Positions 1-64,000 of a DNA stretch of 64,000 bases are shown piece by piece. The notes under the pieces were generated by a model. The model made no database searches, was not told where the DNA came from, and saw nothing but the letters and a program-made list of their open reading frames with translations. How positions within the stretch are numbered: position 1 is the stretch's first letter; every line of letters begins with the position of its first letter. Source of the DNA: Mycobacterium barrassiae. Its GTDB lineage: Bacteria > Actinomycetota > Actinomycetes > Mycobacteriales > Mycobacteriaceae. Location of the stretch: positions 16,365 to 80,364 of the forward strand of contig NZ_JACKUK010000042.1 in assembly GCF_025822765.1 (NCBI RefSeq). Reading direction: 5' to 3'. A program made the position numbers and the translations under genes.

Positions 1-798
<798 letters not shown>

Positions 799-799
799 C

Positions 800-813
800 T
801 AGAACACGTTTCA
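800..813. promoter_or_regulatory. KstR operator in front of fadA5
   Basis: The sequence tagaacacgtttca contains the AACnnGTT core and fits the TnnAACnnGTTnnA consensus. It ends 11 bp upstream of the fadA5 start, close enough to block initiation. Confidence 0.85.
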
Positions 814-878
814 TTACTCTGACAAGCGAGGATGGTGACCTGCCTTTTATCTGCGGAGAAGGCATGTTTTACTGGCAC

Positions 879-892
879 TAGAACACGTTGCA
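879..892. promoter_or_regulatory. KstR operator in front of cyp125
   Basis: The sequence tagaacacgttgca has the AACnnGTT core. It lies 30 bp upstream of the cyp125 ATG. With the site at 800-813 it makes a two-operator divergent control region. Confidence 0.85.
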
Positions 893-921
893 ATTAGCGG
901 TTTTCAAGGAGCGCACCGTAC

Positions 922-2187
922 ATGGCACCCCTCAACAAAGATCTGAGTATTCCCTCAGACTTCGACTTCCTCGACCCCGACATCAACCTCGCCGGACTGC
1001 CCGTCAAGGAGCTCGCCGAGCTGCGCAAGGCAGAGCCCGTTCACTGGGTCGACGTCCCTGGCATCACCGGCGGCTTCGAGGACAAGGGCTACTGGCTCGT
1101 GACCAGGCACGCTGACGTCAAGGAGGTGTCGCGGCGCAGCGACGTCTTCTCCAGCTGGCAGAACGGGGCGATCCCGGTCTGGCCGAAGGAGATGACGCGT
1201 GAGCAGGTGGAGCTGCAGCGCAGCGTCATGCTCAACATGGACGCGCCGCACCACACCCGGCTGCGCAAGATCATCTCCCGCGGTTTCACCCCGCGCGCCA
1301 TCGGCAGGCTGGAGGACGAACTCGCGCAGCGCGCCCAGAACATCGTCAAGACCGCGGCGGCAGACGGCTCAGGCGACTTCGTCGAACAGGTCTCGTGCGA
1401 GCTGCCCTTGCAGGCCATCGCCGGACTGCTCGGGGTGCCCCAGGACGACCGCGACAAGCTTTTCCGCTGGTCCAACGAAATGACCGGCGGCGAGGACCCG
1501 GAGTTCGCCGACGTCGATCCGGCGCAATCGTCGATGGAACTGATCATGTACGCGATGGCGATGGCCGACGAGCGGGGCAAGAACCCGACCGACGACATCG
1601 TCACGACGCTGATCCAGGCCGACATCGACGGCGAGAAGCTCTCCGATGACGAGTTCGGCTTCTTCGTGGTCATGCTCGCCGTCGCGGGCAACGAGACGAC
1701 CCGGAATTCGATCACTCACGGCATGATCGGGTTCTCGCAGCATCCCGACCAGTGGGAGCTGTTCAAGAAGGATCGCCCGTCGACCGCGGCTGACGAGATC
1801 ATCCGTTGGGCCACACCGGTTTCGGCGTTCCAGCGGACTGCGCTCGAGGACGTCGAGCTGGGCGGCGTGACGATCAAGAAGGGTCAGCGCGTCGTGATGT
1901 CCTACCGGTCAGCCAATTTCGACGAAGAGGTATTCGAAGAACCGCATCGGTTCAACATTCTGCGCGATCCGAATCCGCACGTCGGGTTCGGTGGCACCGG
2001 CGCTCACTACTGCATCGGCGCGAACCTGGCCAGGATGACGATCAACCTCATCTTCAATGCGGTCGCCGACCACATGCCCGACATCAAGCCGATCAGCGAA
2101 CCCGAGCGGCTGCGATCTGGTTGGCTCAACGGCATCAAGCATTGGCAGGTCGACTACACCGGCAAGAGCGCGGTCGCCGCGGAGTAG
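922..2187 (+). CDS. cyp125: Cytochrome P450 CYP125, sterol C26/C27 monooxygenase
   Basis: CYP125 oxidises the terminal methyl of cholesterol/cholest-4-en-3-one to the 26-carboxylic acid, the first step of side-chain degradation. The 421-residue protein has the P450 hallmarks: the I-helix AGNETTRNS, the K-helix ExxR in EIIRW, and the heme loop FGGTGAHYCIGANLARM with the thiolate ligand at about Cys364. There is no signal or membrane anchor, as in other bacterial P450s. The ATG is preceded by AAGGAG at 906-911. It is the first gene of the rightward set cyp125-fadE28-fadE29-chsH2-chsH1-ltp2, matching Rv3545c-Rv3540c in order. KstR sites upstream indicate sterol induction. CYP142 at 32827 is the other side-chain P450 in this window. 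Confidence 0.96.
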   Translation: MAPLNKDLSIPSDFDFLDPDINLAGLPVKELAELRKAEPVHWVDVPGITGGFEDKGYWLVTRHADVKEVSRRSDVFSSWQNGAIPVWPKEMTREQVELQRSVMLNMDAPHHTRLRKIISRGFTPRAIGRLEDELAQRAQNIVKTAAADGSGDFVEQVSCELPLQAIAGLLGVPQDDRDKLFRWSNEMTGGEDPEFADVDPAQSSMELIMYAMAMADERGKNPTDDIVTTLIQADIDGEKLSDDEFGFFVVMLAVAGNETTRNSITHGMIGFSQHPDQWELFKKDRPSTAADEIIRWATPVSAFQRTALEDVELGGVTIKKGQRVVMSYRSANFDEEVFEEPHRFNILRDPNPHVGFGGTGAHYCIGANLARMTINLIFNAVADHMPDIKPISEPERLRSGWLNGIKHWQVDYTGKSAVAAE

Positions 2188-2238
2188 CGCCAACGGATCA
2201 CCGCACGCGGGGCGTGCAATCGGATCGAGGAGGATTCG

Positions 2239-3237
2239 GTGGACTTCAGTCCGGACGAAGGGCAGCAGGCTGTCGCCGATGTGGTGACATCGGCGCTGGG
2301 GCGGGAGAACAGTTGGGAGGCGCTCGTCGGCGGCGGGATCGTCGCATTCGGCGTGCCCGAACGCCTCGGTGGCGACGGCCTGGGGTTGGCCGAGGTGAGC
2401 ACCGCGCTGACCGAGATCGGTCGGCACGGCACCGTCAGCCCCGCGTTGGCCACGCTGGGCTTCGGCCTGTTGCCGTTGCTCGATCTGGCCTCTGACGAGC
2501 AGCAGGACCGCTACCTCGCAGGCGTGGCCAAGGGGGCGGTGCTGACGGCGGCGTTCAACGAGCCGGGTGCACCCCTTCCGGATCGGCCCAGAACCTCACT
2601 GGTTGACGGCAAGCTCAACGGCACCAAGATCGCCGTTCCCTATGCGGAGCAAGCGGATTGGATCGTCGTCACGGTGGAGAACGCCGTCGCCGTCATCTCA
2701 CCCAAGGCTGCCGGCGTGCAGATCACCAAGACCCCGACCTCCAACCATTCGGACGAGTACACGGCGACGTTCACCGACGCAGAGGTCGACGGTGTGCTCG
2801 ACGGCGCTGTGCCACATCGTGTCAACCAGTTGGCGCTGGCCGCGATCGGCGCCTTCGCCGCCGGCCTGGTCGCCGGTGCACTGCGCCTGACGGCGGACTA
2901 TGTCGCAAACCGCGAACAGTTCGGCAAACCGCTGTCGACGTTCCAGACGGTGGCCGCGCAGCTCGCCGAGGTCTATATCGCCTCTCGCACACTGACATTG
3001 GTGTCGACGTCGGTGGCATGGCGACTGTCGCAGGGGCTGGACGCCGACGACGATCTCGCGGTGCTCGGCTACTGGCTGGCCTCGCAGGCGCCGCCGGTGA
3101 TGCAGCTCTGCCATCACATGCACGGCGGGATGGGAATGGACATCGACTACCCGATGGACCGCTACTACTCGAGCATCAAGGATCTGACCCGGCTGCTGGG
3201 CGGGCCGTCGCACCGACTCGATCTGGTGGGAGCGTAA
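2239..3237 (+). CDS. fadE28: Acyl-CoA dehydrogenase FadE28 (ChsE1 subunit)
   Basis: This is one half of the alpha2beta2 acyl-CoA dehydrogenase ChsE1-ChsE2, which desaturates the three-carbon propanoyl-CoA side chain of the steroid in the last beta-oxidation cycle. The 332-residue protein is short for a FadE, as is usual for the ChsE1 type. The C-terminal helical acyl-CoA dehydrogenase domain is visible from about residue 190 to the end (ADYVANREQFGKPLSTFQ, then HMHGGMGMDIDYPMDRYY). The chosen start is GTG at 2239, with GAGGAGG at 2227-2233 as the ribosome-binding site. Its TAA stop is directly followed by the ATG of fadE29, so the two subunits are translationally coupled. Confidence 0.93.
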   Translation: MDFSPDEGQQAVADVVTSALGRENSWEALVGGGIVAFGVPERLGGDGLGLAEVSTALTEIGRHGTVSPALATLGFGLLPLLDLASDEQQDRYLAGVAKGAVLTAAFNEPGAPLPDRPRTSLVDGKLNGTKIAVPYAEQADWIVVTVENAVAVISPKAAGVQITKTPTSNHSDEYTATFTDAEVDGVLDGAVPHRVNQLALAAIGAFAAGLVAGALRLTADYVANREQFGKPLSTFQTVAAQLAEVYIASRTLTLVSTSVAWRLSQGLDADDDLAVLGYWLASQAPPVMQLCHHMHGGMGMDIDYPMDRYYSSIKDLTRLLGGPSHRLDLVGA

Positions 3238-4401
3238 ATGTACATCGAACTGACTCCCGAACAGCGACAGCTGCAAGCCGAACTGCGGGAATACTTTTCG
3301 AACCTCATCTCCCCCGAAGAAGCCAAGGAGATGGAGAAGGACCGCCACGGCAAGGCCTACCGCGCGGTGATCAAGCGCATGGGTTCGGACGGCAAGCTGG
3401 GTGTCGGCTGGCCAAAGGAGTTCGGCGGGTTGGGGTTCGGCCCCATCGAGCAGTCGATCTTCGTCAACGAGGCGCAGCGCGCCGACGTGCCCCTGCCCGC
3501 TGTCACGCTGCAGACCGTCGGGCCGACCTTGCAGGTATTCGGAACCGAACTGCAGAAGAAGAAGTTCCTGCCGGCCATCCTGGCGGGTGAGGTCCACTTC
3601 GCGATCGGCTACACGGAGCCGGAAGCGGGAACCGACCTCGCGTCGTTGCGGACCACCGCGGTGCGTCACGGTGACGAGTACATCGTCAACGGCCAGAAGG
3701 TGTTCACGACCGGCGGCCATGACGCCGACTACATCTGGTTGGCATGCCGTACCGATCCGGAAGCCGCCAAACACAAGGGCATCTCGATTCTGATCGTCGA
3801 CACCAAGGATCCCGGCTACTCCTGGACGCCGATGATCCTGTCCGACGGCGCCCACCACACGAACGCGACCTACTACAACGACGTCCGCGTTCCCGCCGAC
3901 ATGCTGGTCGGTGAGGAGAACGGGGGCTGGCGACTGATCACGACTCAGCTGAACAACGAGCGTGTGATGCTCGGTCCGGCAGGACGTTTCGCCTCTCTGT
4001 ACGACCGGGTGCACGCGTGGGCGTCGAAACCCGGCAGCAACGGCGACACTCCGCTGGACCACGACGACGTGACGCGTTCGCTCGGCGAGCTCAAGGCGTT
4101 GTGGCGGATCAACGAGTTGCTGAACTGGCAGGTCGCCGCGTCGGGAGAAACCATCGACGTCGCGGACGCCGCGGCGACGAAGGTGTTCGGCACCGAGAGG
4201 ATCCAGTACGCCGGACGGCTCGCCGAGGCGATCGTCGGTAAGTACGGCAACCCGGCCGATGAGGAAACCGCCGAGCTGCTCGAGTGGTTGGATTCGCAGA
4301 CCAAGCGCAATCTGGTGATCACGTTCGGTGGAGGTGTGAACGAAGTGATGCGGGAGATGATCGCGGCGTCAGGTTTGAAGGTCCCGAGGGTGCCGCGATG
4401 A
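3238..4401 (+). CDS. fadE29: Acyl-CoA dehydrogenase FadE29 (ChsE2 subunit)
   Basis: This is the partner of FadE28 in the heterotetrameric dehydrogenase that acts on the 3-oxo-4-pregnene-20-carboxyl-CoA side chain. The 387 residues show a complete acyl-CoA dehydrogenase: an N-terminal helical domain (ELTPEQRQLQAELREYFSNL), the middle beta domain with AIGYTEPEAGTDLASLRTTA, and the C-terminal helical domain ending in ITFGGGVNEVMREMIA. The FAD site is shared between subunits in this family. The ATG directly abuts the fadE28 stop, with no intergenic base. The Rv3543c/Rv3544c gene pair has the same order. Confidence 0.94.
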   Translation: MYIELTPEQRQLQAELREYFSNLISPEEAKEMEKDRHGKAYRAVIKRMGSDGKLGVGWPKEFGGLGFGPIEQSIFVNEAQRADVPLPAVTLQTVGPTLQVFGTELQKKKFLPAILAGEVHFAIGYTEPEAGTDLASLRTTAVRHGDEYIVNGQKVFTTGGHDADYIWLACRTDPEAAKHKGISILIVDTKDPGYSWTPMILSDGAHHTNATYYNDVRVPADMLVGEENGGWRLITTQLNNERVMLGPAGRFASLYDRVHAWASKPGSNGDTPLDHDDVTRSLGELKALWRINELLNWQVAASGETIDVADAAATKVFGTERIQYAGRLAEAIVGKYGNPADEETAELLEWLDSQTKRNLVITFGGGVNEVMREMIAASGLKVPRVPR

Positions 4402-4428
4402 GCGCCTGCGAAAGAGCCGAGGACTGAG

Positions 4429-5406
4429 ATGAGTGCCATTGAGGACATCCAGAAGGCCGCCGAGCGGGTCAAGGCCGAGGGCAAGAGCAAGCCGCGGGTC
4501 GGCCGTCATCCGGTGAACCAGCCGATGATCGACCACTGGCTCGATGCGATGGGGGATCGCAACCCCATCTATGTCGACGAGGCGGCAGCCAAGGCGGCCG
4601 GCCATCCCGGCATTGTCGCTCCGCCCGCGATGATCCAGGTGTGGACCATGATGGGCTTGGGCGGCAACCGGCCCGACGACGACCCGCTGGGCAAGATCAT
4701 CGGATTGTTCGACGACGCAGGCTATATCGGCGTCGTCGCCACCAACTGCGAGCAGACCTACCACCGCTACCTCCGGCCCGGCGAGGAGGTCAGCGTCTCC
4801 GCAGAGCTGACCGACGTCGTCGGCCCCAAGCGGACCGCGCTCGGCGAGGGCTTCTTCATCACGCAGAAGATCTCCTGGCAGGTCGGCGACGAGGACGTCG
4901 CCGAGATGATGTGGCGCATCATGAAATTCCGGCCCGCCGAGGCCGACAAACCGGCCGCTTCACAGGTGCCCGAGGACCTGGACGCGAATTCGATGATGCG
5001 GCCAGCGTCGTCGCGCGACACAAAGTTCTTCTGGGACGGCGTAAACGCACATGAGCTGCGAATCCAGAAGCGGCCCGACGGCACCCTGGTGCATCCGCCG
5101 GTGCCCGCCCTCTGGCAGGACAAGGAAGCGCCGATCGACTACGTCGTCGCCTCCGGTAAGGGCACCGTGTTCAGCTTCGTGGTGCACCACGCGCCGAAGG
5201 TGCCCGGCCGCACGTTGCCGTTTGTCATCGCGCTGGTCGAGCTCGAGGAGGGGGTGCGGATGCTCGGTGAGCTCCGCAACATCGACCCCGCCAAGGTGAA
5301 GATCGGATTGCCTGTCCGGGCAACGTATATCGACTTCCCCGAGGGGGATACGGGTCCGGCCTGGACCCTCTACGCGTGGGAGCCCAGCGAGGAGGCCACC
5401 GCATGA
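4429..5406 (+). CDS. chsH2: ChsH2: MaoC-like hydratase subunit fused to a DUF35 domain
   Basis: ChsH2 and ChsH1 form the enoyl-CoA hydratase of the last side-chain cycle, and the ChsH2 DUF35 domain recruits the aldolase Ltp2. The 325-residue protein has an N-terminal MaoC/hot-dog domain (about 1-170) and a C-terminal DUF35 OB-fold domain (about 185-325). In the MaoC motif GDRNPIYVDE the usual His is replaced by Tyr, so this half should be non-catalytic and depend on ChsH1. The DUF35 part begins KFFWDGVNAHELRIQ and has none of the paired Cys of a zinc ribbon, so it probably binds no zinc. The ATG at 4429 follows GAGGACTGAG, and the stop overlaps the chsH1 start (ATGA). Confidence 0.93.
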   Translation: MSAIEDIQKAAERVKAEGKSKPRVGRHPVNQPMIDHWLDAMGDRNPIYVDEAAAKAAGHPGIVAPPAMIQVWTMMGLGGNRPDDDPLGKIIGLFDDAGYIGVVATNCEQTYHRYLRPGEEVSVSAELTDVVGPKRTALGEGFFITQKISWQVGDEDVAEMMWRIMKFRPAEADKPAASQVPEDLDANSMMRPASSRDTKFFWDGVNAHELRIQKRPDGTLVHPPVPALWQDKEAPIDYVVASGKGTVFSFVVHHAPKVPGRTLPFVIALVELEEGVRMLGELRNIDPAKVKIGLPVRATYIDFPEGDTGPAWTLYAWEPSEEATA

Positions 5407-5804
5407 GTGCACCGACTGTCGAGGTCGGCACGAAACTGCCGGAGCTGTCGCTGTACGGCGATCCGACGTTCATCGTGTCGACCGCGATCGCCACGCGCGA
5501 CTATCAGGATGTCCACCACGACCGGGACAAGGCGCAGGCCAAGGGATCCAAGGACATCTTCGTCAACATCCTCACCGACACCGGTCTCGTTCAGCGCTAC
5601 ATCACCGACTGGGCCGGCCCCACCGCGATCATCAAATCGATCGGGTTGCGATTGGGAGTGCCGTGGTACGCCTACGACACCGTGACTTTCAGAGGTGAGG
5701 TGACGGCTGTCGAGGACGGCCTGATCTCGCTGAAAGTGACTGGCAGCAACAGCCTCGGCGACCACGTGATCGCCACGGCGACACTGACGATCGGAGATGC
5801 ATGA
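5403..5804 (+). CDS. chsH1: ChsH1: MaoC-like enoyl-CoA hydratase catalytic subunit
   Basis: This 133-residue single hot-dog protein pairs with ChsH2 and supplies the catalytic Asp/His, visible in the segment DYQDVHHDRDKAQAKG. Together they hydrate the 17(20)-ene side-chain CoA before retro-aldol cleavage. The start is the ATG at 5403 overlapping the chsH2 stop as ATGA, which fits the MSAPTVEVG N-terminus better than an in-frame codon 27 bases upstream inside chsH2. Its own stop overlaps the ltp2 start in the same way. It corresponds to Rv3541c. Confidence 0.93.
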   Translation: MSAPTVEVGTKLPELSLYGDPTFIVSTAIATRDYQDVHHDRDKAQAKGSKDIFVNILTDTGLVQRYITDWAGPTAIIKSIGLRLGVPWYAYDTVTFRGEVTAVEDGLISLKVTGSNSLGDHVIATATLTIGDA

Positions 5805-6964
5805 GCGGCCTGTCCGGTAAGGCGGCGATCGTGGGGATCGGCGCCACCGACTTCTCCAAGAACTCCGGCCGAAGCGAACTGCGGCTGGCGTCCGAAGCGG
5901 TGCTGGATGCACTCGACGATGCGGGACTGACGCCTGCCGATGTGGACGGCATGGTCACGTTCACCATGGACTCCAACACCGAGGTGGCGATCGCTCGCGC
6001 CACCGGCATCGGCGACCTGACGTTCTTCTCCAAGATCCACCACGGTGGCGGCGCGGCCTGCGCGACGGTTCAGCAGGCGGCGATCGCGGTGGCCACAGGT
6101 GTCGCGGATTGCGTTGTGGCATACCGGGCTTTCAACGAGCGGTCGGGAATGCGATTCGGCCAGGTGCAGATGCGGTTGGTGGAGAACGCCGACAGCACCG
6201 GGGTGGACAACTCGTTCTCGTATCCGCACGGTCTGTCGACGCCTGCCGCACAGGTGGCGATGATCGCCCAGCGGTACATGCACTACTCCGGTGCGACGAG
6301 CCGGGACTTCGGTGTCGTGTCGGTGGCCGACCGTAAGCACGCGGCGAAGAACCCGAAGGCGTACTTCTACGAGAAGCCGATCACCATCGAGGATCACCAG
6401 AACTCGCGGTGGATCGCCGAGCCGCTGCGGTTGCTCGACTGCTGCCAGGAGACCGACGGCGGTGTGGCGCTGGTGATCACCTCCGTCGAGCGCGCCAAGG
6501 ACCTCAAGCATCGACCCGCTGTCATCGAGGCGGCCTCTCAGGGCTCCAGTCCGAATCAGTACTCGATGACGAGCTACTACCGGCCGGAGCTCGGTCTGCC
6601 GGAGATGGGGCTGGTCGGCAGGCAGCTGTGGGATCAGTCCGGTCTGACGCCGGAGGACATCCAGACCGCGATCCTCTACGACCACTTCACGCCGTTCACC
6701 CTGATTCAGTTGGAGGAGTTGGGATTCTGCGGTCGCGGCGAGGCCAAGGAATACATCGCCGACGGCGCCATCGAGATCGGCGGCAGACTGCCGATCAACA
6801 CTCACGGCGGTCAGCTCGGTGAGGCGTACATCCACGGCATGAACGGCATCGCGGAAGGTGTCCGGCAGCTGCGGGGAACGTCGGTGAACCCGGTGCCCGA
6901 CGTCGAGCACGTCCTCGTCACGGCCGGAACCGGGGTGCCTACCTCAGGACTCATCCTGGGCTGA
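5801..6964 (+). CDS. ltp2: Ltp2, steroid side-chain retro-aldolase (thiolase fold)
   Basis: Ltp2 cleaves the 17-hydroxy side-chain CoA into a C17 ketone (androstenedione type) and propionyl-CoA, working in complex with the ChsH2 DUF35 domain. The 387 residues have the SCP-x thiolase fold, but the nucleophile position reads HHGGGAACATVQ and lacks the C-S/T-G signature, as expected for an aldolase. The C-terminal NTHGGQLGEAYIHGMNGI keeps the thiolase glycine loop. The ATG overlaps the chsH1 stop by 4 bp. The gene ends 9 bp before the convergent hsd4B stop, and no hairpin fits between them. Confidence 0.93.
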   Translation: MSGLSGKAAIVGIGATDFSKNSGRSELRLASEAVLDALDDAGLTPADVDGMVTFTMDSNTEVAIARATGIGDLTFFSKIHHGGGAACATVQQAAIAVATGVADCVVAYRAFNERSGMRFGQVQMRLVENADSTGVDNSFSYPHGLSTPAAQVAMIAQRYMHYSGATSRDFGVVSVADRKHAAKNPKAYFYEKPITIEDHQNSRWIAEPLRLLDCCQETDGGVALVITSVERAKDLKHRPAVIEAASQGSSPNQYSMTSYYRPELGLPEMGLVGRQLWDQSGLTPEDIQTAILYDHFTPFTLIQLEELGFCGRGEAKEYIADGAIEIGGRLPINTHGGQLGEAYIHGMNGIAEGVRQLRGTSVNPVPDVEHVLVTAGTGVPTSGLILG

Positions 6965-6973
6965 GCACGGCTG

Positions 6974-7834
6974 TCAGGCCGGAACGAGCTCCACACCGGC
7001 CAGCGCGACGGCGTTGTCACGCTCGGGTGCGGTGACGACGGCAGCGAAGCCGTCGCCCTCCTTCCAGATGCTGGCCTTCAGCGTTTCGCCGGGGAACACA
7101 ACGCCTGCGAAACGCGCTCCGTAACTGGCGATCCGGGCGGTATCGCCGTCGAGGAGGGTGTCGACCATCGCCTTGCACGTCATGCCGTAGGTGCACAGTC
7201 CGTGCAGGATCGGCTTCGGGAAGCCGGCCGCGGCGGCGAAGTCGGGATCCGAGTGCAACGGGTTGCGGTCGCCGCACATGCGATACAGCAACGCCTGCTG
7301 CGGTGACACCGCGATGTCCACCTCGAAATCCGGTGCGCGCTGCGGCGGTTCGGATGACGTCGACGGGCCGCGCTCGCCGCCGAAGCCACCCTCGCCGCGC
7401 GCGAAGATCGACCGCTTCTGCTTCCAGAGCAGGGTGCCGTCGGGCGCGGAAACCGTGGTCTCCGACCAGATCACCGCGGCCTTGCCCTTGTCCCAGATAT
7501 CGGTGAAGCGGGTGACCGCGATGCCGGTGCCCGACGGTGGGATCGGCCCGGGCACCGAGACCGCCTCGCTGGCGTGCAGCACCTTCGACAGCTCGATGTC
7601 GATACCGGGGAACTGGACCGTCGGCGGCTTGGTGTCGTGAAACGTCGCCGCGACATTGCCGAACGTCGGCAGCACCTGCGGAGTGTCGTCGGTCAGGTAA
7701 CGCAGCTCGCGCTTGTCCATCGGGTCGGCGCCCGCACCGAGGCCCAGGTGGTAGAGCTGGATGTCGCTGCTGCTCCACGAGAATTCGTTGGGCGGCAGTT
7801 CGGCGCCGAGCGCCTCGTCCAGATTGATGGGCAT
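6974..7834 (-). CDS. hsd4B: MaoC-type (R)-specific enoyl-CoA hydratase, Rv3538-like
   Basis: This is a double hot-dog hydratase of 286 residues, the length of Rv3538 (hsd4B, also described as ChsH3), which hydrates steroid enoyl-CoA intermediates of the side chain. The C-terminal hot-dog holds the full catalytic motif CGDRNPLHSDP, with Asp and His present, followed by PILHGLCTYG. The N-terminal half (LDEALGAELPPNEFSWSSSD) lacks that motif and serves for substrate binding in this family. It is second in a leftward pair with kstD: the start (complement of 7832-7834) overlaps the kstD stop as ATGA, so the KstR site at 9550 controls both. Confidence 0.9.
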   Translation of the reverse strand: MPINLDEALGAELPPNEFSWSSSDIQLYHLGLGAGADPMDKRELRYLTDDTPQVLPTFGNVAATFHDTKPPTVQFPGIDIELSKVLHASEAVSVPGPIPPSGTGIAVTRFTDIWDKGKAAVIWSETTVSAPDGTLLWKQKRSIFARGEGGFGGERGPSTSSEPPQRAPDFEVDIAVSPQQALLYRMCGDRNPLHSDPDFAAAAGFPKPILHGLCTYGMTCKAMVDTLLDGDTARIASYGARFAGVVFPGETLKASIWKEGDGFAAVVTAPERDNAVALAGVELVPA

Positions 7835-9546
7835 CAGTTCTTCCCCGTGCTCGATGTCGTCGTCTTCGCGGCTTCGGCGATGTGCAGTGCGGCGAGGTAT
7901 CCGAAGGTCATCGCCGGGCCGATCGTTCCACCAGGACCGGGATAGGTGTGGCCCATCACCGGTGAGCTGACATTACCCGCCGCGTAGAGCCCCTCGATGA
8001 CCGAGCCGTCGTCCCGCAGCGCGCGGCCGTGAACGTCGGTGCGCACGCCGCCCTTGGTGCCCAGGTCGCCGGGCACCATCTTCGCCGCGTAGTACGGGGC
8101 CTGGTTGATCTCACCGAGGTTGGGGTTCGGTTTGTTCGTCGGGTCTCCGTAATAGCGGTCGTAGGCGCTCTCGCCGCGCTTGAAGTCCTCGTCGACACCG
8201 GATCGCGCGAACCCGTTGAAACGTTCGACGGTCGCAGACAGCGTATCGGCGGGCACGCCCGTCTTCTCCGCCAATTCCGCGATCGTGTCGGCCTTGACGA
8301 TGACACCGGACTCGAGCCACTTCGTCGGAATCCGTTGTCCGGGCTGCAAACCCGCGAAGATGTAGCGATCTCGGTACCTCTGGTCGAAGATCAGCCACGC
8401 TGGAATGTTCTCGCCGGGGCCCGGGCCCTGACCGTACTGACCGCCGTACATGTGGTGGCAGGCCTCGACGTAGGGCATCGACTCGTTCATGAACCGTTTA
8501 CCCGACATGTTCACGATGATCGACCCGGGGGAGTTGCGTTCGGAGAGCGCGAACCACGGAGCGCCGACGAGGGGGACAGTCGGTCCCCACCAGGCGTCCT
8601 CCATGACCTCCAGTGCGGCGCCGAGCTTTTCGGCGGCGATGATGCCGTCGCCGGTGTTGGCCCTGGCGCCCACCGTCCACTCGGTGGTGATGGGTGCGCG
8701 CTGGTACTTCACCCGCATCTGCTCGTTGTGCTCGAAGCCGCCGCAGCCCAGAATCACGCCGCGGCGGGCCCGGATCAGTTCGGGCTCAGCGCTTTCCGGT
8801 GCATTGGTATCGCGGACATAGATGCCGCACACCCTGCCGTCCTCGACGTAAAGATCGGTCAGCGCGGTGTTGAGCCGCACCGGCACGCCCGCCTTCTGCA
8901 AACCGATGCGCAAAGGTGCGATCAGCGCGCGGCCCATGCCGACGAGGTTCTTGCGAGTCGCGTTGGCCCATACCGAACGGATGCCGACCTTCACGCTGCG
9001 CAGCACTCCGCGGGGGTGGCGCTTGAGCTGGTTCAGCCGGACGTAGTCCTGCTGCATGACGACCATGTTCAGCGGCACCTTGCCGTACGGCGGCTCCAGA
9101 CCCTTCTCGTCGGGCCCCAGCTTGCGCGCGTTGAACGGCTTCGGCTCGATCGAGCGGCCGCCAGGCCTGCCGCCGGGTGTCTCGGGGTAATAGTCGGAGT
9201 AGCCGGGCACCCAGCACATCTTCAGCGGTGAGTTCTTCAGGACGAACGAAAGCATCTCCGGCCCGCGTTCGAGATACGTGTCGATCTTCTCGGCGGGCAC
9301 CACATCGCCGATGATCGCGTGCAGGTACTGGCGTGCGGCCTCGGGGGTGTCCGTGACGCCGTCCCGCTTGAGCACTTCGTTATTCGGAATCCACACGCCG
9401 CCGCCGGACCGCGCCGTCGATCCGCCGTAGTGCGGCGCCTTCTCCACGACGATCGCCGATAATCCCTGGTGAGCCGCCGTAAGAGCGGCGACCATCCCGG
9501 CGGCGCCGCTTCCGACGACCACGACGTCGTATGCCTCATTCCTCAT
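7834..9546 (-). CDS. kstD: 3-ketosteroid delta-1-dehydrogenase KstD
   Basis: KstD introduces the C1-C2 double bond in ring A using FAD; with KshA this triggers ring B opening. The 570-residue protein begins with an FAD Rossmann motif VVVGSGAAG (Gly12, Gly14, Gly17), followed by the glutamate region VVEKAPHYGGSTARSGGGVW. The C-terminal segment GHTYPGPGGTIGPAMTFGY holds the conserved Tyr and Gly that act on the 3-keto group in characterised KstD enzymes. The ATG lies only 3 bp downstream of the KstR operator at 9550-9563, so repressor binding would cover the start region. Position and partner match Rv3537-Rv3538. Confidence 0.95.
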   Translation of the reverse strand: MRNEAYDVVVVGSGAAGMVAALTAAHQGLSAIVVEKAPHYGGSTARSGGGVWIPNNEVLKRDGVTDTPEAARQYLHAIIGDVVPAEKIDTYLERGPEMLSFVLKNSPLKMCWVPGYSDYYPETPGGRPGGRSIEPKPFNARKLGPDEKGLEPPYGKVPLNMVVMQQDYVRLNQLKRHPRGVLRSVKVGIRSVWANATRKNLVGMGRALIAPLRIGLQKAGVPVRLNTALTDLYVEDGRVCGIYVRDTNAPESAEPELIRARRGVILGCGGFEHNEQMRVKYQRAPITTEWTVGARANTGDGIIAAEKLGAALEVMEDAWWGPTVPLVGAPWFALSERNSPGSIIVNMSGKRFMNESMPYVEACHHMYGGQYGQGPGPGENIPAWLIFDQRYRDRYIFAGLQPGQRIPTKWLESGVIVKADTIAELAEKTGVPADTLSATVERFNGFARSGVDEDFKRGESAYDRYYGDPTNKPNPNLGEINQAPYYAAKMVPGDLGTKGGVRTDVHGRALRDDGSVIEGLYAAGNVSSPVMGHTYPGPGGTIGPAMTFGYLAALHIAEAAKTTTSSTGKN

Positions 9547-9549
9547 AAC

Positions 9550-9563
9550 TAGAACACGTTATA
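9550..9563. promoter_or_regulatory. KstR operator between kstD and hsaE
   Basis: The sequence tagaacacgttata carries the AACnnGTT core. It is the only site seen in the 150 bp between divergent kstD and hsaE, so it probably serves both operons. On the plus strand a -10-like TAGAAT overlaps its right end (9562-9567). Confidence 0.85.
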
Positions 9564-9696
9564 GAATTGCACTGTCCGGGCGCCACTGACCCCGCATTTC
9601 GGTCAGCGGAACGCTTAGTTCACCGAGGCCCAGACCGCACTACTATTTCGTTAACCGGGCCTCATTCGCCCCGGTAAACAGAGGGAGATACCCGGA

Positions 9697-10482
9697 ATGT
9701 TGAGCGTCGAGACGCGCGAGAAGTTGGCCGCTGACCTGGCCGAGGCTGAGCGCAGCCGGGTTCCGATCGCCCCGCTGACGGACGTTCATCCGGACATCGA
9801 TGTCGTCGACGCCTACGAAATCCAGCTGATCAACATCCGGCGACGGGTGGCCGAGGGCGCCCGCGTGATCGGGCACAAGGTCGGCCTCTCGTCGGAGGCC
9901 ATGCAGAAGATGATGAACGTCGACGAGCCCGACTACGGGCATCTGCTCGACGATATGGCCGTCTTCGAGAACGTGCCGGTGCAGACCGACAAGTACCTCT
10001 ATCCGCGCGTGGAGGTGGAGGTCGGCTTCATCCTGGCCGACGACCTGCCCGGCGCCGGGTGCACGGAGGACGACGTGCTGGCGGCGACCGCCGCGTTCGT
10101 CCCGGCGCTGGAGTTGATCGACACCCGCATCACGGAATGGAAGATCTCGATCTGCGACACCATCGCCGACAACGCGTCGTCGGCGGGCTGGGTGCTCGGC
10201 GAGGCGCGGGTGTCGCCCAAGGACGTCGACATCCGCAACATCGGCGCCGTGCTGTCCCGCAATGGCGAGGTGGTCGCGAAGGGCCGCAGCGATGCGGTGC
10301 TGGGAAACCCGGTCACGGCGGTGGCGTGGCTGGCCCGCAAGGTGGACGGCTTCGGCGTCCGGCTGAAGGCCGGCGACATCGTGTTGCCCGGGTCGTGCAC
10401 CAAAGCCTTCGACGCCAACCCCGGCGATGACTTCGTCGCCGACTTCGAGGGATTGGGCGCCGTCCACTTGAGTTTCGAGTAA
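9697..10482 (+). CDS. hsaE: HsaE, 2-hydroxydienoate hydratase
   Basis: HsaE hydrates 2-hydroxyhexa-2,4-dienoate, produced from sterol ring A, to 4-hydroxy-2-oxohexanoate. The 261 residues match the MhpD/DmpE hydratase family: an early segment [15 protein letters not shown], the middle [13 protein letters not shown] with the metal-binding acidic residues, and a C-terminal [19 protein letters not shown]. The ATG at 9697 follows AGAGGGAGATA. It is the first gene of the hsaE-hsaG-hsaF operon, in the same order as Rv3536c-Rv3534c, and hsaG starts 13 bp after its stop. Confidence 0.94.
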
Positions 10483-10495
10483 CGAGGAGCACACC

Positions 10496-11425
10496 ATGCC
10501 GCACAAGGCATCCGTCGCGATCGTCGGATCGGGAAACATCAGCACCGACCTGCTCTACAAACTGCTGCGCTCGGAGTGGTTGGAGCCTCGGTGGATGATC
10601 GGAATCGACCCCGAGAGCGAAGGCCTGGCGCGGGCACGCAAGCTCGGTCTGGAGACCTCACACGAGGGGGTGGACTGGCTGCTCGCGCAGAGCGAGAAGC
10701 CCGACATGGTCTTCGAGGCCACCAGTGCCTACGTCCATCGCGATGCGGCACCGCGATACGCCGAGGCCGGCATCCGCGCGATCGACCTCACCCCGGCCGC
10801 CGTCGGGCCCGGCGTGATCCCGCCCGCCAACCTGCGCGCCCATCTCGACGCGCCGAACGTCAACATGGTCACCTGCGGCGGTCAGGCCACCATTCCGATC
10901 GTCTACGCGGTCTCGCGGGCGGTAGAGGTGCCGTATGCCGAGATCGTGGCGTCGGTGTCGTCGGCGTCGGCCGGGCCGGGCACCCGCGCCAACATCGACG
11001 AGTTCACCAAGACCACCAGTGCGGGTGTGCAGAACATCGGCGGCGCCAAGCGGGGTAAGGCGATCATCATCCTCAACCCCGCCGAACCGCCGATGATCAT
11101 GCGCGACACCATTTTCTGTGCCATCCCCGAGGATGCCGACCACGACGCGATCACCCAGTCGATCAAGGACGTCGTCGCCGAGGTGCAGACCTACGTGCCG
11201 GGCTATCGCCTGCTCAACGAGCCACAGTTCGACGAACCGTCGGTGGTCAACGGTGGTCAGCACGTGGTGACCACCTTCATCGAAGTGGAGGGTGCGGGCG
11301 ACTATCTGCCGCCCTACGCTGGAAATCTGGACATCATGACCGCAGCGGCGGCCAAGGTCGGCGAGGAGATCGCGAAGGAAATGGCCGGGGCATCCCTCGC
11401 CTCATCAAAGGGAGGCCAGGCATGA
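10496..11425 (+). CDS. hsaG: HsaG, acylating propionaldehyde/acetaldehyde dehydrogenase
   Basis: HsaG converts the propanal released by HsaF to propionyl-CoA with NAD and CoA, normally receiving the aldehyde through a channel between the two enzymes. The 309-residue protein has an N-terminal Rossmann motif [14 protein letters not shown] and the active-site segment [16 protein letters not shown] with the catalytic Cys, as in the DmpF/BphJ family. The start ATG follows CGAGGAG. Its stop overlaps the hsaF start (ATGA at 11422-11425), which fits 1:1 production of the aldolase-dehydrogenase complex. Confidence 0.94.
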
Positions 11426-12477
11426 GCACCGACGGCATCTATTTCAACCCGATCTGGGACGTCCGGATGACGGACACGTCGCTGCGCGACGGCAGTCACC
11501 ACAAACGGCACCAGTTCACCAAGGAGGAAGTGCACGCCATCGTCGCGGCACTCGACGCCGCGGGTGTGCCGGTCATCGAGGTCACCCACGGTGACGGTCT
11601 GGGCGGGTCGAGCTTCAACTACGGCTTCTCCAAGACGCCCGAGCAGGAACTGATCAAGCTCGCGGCCGAAACCGCCAAGGAGTCGAAGATCGCGTTCCTC
11701 ATGCTGCCCGGTGTGGGCACCAAGGAGGACATCAAGGAGGCGCAGAACAACGGCGGCGTGATCTGCCGGATCGCCACCCACTGCACCGAGGCCGACGTGT
11801 CGATCCAGCACTTCGGGCTGGCCCGAGAACTCGGTTTGGAGACGGTCGGCTTCCTGATGATGAGCCACACCATTCCGCCGGAGGCGCTGGCCAAGCAGGC
11901 GCGCATCATGGCCGACGCCGGCTGCCAGTGCGTGTACGTGGTGGACTCCGCGGGCGCGCTGGTGCTCGAGGGGGTGCGTGACCGCGTCGCCGCGCTGGTC
12001 GCCGAGCTGGGCGACGACGCGCAGGTGGGCTTTCATGGCCATGAGAACCTCGGGCTCGGCGTGGCCAACTCCATCGAGGCGGTACGGGCGGGCGCCAAGC
12101 AGATCGACGGATCGTGCCGCCGCTTCGGCGCAGGTGCGGGCAATGCGCCGGTCGAAGCCCTGATCGGCGTGTTCGACAAGATCGGCGTCAAGACCGGTAT
12201 CGACTTCTTCGACATCGCCGACGCCGCAGAAGAGGTGGTCGCGCCCGCGATGCCGGCCGAGTGCCTGCTCGACCGCAACGCGCTGATCATGGGATATTCG
12301 GGCGTCTACTCCAGCTTCCTCAAGCACGCGATCCGCCAGTCCGAGCGCTATGGCGTGCCCGCGCACCAGTTGCTGCACCGCGCCGGCCAGCGCAAGCTGA
12401 TCGGCGGCCAGGAGGACCAGCTCATCGACATCGCGCTGGAGATCAAGCGCGAACAAGAAGCGGCTGCCGTCAAATAG
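11422..12477 (+). CDS. hsaF: HsaF, 4-hydroxy-2-oxohexanoate aldolase
   Basis: HsaF is a class II pyruvate aldolase that splits 4-hydroxy-2-oxohexanoate into pyruvate and propanal. The 351 residues show the DmpG/BphI signatures: [16 protein letters not shown] near the N-terminus with metal-binding Asp and the catalytic Arg/His, [16 protein letters not shown], and the metal-ligand [13 protein letters not shown]. It forms a complex with HsaG, and the genes overlap by 4 bp. The helicase gene follows 31 bp downstream on the same strand without an obvious terminator. Confidence 0.94.
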
Positions 12478-12508
12478 CTTGTCGGGCGCGCCGGGCACGA
12501 TGGGGCGC

Positions 12509-14587
12509 ATGACAACTCGCGACGAGGCGCAGGCCCTGCTCGAAAAGCTGGCGGGCCCGACGGCCAGCCTGCGCGACGACCAGTGGACGGCCATCGAGGC
12601 GCTGGTTGTCGCGCGTCGACGGGCCCTCGTCGTACAGCGCACCGGCTGGGGCAAGTCGGCGGTGTACTTCATCGCCGCCAAGCTGCTGCGGGACGCCGGG
12701 CGTGGCCCGACGGTGATCGTGTCGCCGCTGCTGGCGCTGATGCGCAACCAGGTGGCCGCCGCGGATCGGGCGGGGGTGCACGCCGCCACCATCAACTCGA
12801 GCAATGTCGCGGAGTGGGACGAGATCAACGCGCGTGTGCACCGTGGCGACCTCGACGTCCTGTTGGTCAGCCCAGAACGATTGAACAATCCCGACTTTCG
12901 CGATCAGGTGCTGCCCGCTCTGGCGCACGACGCCGGTCTTGTCGTGGTCGACGAGGCGCACTGTGTATCCGACTGGGGTCACGACTTCCGGCCCGACTAT
13001 CGACGCATCCGCACCCTGATCGCCGAACTGGGTGCCGACGTCCCGGTGCTGGCCACCACGGCGACGGCCAACGACAGGGTCGTCGACGACGTCGCCGCCC
13101 AATTGGGCGTCGGAGGGCAGGACACCCTGGTGTTGCGGGGCGGGTTGGATCGCGAGTCGTTGCGGCTGTCGGTGGTCGACGCCGGAAACCCGGCGCAACG
13201 CGCGGCTTGGCTTGCAGCGCATATCGATTCGCTGCCAGGCTCCGGGATCGTCTATACGCTCACAGTTGCCCAGGCGCATGACGTCGCATCGCTGTTGCGT
13301 GAGCAAGGCCATCAGGTTGCCGCCTACACCGGTGCTACCGAAGCCGCGGAGCGTGAGCAACTCGAGGCGGATCTGCTGGCCAACAACGTCAAGGCCCTGG
13401 TGGCCACGTCGGCGCTCGGTATGGGTTTCGACAAACCCGATCTCGGTTTCGTCGTGCATCTCGGTGCGCCGTCGTCACCCATCGCCTACTACCAGCAGGT
13501 CGGCCGCGCCGGGCGGTCGACCGAGAGTGCGGAGGTCATCCTGCTGCCCGGTCGCGAGGACCAGGATGTCTGGCGGTACTTCGCGTCGGTGGCGTTTCCG
13601 TCGGAAACCATGGTGCGCAACGTGATTCGTGCACTGGATCCCGACCGGCCACAATCGACACCCGCGCTGGAACCGCTCGTCGACCTGGGCCGGTCCCGGT
13701 TGGAGATGGTGCTCAAGGTGCTCGACGTGGACGGTGCGGTGCGGCGGGTCAAGGGTGGTTGGGTCAGTACCGGCGCGGAATGGGAGTACGACGAGCCGCG
13801 CTACCGCAAGCTCAACGAGGCGCGCAAGCGTGAACAGCAGGCGATGCTCGACTACCAGGTGACGAGCGAGTGTCGGATGGCGTTTCTGCGGCGCCAACTC
13901 GACGACCCCGCGCTGCGGGACGGTGAGCGGTGCGGTCGGTGCGACAACTGCACGGGCATTCGGTTGAACGCCGACGTCGATGCGAGCGCCGCCGAGTCCA
14001 CCAGGCAACGGTTGATGCGCCCGGGGGTGGAACTGGTTCCGCGCAAGCAATGGCCGTCCGGGTTGACCAAGCTCGGCGTCGAGCTGTCGGGCCGCATCAC
14101 CGACGGTCCGTCCTCCGGACGTGCGATCGGCAGGCTTACCGACTTGGGCTGGGGTGCGCGATTGCGCCGGCTGCTCGACGAACCCGACGACGAGGTGCCC
14201 GAGGACCTGGTCGATGCTGCGGTGAAAGTGCTGGCGTCATGGGATTGGGCGGTTCGGCCGACGGCGGTGATGGCGCTGGACTCCGACCGCCACCCGCGGC
14301 TGATCTCGTCGCTGGCCCGCGAGCTGGCCCGGCTCGGCAGGCTGGCGGACCTCGGCACCCTGCAGTACGCACCGACGCGGCGGCCGGTCACCGCGGCGAA
14401 CTCTGCCTACCGTGTTGCCGCGCTGGACGGGGCATGGACTGCGCCGGATCGAGACGTCGCGGGAGGTCCGGTGCTGCTCGTCGACGACCTGGTCGACAGC
14501 GGGTGGACGGTGACCATGGCGGCCAGGGTCGTCCGTGCCGCGGGGGCGCCGGACGTGCTGCCGTTCGCGCTGGCCAGCACCAGCTGA
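12509..14587 (+). CDS. rqlH: RqlH-type RecQ-like DNA helicase with C-terminal phosphoribosyltransferase domain
   Basis: This is a 3'-5' superfamily 2 DNA helicase of the mycobacterial RqlH clade. From the ATG at 12509 it has 692 residues; a TTG 30 bases upstream is in frame but less likely. Visible helicase motifs are QRTGWGKS (Walker A, about 43-50), VVDEAHCVSDWGHDFRP (motif II plus aromatic loop, from about 146), ATTATAND (motif III) and QVGRAGRS (motif VI). A RecQ-type four-Cys zinc site follows (C, then CGRCDNC). The last about 50 residues contain VLLVDDLVDSGWT, the PRPP loop of phosphoribosyltransferases, which is the distinguishing feature of RqlH. It sits 31 bp behind hsaF and could be co-transcribed with the sterol genes, but its role is DNA repair or metabolism. 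Confidence 0.9.
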   Translation: MTTRDEAQALLEKLAGPTASLRDDQWTAIEALVVARRRALVVQRTGWGKSAVYFIAAKLLRDAGRGPTVIVSPLLALMRNQVAAADRAGVHAATINSSNVAEWDEINARVHRGDLDVLLVSPERLNNPDFRDQVLPALAHDAGLVVVDEAHCVSDWGHDFRPDYRRIRTLIAELGADVPVLATTATANDRVVDDVAAQLGVGGQDTLVLRGGLDRESLRLSVVDAGNPAQRAAWLAAHIDSLPGSGIVYTLTVAQAHDVASLLREQGHQVAAYTGATEAAEREQLEADLLANNVKALVATSALGMGFDKPDLGFVVHLGAPSSPIAYYQQVGRAGRSTESAEVILLPGREDQDVWRYFASVAFPSETMVRNVIRALDPDRPQSTPALEPLVDLGRSRLEMVLKVLDVDGAVRRVKGGWVSTGAEWEYDEPRYRKLNEARKREQQAMLDYQVTSECRMAFLRRQLDDPALRDGERCGRCDNCTGIRLNADVDASAAESTRQRLMRPGVELVPRKQWPSGLTKLGVELSGRITDGPSSGRAIGRLTDLGWGARLRRLLDEPDDEVPEDLVDAAVKVLASWDWAVRPTAVMALDSDRHPRLISSLARELARLGRLADLGTLQYAPTRRPVTAANSAYRVAALDGAWTAPDRDVAGGPVLLVDDLVDSGWTVTMAARVVRAAGAPDVLPFALASTS

Positions 14588-14671
14588 CCTGCGGTTTGTT
14601 TAGGCCCGCCCCCACATCGGTTACGCCTTTGGGGAGCGGCTGACAGGCCGCAGATGACAAGGAGTGATTCG

Positions 14672-15064
14672 ATGAAGATGTCCGAGAAGACCGTGCGACG
14701 CGGCCTCTACGGCATGTTCGCCGGGGGTCTACTTGCGTTTGGTTCCGCCGCGATCGTCATGCCGGTCGCGAACGCGCAGCCGGCCGAAAACTGCAGCGTC
14801 AGCGCCATTGCCGACACGTCGCGCACCGTGTCTGAGTCCACGAGCACGTACCTCGAGCACAACTCCGACGCCAATGACGAGCTCACGGACATCATGAACT
14901 CGACGCCGTCCGACGTGACGCAGGCGTTCCGCGTGTACTTCGCGGAGAACCCGCAGGTCGAAACCGAGCTGAGGGCGATCAATCAGCCGGCCATCGATTT
15001 GGCCAGCCAGTGTGGCGTCGAGGTGGCACCCACCCCGATCACCGAGGCGCTGACCGACCTCTAA
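14672..15064 (+). CDS. Secreted hemophore-like protein
   Basis: This is a 130-residue exported protein. Residues 1-35 form a signal peptide (basic MKMSEKTVRRGLYG, hydrophobic core, PVANA-QPAENC cleavage region). The mature part is a small helical domain with two Cys, one near its N-terminus (ENCSVS) and one near the C-terminus (ASQCGVE), as in mycobacterial hemophore / heme-binding-like families related to Rv0203. The motif linking Phe/Tyr (FRVYFAENPQVETELRAI) and that Cys spacing support the family; heme binding itself is inferred. The ATG at 14672 has AAGGAG 8 bp upstream. It lies alone, 84 bp behind the helicase gene, and ends at a strong hairpin. Confidence 0.75.
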   Translation: MKMSEKTVRRGLYGMFAGGLLAFGSAAIVMPVANAQPAENCSVSAIADTSRTVSESTSTYLEHNSDANDELTDIMNSTPSDVTQAFRVYFAENPQVETELRAINQPAIDLASQCGVEVAPTPITEALTDL

Positions 15065-15089
15065 ACAGTTCGCGATAGTTTCCGCACCG

Positions 15090-15124
15090 CTCACCGCGCC
15101 GGTACTCCACGCCGGCGCGGTGAG
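15090..15124. terminator. Bidirectional hairpin terminator
   Basis: A perfect 13-bp inverted repeat (ctcaccgcgccgg / ccggcgcggtgag) with a 9-base loop sits between the convergent hemophore-like and iclR genes. There is no U-tract, as is common for mycobacterial intrinsic terminators. Confidence 0.8.
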
Positions 15125-15130
15125 TGCGTT

Positions 15131-16030
15131 CTAGGGTTTCGCCCCGCCCAGCTGTGCCGTCACCGCGTCCGCAGTCGCGACCAATGCGCGTGCTCGCTCG
15201 GAAATCTCGTTGTCGGTCAATGCTTTCCCGATATGCATCGACGCCACCATGATTTGTCTCTGATAGTGGTCGTACACCGGCGCCGAGATCACGCTGATGT
15301 CATGACGTTTGCGGCCGGTGCCGTTCTCGCTGCGCAGGTAAACCCGCTCGCCGATGTCCGACACCAGCTCGCCGAGCAATGCGCGTAACTCGTCGGGCAG
15401 CTCCGTCGACATCCCCGCCATCAACGCATACAGACGCCGACCGCCGGGCGTCAGCCGCTCGACCAGATAGCCGTCCGCTCGGCATTCGGCGATCACGCGG
15501 TTCAGCCGCTCGGTGTCAGTGCGCAGCGGAAGCGTCGGCTCCTTCGCCAACCAGTCGCGCTCCGCCTCGTCGTCCCAGAGCACGAACATCAGCCCGACCG
15601 GGGGTGCGAAGGGATAGCTCTGCCCGACCTCGACCCCCGGCCTCGCGCCTGGCGGAGACACGATGTCGAGCAGCGTGATCCGATCATCGACGACACCGGA
15701 CAACGCCGCGGTGACCCCGAACCGGGCGGACAGCCGCCTGAGCTCCTCACGTGCCGCAGGACTGACTCGCAGCGACTCCTGCGCCCGATGACCCAGGGTG
15801 ATCAGCGAAGGGCCCAGGCGGTACGTCTTGTCAGCGGCATCGCGCACGAGGTAACCCGCGTCGGCGAGCGAGGTGAGGATGCCCAGGCACGTCGGCTTAC
15901 TCAGGCCGACCCGGCGGGCCAGCTCCGACACCCCTAAGCGGTCCTGGGGATGACCCGCGAGGTAGTCGAGTATCCGCACGACGCGATCGGTCGGCGGCGA
16001 GGCGCGGCCGGAAGACTCGGGGGCGGACAC
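15131..16030 (-). CDS. IclR-family transcriptional regulator
   Basis: The 299-residue protein has an N-terminal winged helix-turn-helix (about residues 12-75: RVVRILDYLAGHP, LGVSELARRVGLSKPTCLG) and a C-terminal IclR effector-binding domain (about 95-295). The start is GTG at the complement of 16028-16030. It is divergent from the KstR-controlled Rv3531c-like operon, with 84 bp between the start codons, so it may regulate that operon or itself, possibly in response to a steroid or CoA intermediate. The ligand cannot be read from the sequence. Confidence 0.85.
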   Translation of the reverse strand: MSAPESSGRASPPTDRVVRILDYLAGHPQDRLGVSELARRVGLSKPTCLGILTSLADAGYLVRDAADKTYRLGPSLITLGHRAQESLRVSPAAREELRRLSARFGVTAALSGVVDDRITLLDIVSPPGARPGVEVGQSYPFAPPVGLMFVLWDDEAERDWLAKEPTLPLRTDTERLNRVIAECRADGYLVERLTPGGRRLYALMAGMSTELPDELRALLGELVSDIGERVYLRSENGTGRKRHDISVISAPVYDHYQRQIMVASMHIGKALTDNEISERARALVATADAVTAQLGGAKP

Positions 16031-16079
16031 GCCTGCAGCCTACCCTTCGTTCCATATATGTACCGCCGCGGTCGATATA

Positions 16080-16108
16080 TTGACTCTTGCTAGAACGCGT
16101 TCTAGTTT
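16080..16108 (+). promoter_or_regulatory. Promoter with KstR operator in its spacer, probably leaderless
   Basis: A -35-like TTGACT (16080-16085) and a -10-like TAGTTT (16103-16108) are separated by 17 bp, and the perfect palindrome tagaacgcgttcta (16091-16104) fills most of the spacer. The GTG start at 16115 lies 7 bases after the -10, where transcription should begin, so the mRNA is probably leaderless. The KstR site is certain by pattern; the promoter hexamers are inferred. Confidence 0.75.
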
Positions 16109-16114
16109 CGCAGT

Positions 16115-17242
16115 GTGTACTCACAGCCGCTGATCGACGCGATCGCCGAAGCCGAGCACCTCGTGTCCACTGCGCCCTTCATCGAATCCGAGGCCGACCT
16201 GCTCGAGGGATTGCAGTACCTGGCCGGATGCATCTCCGCCTGCACTCACCTGGCGTTCGACTACGACCGCGATCATCCGTTCATGCAGTCGGGAACGGGG
16301 CCGTTCACCAAGATGGGCCTCGACAACCCGGACGCCATGTACTTCGGAACCCGGGTACAGCCTTGCCACGAATACGTCGTCACCGGCAAGCGCGGCACCA
16401 CGACCGACCTGGCATTCCAGCTGCTGGGCGGGGAGTACACCGATGACAACGTCCCCCCCAGCCAGGCCGCGTTCGACGACCGCGAGCTGACCATCGCCGA
16501 GGACGGTACGTACGAGTGGCGGTTCACGCCGACCAGCCCGTCGCAGTTGGTGGTCCGCGAGGTGTACAACGACTGGTCGGCACAGCGCGGCTACATCAGC
16601 ATCGCGAGAACCGATACGGCGGGCACGGCGCCGCCGCCGCTGACCAAGGAGCTGATCGAGAAGCGATACGCGGTGGCCGGCAAGCAACTGGTTCAGCGGG
16701 TCAAGACCTGGCTGCAGTTCCCGCAGTGGTTCTACAACAATCTGCCGGTCAATACGATGGTCGCGCCGCGGCTGACCCCGGGCGGTCTGGCGACGCAGTA
16801 TTCGTCGGTCGGCCACTTCGATCTCGCGCCGGATCAGGCGATGATCATCACGCTTCCCGTTCCCGATGCCCCGTACCTCGGTTTCCAGCTGGGCAGCCTG
16901 TGGTACATCTCGCTGGACTACATCAACCATCAGACATCGCTGAATGGCACTCAGGCACAGGCGGATCCGGATGGCAAGATCCGGTACGTGGTGTCGGACG
17001 CGAACCCCGGGGTGACGAACTGGGTCGAGACGCTGGGGCACCGCAAGGGGTATCTGCAGTTCCGGTGGCAGCGGTTGTCTCGCGAACTCACCGAGGCCGA
17101 CGGGCCCACGGTCGAGGTCGTCGACATCGACAAGGTGGCGGCGGCCCTGCCGTTCTACGAAACGAACAAGATCTCGGATGAGGACTGGCGCGCGCGGATC
17201 GCACTGCGCCAGAAGCAGATCGGCGACAGGATGGTGGGATAG
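16115..17242 (+). CDS. DUF1214-type protein, Rv3531c homologue
   Basis: This 375-residue protein has the length and position of Rv3531c in the sterol locus. The C-terminal part looks like a DUF1214 domain (YVVSDANPGVTNWVETLGH, YLQFRWQRL), and no signal peptide or membrane segment is seen. The reaction is unknown; the KstR operator 10 bp upstream and the linked SDR and sulfotransferase genes point to steroid metabolism. The start is GTG at 16115, without a Shine-Dalgarno sequence, fitting a leaderless message. The next gene begins 2 bp after its stop. Confidence 0.8.
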   Translation: MYSQPLIDAIAEAEHLVSTAPFIESEADLLEGLQYLAGCISACTHLAFDYDRDHPFMQSGTGPFTKMGLDNPDAMYFGTRVQPCHEYVVTGKRGTTTDLAFQLLGGEYTDDNVPPSQAAFDDRELTIAEDGTYEWRFTPTSPSQLVVREVYNDWSAQRGYISIARTDTAGTAPPPLTKELIEKRYAVAGKQLVQRVKTWLQFPQWFYNNLPVNTMVAPRLTPGGLATQYSSVGHFDLAPDQAMIITLPVPDAPYLGFQLGSLWYISLDYINHQTSLNGTQAQADPDGKIRYVVSDANPGVTNWVETLGHRKGYLQFRWQRLSRELTEADGPTVEVVDIDKVAAALPFYETNKISDEDWRARIALRQKQIGDRMVG

Positions 17243-17244
17243 CA

Positions 17245-18018
17245 GTGCTCGACAACAAAATAGTGGTGATCAGTGGCGTCGGTCCGGCGCTGGGAACCAC
17301 GCTCGCCAAACGATGCGCCGAGGCGGGAGCCGATCTGGTGCTGGCCGCCCGCACCGTGGAACGGCTCGAGGACGTCGCCAAGCAGATCACCGACATCGGC
17401 AGGCGAGCGGTGACGGTAGGCACCGACATCACGGACGAGGCTCAGGTGGCCAATCTCGTCGAGCAGACGCTCGAGGCGTACGGCCGGGTCGACGTGTTGA
17501 TCAACAATGCGTTCCGCGTGCCGTCCATGAAACCGTTCGCCAACACCACGTTCGAGCACATGAGGGATGCCATCGAGCTGACGGTGTTCGGCGCGCTGCG
17601 GATGATTCAGGGTTTCACGCCTGCACTGGCGGAATCGAAGGGCTCCGTTGTCAACGTGAACTCGATGGTGGTGCGCCACTCACAGGCCAAGTACGGCGCC
17701 TACAAGATGGCCAAGTCGGCACTCTTGGCGATGTCGCAGACGCTCGCCACCGAACTGGGTGAGCAGGGCATCCGGGTGAACTCCGTTCTGCCCGGCTATA
17801 TCTGGGGCGGAACCCTGAAGGGCTACTTCGAGCACCAGGCCGGCAAGTACGGCACCAGCGTCGAAGAAATCTACAACGCCGCCGCCGCAGGATCCGATCT
17901 GAAACGCCTGCCCACCGAGGATGAGGTCGCCTCGGCGATACTCTTCATGGCCAGCGACCTGTCCAGCGGAATCACCGGACAGGCGCTCGACGTCAACTGC
18001 GGGGAGTACAAGGCCTGA
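17245..18018 (+). CDS. Short-chain dehydrogenase/reductase, Rv3530c homologue
   Basis: This is a 257-residue classical SDR. The cofactor loop reads VISGVGPALGTTLA, a variant of TGxxxGxG, followed by LVLAARTVERL; the NNAF segment corresponds to NNAG; the active-site Tyr/Lys is in KYGAYKMAKSAL, and the C-terminus DVNCGEYKA is typical. It is likely a hydroxysteroid or hydroxyacyl-CoA dehydrogenase, but the substrate is unknown. The start is GTG at 17245, 2 bp after the preceding stop, and the last base of its stop is the first base of the next gene (TGATG). The three genes 16115-19163 form one operon under the KstR site at 16091. Confidence 0.85.
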   Translation: MLDNKIVVISGVGPALGTTLAKRCAEAGADLVLAARTVERLEDVAKQITDIGRRAVTVGTDITDEAQVANLVEQTLEAYGRVDVLINNAFRVPSMKPFANTTFEHMRDAIELTVFGALRMIQGFTPALAESKGSVVNVNSMVVRHSQAKYGAYKMAKSALLAMSQTLATELGEQGIRVNSVLPGYIWGGTLKGYFEHQAGKYGTSVEEIYNAAAAGSDLKRLPTEDEVASAILFMASDLSSGITGQALDVNCGEYKA

Positions 18019-19163
18019 TGACCGCGCGTACCGATGTGGGTACCGTCGAGGACTTGCACGCTTCGGCGACGAAGGCATGCGGACTCGACGATTTCGGCGT
18101 CGACGACGACAACTACCGCGAGGCCCTGAGCGTGCTGCTGGAGTCGTTCCGGCGCGACGCCAACCTGACCGAACTCGGAAGCAAGATGAACCGGTTCTTC
18201 GTGCGCAACGCGCTGGTGGCGCGGCTGGTATCCGAGGCGGCCTGGAAGCAGTACCCCGAACACGCCGACGTCGCCATCGAGCGGCCGATCTTCGTCACCG
18301 GACTGCCCCGCACAGGGACGACCGTCATTCACCGGCTTTTGGCCGCCGATCCACGGCACCAGGGCCTGGAACTGTGGCTTGCCGAATTTCCGCAACCGCG
18401 CCCACCGCGCGAGAGATGGTCGGACAACCCGGTTTTCGCTCAGCTGGATGCCCAGTTCGCCAAGGCGCACGCGGAGGACCCGGACTACACGGGCCTGCAC
18501 TACATGACCGCCGACGAGGTGGAGGAGTGCTGGCAGCTGTTGCGGCAGTCGCTGCACTCAGTCTCCTACGAGACACTCGCGCATCTGCCGACCTACTCAC
18601 AGTGGCTGGCGAAACAGGACTGGATCAAGCCGTACCAGCGGCATCGCAAGAACCTGCAGCTGATCGGCCTCAATGACGCTGAGAAGCGTTGGGTGCTCAA
18701 GAATCCGAGCCATCTGTTCGCGCTTGATGCGCTGCTGGATATCTATCCCGATGCGCTGATCGTGCAGTGCCATCGGCCTGCCGAGACCATCATGGCCTCG
18801 ATGTGCTCGTTGGCGCAGCACACGACCGCAGGGTGGTCGGAGACGTTCGTCGGTGCGCAGATCGGCGAGGATGCCATGGAAACGTGGTCGCGGGGACTGC
18901 GGCGCTTCAACGCGGTTCGGGCCGATCACGATCAGGCGCAGTTCTGCGATGTCGACTACTTCGAGTTCGTCAAGGATCCGGTCGCTGCGGTACAGGGGAT
19001 CTACGAGCACTTCGGCATCGAGTTCACCGACGAGGCGCGCGCGGCGATTGTGGAGAGCCACGCCGAGAGCCAGAAGGGTCCCCGTGCGCCGAAGCACACC
19101 TACTCCCTGGCCGATTACGGCCTGACCGACGAACAGGTCAAGGAGCGCTTCAAGGGGCTCTGA
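18018..19163 (+). CDS. Sulfotransferase-family protein, Rv3529c homologue
   Basis: The 381-residue protein carries the PAPS-binding P-loop near residue 96 (FVTGLPRTGTTVIHRLLA) and the downstream 3'-phosphate-binding region (IYPDALIVQCHRPAETIMAS), so it belongs to the type 3 sulfotransferase family common in mycobacteria. An acceptor such as a hydroxysteroid is plausible because it is third in a KstR-controlled operon, but this is inference. The start overlaps the SDR stop by 1 bp. Beyond its stop 232 bp contain no gene and no strong hairpin that I could see. Confidence 0.85.
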   Translation: MTARTDVGTVEDLHASATKACGLDDFGVDDDNYREALSVLLESFRRDANLTELGSKMNRFFVRNALVARLVSEAAWKQYPEHADVAIERPIFVTGLPRTGTTVIHRLLAADPRHQGLELWLAEFPQPRPPRERWSDNPVFAQLDAQFAKAHAEDPDYTGLHYMTADEVEECWQLLRQSLHSVSYETLAHLPTYSQWLAKQDWIKPYQRHRKNLQLIGLNDAEKRWVLKNPSHLFALDALLDIYPDALIVQCHRPAETIMASMCSLAQHTTAGWSETFVGAQIGEDAMETWSRGLRRFNAVRADHDQAQFCDVDYFEFVKDPVAAVQGIYEHFGIEFTDEARAAIVESHAESQKGPRAPKHTYSLADYGLTDEQVKERFKGL

Positions 19164-19395
19164 CCTTACATTGACGAGCCCGTTCGCAGCGCCGTCAGTT
19201 CCAGCCAGATGCGATCTGGATGCCTTGTTCAGGTCACCTTGATGGCGGTCTCATGAGAAACTTCGCGAATGTGCCTCCTCAGCGAAGGTTGGTCCCGTTG
19301 CAGATCGCGGCTTACAGGGTCAGTGTCATCAGTCGTATCGACCTGGGCGCAATAACGTCACCGAGTCGTGAAGAAGTGAGTCCCCGTTGACGGAA

Positions 19396-21645
19396 ATGTC
19401 GGGCACCCTCAACAACCGAGTCAGGGAACGGTTTCGTTTTCGACGCACGCCATCGGCGGCGCAAGCCTCCAGTGAGGACGGCGCTGCCGATGCCGGCACC
19501 GGCGGATCGCGAAAAGGGTTTCGCGAGGATATCGAGGGATTGCGTGCTGTTGCAGTCATCGGCGTCATCCTTTTTCACGCCGGTGTGCCGGGTGTGGGCG
19601 GTGGATATGCCGGTGTGGACGTTTTCTTCGTTATCTCGGGTTTCCTTATCACCGGGCTCCTTTGGCGTGAGGTAAGCGAAAGCGGCACGATTCGGTTACG
19701 CCGGTTCTACGCTGCCAGGGCCCGACGGCTCCTTCCGGCGTCGGCGACGGTGGGCGTGATAATCGCGATAGGCGCGATCCTCGTGGTAGGCCCGTTGCAG
19801 TCCAAGAACATCCTTCTGGACGGGGTCGCCAGTGCGCTCTATGTCGGGAACTACCGGTTTGCGCTTGAAGGCATCGACTATCTGGGCGCCAACGCGCCGC
19901 CTTCGCCATTCCAGCATTACTGGTCACTAGGTGTAGAGGAGCAGTTCTACCTCCTGTGGCCCGCGATAATCATCGGGACCGCCTGGTTCATCCGTCGTGC
20001 GTGGCGGCGGTCCGAGCCTCGCGACTCGAGCTCGATACGGCCGTACCTGTGGGTGCTCGGCCTTATCGCAGCCATATCGTTTGTGGTCTCGTTGGTGGCC
20101 ACTGAGGCATTGCCGTCCGTGGCGTTCTTTTCACTGCCGACCCGAGCTTGGGAATTGTCCGTTGGCGGTCTGTTGGCTCTGACCGTCGCCTGGTGGCGCA
20201 AAATCCCGCCGCTATTGAGCACGATCCTGGGTTGGGGAGGGATGCTACTCATCATCGTGGCGTTCCTCGAATTGGGCAGGGCGACACCCTATCCCGGCAC
20301 GGCGGCACTATTGCCTGTGGTCGGCACAGCTCTGGTGATCGGCGCTGGATGCGTTGCGGCGCCCGGTGGGTGCGGTCGCGTTCTCGAACTGCGTCCGATG
20401 CGGGCGGGCGGTCGTCTGTCGTATTCGTGGTATCTCTGGCATTGGCCAGTGTTGTTGGTACTGCTGTTCTTTCCGCCGTTCTTAGGCCGTCCAGTTTTAC
20501 TGGCGCTGGTCCTGATGTTGGTCTCCGGCGGTTTAGCCTGGGTCACATTGCGCCTGATCGAGAACCCCTTCCGATTTGCCCCACGCTTGCGGCGGTCGCC
20601 TGCCCGCAGCCTGATCGTCGGCGGAGGGTTCACTGCCGTGGCAGCCTGTGTGTGCGTGGCCCTGCTGGTATGGCTGCCCTCGCCTGTGGGCAAGGGACCG
20701 CCAGCCCCCACACTGACTGTAACCAGCGGCCCCGCCCCCACTGGACCGAACGTAGAGCCGTATGAAGCAGCGGTGCGAGACGCATACGCCCAGGTGCAGG
20801 CGGCGGTCACGGCTTCCGCCGACGTCAAGGAAGTGCCGTCGAACCTGGAGCCGACACTCGCCAGCACAACGGAAACAGTGAGAACCGCGCCCGGTCCTTT
20901 GGACGGCTGCGTACGCGGCTTCTTCGAAACCGACCACCCTGAATGCGTGGTGGGCGACACTACCTCGGCGACAACTGTTGCGCTGGTTGGTGACTCCAAT
21001 GCTGGAATGTGGACGCCACCGCTCAGGGAAGTCGCCGAGCAGCGCAAATGGCGGTTGGAATTGCTGGCCAAGGCCGGCTGCCCGATGCTGGACATGACCA
21101 TCTTCAACGGCACCCTTCGCCGCGATTACACCGAGTGCGAAGAATGGCGTAAGCATATTGTCGACCGGTTGAAGGCAGAGCGCCCGAAACTGATCGTGCT
21201 CGCCATATCTCGGCAATATGGTGCGAACTACGACCACACGTCGACCTACAACTCATACGACGCGGTGTGGACCGACAAGCTGACCGACGCGGTGCGGCAG
21301 TTCCGCGACACTGGTGCGAAAGTGCTTGTACTGGGCCCGATCCCGGACACACGCATGTGGGTACCGAACTGTCTATCCGTAAACCTCTCCGACGCCACGG
21401 CATGCTCGCCGCCAACGTCTGCGGCGGTCAACCGGAAAGGCATTGAGGCTGAAGCTGACGCCACTCGAGCGGGCGGCGGACATTACGCGGATGTCACCGA
21501 TCTGTTCTGTACCGCCAAACGATGCCCCGCGATTGTGGGCAACACCCTCGTCTACCACGACTTCAACCATGCAACCGGTCAATACACGCGGTTGTTAGGG
21601 CCTGTAATTGGGGCGTTGGCCGACCTCACGCTGGTCGGTGGCTGA
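19396..21645 (+). CDS. OafA-type membrane acyltransferase with extracytoplasmic SGNH domain
   Basis: The protein (about 749 residues) O-acylates an envelope glycan or lipid. The N-terminal acyltransferase-3 domain (about 40-400) begins with EDIEGLRAVAVIGVILFHAG, where the His is the family's catalytic residue, followed by GVDVFFVISGFLITG and about ten hydrophobic segments. After a Pro/Thr-rich linker (about 430-450) the SGNH domain runs to the end, with the GDS serine in VALVGDSNAGMW and a C-terminal Asp/His in HDFNHATG. The start is ambiguous: ATG 19396 was chosen, but TTG 19387 is in frame. Codon use looks less strongly GC-biased than its neighbours, and it has no link to sterol genes, so it may be an insertion into the locus. 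Confidence 0.9.
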   Translation: MSGTLNNRVRERFRFRRTPSAAQASSEDGAADAGTGGSRKGFREDIEGLRAVAVIGVILFHAGVPGVGGGYAGVDVFFVISGFLITGLLWREVSESGTIRLRRFYAARARRLLPASATVGVIIAIGAILVVGPLQSKNILLDGVASALYVGNYRFALEGIDYLGANAPPSPFQHYWSLGVEEQFYLLWPAIIIGTAWFIRRAWRRSEPRDSSSIRPYLWVLGLIAAISFVVSLVATEALPSVAFFSLPTRAWELSVGGLLALTVAWWRKIPPLLSTILGWGGMLLIIVAFLELGRATPYPGTAALLPVVGTALVIGAGCVAAPGGCGRVLELRPMRAGGRLSYSWYLWHWPVLLVLLFFPPFLGRPVLLALVLMLVSGGLAWVTLRLIENPFRFAPRLRRSPARSLIVGGGFTAVAACVCVALLVWLPSPVGKGPPAPTLTVTSGPAPTGPNVEPYEAAVRDAYAQVQAAVTASADVKEVPSNLEPTLASTTETVRTAPGPLDGCVRGFFETDHPECVVGDTTSATTVALVGDSNAGMWTPPLREVAEQRKWRLELLAKAGCPMLDMTIFNGTLRRDYTECEEWRKHIVDRLKAERPKLIVLAISRQYGANYDHTSTYNSYDAVWTDKLTDAVRQFRDTGAKVLVLGPIPDTRMWVPNCLSVNLSDATACSPPTSAAVNRKGIEAEADATRAGGGHYADVTDLFCTAKRCPAIVGNTLVYHDFNHATGQYTRLLGPVIGALADLTLVGG

Positions 21646-21707
21646 GCCGAGCAGACGCAAAAGCCCCCGACACGCCGTCAGATTGGGCCCCTTTGCGTCT
21701 GCTCGGC
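21646..21707. terminator. Long hairpin between convergent genes, member of a repeat family
   Basis: A perfect 16-bp inverted repeat, gccgagcagacgcaaa (21646-21661) and tttgcgtctgctcggc (21692-21707), encloses a C-rich loop. It overlaps the acyltransferase stop region and lies 6 bp before the end of the opposite lipoprotein gene, so it should terminate both. The same arm sequence recurs at 34033-34094. Confidence 0.8.
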
Positions 21708-21713
21708 GGCAGA

Positions 21714-22355
21714 TCAGGCGGTCGTATTGGCCAGTGCCTCAATGCGATCCAACGCTTCGGTGGCGAGGATGTGCACCGGGTAGCCGCCGACGGGTCCGCA
21801 TGTCGAGATCTCGATCGCCGCGTTGTGCGCCGCCACGAACGTGCTGTCGCAGGCCCAGTCGCTGGCCGTGAAGGACCACAGCAGGATGTTGGGAGAGCTC
21901 GACGGCACCGGCGGCAGCAACGCGAAGTCATACGTGCGCCCCTTCATGTCGGTGACTTCGAACGGCGTATCCTGGCACGACTGCAGTGTTTGCTTCGCCT
22001 GTGACAGTGCGTTTTTCGCGTCGTAGTTCGCCCGATAGACGGCGACCATCTCCTCGATGTAGGTCTCACGGCCGAGCTTGTCGACCATCCAGTGCCCGCC
22101 GTCCGTCGCCGCCGGGTCGAAATCGAAGATGAACGGCGGATCCACTTCCTTGGCGACGCCGCTGCACTCCTCGGGTGTGATGGTCGTGAAGAGGTTGCCG
22201 TCGTACTTCTCGACGCTGGGGCTCAGCAGGTCAACAACCTGACCCGCGGTGATCGGCGCCACCGGAGGCGGTTTCGGTTGCGTGCTGTCGATCACCTGTG
22301 TGCAGCCGCTCACGGCGACAGCGAGCAAGAGCCCACACCATCGCGCCGCCACCAT
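21714..22355 (-). CDS. Lipoprotein with PknH-like sensor domain
   Basis: The 213-residue protein starts at the ATG complementing 22353-22355; longer in-frame starts run into the upstream gene and would bury the signal. Residues 1-17 are a lipoprotein signal with lipobox AVSGC (Cys18). The mature part has paired Cys and the pattern ECSGVA ... SWD-like FTASDWACDSTF resembling the extracellular PknH C-terminal sensor domain found in several mycobacterial lipoproteins; that assignment is by eye. It is third in the leftward kshA set, 17 bp behind the previous stop, so it may be expressed with ring-degradation genes. Confidence 0.7.
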   Translation of the reverse strand: MVAARWCGLLLAVAVSGCTQVIDSTQPKPPPVAPITAGQVVDLLSPSVEKYDGNLFTTITPEECSGVAKEVDPPFIFDFDPAATDGGHWMVDKLGRETYIEEMVAVYRANYDAKNALSQAKQTLQSCQDTPFEVTDMKGRTYDFALLPPVPSSSPNILLWSFTASDWACDSTFVAAHNAAIEISTCGPVGGYPVHILATEALDRIEALANTTA

Positions 22356-22372
22356 GGCTGCCAGTGTAAAAG

Positions 22373-22834
22373 CTAGCCGTCGCCTGGTGCGGGCGCCGAC
22401 GACATCTCCTCCAGGCAGCCTTCGGCGACAGCGTGTTTGATGCTGTCCGCGAGCCGCGGGCACGACGGCACTCGCGCGGGATCACCGCCGGCTTCCCGGA
22501 TTTCGGCGAAGTAGGCGCACCGCCGTGTCGCTTCGGTGTTCCACTGCACCGAGGTGTGTGCGGGGCCGAGTTTCTTCACGTCGACCGCGACGTGGCAGAA
22601 CCTGCAGTCGATGGACACCAGGCCCGATCTCAGGTAGCGCTCACGGTCGCGCGCGGTGGCTTCCTGGATAGCCTTGGCGCGATCATCACCGAAAGTCGGT
22701 GCCTTGGACCACAATCGGGGTCCATCGGTGGGTTGGCCGGCTGCCGCGTGCTCGTCGTCGTCATGGACGCCGTGCAGAAGCAGCATCGACCGTGCGAGTT
22801 GGTCGACGTCCGGGGCGTCCTTGCGAGGGGTCAT
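22373..22834 (-). CDS. Cys-rich protein coupled to kshA, Rv3527-like
   Basis: The 153-residue protein (start ATG, complement of 22832-22834) overlaps the kshA stop as ATGA. It is soluble, with no signal or membrane segment. Six Cys stand out: a CRFC pair at about residues 93-96, then RRC, SC and GC further on, a pattern that suggests metal or Fe-S binding. Position next to kshA corresponds to Rv3527, a conserved protein of unknown function. No family with a known reaction was recognised. Confidence 0.75.
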   Translation of the reverse strand: MTPRKDAPDVDQLARSMLLLHGVHDDDEHAAAGQPTDGPRLWSKAPTFGDDRAKAIQEATARDRERYLRSGLVSIDCRFCHVAVDVKKLGPAHTSVQWNTEATRRCAYFAEIREAGGDPARVPSCPRLADSIKHAVAEGCLEEMSSAPAPGDG

Positions 22835-23988
22835 GAGCTGGCTTGCTCGGCTCTTTCTTTCTCTTCCGCCTGAGCTTTCAGGTTCTCCTCCACCTCGACG
22901 TGCCACTTCTCGACGGCCGCCGTGGTGTCCACCTCGATCTCGAAGCGGTCGGTCATGTCCGGCGTCACGTCGGCCACGTCGACGTAGAACTGCTGATACC
23001 ACCGGCGCATTTGGTAGACCGCGCCGTCCTCCTCGACCAACAGCGGGTTCTCGATGCGCGTCTTGTGCTTCCAGATCTCCACGTCCTGCAGGAAGCCCTT
23101 GCTGACGCCTTCGGTGAACACCTCGGCAAGCCGATCGGTGGTCTTCTCGTCGAGGCCTTTTGGCTTTTCAACGATGACACCCCACTGCAGCACGAAGGAG
23201 TCCTGCGTGACGGGGTAGTGGCAGTTGATCAGGATCGACTCGGCCTTGTAGCCGGCGTAGGTGTTGTGCAGCCAGTTGATCATGAACGACGGCCCGAAGT
23301 AGGACGCCTCGGAGTCGAGGTGCGCTTCGCCGTAGGTCGTGCCCATATCGCTGACGTCCGGCCGTCCGACGTTGTGCAGGTACTGCGAGGCGATATGACC
23401 CTCGAAGACGTTCTTGAAGTACGTCGGCAGGCCGTAATGGATGTAGAAGAAGTGCGCCATGTCGGTGACGTTGTCGATGATCTCGCGGCAGTTGCTGCCC
23501 TCGATGAGCATCGTGTTCCACCGCCATTCGGTCCACTCGTCGCTGGCGGCCTCGGGGATGTCGGGGATACGCACCTCGGGTTGCGGCGGGTTGCCCTCAT
23601 GGTCATGCCAGACGAAAAGCAGTCCGCCGCGGACGTCGGTGTGCCATGCCCTGGTGCGGGCGAGTCTCGGGGTGCGCTTGGCGTAGGGCACCAGCTTGCA
23701 CTTGCCGTCGCCGCCCCAGCGCCAGTCGTGGAACGGGCAGGCGACCTCGTCGCCCTTGATGGTGCCCTGCGCCAGGTTGCCGCCCATGTGACGGCAATAG
23801 CCGTCGAGGATCTTGATGTCGCCCTTGGAGTCGGCGAAGACCACCAGCATGGTGCCGAAGATCTCCACGCCGTGCGGCTTGCCGTCCAGGTAGTTGTTCA
23901 CCGGGCCCAGGCAGTGCCAGCCGCGCGCGAATCGGTCCGGAAGTGTTCCGGTGTCGATCTCGCGAACGCCTGCTGTTTCGGTAGTCAC
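22831..23988 (-). CDS. kshA: 3-ketosteroid 9-alpha-hydroxylase oxygenase KshA
   Basis: KshA is the Rieske oxygenase that hydroxylates C9 of 1,4-androstadiene-3,17-dione or its CoA-bearing precursors, which opens ring B. In the 385-residue protein the Rieske 2Fe-2S ligands are Cys65, His67, Cys84 and His87 (CRHMGG, then CPFHDWRWGG). The mononuclear iron site is visible as NVTDMAHFFYIHYG (Asp and two His). The C-terminal half is the START-like catalytic domain. The start is GTG at the complement of 23986-23988 after GGGAGG. A KstR operator lies 29 bp upstream. The reductase partner KshB is not in the window. Confidence 0.96.
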   Translation of the reverse strand: MTTETAGVREIDTGTLPDRFARGWHCLGPVNNYLDGKPHGVEIFGTMLVVFADSKGDIKILDGYCRHMGGNLAQGTIKGDEVACPFHDWRWGGDGKCKLVPYAKRTPRLARTRAWHTDVRGGLLFVWHDHEGNPPQPEVRIPDIPEAASDEWTEWRWNTMLIEGSNCREIIDNVTDMAHFFYIHYGLPTYFKNVFEGHIASQYLHNVGRPDVSDMGTTYGEAHLDSEASYFGPSFMINWLHNTYAGYKAESILINCHYPVTQDSFVLQWGVIVEKPKGLDEKTTDRLAEVFTEGVSKGFLQDVEIWKHKTRIENPLLVEEDGAVYQMRRWYQQFYVDVADVTPDMTDRFEIEVDTTAAVEKWHVEVEENLKAQAEEKERAEQASS

Positions 23989-24017
23989 GGTGGGCCTCCC
24001 GTTTCTGTGTCTCTAAC

Positions 24018-24031
24018 TAGAACACGTTACA
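24018..24031. promoter_or_regulatory. KstR operator in front of kshA
   Basis: The sequence tagaacacgttaca matches the KstR consensus. It lies between divergent kshA (29 bp) and the gamma-carbonic-anhydrase-like gene (84 bp), so the second gene may be co-regulated. Confidence 0.85.
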
Positions 24032-24115
24032 GTTTTTCCCGGGCGGGGCGCAATCTAAACCCATCTACCTGCCTCTTCGCGCAGGGTTCATCACGAACTG
24101 CGGTATATCTAGATG

Positions 24116-24649
24116 ATGCCGCTGTACTCGTTCGAGGGTCGATCGCCGGTCGTCGACCCCAGTGCTTTCATCGCTCCGACCGCGACCTTGGTCGGTGACG
24201 TGCACGTCGAGGCGGGTGCGTCGGTCTGGTTCAACGCGGTGCTGCGAGGTGACTACGCCCCGATCGTGGTCCGGGAGGGGGCGAACGTGCAGGACTGCTG
24301 CGTCCTGCACGCCCCGCCCGGTATCCCGGTCGACGTCGGCCCCGGAGCCACGGTCGCGCACGGATGCGTCGTGCACGGTGTGCACATCGGCGCGCAGGCG
24401 GTGCTGGCCAACCACTGCACCGTCCTCGACGGCGCAGTCATCGGAGCGCGCAGCCTCATCGCCGCCCATTCGCTGGTCATCGGCGGCACCAAGATCCCCG
24501 ACGAGGTCGTCGTGACCGGCGTCCCCGCGAAGGTCCGAGGACCCGTCGCAGGCACGGGTGCTCAGATGTGGGTGGACAGCAATCCCGGTGCCTATCAGGA
24601 TCTGGCCCGGCGCTACCTCGCAGGCCTGCAGCCCGTCGAGGAGGGCTGA
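24116..24649 (+). CDS. Gamma-carbonic anhydrase-like hexapeptide-repeat protein, Rv3525c-like
   Basis: The 177-residue protein is a left-handed beta helix built of hexapeptide repeats (PTATLVGDVHVEAGASVW onward), with the gamma-carbonic anhydrase pattern: AVLRGDYAPIVVREGANVQD and three candidate zinc His in VLHAPPG and VAHGCVVHG. Carbonic anhydrase or ferripyochelin-binding-like activity is the family prediction. A tandem ATG ATG occurs at 24113-24118; the second was taken, and either is possible. No ribosome-binding site is evident. It is divergent from kshA across a KstR site, as Rv3525c is from Rv3526. Confidence 0.85.
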   Translation: MPLYSFEGRSPVVDPSAFIAPTATLVGDVHVEAGASVWFNAVLRGDYAPIVVREGANVQDCCVLHAPPGIPVDVGPGATVAHGCVVHGVHIGAQAVLANHCTVLDGAVIGARSLIAAHSLVIGGTKIPDEVVVTGVPAKVRGPVAGTGAQMWVDSNPGAYQDLARRYLAGLQPVEEG

Positions 24650-24651
24650 CG

Positions 24652-25311
24652 CTACTGCGGCTGAGGCAGCCCGGTCCGTAACGCGATCTGCTGCATCTTG
24701 CCGACCTGGATGACGAAATCATCCGTAGTCGCGTCCCCGAGGGCGCTCTGGAACTCCAGGCGCACCAAGGCGGGGCCCTGCGTGAACAGCAGTAGCGTCG
24801 CGGACTTGGTGCCGTCCGCCGACGTGCCGACGGCCATGGTGCCGTCGGTACCGACCGGTGCCGGCTTTGGCGTCGCACCGGCAACCACCTTGTCGATGCC
24901 GGGCAACGCTTCGCGCAGCGTGGTCGACGCCGTCGCGGCATCGGGATAGATCACCACGGTGTCGGCGATGGCGCGGGTGTCCTCCTCGTTGACAAACAGG
25001 GCGCTTGCGCCAGGAAACCCGCCCGGGTCGGTGGACGTCGAGCGCACCGCGAAGGTGTCCTCGGTGTCGCTGAGGTCGCCGGGCTGAAGAAGTAGACGGC
25101 TGTAGTCGACGTCCTTGCCATCGGCGTCGTCGGCCTGGCTTGTGGTCGGCGCGGCCTGCGCCGACGAGGTGGTCGACGCAGGCAGGCTCGGGAAGCCCGT
25201 GGCCGGCTGGTTGCCGGTCGGTTGACAGCCCGCGACGGCGACGCATATCAATGCCGCGACCGCGGCGGCCGACATCGACTTCAAACGTGTGTGTTGGCGA
25301 TGGTCAGTCAT
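24652..25311 (-). CDS. Putative lipoprotein of unknown function
   Basis: The 219-residue protein begins MTDHRQHTRLKS and has a lipoprotein signal with lipobox VAVAGC (Cys29); an internal ATG 12 codons later is an alternative start. A Ser/Thr/Ala-rich linker (about 33-65) is followed by a globular domain with no Cys. I did not recognise the family. It converges with the gamma-carbonic-anhydrase-like gene (2 bp between the stops) and diverges from the MOSC gene. Confidence 0.75.
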   Translation of the reverse strand: MTDHRQHTRLKSMSAAAVAALICVAVAGCQPTGNQPATGFPSLPASTTSSAQAAPTTSQADDADGKDVDYSRLLLQPGDLSDTEDTFAVRSTSTDPGGFPGASALFVNEEDTRAIADTVVIYPDAATASTTLREALPGIDKVVAGATPKPAPVGTDGTMAVGTSADGTKSATLLLFTQGPALVRLEFQSALGDATTDDFVIQVGKMQQIALRTGLPQPQ

Positions 25312-25415
25312 TGCGATCGGATTTCGTTTCGTGGCTGTGCTGGATGAGTTCAGGTCACCATCGAAGGTACCGACTCCGGCACCTGGGGCCGACTTGGGCC
25401 GAGTACGGTGGCGGC

Positions 25416-26396
25416 ATGACGATCGGGCAGGTCGCGCAACTGTGGCGGTATCCGGTCAAGTCGCTGGGCGGCGAGCGTATCGAAGTCGCGGACATCGGTC
25501 GACGCGGCGTGCGCGGCGACCGCCTATGGGCCGTGCGTGACGTGGAGCGCGACGTCACCGCGACGGCGCGGCGGGTGCCCGGCCTGCTGGGCGCGACCGC
25601 CCGCTACGTCGATCCCGTGCCCGCCGATGCGGGGCCGGGTAATGCGCCCGAGGTCGCGATCACCTTTCCCGACGGCACCGTCCTGTCCAGCAGCGACCCC
25701 GGTGTGCACGCCAAGCTGTCCGAGCTCGCGGGCCGTGAGATGCGGCTGACGTCGCTGCCGCCCGCCGACGACACCAGCCTGCACAAGCTGAGCCGCGACG
25801 AGCGCGAGAACATGTCGACCGCGGCCCTGCGCAAGGACTTCGGGGTCGGCGACGACGAGAAGTTCCCGGACATGTCGATGTTCCGGGTCACCGATCTCGC
25901 GACGCTGTCCCGATACTCGACGCCGCCGGGGATGTTCGTCGACCTGGCCCCCGTCCACGTCATGACCCAGACCAGCCTGGACACCGTCGGCGCCGAACTG
26001 GGCGGTGACGACGTCGATGTCCGCCGCTTCCGCCCCAATATCCTGTTGGCGCTTGATAATCCGAACGACGGGCTGCCCGAGTCGCAGTGGACCGGCGGGC
26101 AGCTCTGGATCGGCGGGGCCGTGCTCGAGGTCACGATGCCGACGATCCGGTGCGTCGTGCCGAGTCGCGCTCAGCCCGGCTTCGACGTGGACCGGCGCAT
26201 CACCAAGGCCGTCGCCGGCCGGGCCAACCGTTGCCTGGGCAGCTACTGCTGGGTGAAGACCGACGGAGCGGTGCGTATCGGCGATGAGGCGGCGCTGCAG
26301 GAGAGCAAACGTCGCGGATTCGCCGATGCGGCCCGGCGCACCAAGCGATTCGCATTCGGCCTCGCGACGTCCGCGATGGATCGCCTCGGACGCTAG
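25416..26396 (+). CDS. MOSC domain protein
   Basis: The 326-residue protein has an N-terminal MOSC beta-barrel domain (VAQLWRYPVKSLGGERIEV) and a C-terminal MOSC domain (about 150-290) with RFRPNILL and a single conserved Cys in TIRCVVPSRAQPGFD. MOSC proteins bind Mo-cofactor sulfur or reduce N-hydroxylated compounds; the substrate here is unknown. The ATG at 25416 is preferred because it begins the conserved domain; the frame stays open 92 codons upstream without similarity. Its stop shares bases with the convergent SnoaL-like gene. Confidence 0.88.
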   Translation: MTIGQVAQLWRYPVKSLGGERIEVADIGRRGVRGDRLWAVRDVERDVTATARRVPGLLGATARYVDPVPADAGPGNAPEVAITFPDGTVLSSSDPGVHAKLSELAGREMRLTSLPPADDTSLHKLSRDERENMSTAALRKDFGVGDDEKFPDMSMFRVTDLATLSRYSTPPGMFVDLAPVHVMTQTSLDTVGAELGGDDVDVRRFRPNILLALDNPNDGLPESQWTGGQLWIGGAVLEVTMPTIRCVVPSRAQPGFDVDRRITKAVAGRANRCLGSYCWVKTDGAVRIGDEAALQESKRRGFADAARRTKRFAFGLATSAMDRLGR

Positions 26397-26809
26397 ATCT
26401 TGCGCGCGCTCGCAGTCGCCTTGTCGAGCTCCCAGAATGCCCGCAGCGCAACGATCTTGCCCTCGTCGTTCACGCGATAGGTGAACACACCCTCGGCCTT
26501 GACCTCGTAACCGGATGCCCTGATCACGATGTGGCCGACGTTGGCTTCCTCGTTGCCACACTGATAGGTCTTCTCGAAGTTGAAAGTCAGTTCGCTGGGC
26601 GCGATCGCCATGTCGTAGAACTTGGCGATCGCCTCCTTACCGCGGTGGCCTCTGCCTTCGGGATCGAAATGCGACGGTCCGATCGGGTCCTCGACCACGG
26701 CGTCGTCGGCGAAGTTGGCCAGCCACGCGTCCTTGTCGTGGGCGATCGCCGCCTCACGAGAGCGCTTGCCCGCCAGGTGAACCGGTGCCTCCGGGTCGGT
26801 GACGGTCAT
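26393..26809 (-). CDS. SnoaL/ketosteroid-isomerase-fold protein
   Basis: The 138-residue protein has the SnoaL-like cone fold signature: RSREAAIAHDKDAWLANFADDAVVEDP-type N-terminal helix and Asp, RGHRGKEAIAKFYD, and the C-terminal strands ending ALRAFWELDK. Members catalyse isomerisation, hydration or aldol-type reactions on small ring compounds, and the exact reaction is not readable. The start is ATG (complement of 26807-26809), 2 bp after the stop of the LLM gene; a TTG five codons upstream is possible. It is last in the leftward sterol operon headed by the double-DUF35 gene. Confidence 0.8.
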   Translation of the reverse strand: MTVTDPEAPVHLAGKRSREAAIAHDKDAWLANFADDAVVEDPIGPSHFDPEGRGHRGKEAIAKFYDMAIAPSELTFNFEKTYQCGNEEANVGHIVIRASGYEVKAEGVFTYRVNDEGKIVALRAFWELDKATASARKI

Positions 26810-26811
26810 GG

Positions 26812-27699
26812 TCAGTCTTGCCAACCTGAGTGGATGAAGGTGTCGGCATAGCGCTTGAGCGAGTCCTTCTTCACCTCGATCGGCGCGTCGAAGCCGTGAC
26901 CTTCAAGAACCCATGGGATGACGATGTTGTCGGTGACACCCGCCGCCACCAGTTCACGGTGCCCGTCGACGTCGAACTTGTCGATGCACACCGCTTGGCT
27001 TTCGAACGGATCGTCCGCGCGGCCGTTCTCGGCAAGCAGCTTCTTGAGCTTGCCGATGATCTCGGCCAGCTGATCACATGTCAGCATCGCGCTGGTCCAG
27101 CCGTCGCCCACGCGTGCCGCCCGCTTCAACGCCACATCTGTGTGGCCGCCCACGTAGAAGGGCACCGGCGCCGACGGCGCCGGGCTCATCTGCAACCTGT
27201 CGAAATCGTAGAATTCGCCGTGGAATTCGACCATGCCGCCCGCGAGCACGAGTCTGATGACCTCGATCATCTCGTCGACGCGCTTACCGCGTTTGGCATA
27301 CGGCTGTCCGCACCACTCGAATTCCTCCGGTGCCCAGCCGATTCCCACGCCGAACCCGAACCGGTTGTTGGTAAGGTTCGCCACCGAACCCACCTGACGA
27401 GCGAGTAGCAGAGGGTTGCGAGAGCCGAGCTTCATCACGTTGGTGTAGAACCGCAGCTTCGAGGTCACCGCGCCCATCGCGCCCGCCAGAATCAGCGGGT
27501 CGACCCACGGAGTGTTCTCGTCCCACATCCGTGAACCGTCGGCGGTATAGGGATAATCCGCGGACTGCTTTTCCATGAAGAAGATCGAGTCCGGGAGCGC
27601 GATGTTGTCGAAGCCGAGTTCCTCAGCCGTCTTCGCGATCTCGATGAGCTGATCGAGCGGGCTCATCGCCACGCTGACGGTGTACTGCATGCGAGTCAT
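26812..27699 (-). CDS. LLM-class F420-dependent oxidoreductase
   Basis: The 295-residue protein is a luciferase-like TIM barrel: QYTVSVAMSPLDQLIEIAKTAEELGFDN at the start, LRFYTNVMKLGSRNPLLLA, and NNRFGFGVGIGWAPEEFE, the pattern of mycobacterial F420-dependent enzymes. It probably reduces or oxidises a sterol-derived intermediate; the substrate is unknown. The start overlaps the ltp3 stop as ATGA, so it is translationally coupled to the aldolase genes. Confidence 0.85.
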   Translation of the reverse strand: MTRMQYTVSVAMSPLDQLIEIAKTAEELGFDNIALPDSIFFMEKQSADYPYTADGSRMWDENTPWVDPLILAGAMGAVTSKLRFYTNVMKLGSRNPLLLARQVGSVANLTNNRFGFGVGIGWAPEEFEWCGQPYAKRGKRVDEMIEVIRLVLAGGMVEFHGEFYDFDRLQMSPAPSAPVPFYVGGHTDVALKRAARVGDGWTSAMLTCDQLAEIIGKLKKLLAENGRADDPFESQAVCIDKFDVDGHRELVAAGVTDNIVIPWVLEGHGFDAPIEVKKDSLKRYADTFIHSGWQD

Positions 27700-28877
27700 G
27701 ACTTGGCCGCCGGCTTCTCAGAGCTGACCACCCACATCGAGAAGTACTGCGAGCCACCGCCGTACGCGTGCCCCAGCGCCTTACGAGCTCCCTCGACCTG
27801 ATGCTCACCCGCCTTACCCATCACCTGGATCGCGGACTCGGCGAACCGGATCATGCCCGATGCGCCAATGGGATTGCTCGACAGCACGCCGCCGGACGGG
27901 TTGAACGGGATACGCCCGCCAATCGCCGTCTCGCCAGCTTCGGTGAGCTTCCAGCCCTCGCCCTCCTTGGCGAAGCCAAGATTCTCCAGCCACATCGGCT
28001 CGAACCACGAGAACGGCACGTAGACCTCAGCGACGTCGATCTCATCGATCGGTGAGGTGATGCCCGCATCGCGCCACAGTGCCGCCGCGGCGTCCCGGCC
28101 CGCCTGTGGGTTCACCTGATCGCGGCCGGAGTAGGCCAGCGGTTCGGTGCGCAGCGCGGTGGCGTGTATCCACGCGACGGGATGCCCCTCGGCCACGCGG
28201 GTGTCGGCGATCTCTTCGTTGCCGATCACCATGGCGCAGGCACCGTCGGAGGAGGGGCAGGTCTCGTCGAAACGAATGGGGTCCCACAGCATCTGCGACT
28301 GCATCACCTTCTCCAGCGTGATGTCGGGCTGATGCAGGTGGGCCAACGGGTTCTTCGCGCCGTTGAGCCGGTCCTTGACCGCGACCATGGCGCCGATGTG
28401 CGTCGGTGCGCCCGAGCGCCGGATGTAAGACCGGACGTGCGGGGCGAAATACCCGCCGGCGCCGGCACCGACCGGTTTGGTGAACGGTACCGGGATACTC
28501 AACGCCCACATGGCGTTCGACTCGGACTGCTTTTCCCAGGCCATCGTCAGCACACGCTTGTACTTGCCGGACTGGACGAGGCTGGCCGCCACGATCGCGG
28601 TCGACCCACCCACCGAGCCCGCGGTGTGTACCCGGATCAGCGGCTTGTCGGTGGCGCCCATGGCATCGGCCATGAAGAGTTCGGGCATCATGACGCCCTC
28701 GAAGAAGTCAGGCGCCTTGCCGACCACCACGGCCTCGATGTCGTCGAACGTCGAGCCCGAGTCCGCGAGCGCCTTGTCGATGGCCTCGCGAACCAGGCCG
28801 TTCATCGAGACGTCCTTGCGCTTGGCGACGTACTTCGTCTGCCCGGTGCCGAGCACCGCCGCGTTCTGACCTGCCAT
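27696..28877 (-). CDS. ltp3: Ltp3, thiolase-fold steroid aldolase
   Basis: The 393-residue protein is an SCP-x-type thiolase-fold enzyme. Where a thiolase has its nucleophilic Cys this protein reads HTAGSVGGSTAIVA, so it should be a C-C lyase, not a thiolase. The C-terminal loop GGVLSSNPIGASGMIRFAE is well conserved. In Rhodococcus, ltp3 and ltp4 are needed to degrade C24-branched sterol side chains such as sitosterol, and the same job is inferred here. It overlaps ltp4 by 1 bp (TGATG) and the following LLM gene by 4 bp. Confidence 0.9.
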   Translation of the reverse strand: MAGQNAAVLGTGQTKYVAKRKDVSMNGLVREAIDKALADSGSTFDDIEAVVVGKAPDFFEGVMMPELFMADAMGATDKPLIRVHTAGSVGGSTAIVAASLVQSGKYKRVLTMAWEKQSESNAMWALSIPVPFTKPVGAGAGGYFAPHVRSYIRRSGAPTHIGAMVAVKDRLNGAKNPLAHLHQPDITLEKVMQSQMLWDPIRFDETCPSSDGACAMVIGNEEIADTRVAEGHPVAWIHATALRTEPLAYSGRDQVNPQAGRDAAAALWRDAGITSPIDEIDVAEVYVPFSWFEPMWLENLGFAKEGEGWKLTEAGETAIGGRIPFNPSGGVLSSNPIGASGMIRFAESAIQVMGKAGEHQVEGARKALGHAYGGGSQYFSMWVVSSEKPAAKS

Positions 28878-29956
28878 CAGTTTCCGCTCCTCTTGGGATC
28901 CCCATCGAGAACCGCGACCAGATTCTGTTGCAGCGCAGCACCACTGGTGGCATGCGCCAGCACCCGCTGCGCGGAACCGTCGAAGATGTGCCGGGCCGCA
29001 AAGCCGATGCGCTCCAAGCCCGCCGAGAACATCGGGTTGGCGGCCAGCGCGCCGCCGGACGGGTTGATCTTCGTCGAGTCACCAAGACCGATGGCCTCGG
29101 TGAGGATCAGATGTTGGTGGGTGAACGGTGCGTGGAGTTCGGCGACATCGATCGACCCGGGGTCGCCACCCGTGGCGGCCTTGGCCGACGCCGCGGTGGA
29201 TGCCGAGGTGGTCAGGTCGCGGGCGCCAAGCACCGGAGTCTCGATGCGATGCTCGAGACCGGTGATCCACGCGGGACGCTCCCGCAGCTCGCGCGCGCGG
29301 TCACCCGCGGCCAGCACAATTGCCGACGCGCCGTCGGTGATCGGCGCAATGTCGTGGCGCCGCAACGGATCCGCGAAATACGGGCGGGCGAGCAGCTCAT
29401 CGATGCTCTTCCCAGGTTTCTCCGAGTCCGTGCGCTCCGCGACGGCGAAGGAGTCCAGCGCCACCTGGGCCATCTGCTCGGCGGTCCACTTACCCGCGTC
29501 CAGGCCGAGCCGGGCCTGCAGGCCTGCGGTCGACACGGAATCGGGGACCAGCGGCGCCATGGTGTACGGGTCGGTCTGCATCGCCAGGATGCGACGCAGC
29601 ACACCTGCACTGGACTTACCGAAGCCGTAGACGAGTGCGGTGTCCACCGAGCCGGTCAGGATCTTGATGTAGGCCTCGTACAGCGCCCACGCCGCGTCCA
29701 TCTCCACGTGCGATTCGTTGATCGGCGGGACCGCACCAATCGAGTCGATCGCCGACAGGAACGAGAATGCGCGTCCGGCAAGGTAATCCGAGGAACCCGA
29801 ACACCAGAACCCGATGTCGGTCTGCTTGATGCCCAGCTCCTCGTAGAGCTCGGCGAAGCACGGCATCAACATCTCGACGCCATTGGTGGTGCCTTCGGTG
29901 CGGCGCACATGCGGAGCATGCGCGAAGCCGACGACGGCAACGTCACGAGAAGTCAT
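28877..29956 (-). CDS. ltp4: Ltp4, thiolase-fold steroid aldolase
   Basis: The 359-residue protein pairs with Ltp3. It has a thiolase fold (VAVVGFAHAPHVRRTEG at the start, GGALAANPMFSAGLERIGF near the end) and no nucleophilic Cys at the usual position (SHVEMDAAWALYEAY). The likely role is retro-aldol cleavage of C24-branched side-chain CoA esters with a DUF35 partner. The ATG complement is 29954-29956, 11 bp after the stop of the double-DUF35 gene. Order DUF35-ltp4-ltp3 matches Rv3521-Rv3523. Confidence 0.9.
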   Translation of the reverse strand: MTSRDVAVVGFAHAPHVRRTEGTTNGVEMLMPCFAELYEELGIKQTDIGFWCSGSSDYLAGRAFSFLSAIDSIGAVPPINESHVEMDAAWALYEAYIKILTGSVDTALVYGFGKSSAGVLRRILAMQTDPYTMAPLVPDSVSTAGLQARLGLDAGKWTAEQMAQVALDSFAVAERTDSEKPGKSIDELLARPYFADPLRRHDIAPITDGASAIVLAAGDRARELRERPAWITGLEHRIETPVLGARDLTTSASTAASAKAATGGDPGSIDVAELHAPFTHQHLILTEAIGLGDSTKINPSGGALAANPMFSAGLERIGFAARHIFDGSAQRVLAHATSGAALQQNLVAVLDGDPKRSGN

Positions 29957-29967
29957 GTGGGCAGCCC

Positions 29968-30960
29968 TTACTGGTGGTGCTTGTAGGTTTCGTAGTCGGC
30001 GTCGGGTTCACCCGTCGGCCGGAAGTAGTCGATGTTGTCGATGCCGAGCCCCCACTCCTCGCGGGGCTTCCACACCGCCTCGACCCGCATGCCCATCCGC
30101 ACGTCGGCGGCGTCCACTTCGGTGACGAGATGCAGGAACGGGATGTCCGCGCCGTCGAGCAATATGTATGCGGCGACGTACGGCGGCTTGATGCGCTGGC
30201 CCGCGAAGGGGATGTTGATGATCGCGAACGTCGTCACCGTGCCCTTGTCGGGAAGCTCGACGAACTGGTCCAGCTGCTTGCCCGTCGCCGGATCGGCCTC
30301 GCGCGCAGGGAAATAGACCTTCCCATCCTTGCCGGTGCGGGCGCCGAGCAGCTTGCCCTCCTCGAGGGCACGCAGGAACGCGCTCTCGGGAAGCGATGCG
30401 CTGTGCTGGATTTCGATCGACGTGGGAACGACGAGCATCGTCACCGGGTCCCGGTCGTCGGCCACATCGGGAACATCCTCGGGCTGGTCACCAAGCGCGA
30501 AATAGGCGATGTCGGTGATCGCACCGACGGGCTCGTCGACCCAGTGCGCATGCACCCGGGCGCCGGTGCTGATCTGATCGGCCGAGCCGGCGTCGACAGC
30601 ATGGAGCATCGGCGTGTCGGCGCCGTCGAGCTTCACCAGCGCCCACGCGAACGGGCGGTCCAGCGGCTGACCTTCGAGCGGCTCCGGCTGCCAGGTCCAA
30701 GACACCACCGTTCCGACGCTGCTCACCGGTACGATCTCGGTCAATTCCTCATAGGTGACCGGGTCGTACTCGGCAGGGGGCACCAGCACCCGACCGTCCG
30801 AACCGCGCACGCCGACGATGCGTCGCTCGCGCAGCGCAGTGAAGAACTGGGACAGGAGTGGACCGACTGAACGGGTGTAGTCGAATGAAAGTCTCAACGG
30901 TGCCGAAAGTGGCGGCTCATGCTGATCGATCTGCACCGGGCTGCTTTGGCTGGTGGTCAC
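29968..30960 (-). CDS. Tandem DUF35 (OB-fold) protein, Rv3521-like partner of Ltp3/Ltp4
   Basis: The 330-residue protein holds two DUF35 units: about 20-150 (YTRSVGPLLSQFFTAL, GRVLVPPAEYDP) and about 180-310 (SASLPESAFLRALEEGK, GKVYFPAREADP). Neither has the zinc-ribbon Cys pairs. By analogy with ChsH2-Ltp2, the DUF35 domains probably activate and hold the aldolases encoded directly downstream. The start is GTG at the complement of 30958-30960; an ATG 12 codons upstream would overlap the KstR operator. The KstR site ends 9 bp upstream. Confidence 0.87.
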   Translation of the reverse strand: MTTSQSSPVQIDQHEPPLSAPLRLSFDYTRSVGPLLSQFFTALRERRIVGVRGSDGRVLVPPAEYDPVTYEELTEIVPVSSVGTVVSWTWQPEPLEGQPLDRPFAWALVKLDGADTPMLHAVDAGSADQISTGARVHAHWVDEPVGAITDIAYFALGDQPEDVPDVADDRDPVTMLVVPTSIEIQHSASLPESAFLRALEEGKLLGARTGKDGKVYFPAREADPATGKQLDQFVELPDKGTVTTFAIINIPFAGQRIKPPYVAAYILLDGADIPFLHLVTEVDAADVRMGMRVEAVWKPREEWGLGIDNIDYFRPTGEPDADYETYKHHQ

Positions 30961-30969
30961 GGCATCGAG

Positions 30970-30983
30970 TAGAACAGGTTCTA
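30970..30983. promoter_or_regulatory. KstR operator between the double-DUF35 and LLM genes
   Basis: The palindrome tagaacaggttcta matches the consensus with AACnnGTT core. It sits in the 58 bp between divergent starts, 9 bp from one and 35 bp from the other, and should control both operons. Confidence 0.85.
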
Positions 30984-31018
30984 AGAATGGTTTCAACCAC
31001 GGGTCGGAAGGCGATCTA

Positions 31019-32050
31019 ATGAAGCTGGGACTTCAGCTGGGATATTGGGGCGCCAAGCCGCCCACCAACGACGCGGAATTGGTCGCCGCGGCCGAGGAGG
31101 CCGGGTTCGACACCGTGTTCACCGCCGAGGCCTGGGGCTCCGACGCCTTCACGCCACTGGCCTGGTGGGGCCGGGAAACGACGAGGATGCGGCTGGGCAC
31201 GTCGGTCGTCCAGCTGTCGGCCAGGACGCCGACGGCATGCGCGATGGCGGCGCTGACGCTCGACCACCTCTCCGGCGGCAGGCACATCCTCGGGCTGGGA
31301 GTGTCCGGACCGCAGGTGGTCGAGGGTTGGTACGGCCAGAAGTTCCCGAAGCCACTGGCCCGCACCCGTGAGTACATCGACATCCTGCGCCAGGTGTGGG
31401 CCCGCGAGGCCCCGGTGCGCAGCGACGGCCCGCACTACCCGTTGCCGTTGACCGGTGAGGGCACCACGGGGCTGGGCAAGAACCTCAAGCCGATCACCCA
31501 CCCGTTGCGGGCGGACATCCCGGTGATGCTGGGCGCCGAAGGGCCGAAGAACGTCGCACTGGCCGCCGAGATCTGCGACGGCTGGCTGCCCATCTTCTAC
31601 TCGCCGCGGATCGCGGGCATGTACAACGAGTGGCTGGACGAGGGCTTTGCGCGGCCGGGGGCCCGGCACACCCGGGAGACCTTCGAGATCTGCGCGACGG
31701 CTCAGGTCGTCGTCACCGACGACCGTCCGGCGGTGATGGAGCTGATGAAGCCGCACCTGGCGCTCTACATGGGCGGAATGGGCGCCGAGGACACCAACTT
31801 CCACGCCGACGTCTACCGCCGGATGGGCTACGCCGAGGTGGTGGACGACGTCACCAAGCTGTTCCGCAGTGACCGCAAGGACGAGGCTGCCAAGATCATC
31901 CCCGACGAGCTGGTCGACGACTCCGCGATCGTTGGCGACCTCGGCTACGTGCAGGAACAGATCAAGGCGTGGGAGGCCTCGGGCGTCACCATGATGGTCG
32001 TCGGTGCCCGGTCCGTCGAGCAGATCCGGGATCTCGCTGCGCTGGTGTGA
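31019..32050 (+). CDS. LLM-class F420-dependent oxidoreductase, Rv3520c-like
   Basis: The 343-residue protein is a luciferase-like TIM barrel: KLGLQLGYWGAKPPTNDAE, TVFTAEAWGSDAFTPLAWWG, LGTSVVQLSARTPTACAMA and GRHILGLGVSGPQVVEGWYG are typical of F420-dependent mycobacterial enzymes. The ATG at 31019 begins the barrel; an upstream in-frame ATG would overlap the KstR operator. Position corresponds to Rv3520c. Substrate unknown; sterol induction is inferred from the operator 35 bp upstream. Confidence 0.87.
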   Translation: MKLGLQLGYWGAKPPTNDAELVAAAEEAGFDTVFTAEAWGSDAFTPLAWWGRETTRMRLGTSVVQLSARTPTACAMAALTLDHLSGGRHILGLGVSGPQVVEGWYGQKFPKPLARTREYIDILRQVWAREAPVRSDGPHYPLPLTGEGTTGLGKNLKPITHPLRADIPVMLGAEGPKNVALAAEICDGWLPIFYSPRIAGMYNEWLDEGFARPGARHTRETFEICATAQVVVTDDRPAVMELMKPHLALYMGGMGAEDTNFHADVYRRMGYAEVVDDVTKLFRSDRKDEAAKIIPDELVDDSAIVGDLGYVQEQIKAWEASGVTMMVVGARSVEQIRDLAALV

Positions 32051-32081
32051 AACTCGGGTAGACACTTCCTTGCTACTTGTC

Positions 32082-32095
32082 TAGTCCGCGTTCTA
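32082..32095. promoter_or_regulatory. Degenerate KstR-like site
   Basis: The sequence tagtccgcgttcta keeps the right half of the KstR palindrome (GTTCTA) but not the AAC of the left half. It lies 10 bp upstream of the ADC-like gene. Function uncertain. Confidence 0.4.
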
Positions 32096-32105
32096 GATTG
32101 ACCCG

Positions 32106-32825
32106 ATGACTGCTTCGCAGTACACGATCGCCGGCACGGTGCTCACCATGCCGGTACGGGTTCGCAAAGCGACCCAGCACATGGCGATGTTCTCCGTCGA
32201 CGCCGACGCGGCGCAGGCGATGATCGACTACAGCGGACTGACGGTCTGCCGGTACCGGCAGAACCGCGCGATCGTCGTTCTGATGCTGATGCGTTACATC
32301 GACACCGATCTCGGCGAATACTACGAGTACGGGACCAACGTGATGGTCAACCCGCCGGGATCGGACGCCAAGGGTCTCCGCGCCCTGCAGTCGGCCGGAG
32401 CGTTCGTCCATCACCTGCCCGTCGATCAGCCGTTCACTCTCGAGGCGGGGTGCACGATCTGGGGCTACCCGAAGGTGATGGCGGATTTCACGATTCGCGA
32501 TGGCAACTCCTACTCGTTCGACGTCACCATCGACGGCCAGTTCGCCGTCGGCATGGACTTCAAGCCCGGACTGCGGGTGCCGTCGGCGTTCACGTCCCGC
32601 CCGCAGTCGCACCCCACCTACTCGTACCGCGACGGCGTGCGCCGTCAGACCCTCGGCGAGATGGCGATGACCGATGTGCGTTACCGCCCGGGTGGTGCGA
32701 CCGTCCGGCTCGGCGAACATCCCTACGCGAAAGAACTCGCCTCGCTGGGTTTCCCCAAACGTGCGTTGGTCTCCAGTTCGGCTGGCAACGTGGAGATGTC
32801 GTTCGCAGACGCGCAGGAGGTGTGA
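32106..32825 (+). CDS. Acetoacetate decarboxylase-superfamily protein, Rv3519-like
   Basis: The 239-residue protein resembles the acetoacetate decarboxylase superfamily: TMPVRVRKATQHMAMFSVD, and the segment GCTIWGYPKVMADFTI with a Lys placed like the Schiff-base Lys of that family. The true reaction is unknown, and many members are not decarboxylases. It precedes cyp142 by 1 bp (stop TGA, then C, then ATG), so the two are coupled. The order matches Rv3518c-Rv3519 with the Mtb strand inverted. Confidence 0.8.
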   Translation: MTASQYTIAGTVLTMPVRVRKATQHMAMFSVDADAAQAMIDYSGLTVCRYRQNRAIVVLMLMRYIDTDLGEYYEYGTNVMVNPPGSDAKGLRALQSAGAFVHHLPVDQPFTLEAGCTIWGYPKVMADFTIRDGNSYSFDVTIDGQFAVGMDFKPGLRVPSAFTSRPQSHPTYSYRDGVRRQTLGEMAMTDVRYRPGGATVRLGEHPYAKELASLGFPKRALVSSSAGNVEMSFADAQEV

Positions 32826-32826
32826 C

Positions 32827-34032
32827 ATGGCAGCACCAACATCGACGAAGCCGGATGTCGATCTGACCGACGGTGCCTTCTACGCCGGTGACTCACGGTC
32901 GGTCTACAAGTGGATGCGCGAGCACGAACCCGTCTTTCGCGACCGCAACGGATTGGCCGCCGCCGCAACGTATGCCGCGGTGATCGAGGCCGAGCGCCAG
33001 CCGGAGTTGTTCTCCAACGCCGGCGGTATCCGGCCCGATCAGCCGGGCGTCGAGATGATGATCGAGATGGACGATCCGCAGCATCTGTTGCGGCGCAAAC
33101 TCGTCAACTCAGGCTTCACCCGTAAGCGGGTCAAAGACCTCGAGGGGTCGATCGAGCACCTGTGCGACACGCTGATCGACGCGGTCTGCGAACGCGGCGA
33201 ATGCGATTTCGTCTGGGACCTCTCAGCTCCGCTGCCGATGGCGGTCATCGGCGACATGCTCGGCGTGCGTCCGGAAGAGCGCGAGATGTTCCTCAAGTGG
33301 TCCGACGACCTCGTCAGCTCGTTGAGCAGCACCGCGGCCGAAGCGGACATCCAGGTCACGATGGATGCGTTCGCGACCTACAGCAATTACATGATGGGCA
33401 TGATCGAGGCCCGCAAGAAGGAGCCGACCGACGATCTGGTCAGCGTCCTCGTGCACGCCGAGGTCGAGGGGTCCAAGCTGGAGGACCACCAGATCGTCAC
33501 CGAGGTGCTCCTGCTGCTGATCGGCGGCGACGAGACCACCCGTCACACGCTGTCGGGTGGGACCCGTCAGCTGCTACTCCACCCGGAGGCGCACCGGCGG
33601 CTGATCAACGATCTCGACCTGCTGCCTAATGCGATCGAAGAGATGCTGCGGTGGACGGCGCCGGTGAAGAACATGGCGCGAACCATCACCCGCGACACCG
33701 AGTTTCACGGCGCCTCCCTCAAAGAGGGCGAGAAGATGATCCTGCTCTTCGAGTCGGCCAACTTCGACGAGAAGGTGTTCGAGAACCCCGAAGAGTTCAA
33801 CATCGACCGCCATCCGAACAACCACCTCGCGTTCGGCTTCGGCACCCACTTCTGCCTGGGCAACCAGCTCGCCCGCCTCGAGCTTTCGATCATGCAGACG
33901 AAGCTGCTGCAGCGGCTGCCGGATCTGCGGCTGGCCTCCGACGAGGAGCTTCCGCTCCGGCCGGCCAACTTCGTCAGCGGCCTCGAGAAGATGCCGGTGA
34001 AGTTCACGCCCACCAAACCCGTCCTGCGGTAA
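32827..34032 (+). CDS. cyp142: Cytochrome P450 CYP142, sterol C26/C27 monooxygenase
   Basis: CYP142 duplicates the CYP125 reaction on the sterol terminal methyl with the opposite stereochemistry. The 401 residues contain the I-helix IGGDETTRHTL, the ExxR helix EEMLRWTAPVK, and the heme loop FGFGTHFCLGNQLARLEL with Cys at about 343. The start is ATG 32827; the frame extends upstream over the ADC-like gene but without P450 similarity. The ribosome-binding site GGAGG lies inside the end of the previous gene. It ends at a strong hairpin shared with echA19. Confidence 0.95.
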   Translation: MAAPTSTKPDVDLTDGAFYAGDSRSVYKWMREHEPVFRDRNGLAAAATYAAVIEAERQPELFSNAGGIRPDQPGVEMMIEMDDPQHLLRRKLVNSGFTRKRVKDLEGSIEHLCDTLIDAVCERGECDFVWDLSAPLPMAVIGDMLGVRPEEREMFLKWSDDLVSSLSSTAAEADIQVTMDAFATYSNYMMGMIEARKKEPTDDLVSVLVHAEVEGSKLEDHQIVTEVLLLLIGGDETTRHTLSGGTRQLLLHPEAHRRLINDLDLLPNAIEEMLRWTAPVKNMARTITRDTEFHGASLKEGEKMILLFESANFDEKVFENPEEFNIDRHPNNHLAFGFGTHFCLGNQLARLELSIMQTKLLQRLPDLRLASDEELPLRPANFVSGLEKMPVKFTPTKPVLR

Positions 34033-34094
34033 CGCGAGCAGACGCAAAACCCCCCAAAATCAGTCCAAATTGGGGGGTTTCGCGTCTGCTCGCG
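34033..34094. terminator. Long hairpin between convergent cyp142 and echA19
   Basis: Arms cgcgagcagacgc (34033-34045) and gcgtctgctcgcg (34082-34094) pair perfectly, and the stem continues through an inner C6/G6 block (aaaacccccca with tggggggttt). It begins directly after the cyp142 stop and lies 10 bp from the echA19 stop. Shares its arms with the element at 21646-21707. Confidence 0.85.
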
Positions 34095-34104
34095 GGAGCC
34101 GCGG

Positions 34105-34914
34105 TTACTTCATTTTGAAGTTCGGCGCGCGCTTCTCCTTGAACGCCAGCGGGCCCTCCTTGGCGTCGTCGGACAGGAACACCTCGATGCCGATCTTCGT
34201 GTCGATCTTGAAGGCTTCGTTCTCGTGCATGCCCTCGGTCTCGCGGATCGTCTTCAAGATGGCCTGAACGGCAAGTGGCCCGTTGTTGTTGATCACCTCG
34301 GCGATCTCCAACGCCTTCTCCAGCGCGGTGCCGTCCGGCACGACATAGCCGATGAGTCCCATCTCCTTGGCCTCGGCGGCGGTGAGGTGACGTCCGGTCA
34401 GCAGGATGTCGCACGCGAGCGTGTAGGGGATCTGGCGGACCAGTCGCACCGCCGAGCCGCCCATCGGGTACAGGCTCCACTTGGCCTCCGACACCCCGAA
34501 TTTGGCGCTTTCGCCCGCGATGCGGATGTCGGTGCCCTGCAGGATCTCGGTGCCACCGGCGATGGCCGGGCCCTCGACGGCGGCGATCAACGGCTTGGTG
34601 AGCCTGCGGCCCTTGAGTAGCGCGTCGATGCGCGACGGGTCGTAGCTGCCGTCCTTGAAGGAGTCGCCCGGCGGCTTGGCCGTCGCGGCCTTGAGGTCCA
34701 TGCCGGCACAGAAGTAGCCGCCCGCGCCCGTCAGGATGCAGGAGCGGATTTCGGGATCGTTGTCGACGCGGTCCCACGCCTCGACCATGATCGAGAGCAT
34801 TTCGGTGGACAACGCATTGCGCGCTTCCGGCCGGTTCAGCGTCAGGATCAGGGTGTGTCCGCGCTGCTCAATGAGGGCGTCGGGCCCTTTTGCCGGTTTT
34901 TCTTCGTCGCTCAC
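34105..34914 (-). CDS. echA19: EchA19, steroid enoyl-CoA hydratase
   Basis: EchA19 hydrates the delta-22 enoyl-CoA of the five-carbon cholesterol side chain. The 269-residue protein is a crotonase: [15 protein letters not shown] at the start, the oxyanion segment [15 protein letters not shown], and [19 protein letters not shown]. The start is GTG at the complement of 34912-34914. It is divergent from fadD19 with 71 bp between the starts and the KstR promoter in between, as in Rv3515c-Rv3516. Confidence 0.92.
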
Positions 34915-34949
34915 GAACTAGTCCGCCTTCCAGCGTCGATGCCACAGAC

Positions 34950-34978
34950 TTGTCTCGAAATGTAACACGTTCTAGTTT
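34950..34978 (+). promoter_or_regulatory. fadD19 promoter with KstR operator in the spacer, probably leaderless
   Basis: A -35-like TTGTCT (34950-34955) and -10-like TAGTTT (34973-34978) are 17 bp apart. The KstR site tgtaacacgttcta (34961-34974) lies between them. The GTG start at 34986 is 8 bases after the -10, where transcription should begin. The layout copies the one at 16080-16115. Confidence 0.75.
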
Positions 34979-34985
34979 AGGTCTC

Positions 34986-36647
34986 GTGGCCCTGAACATC
35001 GCTGATCTCGCCGAGCACGCCATCGACGCCGTGCCAGACCGTGTCGCCCTCATCTGCGAGGACGAACAGCTCACCTACGCACAACTCGAGGACAAGGCGA
35101 ACCGCCTGGCGCACTATCTGCTCGACCAGGGCGTCAAGAAGGACGACAAGGTCGGGTTGTACTGCCGGAACCGCATCGAGATCGTGATCGCGATGCTGGG
35201 CATCGTGAAGGCGGGCGCCATCCTGGTCAACGTCAACTTCCGCTACGTCGAGGGTGAGCTCAAGTACCTGTTCGACAACTCCGACATGGTCGCCCTGGTG
35301 CACGAGCGCCGTTACGCCGACCGGGTGGCCAACGTGCTGCCCGAGACGCCCAACGTGAAGACCATCCTGTCGGTGGAGGACGGTAGCGACCCAGAAGATG
35401 GGGACTACGAGCGCTACGGGGGTGTCGAGTTCTACGCCGCGCTCGAACAGGGTTCGCCCGAGCGCGATTTCGGCGAGCGCAGCGCCGACGACATCTACCT
35501 GCTGTACACCGGCGGCACCACCGGGTTCCCCAAGGGCGTGATGTGGCGTCACGAGGACATCTACCGGGTGTTGTTCGGCGGCACCGACTTTGCGACGGGC
35601 GAATTCGTCAAGGACGAGTACGACCTGGCCAAGGCCGCCGCGGAGAATCCGCCGATGGTCCGTTACCCGATCCCGCCGATGATCCACGGCGCCACCCAGT
35701 CAGCGACCTGGATGTCGATCTTCTCGGGCCAAACCACAGTTCTGGCACCGGAATTCGACGCCGACGAGGTGTGGCAGACGATCGAGAAGCACAAGGTGAA
35801 CCTGCTGTTCTTCACCGGCGACGCGATGGCCCGGCCGCTTCTCGATGCGCTGACCAAGTTGCACGACGCCGGCAAGGAGCCCGATCTCTCCAGCCTGTTC
35901 CTGTTGGCCAGCACCGCCGCACTGTTCTCGACGAGCATCAAGGAGAAGTTCCTCGAACTGCTGCCCAACCGGGTGATCACCGACTCGATCGGCTCGTCGG
36001 AGACGGGCTTCGGCGGCACCAGCATCGTGGCGAAGGGGCAGTCGCACACGGGCGGCCCGCGGGTGTCCATCGACCACCGCACGGTCGTGCTCGACGAGGA
36101 TGGCAACGAGGTGAAGCCGGGCTCCGGTGTGCGCGGGATGATCGCCAAGAAGGGCAACATCCCGATCGGCTACTACAAGGACGAAGAAAAAACCCGGCAG
36201 ACCTTCCGAATTTACAACGGCATCCGCTACGCGATTCCCGGTGACTACGCGGAGGTCGAGGCCGACGGCAGCGTGACGATGCTCGGCCGCGGTTCGCAGT
36301 CGATCAACAGCGGCGGCGAGAAGATCTACCCCGAAGAGGTGGAGGCTGCACTCAAGGGCCATCCGGACGTGTTCGACGCGTTGGTTGTCGGCGTTCCCGA
36401 CGAGCGTTTCGGCAACTGCGTCGCCGCCGTCGTGCACCGCAGGCCGGGTACGAATCCGACGTTCGCCGAACTCGACACGTTCGTGCGCCAGGAGATCGCG
36501 GGATACAAAGTGCCGCGCAAGATCTGGTGGGTCGACGAGATTCACCGGACTCCGGCGGGCAAGCCCGACTACCGGTGGGCAAAGGACATCACCGAGGAGC
36601 GGGCCGCCGACGCAGTGCACGCCAACCATGTGGGGTCGTCCAGCTGA
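34986..36647 (+). CDS. fadD19: FadD19, steroid side-chain acyl-CoA ligase
   Basis: FadD19 activates the C8 side-chain acid (3-oxocholest-4-en-26-oate) and C24-branched analogues to the CoA thioester with ATP. The 553-residue protein is an AMP-forming ligase: the P-loop-like motif YLLYTGGTTGFPKGVMW, the adenylate motif around SIGSSETGFGG, the hinge region GRGSQSINSGGEKIYP, and a C-terminal Lys in RTPAGKPDYRW. The start is GTG 34986; an upstream in-frame ATG lies beyond the operator. It is divergent from echA19 and its stop overlaps the next gene (TGATG). Confidence 0.93.
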   Translation: MALNIADLAEHAIDAVPDRVALICEDEQLTYAQLEDKANRLAHYLLDQGVKKDDKVGLYCRNRIEIVIAMLGIVKAGAILVNVNFRYVEGELKYLFDNSDMVALVHERRYADRVANVLPETPNVKTILSVEDGSDPEDGDYERYGGVEFYAALEQGSPERDFGERSADDIYLLYTGGTTGFPKGVMWRHEDIYRVLFGGTDFATGEFVKDEYDLAKAAAENPPMVRYPIPPMIHGATQSATWMSIFSGQTTVLAPEFDADEVWQTIEKHKVNLLFFTGDAMARPLLDALTKLHDAGKEPDLSSLFLLASTAALFSTSIKEKFLELLPNRVITDSIGSSETGFGGTSIVAKGQSHTGGPRVSIDHRTVVLDEDGNEVKPGSGVRGMIAKKGNIPIGYYKDEEKTRQTFRIYNGIRYAIPGDYAEVEADGSVTMLGRGSQSINSGGEKIYPEEVEAALKGHPDVFDALVVGVPDERFGNCVAAVVHRRPGTNPTFAELDTFVRQEIAGYKVPRKIWWVDEIHRTPAGKPDYRWAKDITEERAADAVHANHVGSSS

Positions 36648-37768
36648 TGCGTACGGATCTGTGTGACCGCTTCGGCATCGACTATCCGATATTCGTCTTC
36701 ACGCCATCGGAGAAGGTCGCCGCTGCGGTCAGCAAGGCCGGCGGGCTCGGTGTGCTCGGCTGCGTGCGGTTCAACGACGCCGATGATCTCGAGCGCGTCC
36801 TGTGCTGGATGGACGAGAACACCGACGGCAAACCGTACGGCGTCGACGTCGTGATGCCCGCCAAGGTGCCGCAGGAGGGCACCGTCAGCGACATCGACAA
36901 GCTGATCCCGCAGAGTCACCGCGACTTCGTCGCCAAAACCCTTGCCGATCTGGGTGTTCCGCCGCTGCCAGAGGACGAGGAGCGCAACTCCGGCGTGCTC
37001 GGCTGGCTGCACTCGGTGGCCCGCTCGCACGTCGAGGTGGCGCTGAAGCATCCGATCAAGTTGATCGCCAACGCGCTCGGCTCACCGCCGAAGGACGTCA
37101 TCGACCAGGTGCACGCGGCGGGTGTACCGGTGGCCGCCCTGGCGGGCAGCGCCAAGCATGCGCAACGCCACGTCGACAACGGCGTGGACATCGTCGTGGC
37201 GCAGGGCCACGAGGCGGGTGGGCACACCGGCGAGATCGGCTCCATGGTGCTCTGGCCGGAAATCGTTGACGCACTTGATGGTAAGGCGCCGGTACTGGCC
37301 GCCGGCGGTATCGGGACCGGACGACAGGTGGCCGCCGCTCTCGCGCTCGGCGCACAGGGCGTGTGGATGGGTTCGGCGTTCCTGACATCGGCCGAATACG
37401 ATCTCGGCCACCGCAAGCCGTCCGGTGTCTCGACGATCCAGGAGGCGCTGCTGCGGGCCAACTCCAGCGATACGGTGCGCCGCCGCATCTACACGGGTAA
37501 ACCTGCACGGCTGCTGAAGTCGCGGTGGACCGATGCATGGGACGAGCCGGACGCGCCTGAGCCGCTGCCGATGCCGCTGCAGAACATCCTCGTCAGCGAG
37601 GCCCATCAGCGGATGAACGAGTCGGACAATCCCGACACCGTCGCGATGCCGGTAGGTCAGATCGTCGGCCGGATGAACGAGATCCGGCCCGTCGCAGACA
37701 TCATCGCCGAACTCGTCGCCGGATTCGAAGAGGCCACGAAACGGCTCGACGGTATCCGAGACTCCTGA
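36647..37768 (+). CDS. Nitronate monooxygenase / 2-nitropropane dioxygenase-like flavoprotein
   Basis: The 373-residue protein is an FMN TIM barrel of the nitronate monooxygenase family: an N-terminal IDYPIFVFTPSEKVAAAVSK, the GHEAGGHTGEIG loop with the conserved His, and PVLAAGGIGTGRQVAAALALGAQGV for the phosphate of FMN. Family members also include enoyl reductases and steroid-pathway proteins, so the substrate is open. The ATG overlaps the fadD19 stop by 1 bp, placing it under KstR control by operon. Confidence 0.85.
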   Translation: MRTDLCDRFGIDYPIFVFTPSEKVAAAVSKAGGLGVLGCVRFNDADDLERVLCWMDENTDGKPYGVDVVMPAKVPQEGTVSDIDKLIPQSHRDFVAKTLADLGVPPLPEDEERNSGVLGWLHSVARSHVEVALKHPIKLIANALGSPPKDVIDQVHAAGVPVAALAGSAKHAQRHVDNGVDIVVAQGHEAGGHTGEIGSMVLWPEIVDALDGKAPVLAAGGIGTGRQVAAALALGAQGVWMGSAFLTSAEYDLGHRKPSGVSTIQEALLRANSSDTVRRRIYTGKPARLLKSRWTDAWDEPDAPEPLPMPLQNILVSEAHQRMNESDNPDTVAMPVGQIVGRMNEIRPVADIIAELVAGFEEATKRLDGIRDS

Positions 37769-37778
37769 CCCGCCGCTG

Positions 37779-38498
37779 TCAGAAACCGATCTTGGTCTGT
37801 TCGTCGATGACGTTGGTCGCCGCGCCCACGATCTCGCCCTGGTCCTCCAGACCGTCGGCGTTGAGCTGCAGCACGTAAAGGCCGTCCGGGCCGGGGATCA
37901 CAACGGTCTTCTGGGCGACGATCTTGGTCAGGCCCTCTGACTTCCAGGTGCCACCGAGCTGGTAGGCGGGATAGTCGCCCAGGGTGCTCGCCTCGCCCTC
38001 GTTCGACGCGACCCAACCCGGCAGGTTCTGCAGTTCGCCGGGCGCCAGGTCGATGATTGCCTGGGGATCGACATTGCCGGTCAGCTTCGAAAGCAACGCG
38101 ACGATGCTCGGCGAGTACTCGGCGGCTTCGGGCCCGGTGTAGATGATCGCGCCGTAGGCCCAGTCCGGGGTGTTCTCACCGGCCGGCTCCCAGCCTTCGG
38201 GGATCGGCAAGTCGATCGTGGGTGCGCCGGCATCGCCCTGCTTGACCTGAGTCTCCTGGATTTTGTTCTCGACGATGTAGCTGGCGATCGTCGGGTTCGG
38301 GCCTTCGGCATCCTCCTCGCGCGGCGCCACCTTGGCCGTCGTCTTTGGCGCGGCCTTCGCGCTCGTCGTCGTGGTGGTGGTCGTCGTCTCCGATTCGGAC
38401 GTGCTCGGTTCGGTTTTGGTATCCGAGCCGCAGCCCGACAACACGAGCGCCAGTGCGGCGGCCAGGCTGGCCACCCCGGTGATCGCAGTGCGCCTCAT
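37779..38498 (-). CDS. LpqN/LpqT-like lipoprotein
   Basis: The 239-residue protein has a lipoprotein signal with lipobox LSGC (Cys23), a Ser/Thr-rich linker containing a run of Thr (about 35-50), and a C-terminal LpqN-like domain (about 65-239: IASYIVENKIQET, IDLPIPEGWEPAG). Such proteins are surface lipoproteins in mycobacteria with roles in envelope interaction. It converges with the nitronate monooxygenase gene (10 bp) and diverges from pucR. Confidence 0.82.
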   Translation of the reverse strand: MRRTAITGVASLAAALALVLSGCGSDTKTEPSTSESETTTTTTTTSAKAAPKTTAKVAPREEDAEGPNPTIASYIVENKIQETQVKQGDAGAPTIDLPIPEGWEPAGENTPDWAYGAIIYTGPEAAEYSPSIVALLSKLTGNVDPQAIIDLAPGELQNLPGWVASNEGEASTLGDYPAYQLGGTWKSEGLTKIVAQKTVVIPGPDGLYVLQLNADGLEDQGEIVGAATNVIDEQTKIGF

Positions 38499-38673
38499 CA
38501 GTCAACTCCTGTCGTCGGGACGTCCAAAAGACCTAGCGAAGCGTAATCCAAAAGGAGCCTTGTCAAGGCCGAGTAGATTTACTCAATCTGAACTTCTGTA
38601 CACCGCCGACGGCACCACGATTCGCCTGGGCACCGAGTTACAGACAATAGACTCGGCGTGGGAGGAGACGCGT

Positions 38674-40200
38674 GTGGTCACGTTAGACCGATTGGTGAAC
38701 GTGCTCGGGGGTTATGGCGTCCAGCTGCGCTTCTGCCCGATACCGCGCTCCAGAGAACTCGGCAGTGTCGTGATGCACGAGGTTGCTGGGGGTCGCACGG
38801 TGATCGGTGACGTACTCCTGGCCGTCGGCGCGCGTTCCGTGGACGAAGCCCTGCAGTGGGCGACATCGGCACACGCGGTCGTCGTACTCCTGAGGAACCC
38901 CGACGACGACACCACCTTCGCCGGGATGGCCGAGGGTATTGCGGTGATGGTCGTCGATGACGCGGTGTCCTGGAGTGAGCTCAGCGCTGTCGTCTATGGA
39001 TTGGTGCTGGAAGGTCGTGAAACCGAATCCGGCCGCGGCCCAACCGATCTGTTCGCACTCGCCGACAGCCTGGCCGAGGTGACAAGAGGCGCGGTGACCA
39101 TCGAGGACCCGTTGTCACGGGTCCTTGCGTATTCCAGCATGCAGCAGAACGCCGACCCGGCGCGAGTCGCAACCATCATGGACAGGCAATCACCGGAAAG
39201 CCTGCGCGAATTCTTCGAGAACCGAGGGGTTTTCGCGCACCTCGCGACTTCTGACGAACCCCTCTTCGTCGATCCGGACGCCGAACACGGAATGTCGGGC
39301 CGCATGGTTGTCGCGGTGCGGTCGGGGCGAGAACTCATGGGGTCGGTGTGGGTTGCGTGCGAGAAGCCACTGAAGGAACCGGAACGGACCAGGTTGGCAG
39401 ACGGTGCGCGCACAGTCGCCCTGCATCTGTTGCGGTCCCGTGCCAGTGCAGATTTGGAGCGTCAGGTCGAGTCCGACTTGGTGCTCCGGCTGTTGAACGG
39501 AAGCCCTGATGCGGCGGCGTCCGCCAGTAGGCTCGGCCTGCCCCAGGATTTGATGCGAGTCATCGCGGTGCAGGCATTCATCGACGCCGATCGCGACGCG
39601 GGTCTGCTACTCGCGTTCGAGCGGGCAACCACCGGATTCGGGTGGTCGCGCCCCGGCCGAAGTGCGCTCTCCGGCAACACGGTTTACACGCTGTTGCCCG
39701 GCGAGGAGGCGGCCGCGGCGCGGAGCTGGGTCGCGGCCTTGCAGGCGTCCCTGCCCGATCGGTTAACCGTATTGGCCGGCATCAGCAAGGCGGCTACGGC
39801 AACCGATCTGCCCGCAGCGCGCCAAGAAGCCGACGAGTGTCTCGCGTTACACGAGGCCAAGCCATCCGATGCTCTTCCACCGGCGTACGACGAGTCATGG
39901 GACGAGATTCTGTTGCAACGCCTTCGGACCGCGGCCGGCTCGGGCCGGACTCCAGATCGGGGGCCGGTAGCAGAGCTGCGACGCCACGACGCCGAACACG
40001 GCACGGAGTACGTGGCGACATTGCGGGCGTGGCTGGAGGCGCTGGGAGATCCGGCCGGTGCGGGCAACCGTCTTGGGGTGCACGAGAACACCGTGAGGTA
40101 TCGACTGCGCAAGATGGGTGAGATCACCGATCTACAGCTGAGCGACGCCAGCAAACGGCTGGCAATGATGATCGAACTCGCCGCCACCGAAAGCGCCTGA
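38674..40200 (+). CDS. PucR-family transcriptional regulator
   Basis: The 508-residue protein has an N-terminal purine catabolism/PucR-like sensor (about 1-120: VTLDRLVNVLGGYGVQLRF), a GGDEF-like middle part and a C-terminal PucR helix-turn-helix near 467-484 (LGVHENTVRYRLRKMGEI). The start is GTG 38674 after GGAGGAG at 38661-38667; the frame is open far upstream but overlaps the opposite lipoprotein gene. PucR proteins often control nearby catabolic genes; the D-amino-acid dehydrogenase directly downstream is the likely target. Confidence 0.87.
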   Translation: MVTLDRLVNVLGGYGVQLRFCPIPRSRELGSVVMHEVAGGRTVIGDVLLAVGARSVDEALQWATSAHAVVVLLRNPDDDTTFAGMAEGIAVMVVDDAVSWSELSAVVYGLVLEGRETESGRGPTDLFALADSLAEVTRGAVTIEDPLSRVLAYSSMQQNADPARVATIMDRQSPESLREFFENRGVFAHLATSDEPLFVDPDAEHGMSGRMVVAVRSGRELMGSVWVACEKPLKEPERTRLADGARTVALHLLRSRASADLERQVESDLVLRLLNGSPDAAASASRLGLPQDLMRVIAVQAFIDADRDAGLLLAFERATTGFGWSRPGRSALSGNTVYTLLPGEEAAAARSWVAALQASLPDRLTVLAGISKAATATDLPAARQEADECLALHEAKPSDALPPAYDESWDEILLQRLRTAAGSGRTPDRGPVAELRRHDAEHGTEYVATLRAWLEALGDPAGAGNRLGVHENTVRYRLRKMGEITDLQLSDASKRLAMMIELAATESA

Positions 40201-40334
40201 ACAGCCCCTTTGTCGATTCACCACAACGGCAGCGCCGGGGGTTGTCCCGTCACGGCAACCACTTAGGCCACCGGCTGGGCCACCGTGGAGTTGTTGAGTC
40301 AATCGTGCGTGTGATCACCAGGTGGAGGTAGGCA

Positions 40335-41600
40335 ATGGTCGGCGGGGAGCGTTTCGACGGCGGTCCGCGGTCGGCGGTCGTGGTCGGCGCGGGCATCGTC
40401 GGATTGTCGACGGCATGGTTCCTGCAGGAGAGGGGAGTCGACGTCACCGTCGTCGACCGCACCGGCGTGGCCGCAGGAGCTTCCTGGGGCAACGCCGGCT
40501 GGATCGCACCCGCACTGACGTTGCCACTGAACTCTCCGAAGCTGCTCCGGTACGGTCTGCGCTCGCTGCTGGACCGGAACGCCCCGCTGCACATCCCGTT
40601 GGCCGCAGACAGTTCGCGGTGGCTGTTCCTGCTGCAGTTCGCCGCCAATTGCCGCTCGTCGACTTGGCAGAGGGCGGTGCGAGCCAACGTGCCGCTCAAC
40701 GAGGAATGCATCGAAGCGTTCGACGTGCTGATCGCGAACGGGGTCGACGCACCGGTGACCGATGCTCCGATCACCGCGCTGTTCCGTTCGACGCGCGACG
40801 CAGAAAAGATGATGGCCGAACTTCGGGCGATCCAAGGCGCCGGTCAGTCCTTGTTCGTCACGGGACTGTCCGGTGAGGCGCTGCGCGAGCAGGTCCCGCT
40901 GGCGTCGCCGCAGATCACCGCGGCGATCAACATCAACGGTCAGCGCTACGTCGACCCCGGACGGTTCGTCACAGCTCTCGGAAGCGCGGTCCGACAACGT
41001 GGGGCCGCCATCGTCACGCAAGAGGTGCGCGGTGTCTTCAGTTCCGGTAACGGGGCAAGGGTGGTGCTGCACAGCGGTGAGCCGCTGGTCGCCGACGCAG
41101 CGGTGATCGCCACGGGCGCCTGGTTGTCTCGTTTGGCGGGCTCTCGACTGCGGGTACCGGTGGCGGCGGGCCGCGGCTACTCGTTCACCGTGCCCGTGGA
41201 CCGGCCCATACCCGGGCCCATCTATCTGCCAGATGTACGGGTGGCGTGTACTCCCCACCACGGTGCACTGAGGGTCGCGGGCACGATGGAGTTCCGCCAT
41301 CCCCATGAACCGGTGATGGCCGAACGTGTGGGTGCGATCGTTGCCTCTGCGAGTCCGCTGCTGGAAGCGGTGCGGTGGGCCGAGCGCAGCGACATCTGGG
41401 TCGGTCCGCGTCCGATCACTCCCGACGGCCTGCCATTGATCGGTGAGATGTCGCGCAACGTGTACGTCGCAGGCGGGCACGGCATGTGGGGTCTTGCGCA
41501 CGGGCCCATCACCGGCCGACTGCTCACCGAACAGATCACGACCGGCAAGCAACCCGAGGCGCTGCAGCCATTCGATCCGCTGCGACGCGCTGTCACCTGA
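40335..41600 (+). CDS. FAD-dependent D-amino-acid dehydrogenase (DadA-like)
   Basis: The 421-residue protein is a DAO-family flavoenzyme. The FAD Rossmann motif is VVVGAGIVGLSTAW (Gly18, Gly20, Gly23), followed by VTVVDRTGVAAGASWGNAGW, typical of DadA. The C-terminal GRGYSFTVPVDRP and IGPRPITPDGLP-type segment (VGPRPITPDGLPLIGEM) complete the fold. D-amino-acid deamination is the best guess; glycine/sarcosine oxidation is an alternative. The ATG follows AGGTGGAGGTAGGCA. It lies 134 bp behind pucR. Confidence 0.85.
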   Translation: MVGGERFDGGPRSAVVVGAGIVGLSTAWFLQERGVDVTVVDRTGVAAGASWGNAGWIAPALTLPLNSPKLLRYGLRSLLDRNAPLHIPLAADSSRWLFLLQFAANCRSSTWQRAVRANVPLNEECIEAFDVLIANGVDAPVTDAPITALFRSTRDAEKMMAELRAIQGAGQSLFVTGLSGEALREQVPLASPQITAAININGQRYVDPGRFVTALGSAVRQRGAAIVTQEVRGVFSSGNGARVVLHSGEPLVADAAVIATGAWLSRLAGSRLRVPVAAGRGYSFTVPVDRPIPGPIYLPDVRVACTPHHGALRVAGTMEFRHPHEPVMAERVGAIVASASPLLEAVRWAERSDIWVGPRPITPDGLPLIGEMSRNVYVAGGHGMWGLAHGPITGRLLTEQITTGKQPEALQPFDPLRRAVT

Positions 41601-41631
41601 CCAAGGATCTCGCCCGTCACGGGCAACGCGA

Positions 41632-41673
41632 GTCGTCAGGGGCGGCGCAGAGCCGCAGCCCGCCCCTGACGAC
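41632..41673 (+). terminator. Hairpin between dadA-like and gre-like genes
   Basis: A perfect 14-bp inverted repeat (gtcgtcaggggcgg / ccgcccctgacgac) with a 14-base loop lies 31 bp after the dadA-like stop and 23 bp before the gre-like ATG. It could be a terminator for the first gene or a leader attenuator for the second. Confidence 0.75.
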
Positions 41674-41696
41674 AACCCTATTCGAAAGGAACGAAT

Positions 41697-42167
41697 ATGA
41701 CCACTGCACAACGTGTTTGGATTTCCTCGGAGGCCTACGAGAATCTGCAGCAGGAGTTGGCGACTCTGCGTCGATTGTGCGCGACCGCCGCTGCAGATGG
41801 GGACACCGGCGAGAACGCCACCGCGATCCAGCGTGCCCGACAAGCGCGTATCCAACAGATTCATGACCTACTCGTGTACGCCGTTGTCGGCGAGGACCCG
41901 CCCAACGACGGGATCGCCGAACCGGGTATGGTCGTGACCGTTCGCTACGACGACACCGGGGACACCGAATCATTCCTCCTCGGTGTCCGCGGTGCTGAAC
42001 AGGGCGATATCGAGGTCTACTCCGTCCAGTCGCCACTCGGTGAGGCCATCCTCGGCGCACGGCCTGGCGAGCAGCGCACCTTCAAACTGCCAAGTGGGGC
42101 TGAGCTTTCCGTCACAATGTTGGCAGCCGTTCCCTACGGTTTACACAACGCGGAGGTGACGGCATGA
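41697..42167 (+). CDS. Gre-family transcription elongation factor paralogue
   Basis: The 156-residue protein has the GreA/GreB layout: an N-terminal coiled coil (about 8-75) and a C-terminal FKBP-like domain (about 80-150). The tip of the coiled coil reads DGDTGENATA, keeping the two acidic residues (Asp36, Glu39) that stimulate RNA cleavage by RNA polymerase in GreA. It is too divergent to be the housekeeping GreA and resembles the second Gre-like factors of mycobacteria such as Rv3788. The ATG follows AAAGGA. A 14-bp hairpin lies just upstream. Confidence 0.85.
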   Translation: MTTAQRVWISSEAYENLQQELATLRRLCATAAADGDTGENATAIQRARQARIQQIHDLLVYAVVGEDPPNDGIAEPGMVVTVRYDDTGDTESFLLGVRGAEQGDIEVYSVQSPLGEAILGARPGEQRTFKLPSGAELSVTMLAAVPYGLHNAEVTA

Positions 42168-42222
42168 TCCAGCTCGCATTGGAGCGGTGGGAGTCCGACG
42201 GGGGTGCGGTTCCGGGGACGCG

Positions 42223-43197
42223 TTACACCCCGCGGAACGATGCCACGATGGCATCCGTCGGTGAACGCCACGTGATACCCAGATCCCGGAGCATGGCCGA
42301 ATCGTCGGTCGGTGTCGCCGCGGTCAGCAGTAGCGCCGCCTCGTAGCTCAAGCCGTCACCCATCGCGATGACAGACGACATCGCGTCGCCGATCCTGCTC
42401 ACGCCACGGAAAACACGCTGGTTCAGCGGGATTCGGGTGATCGTCCGGCCCGCGCCGCGCTCGAGAGCGGTGATCATGTCGTCGAATTCGACCAGGACGC
42501 CGCCGCACACGTAGCGTCGGGGTCCCTTGCCCGGCGTGAAGATGGCTGCGTGGACATCGGCGACGTCGCGCACATCGATCATCTGCATACCGCCGCGCAT
42601 CCGCGGTGCCACACGCCAGCGCACGATGGGTGCCCAGCCGCGCTCGGTGACACCCGGCTCGGTGTGGAAGGCAGGTCCCACGACGCTGGAGGGATAGGTG
42701 ACGACGACGGGCGCACCCTCGCTCTGCAGGCGCCGTGCCACCCGATCGGCGTGGCCCTTCGTCTTGGCATAGGGACTTCGCCCCGCGGCGGTGGGGGTGT
42801 CGGGCCCGATCAGGCCGTTCGGCGGCGGAAACAACGCGCTGTAACTGCTGACCGACACCACCGGATCGAGTCCGGCTGCCACCGCACGAGTCAGGATCGA
42901 TTCGGTTGCGTGCGCGTTGATCTGCCACATCAGCTCCGCGCGGCGCTTGTCGGTGCCCACCACCCCGGCGGCGTGCAGCAGTGCGTCGCATCCGTCGAGC
43001 AGGGCGTCGACGGTGGCGGTGTCGCGGATGTCGCCCACCATTGTGTCGATGTCGCCGATCTCGGCGAACTTCTGCAACACCGGTGCATCCACCGCATCGG
43101 GCGCCACCAGCAGGCGCACCCTCTCGCCGCGAGCGAGCAGGGCGCGTACCGAATGTGCGCCGAGGTAGCCGGTACCCCCGGTGACTGCGACCAGCAT
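42223..43197 (-). CDS. Extended SDR / NAD-dependent epimerase-dehydratase-like protein
   Basis: The 324-residue protein has the extended-SDR cofactor motif VTGGTGYLG at residues 5-13 and the active-site Tyr/Lys in SPYAKTKGHAD, with an upstream VSVSSYSALF. It resembles dihydroflavonol reductase- and 3-beta-HSD-type dehydrogenases. It is the last gene of the leftward fadE26-fadE27-fadD17 set, 33 bp behind the fadD17 stop, so a sterol 3-hydroxyl or side-chain hydroxyl is a reasonable but unproven substrate. Confidence 0.82.
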   Translation of the reverse strand: MLVAVTGGTGYLGAHSVRALLARGERVRLLVAPDAVDAPVLQKFAEIGDIDTMVGDIRDTATVDALLDGCDALLHAAGVVGTDKRRAELMWQINAHATESILTRAVAAGLDPVVSVSSYSALFPPPNGLIGPDTPTAAGRSPYAKTKGHADRVARRLQSEGAPVVVTYPSSVVGPAFHTEPGVTERGWAPIVRWRVAPRMRGGMQMIDVRDVADVHAAIFTPGKGPRRYVCGGVLVEFDDMITALERGAGRTITRIPLNQRVFRGVSRIGDAMSSVIAMGDGLSYEAALLLTAATPTDDSAMLRDLGITWRSPTDAIVASFRGV

Positions 43198-43230
43198 GGT
43201 TCTCCTCGAAATCGATTGTGTACGTGGGTG

Positions 43231-44751
43231 TCAGCGCTGGATCGGGTAGACCGGATCGGCGCAGTCGGTCCCTTCGGCCTGCAGCTGACGCTTGATCACC
43301 TTGAAGGTCTCGGTGCGTGGCAATGAGGTACCGACCCGCACGAACGACGGCCACTGCTTGGGACCCAGGTCGGCTTGTTCGGCGAGGAAGGCGCCAAACT
43401 GCTCGGGGTCGAACGACGCCCCATCGGTGAGCACGACGGCCGCCATCACCTGGTCGCCTACGTCAGGCGCGGGTATTCCGTACACCGCCACCTCGACCAC
43501 GTCGGGATGGCGCAGCAGCACCCGCTCGATCGGCGCGGAGCCGAGGTTCTCGCCGTCGACGCGCATCCAGTCGCCGAGCCGGCCGGCGAAGTATGCGTAG
43601 CCGTTCTCGTCGCGGTAGGCCAGGTCGCCACTGTGGTAGACCCCGCCCCGCATGCGTTCGGCGTCGGCTTCGGGATCGTTGTAGTAACCCTCGAAACGCC
43701 CTGCGTCAGACGTGTTCACCAGCTCGCCGGTGACGCCGGGCGGGCAGGGCTCACCGGTGTCGACGTCGACGATCTCGGTACCGGGCGGCAGCGGGCCGAG
43801 CGCTCCCGGCGGGGTGTCCGGAGTGCGACCGATCGCAATCCCGCCTTCGGTCGAGCCGAAGCCGTCCATCACCAGCGTGTTGAACCGCTTGGCAAATCGC
43901 TCGACGTCGGCCGGCGCGCCCTCGTTGCCGTAGACCGCGCGCAGTGGGTTGTCGGCATCGTCGGGTTGCTCGGGGGTGGCGAGCACGTACGACAACGGCT
44001 TGCCGACGTAGTTGGCGTAGGTCGCACCGAACTTGCGTACGTCCGGCAGGAACTGCGAAGCGGAGAACTTGCGCCGCAATGCAAGTGAGCTGCGCGACGC
44101 GAACGCGACTGACCAGCCCACCAGCACCGCGTTGGAATGGAACAGCGGCATGGACACATAGCAGATGTCGCTGGGCCCGAGGCTGAAACGCTCCGTCATC
44201 ATCGCCCCCGCGATGGCCACCTTGCCCTGGCTGCACTTGACCGCCTTGGGATCACCGCTGGTGCCCGACGTATAGATCAACATGAACAGATCGCGTGGGT
44301 CGGCGTCGTACGCGACGACGGGTTCGTCGCCGTACGCCGCAACCTCGGCCGCCCATTCGGGGGAGTCGACGTCGATGTGGTCGATATCGCCGACGACGGC
44401 CGCCGAGGCCGAATCCGCCAGCACCACTTGACAGTCCGCGTGGTTGATGTCGCGCTGCAGTGCGGCTCCGCGGCGGACGGGATTGAGCCCGACCGGCACG
44501 ATGCCCGTCAACCCCGCCGCCACCAGGACCGACGAGAAGAACGGCGTGTTCTGGAGCAGCACACCGACATGCGGCGGTCGGTCCGGGTCCATGCGGGCCC
44601 GCAGCGCGGCCGCCACCGCGGCACCGTGCCGGATGTGCTCACGCCACGGAATGAAGGCGTCCTCGAAGTAGACCCCACGGTCGTCGACGTCGACCAGCGG
44701 GGTGATCAGCGAGGTGACGGTGGGCAGCTCGGTTCCGGTCGCGGGATTCAA
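43231..44751 (-). CDS. fadD17: FadD17, steroid side-chain acyl-CoA ligase
   Basis: FadD17 activates the C5 side-chain acid (3-oxochol-4-en-24-oate type). The 506-residue protein is an AMP-forming ligase with LFMLIYTSGTSGDPKAVKCS as the nucleotide loop, MDGFGSTEGG as the adenylate motif, and a C-terminal Lys in PRTETFKVIKRQL. The start is TTG at the complement of 44749-44751, overlapping the fadE27 stop as TTGA, which fits the 502-residue Mtb protein. It is third of four in the operon. Confidence 0.9.
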   Translation of the reverse strand: MNPATGTELPTVTSLITPLVDVDDRGVYFEDAFIPWREHIRHGAAVAAALRARMDPDRPPHVGVLLQNTPFFSSVLVAAGLTGIVPVGLNPVRRGAALQRDINHADCQVVLADSASAAVVGDIDHIDVDSPEWAAEVAAYGDEPVVAYDADPRDLFMLIYTSGTSGDPKAVKCSQGKVAIAGAMMTERFSLGPSDICYVSMPLFHSNAVLVGWSVAFASRSSLALRRKFSASQFLPDVRKFGATYANYVGKPLSYVLATPEQPDDADNPLRAVYGNEGAPADVERFAKRFNTLVMDGFGSTEGGIAIGRTPDTPPGALGPLPPGTEIVDVDTGEPCPPGVTGELVNTSDAGRFEGYYNDPEADAERMRGGVYHSGDLAYRDENGYAYFAGRLGDWMRVDGENLGSAPIERVLLRHPDVVEVAVYGIPAPDVGDQVMAAVVLTDGASFDPEQFGAFLAEQADLGPKQWPSFVRVGTSLPRTETFKVIKRQLQAEGTDCADPVYPIQR

Positions 44752-45845
44752 GCTGGGGTTTCGGCCAGCTCACGACCGATACGCAGCAACTGCCCGGTCG
44801 CGCCGCCGACCGCGAACTCGGTCTGCTTGGCCGCCAGGAAGTACCGGTGCACCGGGTGATCGGTGTCGATCCCGACGCCGCCGTGCACATGCACCGTCGT
44901 GTGGGCCACCCGATGCCCGGCCTCGGCCGCCCAGAACGCCGCGGTGTTGACGTCGATATCGGCCGGTAGATCCTCGGACAGCCGCCATGCCGCCTGCGTG
45001 ACCGTCAACCGCAGCGCCTTGACGTCGATATAACCGTCGGCGAGCCGGGACGACACCGCCTGGAAGCTGCCGATCGGCCGGTCGAACTGCTCACGCTCAC
45101 GGGCGTATTCGGCGGTCAGCTCGAGCGCCCGTTCCAGCACCCCGAGCTGAAATGCGCTGCGTCCCAACGAACCGTGGGTGGTCAACCAATCCACCACCTC
45201 GGCGCCGCCGACTACGCGGTCAGCGCCCAATTCGACGCCCTGCAGTCCGAGATGTCCGACGCTGCCGTGCCCCGTCGTGTTCAGCGATTCCACGGTCACG
45301 CCGGAATCCGCCGCGGCCACCACGAATACCTTGGTGCCCGAATCGGTTTCGGCGGGGACCAGGAAGGCATCGGCGATCGGGCCGTAGCTGACCTGAGTGC
45401 GCGTGCCGGTCAGCCGGAACCCGTCGCCGTTCGCATTGGCCTGCACCGGGCCCTCGCCCATCTCGCCGTCCAGCGCGACCGTGAGGATCTTCGAACCGTT
45501 GATCGCGGGCACCGCCCACCCCTGCTGCAGCGCCTGCGACCCGAATTTGGCCAGCGCGCCGGCGGCGAGCACGGCCGACTCCAGATACGGCACCGCGGCC
45601 ATCTGCCTGCCGAGCGCCACCAGGACCGCAACCTGCTCCAGCACGCCGAATCCGCCTCCGCCGAGGGATTCCGGCGCGGCGGTGGACAGAATGTCGGCCT
45701 CGACCAGCTTGCGCCACAAGGTGTCGTCGAACCGCTCTTCCAGACCGTCGAGCTCGCGCTGACGCTCGGGGGTGCTCACCGATTCGGTGATGGTGCGGGC
45801 CAACCCGCCGAGGTCCTCGGCCGCTTCCGTCGTCTTGAAATCCAT
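44748..45845 (-). CDS. fadE27: Acyl-CoA dehydrogenase FadE27 (ChsE5 subunit)
   Basis: FadE27 is the short subunit of the FadE26-FadE27 (ChsE4-ChsE5) heterotetramer that desaturates the long cholesterol side-chain CoA. The 365 residues show the C-terminal acyl-CoA dehydrogenase helices (LTAEYAREREQFDRPIGSFQ, VHVHGGVGIDTDHPVHRYFL). The ATG complement is 45843-45845, 13 bp after the fadE26 stop. Its stop overlaps the fadD17 start. Confidence 0.92.
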   Translation of the reverse strand: MDFKTTEAAEDLGGLARTITESVSTPERQRELDGLEERFDDTLWRKLVEADILSTAAPESLGGGGFGVLEQVAVLVALGRQMAAVPYLESAVLAAGALAKFGSQALQQGWAVPAINGSKILTVALDGEMGEGPVQANANGDGFRLTGTRTQVSYGPIADAFLVPAETDSGTKVFVVAAADSGVTVESLNTTGHGSVGHLGLQGVELGADRVVGGAEVVDWLTTHGSLGRSAFQLGVLERALELTAEYAREREQFDRPIGSFQAVSSRLADGYIDVKALRLTVTQAAWRLSEDLPADIDVNTAAFWAAEAGHRVAHTTVHVHGGVGIDTDHPVHRYFLAAKQTEFAVGGATGQLLRIGRELAETPA

Positions 45846-45858
45846 TGTCGATCAGTCC

Positions 45859-47040
45859 TTACCGGTTAACCCTTGGCAGGCCGAGCGCGACCATGCCGAT
45901 GATGTCGCGCTGGATCTCGTTCGTGCCACCACCAAAGGTGAGGATGAGGCACGAGCGGTGCATGCGTTCGATACGTCCCCGTAGGAGCGCACCTTGCGTG
46001 TTCGTGCGCAGCGTGGCGGCGGTGCCGAGCACCTCCATCAGCAGTCGGTAGGCCTCGGTCGCCAGCTCTGTGCCGTACACCTTCGCCGCCGACGCGTCGG
46101 CAGGCGACGGCGCGGCGTCGTCCGCAGATGCCAGCTCCCAGTTGATGAGCTTGAGTACCTCGGCCTTGGCGTGCACGCGGGCCAGGTTGAGCTGGACCCA
46201 CTCCGAGTCGATCAGCCGGTTGCCGTGCACGTCCTTGGTGTTCTGCGCCCACTCCCGAACACCATTGAGCGCCACGAAGATCGGCTGCGCGGACACCAGC
46301 GCGACGCGTTCATGGTTGAGCTGATTGGTGACGAGCTTCCAGCCGCCGTTCTCCTCACCGACGAGGCTGGTCGCGGGTACCCGCACGTCCTGGTAATAGG
46401 TGGCGCTGGTGTCGACACCGGCCATGGTGTGCACCGGTGTCCACGAGAAGCCTTCTGCAGTGGTCGGCACGATGAGCATGGAGATGCCGCGGTGCTTCTT
46501 GGCCTCCGGATTGGTGCGCACCGCCAGCCATACGTAGTCGGCGTAGGCGATCAGGCTGGTCCACATCTTCTGGCCGTTGATCACGTATTCGTCGCCGTCG
46601 CGCACCGCGGTGGTCCGCAGCGCGGCGAGGTCGGTGCCTGCGCCGGGTTCGGAGTAGCCGATCGAGTAGTGCAGTTCGCCCGCGGCGATCTTGGGCAGGA
46701 AGAACTTCTTCTGTTCGTCGCTGCCGAAGTGCATGATCGTCGGCGCGACGCTGTTGATGGTCAGGAACGGGACGGGGACGTTCGCGATGGCGGCCTCGTC
46801 GTTGAAGATCAGGCCGTCCATCGGACTGCGCTCCTGACCGCCGTACTCCTTGGGCCACGAGAGCGTCAGCCAGCCGTCCTTACCCATCTGGGCGACGGTT
46901 TCGCGGTAGACGTTTCCCCGCCCCATCTCGCCGTCGCTGGCGGCCAACGCCTCGGCGCGCTCAGGGGTCATCAGCTTGGTGAAGTACGCCCGCAGCTCGC
47001 GGCGCAACTCCTCCTGCTCTGGGGTGTAGCCGATCCGCAT
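45859..47040 (-). CDS. fadE26: Acyl-CoA dehydrogenase FadE26 (ChsE4 subunit)
   Basis: FadE26 pairs with FadE27 in the first dehydrogenation of the cholesterol side chain. The 393-residue protein has a full acyl-CoA dehydrogenase fold: YTPEQEELRRELRAYFTKL, SIGYSEPGAGTDLAALRTTA in the middle domain, and LTFGGGTNEIQRDIIG at the C-terminus. The ATG complement is 47038-47040. It is first in the operon; the KstR operator lies 83 bp upstream and also faces divergent fdxD. Confidence 0.92.
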   Translation of the reverse strand: MRIGYTPEQEELRRELRAYFTKLMTPERAEALAASDGEMGRGNVYRETVAQMGKDGWLTLSWPKEYGGQERSPMDGLIFNDEAAIANVPVPFLTINSVAPTIMHFGSDEQKKFFLPKIAAGELHYSIGYSEPGAGTDLAALRTTAVRDGDEYVINGQKMWTSLIAYADYVWLAVRTNPEAKKHRGISMLIVPTTAEGFSWTPVHTMAGVDTSATYYQDVRVPATSLVGEENGGWKLVTNQLNHERVALVSAQPIFVALNGVREWAQNTKDVHGNRLIDSEWVQLNLARVHAKAEVLKLINWELASADDAAPSPADASAAKVYGTELATEAYRLLMEVLGTAATLRTNTQGALLRGRIERMHRSCLILTFGGGTNEIQRDIIGMVALGLPRVNR

Positions 47041-47123
47041 CGCCGTGTCCTAACTTCTCTATGAGGCACCGGTGCAAGTGCACCCGGGCTAGAACCGAAG
47101 TCCAGCCCGACTTCACCCCCGGT

Positions 47124-47137
47124 TGTAACACGTTCTA
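47124..47137. promoter_or_regulatory. KstR operator between fadE26 and fdxD
   Basis: The sequence tgtaacacgttcta fits the KstR consensus. It lies 83 bp from fadE26 and 65 bp from fdxD. A weaker half-site, tagaaccgaagtcc, lies at 47090-47103. Confidence 0.85.
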
Positions 47138-47202
47138 GTCTTGGGGTCCAGGCCGGTGCCACACTGGCTGCCCAAAGCAGCCCTGAGCGCGAGGAGTGCG
47201 TG

Positions 47203-47394
47203 ATGAGAGTGGAAGTGGACCGGGACCGGTGCGAGGGCAATGCCGTCTGCGTGGGAATTGCCCCCGACCTGTTCGATCTCGATGACGACGATTACGCCGT
47301 CGTGAAGGCGGACCCCGTACCGGCCGACCAGGAGGACTTGGCGGAGCAAGCCATCGCCGAGTGTCCGCGAGCAGCATTGATCCGAAGAGACTAG
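47203..47394 (+). CDS. fdxD: 3Fe-4S ferredoxin FdxD
   Basis: The 63-residue ferredoxin has Cys10, Cys16 and Cys54 (CEGNAVC, then ECPRAAL), the C-x5-C ... CP pattern of 3Fe-4S ferredoxins that feed P450s; CYP125 or CYP142 are natural partners here. An ATG at 47203 is preceded by GAGGAG; a GTG one codon earlier is also in frame. It leads the fdxD-hsd4A pair, as Rv3503c-Rv3502c. Confidence 0.92.
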   Translation: MRVEVDRDRCEGNAVCVGIAPDLFDLDDDDYAVVKADPVPADQEDLAEQAIAECPRAALIRRD

Positions 47395-47406
47395 AGGTAT
47401 TCATAA

Positions 47407-48315
47407 ATGACCGCAGATGCGACTGATCTTTCCGGCCGGGTCGCCGTGGTGACCGGGGCGGCCGCGGGGCTGGGCCGCGCCGAGGCCATCGGTCTTGCGC
47501 GGGCGGGCGCCACGGTGGTGGTCAACGACATCGGAGCTGCCCTGGACCGCTCCGACGTGATCGACGAGATCGTCGCTGCGGGATCGAAGGCGGTCGCGGT
47601 CGCCGGTGACATCAGCGAGCGGTCGACGGCTGATGAGCTGGTGACCACCGCCGACGGTCTCGGCGGATTGAGCATCGTCGTGAACAACGCAGGCATCACC
47701 CGCGACCGCATGTTGTTCAACATGTCCGACGAGGACTGGGACGCGGTGATCGCCGTTCATCTGCGTGGGCACTTCCTGCTGACCCGCAATGCGGCGACGT
47801 ACTGGCGCGCCAAGGCCAAGGAGGGTGACGGCCAGGTCTATGGCCGCGTCATCAACACGTCGTCGGAGGCGGGCCTGGTGGGGCCGGTCGGTCAGGCCAA
47901 TTACGGGGCAGCCAAAGCCGGTATCACCGCACTCACGCTGACGATGGCGCGCGCGCTCGAGCGGTACGGCGTCCGCGCCAACGCGATCGCGCCGCGAGCC
48001 CGCACCGCGATGACCGCCGACGTGTTCGGCGAAGCGCCCGAGCTGGCCGAGGGTGAGATCGACAGCCTGTCGCCCGAGCATGTCGTGACGTTGGTGAGGT
48101 TCCTGGCCTCGCCCGCCGCGCACGACGTCAACGGACAGCTCTTCATCGTTTACGGGCCGACGGTGACTCTGGTGGCGGCGCCGACCGTGGCGGCTCAGTT
48201 CAATGCGTCAGGCGATGCGTGGGATCCGGGGGACCTGTCTGATCTTTTGCGGAACTACTTTGCCAGCCGAGAATCCGACGCGAATTTCGCTGCGACGGGA
48301 CTCATGAGTTCGTAG
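47407..48315 (+). CDS. hsd4A: Hsd4A-type SDR (steroid / hydroxyacyl-CoA dehydrogenase)
   Basis: The 302-residue classical SDR corresponds to Rv3502c. It has VVTGAAAGLGRAEAIGLA at the cofactor site, VNNAGITRDRMLFNMSDEDW and the catalytic NYGAAKAGITAL. Hsd4A of M. neoaurum acts as both a 17-beta-hydroxysteroid and a beta-hydroxyacyl-CoA dehydrogenase in side-chain degradation. It starts 12 bp after fdxD. The 267 bp to yrbE4A hold the mce4 promoter region. Confidence 0.88.
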   Translation: MTADATDLSGRVAVVTGAAAGLGRAEAIGLARAGATVVVNDIGAALDRSDVIDEIVAAGSKAVAVAGDISERSTADELVTTADGLGGLSIVVNNAGITRDRMLFNMSDEDWDAVIAVHLRGHFLLTRNAATYWRAKAKEGDGQVYGRVINTSSEAGLVGPVGQANYGAAKAGITALTLTMARALERYGVRANAIAPRARTAMTADVFGEAPELAEGEIDSLSPEHVVTLVRFLASPAAHDVNGQLFIVYGPTVTLVAAPTVAAQFNASGDAWDPGDLSDLLRNYFASRESDANFAATGLMSS

Positions 48316-48349
48316 GATTCACAGTCTCGGGCACGGGTGAGAACAGCAC

Positions 48350-48363
48350 TAGAACACGTTCTA
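48350..48363. promoter_or_regulatory. KstR operator, distal site of the mce4 promoter region
   Basis: The palindrome tagaacacgttcta is a perfect match to the KstR consensus. It is 34 bp beyond the hsd4A stop and about 80 bp upstream of the mce4 -35. Confidence 0.88.
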
Positions 48364-48430
48364 ACATGACCTGGGTCACACCCCGTCTGACCAGCACGAA
48401 TATGACAATTTTGACTAGTTTTGTCGTTCT

Positions 48431-48460
48431 TTGACACTGCGAACTTGTTCTAGTTAATAT
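48431..48460 (+). promoter_or_regulatory. mce4 promoter with second KstR-like operator in the spacer
   Basis: A consensus -35 TTGACA (48431-48436) and -10 TAATAT (48455-48460) are 18 bp apart. Between them gcgaacttgttcta (48439-48452) has the AACnnGTT core of KstR. Transcription should start near 48467, leaving an untranslated leader of about 115 bases before yrbE4A. The hexamers are strong by eye, but no start has been mapped. Confidence 0.75.
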
Positions 48461-48582
48461 GATCCGGCTCACTAAGAGCAGTGCTTAAACCAGGGCTGAA
48501 AGCCTGCCGCCGCGGCGATAAACGACGCCTTCGCCAAACGCGCGCATGCCGGAGGCCCCCGCCCCGAGAACGGAGCCCGAGG

Positions 48583-49344
48583 TTGATCGAACAGCTCGCG
48601 GCGCCGACCCGGGCCGTGGGCGGATTCTTCGAAATGTCGATGGACACTTTCGTCAAGATCTTCCGGCGGCCCTTTCAATTTCGCGAGTACCTCGAACAGA
48701 CATGGATGATCGCGAAGGTCTCGCTCATTCCGACGCTGCTGATCTCGATTCCGTTCACGGTGCTGGTGGCGTTCACCCTCAACATCCTGCTGCGTGAAAT
48801 CGGTGCCGCGGACCTGTCCGGTTCCGGTACCGCGTTCGGCACGGTGACTCAGCTCGGTCCGATCTCCACCGTGCTCGTCATCGCCGGTGCCGGCGCGACG
48901 GCGATCTGCGCCGATCTCGGTGCACGCACCATCCGTGAGGAGATCGATGCGATGCGCGTGCTCGGCATCGATCCCATTCAACGGCTCGTCGTGCCGCGCG
49001 TGCTGGCATCGACCACGGTGGCGCTTCTGCTCAACGGCCTGGTCATCGCGATCGGCCTGATCGGCGGCTATGTGTTCTCCGTACTGCTGCAGGGCGTGAA
49101 CCCAGGCGCGTTCATCAACGGTCTGACGATCCTCACCGGGTTGGGCGAGTTGGTGATCTCAGAGGTCAAGGCGCTGTTGTTCGGTGTGATGGCCGGCCTC
49201 GTCGGCTGCTATCGCGGCCTCACGGTCAAGGGCGGACCCAAAGGTGTCGGAGAGGCCGTCAACGAGACCGTAATCTATGCGTTCATATGTCTGTTCGTGA
49301 TCAACGTCCTGATGACGGCGATCGGCGTCCGGGTCCTCGGATGA
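48583..49344 (+). CDS. yrbE4A: YrbE4A, MlaE-type permease subunit of the Mce4 sterol importer
   Basis: YrbE4A and YrbE4B form the membrane permease of the Mce4 transporter, powered by the MceG ATPase encoded elsewhere. The 253-residue protein has about five membrane helices and the MlaE signature REEIDAMRVLGIDPIQRLVVP. The start is TTG 48583, giving LIEQLAAPTRAVGGFFE, which matches the length of the Mtb protein; the frame is open to 48481 but that extension is basic and unconserved. GGAG lies 12 bp upstream. It is the first gene of the eight-gene mce4 operon plus two accessory genes. Confidence 0.94.
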   Translation: MIEQLAAPTRAVGGFFEMSMDTFVKIFRRPFQFREYLEQTWMIAKVSLIPTLLISIPFTVLVAFTLNILLREIGAADLSGSGTAFGTVTQLGPISTVLVIAGAGATAICADLGARTIREEIDAMRVLGIDPIQRLVVPRVLASTTVALLLNGLVIAIGLIGGYVFSVLLQGVNPGAFINGLTILTGLGELVISEVKALLFGVMAGLVGCYRGLTVKGGPKGVGEAVNETVIYAFICLFVINVLMTAIGVRVLG

Positions 49345-50195
49345 GCGAACTGGGGAATTACGATCTCACGCTGCGGATGCGGCGGGCCTTCCAATGGCTG
49401 CCGCGCGCCGTCGACTCGTTCGGCGAGCAGGCGCTGTTCTACGCCGAGTCGCTCCGATACATCCCAAACGCGTTGCGGCGCTACCACAAGGAGACGTTGC
49501 GGCTGATCGCGGAGATGACGCTGGGTACCGGAGCGCTCATCCTCATCGGTGGCACGGTCGGCGTCGCGGCCTTCCTCACGCTCGCCTCCGGCGGCGTCAT
49601 CGCGGTGCAGGGTTACGAGTCGCTGGGCAACATCGGTATCGAAGCGCTGACCGGGTTCCTGTCCGCGTATCTCAACGTCCGCATCGTCGCGCCCATCATC
49701 GCGGGCATTGCGCTTGCCGCCACCATCGGCGCCGGCACTACCGCCCAGCTTGGCGCGATGCGTATCGCCGAGGAGATCGACGCCGTCGAATCGATGGCCG
49801 TGCACTCTGTGTCCTACATGGTGTCCACCCGCATCGTCGCCGGCCTGGTCGCGATCATTCCGCTGTACTCGTTGGCGACGTTGGCCGCGTTCTTTTCTGC
49901 GCGCACCATCACCGTGTACGTCAACGGACAGTCCGCCGGACTCTACGACCACTACTTCAACACGTTCCTGATTCCGAACGACCTACTGTGGTCGTTCGCT
50001 CAGGCCATCGTGATGGCGGTCGCGGTGATGCTGGTGCATACGTACTACGGCTTCAACGCATCTGGCGGACCTGTCGGCGTCGGCATCGCCGTCGGTAAAG
50101 CGGTCCGGACGTCGCTGATCGTGGTCGTCATCATCACCCTGTTCATTTCCCTCGGCGTCTACGGCGCCACCGGCAACTTCAACCTTTCGGGCTAG
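49341..50195 (+). CDS. yrbE4B: YrbE4B, second MlaE-type permease subunit
   Basis: The 284-residue protein has the same five-helix permease fold with the motif AEEIDAVESMAVHSVSYMV in place of the EE-box region of YrbE4A. The ATG at 49341 overlaps the yrbE4A stop as ATGA; an ATG 54 bases upstream lies inside yrbE4A. mce4A begins 11 bp later. Confidence 0.94.
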   Translation: MSELGNYDLTLRMRRAFQWLPRAVDSFGEQALFYAESLRYIPNALRRYHKETLRLIAEMTLGTGALILIGGTVGVAAFLTLASGGVIAVQGYESLGNIGIEALTGFLSAYLNVRIVAPIIAGIALAATIGAGTTAQLGAMRIAEEIDAVESMAVHSVSYMVSTRIVAGLVAIIPLYSLATLAAFFSARTITVYVNGQSAGLYDHYFNTFLIPNDLLWSFAQAIVMAVAVMLVHTYYGFNASGGPVGVGIAVGKAVRTSLIVVVIITLFISLGVYGATGNFNLSG

Positions 50196-50206
50196 CGGGA
50201 GAGAAC

Positions 50207-51397
50207 GTGTCGAGGACTGTCGCGATAAGGATCGCCGCCCTGGTGCTGGCGGCGATCATCGTGGCGTTCACGGTGTTCACCTATCTCGCCTACAGCGCCG
50301 CGTTCACACCGACCGAAACCGTGACGGTGAACTCGTCACGAGCCGGTCTGGTGATGGACAAGGAAGCCAAGGTCAAGTACCGCGGCATCCAGATCGGCAA
50401 GGTCGAAGACATCAGCTATTCCGGTGATCATGCGACGTTGACGCTCGCCATCAACCGTGACCAGATGCGCTACGTCCCGTCGAACGCGCCCGTACGTATC
50501 GGCAGCACAACGGTGTTCGGTGCGAAGTCGGTGGAGTTCCTCGCGCCGCCGCAGCCGTCCGGTACGTCACTGCGCCCAGGAGCCGTCGTCCAGGCCGAGT
50601 CGGTGCAGCTGGAAGCCAACACGTTGTTCCAGACGCTGATCGACGTGCTCAACAAGATCAATCCGATACACCTGAACGCGACCATGTCGGCCCTCGCCGA
50701 GGGTTTGCGTGGTCACGGTGATGACTTCGGCTCCACCATGGCGGGCCTGAATCAATATCTCGCAGAGTTGAACCCGAAGCTGCCGACGGTTGAGACTCTT
50801 CTCTCACAGACAGCGACGGTGGCGAACATCTACGGCGATGCCGGCCCCGATCTGGTCACCGTGATCAACAATGCGCCCATCATCAGCAAGACGATCGTCG
50901 ATGAGAAAGAGAACCTGAACGCGACGTTGCTCGCGACAATCGGGTTGGCGGAAGAGGGATCCGCGACGCTGGAGCCGGGGGCAGATGACTACATCGCCGC
51001 GATCCAGCGGTTGCGGGCGCCCTTGAAGGTGCTCGGCGACTACTCACCCGAATTCGGCTGCATAATCCAAGGCGTTGCCATCGGTAACCAGCGAGGCGCA
51101 TCCATCCTCGGCGGCATGAAGCCCGGCGCGATGGTCAGTTCCAGCTTCGTGCTGGGTGTTCCGTCCTACACCTACCCCGAGAGCCTGCCGATCGTGAACG
51201 CGACGGGTGGTCCGAACTGCCGCGGTCTTCCCAACATCCCCAGCCTGCAGTACGGCGGTACGTTCTTCAGGTCACCGTTCCTGGTCACCGACAACGCGTA
51301 CATCCCTTACGAGCCGTTCACCGAGGTGCAGGTCGACGCCCCATCGACGTTCCAGTTCCTGTTCAACGGTGCATTCGCAGAACGGGATGATTTCTGA
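50207..51397 (+). CDS. mce4A: Mce4A, MlaD-type sterol transporter subunit
   Basis: Mce4A is one of six MCE-fold proteins that form the periplasmic sterol conduit. The 396-residue protein has an N-terminal signal-anchor helix (about 8-30), an MCE/MlaD domain (about 38-115: VKYRGIQIGKVEDISYSGD) and a long helical region ending in a Pro-poor tail. The start is GTG 50207 after GGGAGAGAAC. The TGA overlaps the mce4B ATG by 1 bp. Confidence 0.93.
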   Translation: MSRTVAIRIAALVLAAIIVAFTVFTYLAYSAAFTPTETVTVNSSRAGLVMDKEAKVKYRGIQIGKVEDISYSGDHATLTLAINRDQMRYVPSNAPVRIGSTTVFGAKSVEFLAPPQPSGTSLRPGAVVQAESVQLEANTLFQTLIDVLNKINPIHLNATMSALAEGLRGHGDDFGSTMAGLNQYLAELNPKLPTVETLLSQTATVANIYGDAGPDLVTVINNAPIISKTIVDEKENLNATLLATIGLAEEGSATLEPGADDYIAAIQRLRAPLKVLGDYSPEFGCIIQGVAIGNQRGASILGGMKPGAMVSSSFVLGVPSYTYPESLPIVNATGGPNCRGLPNIPSLQYGGTFFRSPFLVTDNAYIPYEPFTEVQVDAPSTFQFLFNGAFAERDDF

Positions 51398-52431
51398 TGA
51401 GCCACCGGGGAGTCCTCATCAAGGTGAGCATCTTCGTGGTGGTCATGTTGGTGGTCGCCGCCGGTTTGGTGGTGATCTTCGGCGAGTTCCGCTTCTCTGC
51501 CACGAATCGCTATCACGCCACGTTCACCGACGCCTCGCACCTCGAAGGCGGCAACGACGTGCGGATCGCCGGCGTTCCGGTGGGCACCGTCGAGGATGTG
51601 AAGCTGAATCCCGACAACACTGTCGACGTGGCCTTCACGCTCGACAAGAAGTATCAGGTGTACACGTCGACGCGAGCGATGATCCGCTATGAAAACCTGG
51701 TCGGCGACCGATTCATGGAGATCACCTCTGGTCCTGGCGAACTTCGTAAACTCCCCAAAGGCAGCACCATTCCGAAGCAGAACACGCAGCCGGCACTCGA
51801 TCTCGACGCGCTGCTCGGTGGCCTGCGTCCGGTGGTGAAGGGGCTCAATGGTGAGCAGGTCGGCCAGATCAGCAATGCGATCCTCGAGTTGCTGCAGGGC
51901 GAGGGGGGTGCGCTGTCTCGACTGCTTTCGGAGACAGGAACATTCAGCCAGACCCTGGGTGATCGCTATGAAGTGATTTCAGGGGTGATCCAGAATCTCA
52001 ACCAGGTGTTGGGCACCATCGACGAGAAGAGCGTGGAGTTCGACGCCAGCATCGACGAGCTTCAGAAGCTGGTCACCGGACTGTCGGAAGGCCGGGATCC
52101 GATCGCGGGGGCCATTCCGCCGCTGGCGTCGGCCGAAAATGACCTGACCGACATGCTGGTCAATTCACGGCGGCCGCTGCAGGGTGTGCTCGAGAACCTG
52201 CGCCCGCTGTCGACCGAGCTCGACACCCGCAAGGCCGAGGTCAATCGGGTCCTCGAACCATTGGCCGAGAACTACCTACGGCTCAATTCGCTTGGTGCGT
52301 ACGGGTCGTACTTCAACTACTACATCTGCGAAGCGAAACTGAAATTCAACGGACCGGCAGGCAGCGACATCTTCCTACCGATCGGTGGCGTCCCCGATCC
52401 GTCGAAGGGCAGGTGCTCTGAAAATGGATAA
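51397..52431 (+). CDS. mce4B: Mce4B, MlaD-type sterol transporter subunit
   Basis: The 344-residue protein has one N-terminal membrane helix (about 8-30), an MCE domain (about 35-115: VRIAGVPVGTVEDVKLNPD) and helical repeats (about 125-290). It overlaps mce4A by 1 bp and mce4C by 8 bp, so the whole cassette is translationally coupled. Confidence 0.93.
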   Translation: MSHRGVLIKVSIFVVVMLVVAAGLVVIFGEFRFSATNRYHATFTDASHLEGGNDVRIAGVPVGTVEDVKLNPDNTVDVAFTLDKKYQVYTSTRAMIRYENLVGDRFMEITSGPGELRKLPKGSTIPKQNTQPALDLDALLGGLRPVVKGLNGEQVGQISNAILELLQGEGGALSRLLSETGTFSQTLGDRYEVISGVIQNLNQVLGTIDEKSVEFDASIDELQKLVTGLSEGRDPIAGAIPPLASAENDLTDMLVNSRRPLQGVLENLRPLSTELDTRKAEVNRVLEPLAENYLRLNSLGAYGSYFNYYICEAKLKFNGPAGSDIFLPIGGVPDPSKGRCSENG

Positions 52432-53470
52432 GACGATTCGGGCAGGCATTTTCGGCATCGCCGTGGTGGTGTGTGTTCTGCTGGTCGCGTTCGGCTACAA
52501 CACGCTCCCGTTCTATCCGCAGGGCAAGTCCTACGAGGCCTTCTTCGCCGATGCCGGTGGCATCTCGCCAGGCAACGACGTCAACATCTCCGGCATCACG
52601 GTGGGCAAGGTGACCGACGTCGGCCTGGCCGGCGAGACCGCAAAGGTGACATTTACCGTCGACCGCAAGATCAGGTTGGGGGATCAGACGCTCGTCTCGA
52701 TCCGGACCGACACCGTCTTGGGGGAGCGGTCGCTTGGCGTCGTCCCACAGGGCAGCGGGTCGGTGGATTCGATTCCGTTGGCCCGCACCACAGTTCCGTA
52801 CACCTTGAACATGGCACTGCAGGATCTCGGCCAGAACTCCGCTTCGCTCAACAAGGACCAGCTGACGCAGGCGTTGCGCGTGCTGACCGACTCCTTCCGC
52901 GACGCGACGCCTGAGCTTCGTCGCACGCTCGACGGGGTCGCGGAGTTGTCGCGCAGCATCAACGCCAATGATGAAGCGCTGGGCCAGCTGCTCGCCCGCG
53001 CGAAGTCGGTGACCGCAGTGGTCGCCGACCGGGCCACTCAGGTGAATCAGCTCGTCAACGACGGCAACCTGCTCTTCGCCGCGCTCGACGAACGGCGCAC
53101 CGCGCTGAGCAATCTGATCGCCGGCATCGACGATGTGTCACAGCAGATTTCGGGATTTGTGGCCGACAACCGCCGCGAGTTCGGCCCGGCACTGAAGAAA
53201 CTCAATCTGGTGCTGGACAACCTGCTTGAACGACGTGAGCACATCAGCGAAGCACTGAAGCGGTTGCCGCCGTACGCGACCGCCCTCGGCGAGTCGGTCG
53301 GCTCGGCCCCGGGCTTCATGGTCAACCTGCCCAACGCGATACCGAACAACACGCAGGAGGCCCTACTGCTGGACCTCTACTTCCAGCCGGGCAAGATTCC
53401 CGACAGCCTCTCTGACCTGCTGCGCGGCTTCCTGTCCGAGCGCATCATCATAAGGCCGAAGAACCCATGA
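52424..53470 (+). CDS. mce4C: Mce4C, MlaD-type sterol transporter subunit
   Basis: The 348-residue protein begins MDKTIRAGIFGIAVVVC at ATG 52424, which lies inside the end of mce4B; a 13-codon upstream extension is not conserved. It has an N-terminal membrane helix, an MCE domain (about 32-110: VNISGITVGKVTDVGLAG) and a coiled helical region (about 130-280). Its stop overlaps the mce4D start as ATGA. Confidence 0.93.
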   Translation: MDKTIRAGIFGIAVVVCVLLVAFGYNTLPFYPQGKSYEAFFADAGGISPGNDVNISGITVGKVTDVGLAGETAKVTFTVDRKIRLGDQTLVSIRTDTVLGERSLGVVPQGSGSVDSIPLARTTVPYTLNMALQDLGQNSASLNKDQLTQALRVLTDSFRDATPELRRTLDGVAELSRSINANDEALGQLLARAKSVTAVVADRATQVNQLVNDGNLLFAALDERRTALSNLIAGIDDVSQQISGFVADNRREFGPALKKLNLVLDNLLERREHISEALKRLPPYATALGESVGSAPGFMVNLPNAIPNNTQEALLLDLYFQPGKIPDSLSDLLRGFLSERIIIRPKNP

Positions 53471-54882
53471 GCCGCCTGCTGCGTTTCGGGATCATCGGCG
53501 CACTTGTGGTGGCGCTGATCGGTGGCGTGTCCGTGATCTGGCCACGGGTGTCCACCTACCGGGTGGACGGATACTTCACCTCCGCTTCGGGCCTGTACCC
53601 GGGTGACGAAGTCCGCGTCGTCGGCGTTCCGATCGGCACGATCGAATCGATCGAACCGCAGGCCGACGCCGTCAAGGTCACCATGAGGCTGAAGGACGGC
53701 GTCAAAGTCCCTGCCGACGCGCGCGCGGTGATCATGGCGCCGAACCTGGTGTCCGCGCGGTTCATCCAGCTGACTCCTGTTTACCAACAGGGCGCCGAGA
53801 TGCAGGACGGCGGCAGAATCGACCTCAACCGCACGGCGGTGCCCGTGGAGTGGGACGAGGTCAAGACCGAGCTGACCAGGCTCAGCCAGCAACTCGGACC
53901 CTCGTCGGGTCAGGTTCAGGGGCCGCTGAGCGAGTTCGTCAATCAGGCCGCCGATACGTTCGACGGCAACGGTGATTCGTTCCGGCAGGCCTTGCGGGAA
54001 CTGTCACAGACGGCGGGGCGGCTCGGTGACTCGAGCACCGACCTGTTCGACACGGTGAAGAACCTGCAGATACTGGTCGACGCGCTGTCGAAGAGCAACG
54101 AGCAGATCGTCCAATTCAGTGGACATCTGGCCTCGGTCTCTCAGGTGCTGGCCGACAGCTCGGTGGGCTTGAACGACACCCTGGGCAGTCTCAACCAGGC
54201 GCTGTCGGACGTGCGTGGATTCCTCGACGAGAACAACGAGGTTCTGGTCGCCAACATCGACCGGTTGACCGACTTCACCAGCATTCTGACCAACCAGACC
54301 GACGACGTCGAGCAGATACTGCACGTACTGCCGAACGCGATGGCGAACTTCTACAACATCTACAACCCCGCACAGGGCACGGCCAACGGCGTTCTCGGTC
54401 TGCCGGAGTTCGCCAACCCGGTGCAGTTCATCTGCGGGAACTTCGACGGCGCGGGAACGCCCGACTACGATAAGCGTGCCGAGATCTGCCGCCAGCGGAT
54501 GGCGCCGGTGCTGAAGCGCCTCGCGATGAACTACCCGCCCTTCATGGAGCACGGGATCAACACGATCACCGCCTACAAGGGGCAGGTCATCTACGACACC
54601 CCGGCGACCGAAGCCAAGGCGAAAACCTATATCCCGTACCTGGAGTGGATTCCCGCCGACGGCCGGTTCCCGCCGCGTGCAGGCAACGAAGGCGACCCCA
54701 GCGCGTTGCTGCTGCCCCAGAGCCCGGCTCCCGGACCGCCGCCGCCGGCGCAGCCGTACACGCTCGGGCCAGTGATACTGCCGCCGGGACCCGCGCCTGC
54801 CGGTCCGCCACCCGGCCCGGCTCCCGGTCCGCCCCCTGGTCCGCTTCCGGCCGAGGCCGCTGCCCCGGGAGGTGGGGGATGA
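53467..54882 (+). CDS. mce4D: Mce4D, MlaD-type sterol transporter subunit with Pro-rich tail
   Basis: The 471-residue protein has an N-terminal membrane helix, an MCE domain (about 30-110: VRVVGVPIGTIESIEPQAD), a helical region (about 130-290) and a C-terminal domain with two Cys (FICGNF, EICRQRM). The last about 60 residues are Pro/Ala/Gly-rich (PGPPPGPLPAEAAAPGGGG type) and probably reach through the cell wall. It overlaps mce4C and mce4E by 4 bp each. Confidence 0.93.
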   Translation: MSRLLRFGIIGALVVALIGGVSVIWPRVSTYRVDGYFTSASGLYPGDEVRVVGVPIGTIESIEPQADAVKVTMRLKDGVKVPADARAVIMAPNLVSARFIQLTPVYQQGAEMQDGGRIDLNRTAVPVEWDEVKTELTRLSQQLGPSSGQVQGPLSEFVNQAADTFDGNGDSFRQALRELSQTAGRLGDSSTDLFDTVKNLQILVDALSKSNEQIVQFSGHLASVSQVLADSSVGLNDTLGSLNQALSDVRGFLDENNEVLVANIDRLTDFTSILTNQTDDVEQILHVLPNAMANFYNIYNPAQGTANGVLGLPEFANPVQFICGNFDGAGTPDYDKRAEICRQRMAPVLKRLAMNYPPFMEHGINTITAYKGQVIYDTPATEAKAKTYIPYLEWIPADGRFPPRAGNEGDPSALLLPQSPAPGPPPPAQPYTLGPVILPPGPAPAGPPPGPAPGPPPGPLPAEAAAPGGGG

Positions 54883-56075
54883 CCCGAAAGTCGTTGAGAG
54901 TCAACGCTGGACGAGTGACCCGGCGGACCCTTGTCATCGGTTCCGGCGCGATGCTGCTCGCAGGCTGTTCGTTCGGCGGCTTGAACTCGCTGAACATGCC
55001 GGGCACCGCAGGCCACGGCAAGGGTTCGTTCTCCATCACGGTGGAAGTGCCCGATGTGGCGACGCTGCCGCAGAACTCGCCCGTGATGGTCGACAACGTC
55101 ACGGTCGGCAGCGTGTCGGGGATCGAGGCCGTACAGCGCTCGGACGGCTCGTTCTACGCGGCGGTGGAGCTCTCGCTGGACGAGAACGTCAAGTTGCCCG
55201 CCAATGCCACCGTGATGGTCGCGCAGACGTCGCTGTTGGGCTCGCAGCACATCGCGCTGGCGCCGCCGGTCGGCCAACCACCGGTCGGTGAATTGCGTGA
55301 CGGGGCCAAGCTCCCGCTGGACCAGGGCAGCCGCTATCCGACGACCGAGGAAGTGCTTTCGGCGTTGGGTGTGGTGGTCAACAAGGGCAATCTCGGTGCG
55401 CTGCAAGACATCACGCAGGAGGTCTACAACGCGGTGGCCGGCCGTGAAGGCCAGTTCGCCGGTTTGATCCCGCGACTTGCCGAGCTGGCCGCGTCGTTGA
55501 ATCGGCAGACCGAGGACATCATCGCCACGGCAGAGGGCCTGAACCGATTCGCCGGTGTCCTCGCACGAAGCAGGGACAGCCTGGGTCGGGCGCTCGACAC
55601 GCTTCCCGGGGCATTGCGGGTGCTCAACGAGAACCGGGCCGACATCATCGACGCGTTCGCCGCACTGCAGCGGTTGGGCACAGTAGCGTCGCGCATCCTG
55701 TCCGAAACGAAAGACGACTTCGCCCAGGACATCATCGATGTGTACAAGATGATCAAGCCGGTCAACGATGTCCGTGCGGATCTGGTGACCAGTCTGGACA
55801 GCTTCGCAACCTTTCCGTTCCCCGGTAAGAACCTGAAGCGGGTGGCCAGGGGCGATTACTTCAACATCTTCTCCGTGTTCGATCTGACCATTCGCCGGCT
55901 CGGGGAAACCATCTTCACGACGTCGTTCTTCGACCCGAACATGAAGCGCCTCGCCGAAGTCGTGAACCCGCCGGAATTTCTCACCGGGCAGATGGCGAAT
56001 CTGTCTGGGCAGGCTGCGGATCCGTTCACGATCCCGGCCGGCACCGCATCCGGTCAGGAGGTGCCGCCGAACTGA
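54879..56075 (+). CDS. mce4E: Mce4E lipoprotein (LprN)
   Basis: Mce4E is the lipoprotein subunit of the Mce4 complex. The 398 residues begin MTRKSLRVNAGRVTRRTLV and have a lipobox LLAGC with Cys30. An MCE domain follows (about 45-130: VMVDNVTVGSVSGIEAVQ), then helices. The start is ATG 54879 overlapping the mce4D stop; the open frame upstream lies within mce4D. The stop overlaps mce4F by 1 bp. Confidence 0.93.
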   Translation: MTRKSLRVNAGRVTRRTLVIGSGAMLLAGCSFGGLNSLNMPGTAGHGKGSFSITVEVPDVATLPQNSPVMVDNVTVGSVSGIEAVQRSDGSFYAAVELSLDENVKLPANATVMVAQTSLLGSQHIALAPPVGQPPVGELRDGAKLPLDQGSRYPTTEEVLSALGVVVNKGNLGALQDITQEVYNAVAGREGQFAGLIPRLAELAASLNRQTEDIIATAEGLNRFAGVLARSRDSLGRALDTLPGALRVLNENRADIIDAFAALQRLGTVASRILSETKDDFAQDIIDVYKMIKPVNDVRADLVTSLDSFATFPFPGKNLKRVARGDYFNIFSVFDLTIRRLGETIFTTSFFDPNMKRLAEVVNPPEFLTGQMANLSGQAADPFTIPAGTASGQEVPPN

Positions 56076-57844
56076 TGTTCAATCGAACTGCACGAATCCA
56101 GCTGTGGGTCTTCGTCGTCGTGACGGTGTTCTCCGTCGGCGCGATCGCCCTCTTCTACGTGCGGATTCCGGCTCGGCTGGGCCTCGGTACGTATGAAGTG
56201 ACCGCGAATTTCGTGGCCGGTGGTGGGTTGTACGAGAACTCGAATGTCACCTACCGCGGTGTGCAGGCCGGCCGAGTCGAGTCGGTGAAGCTGACTGACG
56301 GCGGTGTGGTCGCACACATGCGGATCAACAGTGATGTCAAGATCCCGGCGAACTCGACCGCCACCGTCAAGAGTGTGTCCGCGATCGGTGAACAGTACGT
56401 GGATTTCGTTCCACCCTCCGATCCTTCGCCGGAGGTGTTGCGCAACGGTGCAAGCATCCCGAAGGACCAGACGGCGATACCGCAGGATGTCGCAGAGTTG
56501 CTGCGCGAGGCCGACCAGTTGGTGAGCAGCCTCGATAACACCCGGCTACAGGACCTGCTGCGTGACACGTTCGAGGCGTTCAACGGTTCGGGGCCCGAAC
56601 TTGCGCGGCTCCTCGATTCGGCACGGGCCCTGATCGACCAGGCCAACGCGAGTTGGCCGGAGACCTCCGCGCTGATCGACCAGTCCGGACCGCTCTTGGA
56701 AGCGCAGATACGCAGCGGCGACGACATCCGGTCGCTGTCCGACGGTCTCGCGCGCTTCACCAGCGAGGTGGCCGGGGCCGATCCGCAGCTGCGCTCGCTG
56801 CTCGCGAACGCACCGAGTGCAGCCGCCGAAGCCAGCGAGACGTTCGCGGGCATTCGTCCGTCGTTCCCGGTACTCGCGGCGAATCTGGCCAATTTCGGGC
56901 GCGTCGGCGTGATCTATCACAGGTCGATCGAACAGGCGCTGGTCATCTTCCCTGCGCTGCAGGCGTCGCTGTTGACGATCGGCGGTCAGCTTCCCGCCGA
57001 CGAGGGCGGCAAGCAGGACTTCAAGATCTCGATCAATGATCCGCCGCCCTGCAACACGGGCTTCTTGCCGCCGTCGGAAATTCGCACGCCGGGCGACACG
57101 ACGCTGCGCGAACTGCCGACGGACATGTATTGCAAGGTCGCGCAGAACGATCCGATGGTGGTCCGTGGCGCGAGGAACTACCCCTGTCAGGAGTTTCCAG
57201 GGAAGCGCGCGCCGACCATTCAGTTGTGCCGCGACCCGAAGGGATACGTCCCGATTGGCAACAGCCCGTGGCGGGGCCCGCCGGTGCCGATCGGCACACC
57301 GGTGGACGTGATGGAGGACGACACGCCTGAGGACGGGCGAAACGTCCTGCCGCCCAACAAGTTCCCCTATATTCCACCGGAGGCCGATCCGGACCCGGGC
57401 TATCCCGTTCCGCCGGGTGCGGTGCCGCCCGGCGTGCAGCCCGGTCCTGGGCCTGCGCCCCATCAGCCGTGGCCGTACATCCCGCCGCCGAACCAGGGGC
57501 CTCCGCCGCCGCCCTACACGGCGTGGATACCGCCTGCGCCGTATCCAAATGCGTGGCCGCCGCCTGCGTTCCCGCCGGGGTGGGCGACCAATCCGCCGCT
57601 GTTCGCCGGACCGTATTACGAAGGTCCGCAAGCCCCGCCGGCTCCGCCGGCACCCGCTCCGCCGCCCCCGCCTGCGCCGGCGAACCCACCGCAGGCCAGT
57701 GGCGCTGCCTATGGGACGTACGATCAGCACACGGGAGTTTTCGTGGACCCGGCCGGCGGTACCGGTGTGTATGCCCCGGGTGCCGCTGATCTGCGGCCGC
57801 AAGAGAATTGGGTAGACCTCATGCTGTATCCGGACCAGGTGTAA
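56075..57844 (+). CDS. mce4F: Mce4F, MlaD-type sterol transporter subunit with Pro-rich tail
   Basis: The 589-residue protein is the last MCE subunit. It has an N-terminal membrane helix (about 8-32), an MCE domain (about 40-120: VTYRGVQAGRVESVKLTD), a helical region, a Cys-containing domain (about 320-410) and a long Pro-rich tail (about 430-560), then a final segment PAGGTGVYAPGAADLRPQEN. The tail resembles that of other F subunits. The mam4A ATG follows its stop directly. Confidence 0.93.
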   Translation: MFNRTARIQLWVFVVVTVFSVGAIALFYVRIPARLGLGTYEVTANFVAGGGLYENSNVTYRGVQAGRVESVKLTDGGVVAHMRINSDVKIPANSTATVKSVSAIGEQYVDFVPPSDPSPEVLRNGASIPKDQTAIPQDVAELLREADQLVSSLDNTRLQDLLRDTFEAFNGSGPELARLLDSARALIDQANASWPETSALIDQSGPLLEAQIRSGDDIRSLSDGLARFTSEVAGADPQLRSLLANAPSAAAEASETFAGIRPSFPVLAANLANFGRVGVIYHRSIEQALVIFPALQASLLTIGGQLPADEGGKQDFKISINDPPPCNTGFLPPSEIRTPGDTTLRELPTDMYCKVAQNDPMVVRGARNYPCQEFPGKRAPTIQLCRDPKGYVPIGNSPWRGPPVPIGTPVDVMEDDTPEDGRNVLPPNKFPYIPPEADPDPGYPVPPGAVPPGVQPGPGPAPHQPWPYIPPPNQGPPPPPYTAWIPPAPYPNAWPPPAFPPGWATNPPLFAGPYYEGPQAPPAPPAPAPPPPPAPANPPQASGAAYGTYDQHTGVFVDPAGGTGVYAPGAADLRPQENWVDLMLYPDQV

Positions 57845-58540
57845 ATGGCATCCACTCCGACCACTCAGAAGAAACCTGTACGTCGCCGCGCGACCCGCCC
57901 TGCCGGTCCGACCGGCGGTACGGCCGCGACGGCCACCGGCACCACCGCCGTGCCCGTTTCGGCGGCGGACACGAAGGGCGTGATCACCAAAGTCCGCAAG
58001 ACTGCGCCCCCGCCGCGCCGGCAGCCGCATCGACGCCTGGTCGCCGTCGTCGCCTTGGTATGCGGGGTCATCGCGACGGCTGTCCTCGGCGCTGGTGTCG
58101 TGGCACTGAACGTCCAGAAGCAGCACGCAGAAGCCGCCCAGGCACGCAACCAGCGTTTCGTCGACACCGCGACACAGACCGTGGTGAACATGTTCAGCTT
58201 CAAGCAGGACACGATCGATGAGACCGTCGACCGGTTCTACGACAGCACCAGCGGGCCGTTGCGCGACATGTTCAGCCAGAACAACAACGTGGAGAATCTC
58301 AAGGCCATTTTCCGCGAGACCGGCGGCAGCTCGGAGACCGTGATCAACGGCGCCGCATTGGAAAACGTCGACGAGGTCAGCAAGAAGGCATCGGTGTTGG
58401 TGTCGGCGCGAGTCACCGCCGCCGATATGAACGGCAACAACCGGCCGTCGCAGCCCTACCGCCTGAGAATCATCGTCCAGGAGGATGACGAGGGTCGGAT
58501 GACGGCATACGACCTCAACTACCCCAACGGCGGCAACTGA
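57845..58540 (+). CDS. mam4A: Mce4-associated membrane protein, Rv3493c-like
   Basis: The 231-residue protein has a basic cytoplasmic N-terminus (about 1-58, rich in Pro/Thr/Arg), one membrane helix (about 60-82: LVAVVALVCGVIATAVLGAG) and a periplasmic NTF2-like domain (about 95-231). Mce-associated proteins stabilise Mce complexes. The ATG is adjacent to the mce4F stop and its own stop overlaps the next gene (TGATG). Confidence 0.9.
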   Translation: MASTPTTQKKPVRRRATRPAGPTGGTAATATGTTAVPVSAADTKGVITKVRKTAPPPRRQPHRRLVAVVALVCGVIATAVLGAGVVALNVQKQHAEAAQARNQRFVDTATQTVVNMFSFKQDTIDETVDRFYDSTSGPLRDMFSQNNNVENLKAIFRETGGSSETVINGAALENVDEVSKKASVLVSARVTAADMNGNNRPSQPYRLRIIVQEDDEGRMTAYDLNYPNGGN

Positions 58541-59028
58541 TGCGACGGATCCTCACTGGCGTCGCCTGCCTGCTGGCCGTTGCGTTCGTCGGCCTGGCCG
58601 CGGTGGGCGGCGCGCTTTATTGGCAGCGAGTGGAGACGCGCGGTGAGCAAGCAGCCCGCGACGAGCTCGGGCCGTTGGCGAAGAAGCAGATTCCGGCCGT
58701 CTTCACCTACGACTACAAGACCGTGGAGAGCAATCTCACCGAGGCGTACAGCATGCTTACGCCCACGTACCGCAAGGAATTCGAGGATCGGGCGAACTCC
58801 GACATCATTCCGCAGGCGCGGGCCCGCGAGTTGGTCAGCCAAACCAACGTGGTCGGCGTCGGAGTGTTGGAAGCCCAGCGCAATTCGGCCGCGGTGATGG
58901 TCTACATCAATCGGACGGTCTCGGAGAAGTCGAACCGCGATCAGCCGATATATGACGGTGCGCGACTCCGCGTCGATTATCAGCGCATCGACGGCAAGTG
59001 GTTGATCAACTACATCAAACCGATCTAG
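58540..59028 (+). CDS. mam4B: Mce4-associated membrane protein, Rv3492c-like
   Basis: The 162-residue protein has an N-terminal membrane helix (about 5-27: [19 protein letters not shown]) and a periplasmic NTF2-like domain with [20 protein letters not shown]. It is the last gene of the mce4 operon, and its 3' end overlaps the convergent otsA by 14 bp, so there is no room for a terminator between them. Confidence 0.9.
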
Positions 59029-60481
59029 GCGAGTCTTCTCGCGTTGCGGTCAACGCCTCGAGGAACGACCGCGCCCACAGGTCGACGTCGTGCACCAGCA
59101 CCTGACGGCGTAGCGCCCTCATGCGCCGCCTGCCCTCCTCCGGCGTCTGATTCAACGCGGCCTCGATGGCGTCCTTGACACCTTCGAGGTGATGGGGGTT
59201 GGCCAGGTAGGCCTGGCGGAGTTCGGCTGCGGCACCGGTGAATTCGCTGAGTACCAGCGCGCCGCCGAGGTCGCTGCGACACGCGACGTACTCCTTGGCG
59301 ACCAGGTTCATCCCGTCCCGCAGCGGGGTCACCAGCATGACGTCGGCTGCGACAAAGAATGCGATCAACTCTTCGCGGGGAATCGGGCGGTGCAGGTAGT
59401 GCACGATCGGATGACCGATATCGCCGTGTTCGCCGTTGATGTGGCCGACCTGACGCTCGATGCTCTCACGCATCGCGATGTAGCTCTCGACGCGTTCCCG
59501 GCTTGGCGTCGCGAGCTGAACCAACACTGTGTCATCACGTTTCGCACGATGCTCGTCGAGCAGCTCCGAGAACGCCTTCAGCCGGACGTCGATGCCCTTG
59601 GTGTAGTCCAGTCGATCGACCCCGAGCAGGATCTTGCGCGGATTGCCGAGTTCGGTGCGAATCTCACGCGCCCGCTGCCGGATCGCTCGTGAGCGAGACT
59701 GTTGGTCGAGTGCCGTGGAGTCGATGGAGATCGGGAAGGCGCCGACTTTGACCGTGCGGAAACCGACCTCGATCTCGCCGAATCGGGATCGCACACCGAC
59801 AGTTGCGCGAGAGGCGTTGGCGCCCACGAGGCGTCGCGCCAGGATCAGGAAATTCTGTGCGCCGCCGGGCAAGTGGAAACCGACGAGGTCGGCGCCGAGC
59901 AGACCCTCGATGATCTCGGTGCGCCATGGCATTTGCAGGAACAGCTCGACCGGTGGGAACGGGATGTGCAGGAAGAAGCCGATGGTGAGATCGGGTCGCA
60001 GCTGGCGCAGCATCTTCGGAACCAACTGCAGCTGGTAGTCCTGAACCCAGACCGTGGCCCCCTCGGCCGCGGTTTTGGCCGTCGTCTCCGCGAAGCGCCG
60101 GTTCACCTCGACGTATCGGTCCCACCATTCACGGTGATAGATCGGCTTGACGATCACATCGTGATACAGCGGCCACAGCGCTGCGTTCGAGAAGCCCTCG
60201 TAGTACTCGGCGACGTCCTGCGCGGATAAATTGACCGGGCACAGCAGCATGTCGTCCTGCTGGATCGGCTCGTCGCCTGCATCGGGAATGCCCGGCCAAC
60301 CGATCCACGCCCCGCGTCGCTTACGCAGTAGCGGCTCCAACGCGGTCACGAGGCCGCCGGGGCTCCGCTTCCATGTCGTGGTGCCGTCGGGCAGCCGCTC
60401 CATGTCGATCGGCAGCCGGTTGGCCACCACGACAAAGTCGGAATCCCCGGAGCTGACCTTGCGGCCGCGCCCCGGACTCAC
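59015..60481 (-). CDS. otsA: Trehalose-6-phosphate synthase OtsA
   Basis: OtsA makes trehalose-6-phosphate from NDP-glucose and glucose-6-phosphate. The 488-residue GT20 enzyme shows the N-terminal [28 protein letters not shown], the acceptor-site [13 protein letters not shown] and the donor-site [17 protein letters not shown]. The start is GTG at the complement of 60479-60481, and the GTG directly abuts the stop of a small upstream gene. It is not sterol-related but sits beside mce4 as in M. tuberculosis (Rv3490). Confidence 0.95.
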
Positions 60482-60646
60482 TTACGCCTCGAGCTTCGAG
60501 GGACCAATGCCGAGCATCGAAAGGAACACCCGGCACTCCTCCGCGTCGTTCGCGTACGCGGCGACGACGCGCCTGGCCTGGCGCGCGGTGCTGTCGGCAA
60601 GCGGTTCGACGTCGCCAATATCGGCGGGATCAGATTTCGCAGGCAT
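60482..60646 (-). CDS. Small conserved protein (54 residues) directly in front of otsA
   Basis: An ATG (complement of 60644-60646) opens a 54-codon frame that ends in TAA immediately before the otsA GTG, with no base between. The protein reads MPAKSDPADIGDVEPL at the start and KLEA at the end; it is charged and helical with a single Cys (EECRVF) and has no signal or membrane segment. M. tuberculosis has a 54-residue gene (Rv3489) at the same place. The function is unknown; translational coupling to otsA is likely. Confidence 0.78.
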   Translation of the reverse strand: MPAKSDPADIGDVEPLADSTARQARRVVAAYANDAEECRVFLSMLGIGPSKLEA

Positions 60647-60699
60647 ACGTCAACTCTAGGCGATGAGGCCATCGCCCCTGTTCGGCGGCTTCCGGACAG

Positions 60700-61089
60700 T
60701 TAGTTGGTCACCGTCGGGCTGTGGCCGACCGTGGACTGCGGCACCGGCTGCGGCCCAGCAGCCTGTCCCTGCTCGGCAAGGCCGATGCACTCGCCGGAGT
60801 TGTGTCCGGTGCAGGGGATCGCGCCGCCGCCGCCGGGGAGATTCACGACCGGCATGTCCGGGTTGCCCGCGGACGTCGAGAACGGCGACGGGCCGGAGTT
60901 CGGAACGGTGTGCGGGACACAGTTGCCGGTGAACTGATCGGCTTCTTCACCGCCGGGGCATCCCTGCGCAACCGGTGCGGCGTCGATGGTCGGCACCGTG
61001 AATACGGCGATCGCGGGAGCCGCAGCAACCGCGACCGCAAACCCGCCGGCAAGGATCAGTCGTCGAGCTGAGAGCTGTAAGGTCGCCAT
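60700..61089 (-). CDS. Small secreted protein with four Cys, first tandem copy
   Basis: The 129-residue protein starts at the ATG complementing 61087-61089. Residues 1-about 38 form a signal peptide (ARRLILAGGFAVAVAAAPAIA). The mature part has four Cys in two pairs (GCPGGEEADQFTGNCVPH and CTGHNSGECIGLAE) and a Pro/Gly linker. It belongs with the neighbouring gene and pseudogene to one family, sharing GGEEAD, CVP, PNSGP, NPD and IPCTG-GEC. The function is unknown. Confidence 0.82.
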   Translation of the reverse strand: MATLQLSARRLILAGGFAVAVAAAPAIAVFTVPTIDAAPVAQGCPGGEEADQFTGNCVPHTVPNSGPSPFSTSAGNPDMPVVNLPGGGGAIPCTGHNSGECIGLAEQGQAAGPQPVPQSTVGHSPTVTN

Positions 61090-61183
61090 GGTCACGCTTT
61101 CTGTAGTTAGGCCGGTCGTCGGCATGGATTGTATGGAAGCTGAAAGGTTTCTGCACAGCTTCGGGGAGTTCCCGCGTATTCGG

Positions 61184-61534
61184 TCATGGGCTGGAGCTGA
61201 TGGTCGAACGCGGGGTCACGTTCGGTAGGAGGGCCTGATCCTCCGAAAGTCCGATGCACTCGCCTGCGTTGCCGCCGGTGCACGGAATCCCGTCGATCTC
61301 GGGAACATCCGGGTTGGCCGCGGTCGTGGTGAAACCCTGAGGGCCGCTGTTCGGCACCATGTAGGGGACGCAGGTGGTCGTGAAGACGTCTGCCTCTTCA
61401 CCGCCCGTGCATTGGGCCTGCGCGATACCGGGCTCAGGCGCCGAGTACGCGGCTATCGCAGGGGCCGCGGCGGCTGCGAGAACGAAGGCACCCATGACCA
61501 GGTGCCGCCGGATCGCGAATGTGGGAGTTGCCAT
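61184..61534 (-). CDS. Small secreted protein with four Cys, second tandem copy
   Basis: The 116-residue protein has a signal peptide (about 1-32: RRHLVMGAFVLAAAAAPAIA) and a mature part with CTGGEEADVFTTTCVPYM and IPCTGGNAGECIGL, the four-Cys pattern of the preceding copy. The start is ATG (complement of 61532-61534). It lies 94 bp upstream of copy one on the same strand. The two copies are a tandem duplication that has diverged, mainly in the linker. Confidence 0.82.
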   Translation of the reverse strand: MATPTFAIRRHLVMGAFVLAAAAAPAIAAYSAPEPGIAQAQCTGGEEADVFTTTCVPYMVPNSGPQGFTTTAANPDVPEIDGIPCTGGNAGECIGLSEDQALLPNVTPRSTISSSP

Positions 61535-61584
61535 TCCACAATTCTACTGATTCGTCCGAGTTTCTGCGTGGAGGCGACGCACAG

Positions 61585-61876
61585 CTACGGGCCGAAGCTC
61601 ACGCTGGTGTGCGGCCGAACCATGGAATCTGCGCCTGCTGTTTCTAGGCACTCCCCTGAATTGTTGCCGCTGCAGGGGATCCCGTCGATTGAGGGGGGGG
61701 CCGGGCTCCGGGGATACGGGGGTTCGGCTACGAAGTCCGGGTTGCACGTCGTCGCACAGATCGGCCGATTCGCCTGCGGGGCAGGCTGCTAGCCCAGTCG
61801 CAGGGGTATGGGACGTCGACAGTGCCGTCAGGGCGGCAACGTCACGGCGGCGAGCGCGAATCCGGGCTATCGTCAT
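61585..61876 (-). pseudogene. Frameshifted third copy of the four-Cys secreted family
   Basis: From an ATG at the complement of 61874-61876 one frame gives a remnant start and CPAGESADLC, which aligns with CTGGEEADVF of copy two. The match then continues in another frame as ATTCNPDF and IDGIPCSGNNSGEC, and ends at TAG (complement of 61585-61587). The frame change falls around 61752-61766. The C-terminal frame has a TAG just upstream (near 61791), so neither frame alone encodes the protein. A run of eight G at 61693-61700 could also be a sequencing problem. Confidence 0.65.
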
Positions 61877-62098
61877 GTCCCAACGGCTCCGTGTTTGCTG
61901 AGAATCGACAGAACCCGTCCCAGCGCTTCGCATCGAAAAGTTGAAGTCGATTTGCAGCAAACAGAATAGCGATGGCTTCGCGGTGAGGACATGTGCAGCT
62001 GTGAGTTGGCTGCATAGTTGCTGTGGTACCGCTGAGCAGTCGCTTGGCGGGGCACCGTAATGTGCAAGCTGTCTTACTACGCGAGCGAGGTGGTCGGT

Positions 62099-63034
62099 GT
62101 GGCTAGCCCTGATCTGACAAGTTCCGGACCTGCCGGAGGCGAAGCGCCCCAACAGGTCACTTACGAGACGTTGGACGACGGACGTATCGCGCGGATCTGG
62201 CTCAACCGTCCCGATGCCCAGAACGCTCAGTCCCGAACATTGTTGGTGCAGCTGGACGAGGCCTTCGGCCGAGCTGAGGCCGATGACGAGGTCCGGGTGG
62301 TGATTCTGGCGGCGCGCGGCAAAAACTTCTCGGCCGGACATGACCTCGGTTCGGAAGCGGCGCTGGCGGAGCGCGCACCAGGACCCAACCAGCACCCGAC
62401 GTTCACCATCAACGGTGCGACGCGGAACGCCGTCGCCGAGAAGACATACCTGCAGGAATGGCACTACTTCTTCGAGAACACCCGCCGCTGGCGGGATCTG
62501 CGCAAGATCACCATCGCGCAGGTGCAGGGCAACGCGATCTCGGCCGCGCTGATGCTGATCTGGGCGTGCGATCTGATCGTTGCTGCCGACGACGCAAAAT
62601 TCAGCGACGTCGTCGCCGTACGTATGGGTATGCCCGGTGTGGAGTATTACGCGCACCCTTGGGAATTCGGTGCCCGCAAGGCGAAAGAGCTTCTGCTGAC
62701 CGGTGATTCGATTGACGCGGATGAGGCCTACCGGCTGGGGATGGTGTCGAAGATCTTCAAGCGTGATGAGCTCGAGGACAAGACACTCGAGTTCGCCCGG
62801 CGTATCGCCGAGCGGCCCACCATGGCCGCGCTGCTGGTCAAGGACTCGGTCAATGCCGCAGCCGACGCGATGGGTTTCACCGAAGCGCTTCGGCACGCGT
62901 TCCACATCCACGAGCTCGGGCATGCGCACTGGGCGGCGGCGAACGAGAACCGCTACCCGGTGGGCCTGCCGCCCGATGTGCCGGACTGGCGCACGCTGGG
63001 AGCGCCCAAGCTCGCACGCCACGACGAGCCGTGA
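62099..63034 (+). CDS. Enoyl-CoA hydratase/isomerase (crotonase family)
   Basis: The 311-residue protein has RIARIWLNRPDAQNAQS, the oxyanion segment GKNFSAGHDLGSEA and a downstream VQGNAISAALMLIWACDLIVA. A central insertion (about 90-130, with several aromatic residues) makes it longer than EchA19. The start chosen is GTG 62099 (MASPDLTSSG); an ATG at 62060 is in frame. The substrate is unknown; its position next to a KstR site and an SDR suggests fatty-acyl or steroid-acyl-CoA. Confidence 0.85.
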   Translation: MASPDLTSSGPAGGEAPQQVTYETLDDGRIARIWLNRPDAQNAQSRTLLVQLDEAFGRAEADDEVRVVILAARGKNFSAGHDLGSEAALAERAPGPNQHPTFTINGATRNAVAEKTYLQEWHYFFENTRRWRDLRKITIAQVQGNAISAALMLIWACDLIVAADDAKFSDVVAVRMGMPGVEYYAHPWEFGARKAKELLLTGDSIDADEAYRLGMVSKIFKRDELEDKTLEFARRIAERPTMAALLVKDSVNAAADAMGFTEALRHAFHIHELGHAHWAAANENRYPVGLPPDVPDWRTLGAPKLARHDEP

Positions 63035-63042
63035 CGTATAAC

Positions 63043-63056
63043 TAGAACCTGTTCTA
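63043..63056. promoter_or_regulatory. KstR operator in front of the terminal SDR gene
   Basis: The palindrome tagaacctgttcta is a full match to the KstR consensus. It lies 8 bp after the crotonase stop and 20 bp before the SDR start, so it marks a separate KstR-controlled promoter. Confidence 0.85.
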
Positions 63057-63076
63057 GTCGGCGGACGAAGGGGTCT

Positions 63077-63916
63077 GTGGTGCAGCTGTCATTGACGGGG
63101 CAAACGGTACTGGTCACCGGTGGTGGGAGTGGCATCGGCAAGGGCGTTGCCGCCGCGGTGGTGGCCGCCGGAGGCAATGCGATGCTCGTGGGCCGGAATG
63201 CCGACCGACTCTCCGCAGCGGCCGATGAGATCGGCGCTCAGGGCGGTCCGGGTTCGGTGCTCTACGAGCCCGCAGACGTCACCAACGAGGACGAGGTCGC
63301 GCGTGCGGTGGAGGCGGCCACTGCCTGGACAGGCAGGCTGTACGGCGTCGTGCACTGTGCCGGCGGCAGCGAGACGATCGGACCGGTCACGCAGATCGAT
63401 TCCGAGGCGTGGCGGCGCACTGTCGACTTGAACATCAACGGCACCATGTATGTGCTCAAGCATTCCGCTCGGGAGATGGTTCGCGGAGGCGGTGGATCGT
63501 TCATCGGCATTTCGTCGATCGCGGCCAGCAATACGCACCGATGGTTCGGTGCCTACGGGGTCTCCAAGGCGGGAATCGACCATCTGATGCAGCTGGCCGC
63601 AGACGAACTCGGCGCATCGTGGGTGCGGGTGAACTGCATCCGGCCGGGCCTTATTCGCACCGAACTCGTTGCGCCGGTACTCGATTCGCCTGAGCTCAGC
63701 GCCGACTACGCGGCCTGCACTCCGTTGCCGCGGCCGGGCGAGGTCGAGGACATCGCGAACTGTGCGCTGTTCCTGCTAAGCGACGCCGCGAGCTACATCA
63801 CCGGACAGGTGATCAACGTCGACGGGGGAGTGCTGGTTCGCCGCGGTCCCGATTACTCCTCGATGCTCGAGCCGCTGTTCGGGGCGGACGGTCTGCGCGG
63901 AGTCGTTGCGCAGTAG
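63077..63916 (+). CDS. Short-chain dehydrogenase/reductase under KstR control
   Basis: The 279-residue classical SDR has VTGGGSGIGKGVAAAVVAAG at the cofactor site, VHCAGG in place of NNAG, the catalytic ISSIAASNTHRWFGAYGVSK (Ser, Tyr, Lys) and a C-terminal GQVINVDGG. It is probably a 3-hydroxyacyl-CoA or hydroxysteroid dehydrogenase or 2,4-dienoyl-CoA reductase-like enzyme. Two consecutive GTG codons (63077, 63080) are possible starts. The KstR operator 20 bp upstream links it to sterol degradation. Confidence 0.87.
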   Translation: MVQLSLTGQTVLVTGGGSGIGKGVAAAVVAAGGNAMLVGRNADRLSAAADEIGAQGGPGSVLYEPADVTNEDEVARAVEAATAWTGRLYGVVHCAGGSETIGPVTQIDSEAWRRTVDLNINGTMYVLKHSAREMVRGGGGSFIGISSIAASNTHRWFGAYGVSKAGIDHLMQLAADELGASWVRVNCIRPGLIRTELVAPVLDSPELSADYAACTPLPRPGEVEDIANCALFLLSDAASYITGQVINVDGGVLVRRGPDYSSMLEPLFGADGLRGVVAQ

Positions 63917-63942
63917 TTCGTCAGGAAGACCGGGCCCGCGGG

Positions 63943-63969
63943 TTATCCCCAATTGCGGTTTTGTCCACA
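63943..63969. other. Two DnaA-box-like nonamers
   Basis: The motifs ttatcccca (63943-63951) and ttgtccaca (63961-63969) resemble mycobacterial DnaA boxes. Two motifs 9 bp apart are not enough for an origin. Similar text is also common upstream of 13E12/HNH repeat-family genes, which could lie beyond the window edge. Confidence 0.35.
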
Positions 63970-64000
63970 GGCTGGGGTTTGGTTGGTGGTGGGGCGTCGA

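Follow-up and report, generated by a model that had tools for sequence, protein, structure and literature searches.

LLM2 and SnoaL, two genes downstream of ltp3 in Mycobacterium barrassiae, as candidate accessory enzymes for sterol side chains

Organization of the ltp3/ltp4 locus

The window, the whole 64,000-nucleotide stretch of M. barrassiae DNA analysed here, contains two thiolase-like aldolase genes of the ltp3 and ltp4 types, surrounded by the following genes and sites:

26393..26809, minus strand: SnoaL, encoded by the final gene of the ltp operon; Rv0760c family, SnoaL_2/KSI fold (Pfam SnoaL_2, 56 bits)
26812..27699, minus strand: LLM2, a luciferase-like oxidoreductase of the TIGR03619 subfamily (196 bits, cut-off 166.9)
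27696..28877, minus strand: thiolase-like aldolase of the Ltp3 type, corresponding by gene order to Rv3523 (NCBIfam PRK08313, 767 bits, cut-off 514)
28877..29956, minus strand: thiolase-like aldolase of the Ltp4 type, corresponding by gene order to Rv3522 (NCBIfam PRK07937, 648 bits, cut-off 419)
29968..about 30960, minus strand: protein with a doubled OB_ChsH2_C/DUF35 region, counterpart of Rv3521 (PF01796 in two stretches, 99 bits)
30970..30983, no strand: KstR operator between the double-DUF35 gene and LLM1, exact TAGAACAGGTTCTA (PWM 11.1)
31019..32050, plus strand: LLM1, an LLM oxidoreductase of the Rv3520c subfamily (TIGR03559, NCBIfam F420_Rv3520c, 503 bits, cut-off 335)
32080..32099, no strand: degenerate site resembling a KstR operator, ahead of the ADC gene, TCTAGTCCGCGTTCTAGATT (PWM 8.8 bits)
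32106..32825, plus strand: ADC-superfamily protein, Rv3519 equivalent (PF06314, 113 bits)
32827..34032, plus strand: cytochrome P450 in the CYP142 position, named by synteny with Rv3518c (Pfam p450, 114 bits)

The genes from SnoaL to the ADC-fold protein, and their coordinates, agree with those of the first-pass annotation. The start of the double-DUF35 gene was placed at a probable GTG at 30960; the longest open reading frame extends to 30996 and overlaps the operator. Only one KstR operator had been proposed earlier: the exact site at 30970 stands, and a degenerate, operator-like site at 32080 is added ahead of the ADC gene. PMC1995591 reports that M. tuberculosis KstR bound the Rv3520c/Rv3521 probe, with the same core as TAGAACAGGTTCTA, by EMSA. 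The gene order had also been called non-accidental, and coupling of Ltp3, LLM2 and SnoaL beyond chance was indeed found. SnoaL and LLM2 are separated by 2 bases in the window, and LLM2 and Ltp3 overlap by 4; across genomes, the same-strand gap is at most 10 bases in 49/59 Ltp3-LLM2 cases (36 of those being the 4-base overlap) and in 44/74 LLM2-SnoaL cases, counting gaps from -60 to 200 in rows from related genomes, some entered twice.

Ltp3, Ltp4 and the double-DUF35 protein of Rhodococcus reportedly form an aldolase unit cleaving the C24-C25 bond of C24-alkyl sterols. According to citing papers, ltp3/ltp4 are essential in Rhodococcus for growth on C24-branched sterols and not on cholesterol, and the accepted scheme, as given in PMC3546705, runs through C28 carboxylation, hydration and retro-aldol cleavage to a beta-keto acid. 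The window shares core genes, order and KstR operator with the C24-branched sterol operons of Rhodococcus rhodochrous DSM 43269 and M. tuberculosis (Rv3519-Rv3523), but differs by LLM2 and SnoaL after ltp3. Since LLM1 scores above the NCBIfam cut-off of the F420_Rv3520c subfamily (TIGR03559 F420/FMN luciferase-like oxidoreductases) and the locus corresponds to Rv3519-Rv3523, a region under KstR control, it is mostly known territory, LLM2 and SnoaL excepted; the available portions of published accounts of the locus yielded no description of these two genes downstream of ltp3. The pairing of a thiolase-like aldolase with an OB/DUF35 protein likewise occurs in the ChsH1-ChsH2-Ltp2 hydratase-aldolase complex for the 2'-propionate side chain; the C24 operon, by contrast, lacks a MaoC hydratase and encodes two proteins of aldolase type along with two DUF35 domains. 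A set of the ChsH1-ChsH2-Ltp2 kind is present at window positions 4429-6964.

Association of LLM2 and SnoaL with sterol catabolism

Co-occurrence with ltp3/ltp4, which the first-pass annotation had put forward as a check, was borne out for LLM2 (48/69 genomes with ltp4 versus 1/150 without) and SnoaL (59/69 versus 1/150), counts that come from related genomes, so that their p-values make them look more independent than they are. They are confounded by the general side-chain gene ltp2, which is also present in 66/69 genomes with ltp4. This would suit a wider part for LLM2 and SnoaL, in the breakdown of steroids or of sterol side chains at large and also of cholesterol, in which they share an operon with ltp3/ltp4 only as fellow KstR genes; however, among the six genomes with ltp2 and without ltp4, LLM2 and SnoaL each occur in only one, an incomplete MAG.

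Both genes leave the ltp3 operon in other families, and their KstR-type sites usually accompany them. Wherever a detached LLM2 gene starts a unit, which is so in 28 cases (27 orthologues from f9, f12 and f14; the other is the LLM of locus L089 in f1, 40% identical; L206 and L207 are included after correction of over-called starts), a KstR-type site scoring 9.7 bits or more begins 25-70 bp before the gene and would presumably be bound by KstR. As a control, 25/328 other genes of the same loci reach 9.7 bits; for 14 of these, the start of an LLM2 or SnoaL gene is no more than 450 bp away, and the site may be shared with it. Five lone detached SnoaL genes have their own site, and three follow a P450 that has one. 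No KstR-type site was found near the second SnoaL of genome G224 (L216), and the unit of the second LLM2 of G070 (L217) lacks a clear one, the best (12.9 bits) lying inside a gene. The LLM2-SnoaL pairing is kept far from ltp3 in 15/15 detached loci of f14 and in eight of f9, and in the four f12 genomes the two lie apart, each with its own site. Because of the co-occurrence with ltp4, and because a KstR-type site stays with almost every detached copy, LLM2 and SnoaL belong to sterol catabolism.

The order LLM1 / double-DUF35-Ltp4-Ltp3-LLM2-SnoaL is found in 11/11 scorable loci of Rhodococcus, Prescottella and Nocardia. Among 62 scorable Mycobacterium-type loci, 24 have SnoaL without LLM2, five have LLM2 without SnoaL, and 11, that of M. 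lepraemurium (L156) among them, lack both beside ltp3, copies elsewhere being possible; this last absence also tells against a general role. By locus-tag arithmetic, M. smegmatis has space for one gene only between ltp3 and kshA, and this species uses beta-sitosterol according to PMC6273163. On the strength of these absences and of M. smegmatis, LLM2 and SnoaL seem dispensable. Two other placements of SnoaL favour a more general side-chain role: directly after the CYP125-position P450 instead of ltp3 in three g12 genomes (L059, L060 and L061), and, with the 40%-identical LLM, in a ring-degradation-type cluster among FadE29-, KshA- and KstD-like genes in G201 (L089).

Sequence and structural features of LLM2 and SnoaL

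LLM2 exceeds the NCBIfam cut-off of the TIGR03619 F420/FMN luciferase-like oxidoreductases, within which it is distinguished by a YPYTxDGxR segment invariant in an alignment of 16 sequences, and is probably a flavin or F420 oxidoreductase. In a Foldseek search with its AF2 model (pLDDT 90.5), the FMN monooxygenases SfnG and MsuD came first and F420-Mer ranked 12 with a similar score. Since the nearest solved folds are FMN monooxygenases, the modelled protein may catalyse oxygenation rather than reduction.

The closest solved structure to SnoaL is Rv0760c (2a15, 99.9 bits), and the SnoaL_2 fold and an Asp38 equivalent are common to SnoaL, Rv0760c and bacterial KSI: D41 of SnoaL aligns with the KSI base Asp38 and is Asp in 37 of 38 aligned rows and Asn in one. 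The oxyanion hole of KSI is formed by Tyr14 and Asp99. In the alignment with 1ocv, Tyr14 falls in a gap of SnoaL and Asp99 faces Phe109, and against the ketosteroid isomerase-related model TIGR02096 SnoaL scored 20.7 bits, under the cut-off of 97.1. We infer that SnoaL is an Asp41-based proton-transfer enzyme, either an isomerase or an eliminase; because equivalents of Tyr14 and Asp99 are missing, the case for an isomerase role is weak. The Rv0760c relatives 5ier and 5if6, which we take to be designed steroid binders, are among its structure matches and, with the family assignment itself, again suit a general role in steroid catabolism, a reading that we nevertheless regard as rather unlikely overall. 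A separate Rv0760c-like paralogue lies elsewhere in the window's genome.

Proposed role of LLM2 and SnoaL

The analysis narrows the candidates from four to two, LLM2 and SnoaL, usually accompanied by a sterol-regulator site wherever they are placed. We see an even chance that the two have an accessory part in the breakdown of sterol side chains, as an oxidoreductase and an isomerase-like enzyme; the sterols would probably be those of plants and fungi, and the pair would stand outside the core branch-cleaving route. In the proposed mechanism, the KstR-controlled core of Ltp3, Ltp4 and double-DUF35 protein would cleave the C24-C25 bond of C24-alkyl sterols, with LLM1 as a near-constant companion of the locus, and LLM2 and SnoaL would be additions to this core in many, not all, species. 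The two may act together on a feature of plant or fungal sterols that is missing from cholesterol; the likeliest such feature is an additional double bond or oxygen next to the C24 branch. Their products would enter the Ltp3/Ltp4 route, which could also run without the pair. In the most specific version they would form an isomerase-plus-reductase pair, like the auxiliary enzymes for unsaturated fatty acids; Delta22 sterols, for example, might give a 22,24-dienoyl-CoA handled by such a pair. Removal of the C24 branch from phytosterols underlies industrial steroid production, and a possible role of LLM2 and SnoaL in its accessory steps is now directly testable with a small set of deletions and substrates.

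The ADC-like gene and LLM1

The first-pass annotation had proposed that LLM1, LLM2, SnoaL and the ADC-like protein together complete one C24-branch route or handle the ketone or aldehyde released by Ltp3/Ltp4; a beta-keto acid would be a further candidate, the ADC-like protein acting on a predicted beta-keto-C26 acid. All four genes show a link to KstR-type sites and to genomes that carry ltp4, and the accepted scheme does yield a beta-keto acid. The AF2 model of the ADC-like protein matches 3c8w (Foldseek E 4e-14), its best 24 matches all being of the ADC superfamily (ADC, MppR, the Sbi_00515 aldolase-dehydratase and Swit_4259), with which it shares fold and lysine position. K123 in its IWG[YF]PK segment is invariant among 12 sequences and aligns with the first lysine of PKK in the GREIWGFPKK stretch of 3c8w (a weak local alignment, E 0.8), the counterpart, presumably, of the ADC Schiff-base Lys115; unlike in 3c8w, the next residue is Val. 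Against the acetoacetate decarboxylase model PRK02265 the protein scored 18.9 bits, far under the cut-off of 150.

However, the ADC-like gene has orthologue-level matches in the window's genus only (25/69 genomes with ltp4) and is absent at that level from 13/13 stretches of Rhodococcus, Prescottella and Nocardia, though ltp3/ltp4 are reported essential in Rhodococcus. It is inverted in 21/88 loci and has its own site of at least 9 bits within 150 bases upstream in 50/67 same-strand loci. Its M. tuberculosis orthologue Rv3519 is reported in PMC6429209 to be needed in macrophages and mice, where the sterol met is expected to be cholesterol. Being genus-confined, often under its own operator and inverted in part of the loci, the ADC-like gene is probably an adjacent gene outside the C24 branch, and looks like a separate mycobacterial acquisition. 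LLM1 is present in 67/69 genomes with ltp4, and its orthologues occur without ltp4 in 11/78 genomes. With LLM2 and SnoaL seemingly dispensable as well, the single four-enzyme path is not supported as proposed, and we consider it improbable.

The DUF1214-SDR-sulfotransferase unit

A further unit in the window, preceded by a KstR-type site at 16091, has homologues that neighbour LLM2 and/or SnoaL in other genera:

16115..17242, plus strand: DUF1214-related protein, itself without a Pfam match; its f9 homologue matches DUF1214
17245..18018, plus strand: SDR (Pfam)
18018..19163, plus strand: sulfotransferase (Pfam)

LLM2 and SnoaL might work with this unit by way of sulfonation of a hydroxyl group, giving a leaving group or a soluble conjugate, with elimination by SnoaL and reduction or oxidation by LLM2, which we think very unlikely. 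The fuller form is just as doubtful: an undescribed branch for plant or fungal sterols in which sulfonation by PAPS would be followed by sulfate elimination through Asp41 of SnoaL and reduction or oxidation of the alkene by LLM2, with DUF1214 protein, SDR, sulfotransferase and at times CysQ taking part. If true, sulfonation would be a catabolic step in sterol breakdown. Triplet homologues lie downstream of LLM2-SnoaL on the same strand in seven f9 genomes (L078, L086, L087, L088, L205, L206 and L212, the last with SnoaL alone and no LLM2), and the second LLM2 of G070 follows a DUF1214-SDR-sulfotransferase set by 41 bases (L217). But in f9 a separate KstR-type site (12.3-16.7 bits) precedes the DUF1214 unit, which is therefore a neighbour and not part of the same operon; two opposite-strand genes intervene in L086; identity between the f9 and window triplets is only some 26-36%, and their internal order differs; triplet and pair lie apart in most genomes; and DUF1214-type proteins have many paralogues. 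Bacterial sterol catabolism is not known to pass through a sulfonated intermediate. With the ADC-like gene argued out of the set, attention is drawn to this unit, which has a sulfotransferase and sometimes a phosphatase for PAP, the by-product of sulfotransferases. The gene for this phosphatase, CysQ, comes after SnoaL in L078, L088 and L204, and in L232 it is found together with the triplet; the sulfotransferases keep a GLPRTGTT/GLPRTGST stretch, which presumably binds PAPS.

A candidate pair of accessory enzymes at the ltp3/ltp4 locus

All eight features of the region, which the first-pass annotation had read as a possible undescribed path for the C24 branch of sterols, were recovered at their positions in the window. 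They are listed here together with the DUF1214 triplet, whose members we take from gene order to be the Rv3531c-Rv3529c equivalents.

26393-26809 (-): SnoaL (SnoaL_2; Pfam/NCBIfam), 2 bases from LLM2 and with it ending the ltp3/ltp4/double-DUF35 operon
26812-27699 (-): LLM2 (TIGR03619, above cut-off; NCBIfam)
same operon: Ltp3/Ltp4 thiolase-like proteins (PRK08313 and PRK07937; NCBIfam)
same operon: double OB_ChsH2_C (DUF35) protein (Pfam)
30970: KstR operator
31019-32050 (+): LLM1, Rv3520c subfamily (TIGR03559 F420_Rv3520c, above cut-off; NCBIfam)
32106-32825 (+): ADC-like protein, Rv3519 equivalent (PF06314 ADC; Pfam)
16115-19163 (+): triplet of a DUF1214-related protein, an SDR and a sulfotransferase

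The genome belongs to Mycobacterium/Mycolicibacterium, and among 80 loci fetched the closest named one is that of M. tusciae (95% in the ltp4 stretch). Much of the cholesterol cluster already described also falls within the window: Pfam class, gene order and synteny point to a FadA5-like thiolase, a CYP125-position P450, a set resembling ChsH2/ChsH1/Ltp2, a KstD-like flavoprotein, KshA and EchA/FadD-like genes.

In published reviews, removal of the branch proceeds by C26 oxidation, CoA ligation by FadD19, desaturation, C28 carboxylation, hydration and retro-aldol cleavage by Ltp3-Ltp4 to a beta-keto acid that needs re-activation (PMC3546705; PMC6678751), with methylcrotonyl-CoA carboxylase named for the C28 step (PMC10049677). 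A search of the accessible open-access literature yielded no description of LLM2 or SnoaL next to ltp3. We propose that LLM2, as a redox enzyme, and SnoaL, with an Asp base, would be accessory enzymes normalising a plant or fungal sterol feature beside the C24 branch. The KstR-type sites and the linkage to ltp4 fit this reading, as do the combination of a redox enzyme with a base and the fact that the two appear dispensable on beta-sitosterol; we give it about an even chance. A Delta22,24-dienoyl reductase/isomerase is the most specific candidate for the step, though distinctly unlikely. The first-pass reading holds in part, and the annotated set of four enzymes narrows to two: accessory steps not yet described may well be the work of LLM2 and SnoaL, whereas LLM1 accompanies the ltp locus almost constantly and the ADC-like enzyme probably lies outside.

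Regarding dispensability, MSMEG_5920/5921 of M. smegmatis are orthologues of Rv3520c/Rv3521 and MSMEG_5925 of Rv3526 (PMC1995591). The interval between them could hold ltp4, ltp3 and a single further gene, so that LLM2 and SnoaL appear dispensable on beta-sitosterol, allowing for a copy elsewhere. A published operator used to look for M. smegmatis among the sampled genomes matched 17 of 326, but the published forward kshA primer was absent from all of their stretches, and none could be assigned to that species.

SnoaL belongs to the Rv0760c family (2a15, 99.9 bits) and keeps Asp38 of ketosteroid isomerase (KSI) as D41. In the alignment with KSI, Tyr14 is without counterpart and Asp99 corresponds to Phe109, so SnoaL is not to be called a ketosteroid isomerase. 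Matches of 39-46% in the window's genus were rejected as orthologues by sequence and location. The window genome's paralogue (C42:114030) is Rv0760c-like and lies near genes that by eye are of response-regulator, sensor and HIT type; at one compared locus (L085, genome G020, contig C54) LLM2-SnoaL adjoins homologues (73% and 52%) of the regulator/sensor genes. LLM2 carries an invariant YPYTxDGxR segment (16 sequences), located in a low-confidence part of a model with an overall pLDDT of 90.5. Among solved structures the folds closest to it are those of FMN monooxygenases, F420-Mer coming at rank 12, and 'F420-type' is therefore a family label only. LLM1 gave no PDB sequence match at 1e-20.

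Distribution and gene order

The sample comprised 219 genomes of the order, 69 of them with ltp4. LLM2 was counted at a best match of ≥46% identity (49 of the 68 genomes with matches, the other 19, at 39-44%, being left out) and the ADC-like gene at ≥59% (25 of 37, leaving out 12 at 34-45%). SnoaL was counted in 60 of 66 genomes, omitting six with Rv0760c-like matches only and keeping an interrupted gene (genome G105) and a fragment (G163), and LLM1 at ≥54% in 78 of 151 genomes among the matches listed.

Co-occurrence with ltp4 held for LLM2 (49/219 genomes, 48 of these among the 69 with ltp4) and SnoaL (60/219, 59 of these among the 69). LLM1 was present in at least 78 genomes, at least 67 with and at least 11 without ltp4 among the matches listed, and the ADC-like gene in 25/219 genomes, all of the window's genus. 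The Fisher p-values are very small. Given that the sampled genomes are related and that ltp2 is also present in 66 of the 69, these values show a tie to sterol side-chain catabolism more than to the C24 branch. Within the 75 genomes that carry ltp2, ltp4 or both, LLM2 occurred in 48/69 with ltp4 versus 1/6 without (p 0.017) and SnoaL in 59/69 versus 1/6 (p 0.0009), the single exception being an incomplete MAG. The mutual tie of the two genes is weak within the 69 ltp4 genomes (44 both, 4 LLM2 only, 15 SnoaL only, 6 neither; p 0.057).

Gene order could be scored at 73 of the 80 named ltp4 loci; five Mycobacterium-type loci (a class that takes in MAGs with loose titles) and one Nocardia locus end too near ltp3, and one Rhodococcus stretch lacks it. 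Both LLM2 and SnoaL follow ltp3 in 11/11 scorable Rhodococcus, Prescottella and Nocardia loci, L165 from a relative of Rhodococcus jostii RHA1 included, while the 62 Mycobacterium-type loci have, within 2.5 kb of ltp3, both genes (22), SnoaL only (24), LLM2 only (5) or neither (11, M. lepraemurium among them). The pair thus looks old in the operon and lost piecemeal in Mycobacterium. One Mycobacterium-type locus (L122) is a mycobacterial ltp3/ltp4 contig in a record titled Bifidobacterium breve MAG, evidently through contamination or mislabelling.

In M. rhodesiae (G105 C34:372985-373379; L056, L125) the SnoaL gene seems interrupted, with a split match and a TGA, possibly a decaying gene or a sequencing error. 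LLM2 and parts of the ltp region seem doubled near both ends of G062 C1 (L040), probably through assembly overlap across the origin, or duplication.

KstR-type sites at detached LLM2 and SnoaL genes

Detached LLM2 genes, lying away from ltp3, occur in families f9, f12 and f14; one f1 genome adds a 40% paralogue at locus L089. Stretches of 180 bases around gene starts were scored with a weight matrix from 32 published sites. A KstR-type site of 9.7-22.8 bits starts 25-70 bases upstream of 28/28 detached LLM2 genes that begin a unit (15 f14, 8 f9, 4 f12, 1 f1); in two of them (L206, L207) the gene finder had misplaced the start and inspection revealed the site, and the second LLM2 of genome G070 (L217), last in its unit, falls outside the 28. 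In comparison, 25 of 328 other genes at the same loci, without similarity to window genes, reach 9.7 bits, 14 of these 25 being no more than 450 bases from the start of LLM2 or SnoaL. The nine f14 loci (160 kb) gave 23 matches of ≥12 bits, register-shifted doubles counted, versus 2.8 on average over five mononucleotide shuffles, and the best match at each is the site before LLM2. From these sequences we infer that KstR may bind at the detached sites.

Of the lone detached SnoaL genes, five (L091, L208, L210, L211, L212) each come with a site of 15-21 bits. No site lies near the second SnoaL copy in G224 (L216), and a fragment (L215) was left out of scoring. In three g12 genomes (L059, L060, L061) SnoaL stands directly behind a CYP125-position P450 with sites upstream, which favours the main rival, a general side-chain role that includes cholesterol; we consider this possible but rather unlikely. 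In all three the P450 replaces ltp3 as neighbour and LLM2 is absent beside SnoaL; in L059 and L060 SnoaL touches the P450 or is 2 bases from it. At L089 (G201 C38) the SnoaL orthologue is paired with the 40% LLM, which shares the YPYTPDGSR motif; the pair is oriented divergently to an operon for side-chain/ring degradation, and a KstR-type site lies 70 bp upstream.

The DUF1214 triplet and sulfonation

A same-strand DUF1214 protein lies downstream of LLM2-SnoaL, or of SnoaL alone in L212, at seven f9 loci (L078, L086, L087, L088, L205, L206, L212), followed by a sulfotransferase and an SDR where the stretch extends. A CysQ-type PAP phosphatase gene follows SnoaL in L078, L088 and L204; in L232 it stands beside the triplet, with LLM2-SnoaL at another place. 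This f9 neighbourhood is a hint of PAPS use in sterol catabolism, and the triplet, which recurs across the order, hints at a shared sub-pathway using PAPS. A sulfonation-assisted branch of sterol catabolism, the boldest of the readings, would accord with it. In f9, however, a separate KstR-type site heads the DUF1214 unit, and in L086 two genes on the opposite strand intervene, making it a neighbourhood rather than one operon with LLM2-SnoaL; we regard such a branch as improbable. The window triplet, 7 kb from SnoaL, likewise has its own site and shares about 26-36% identity with the f9 triplet; proteins of these three types are multicopy. In G070 the second LLM2 (65% identical) lies 41 bases behind DUF1214-SDR-sulfotransferase genes, in a unit without a clear site.

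SnoaL as sole hydratase of the Ltp3/Ltp4 complex was rejected, since it is missing from 10/69 ltp4 genomes and, beside ltp3, from 16/62 Mycobacterium-type loci, and a chance neighbourhood of LLM2 and SnoaL was rejected because pairing and operators are conserved.

The ADC-like gene

A KstR-binding operator, demonstrated by EMSA, lies between Rv3520c and Rv3521 and has the same core as that at 30970; in M. smegmatis one operator lies between MSMEG_5920 and 5921, and MSMEG_5919 has another of its own (PMC1995591). PMC6429209 gives the function of Rv3519 as not elucidated, the gene as needed in macrophages and mice and as missing from the M. chelonae-abscessus complex; our search of the open-access literature for the ADC-like gene itself gave no paper.

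The gene was present in 58/67 Mycobacterium-type loci, eight of the nine misses being contigs that end too early and the ninth, L162, a true absence from the gene order, and in none of 13 Rhodococcus, Prescottella and Nocardia stretches. At 21/88 loci it is inverted relative to LLM1, and a site of ≥9 bits lies directly upstream of 50/67 same-strand copies versus 3/21 inverted ones. These counts suggest that it often behaves as its own KstR-type unit, like MSMEG_5919. In the window the site at 32080-32099 is degenerate (AAC core to TCC).

The predicted model (pLDDT 92.7) matches ADC, MppR, Sbi_00515 and Swit_4259; K123 is matched to the first lysine of the pair in ADC and is followed by Val. 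No PDB sequence match was obtained at 0.01, and the profile search gave a single PF06314 match in the window's genome. Handling of the beta-keto acid by this enzyme was rejected: it is chemically possible, but the distribution of the gene speaks against it. For the P450 that follows (32827-34032), relatives split by identity into one group at about 82-90% and another at 64-74%, which suggests replacement between paralogues at that site.
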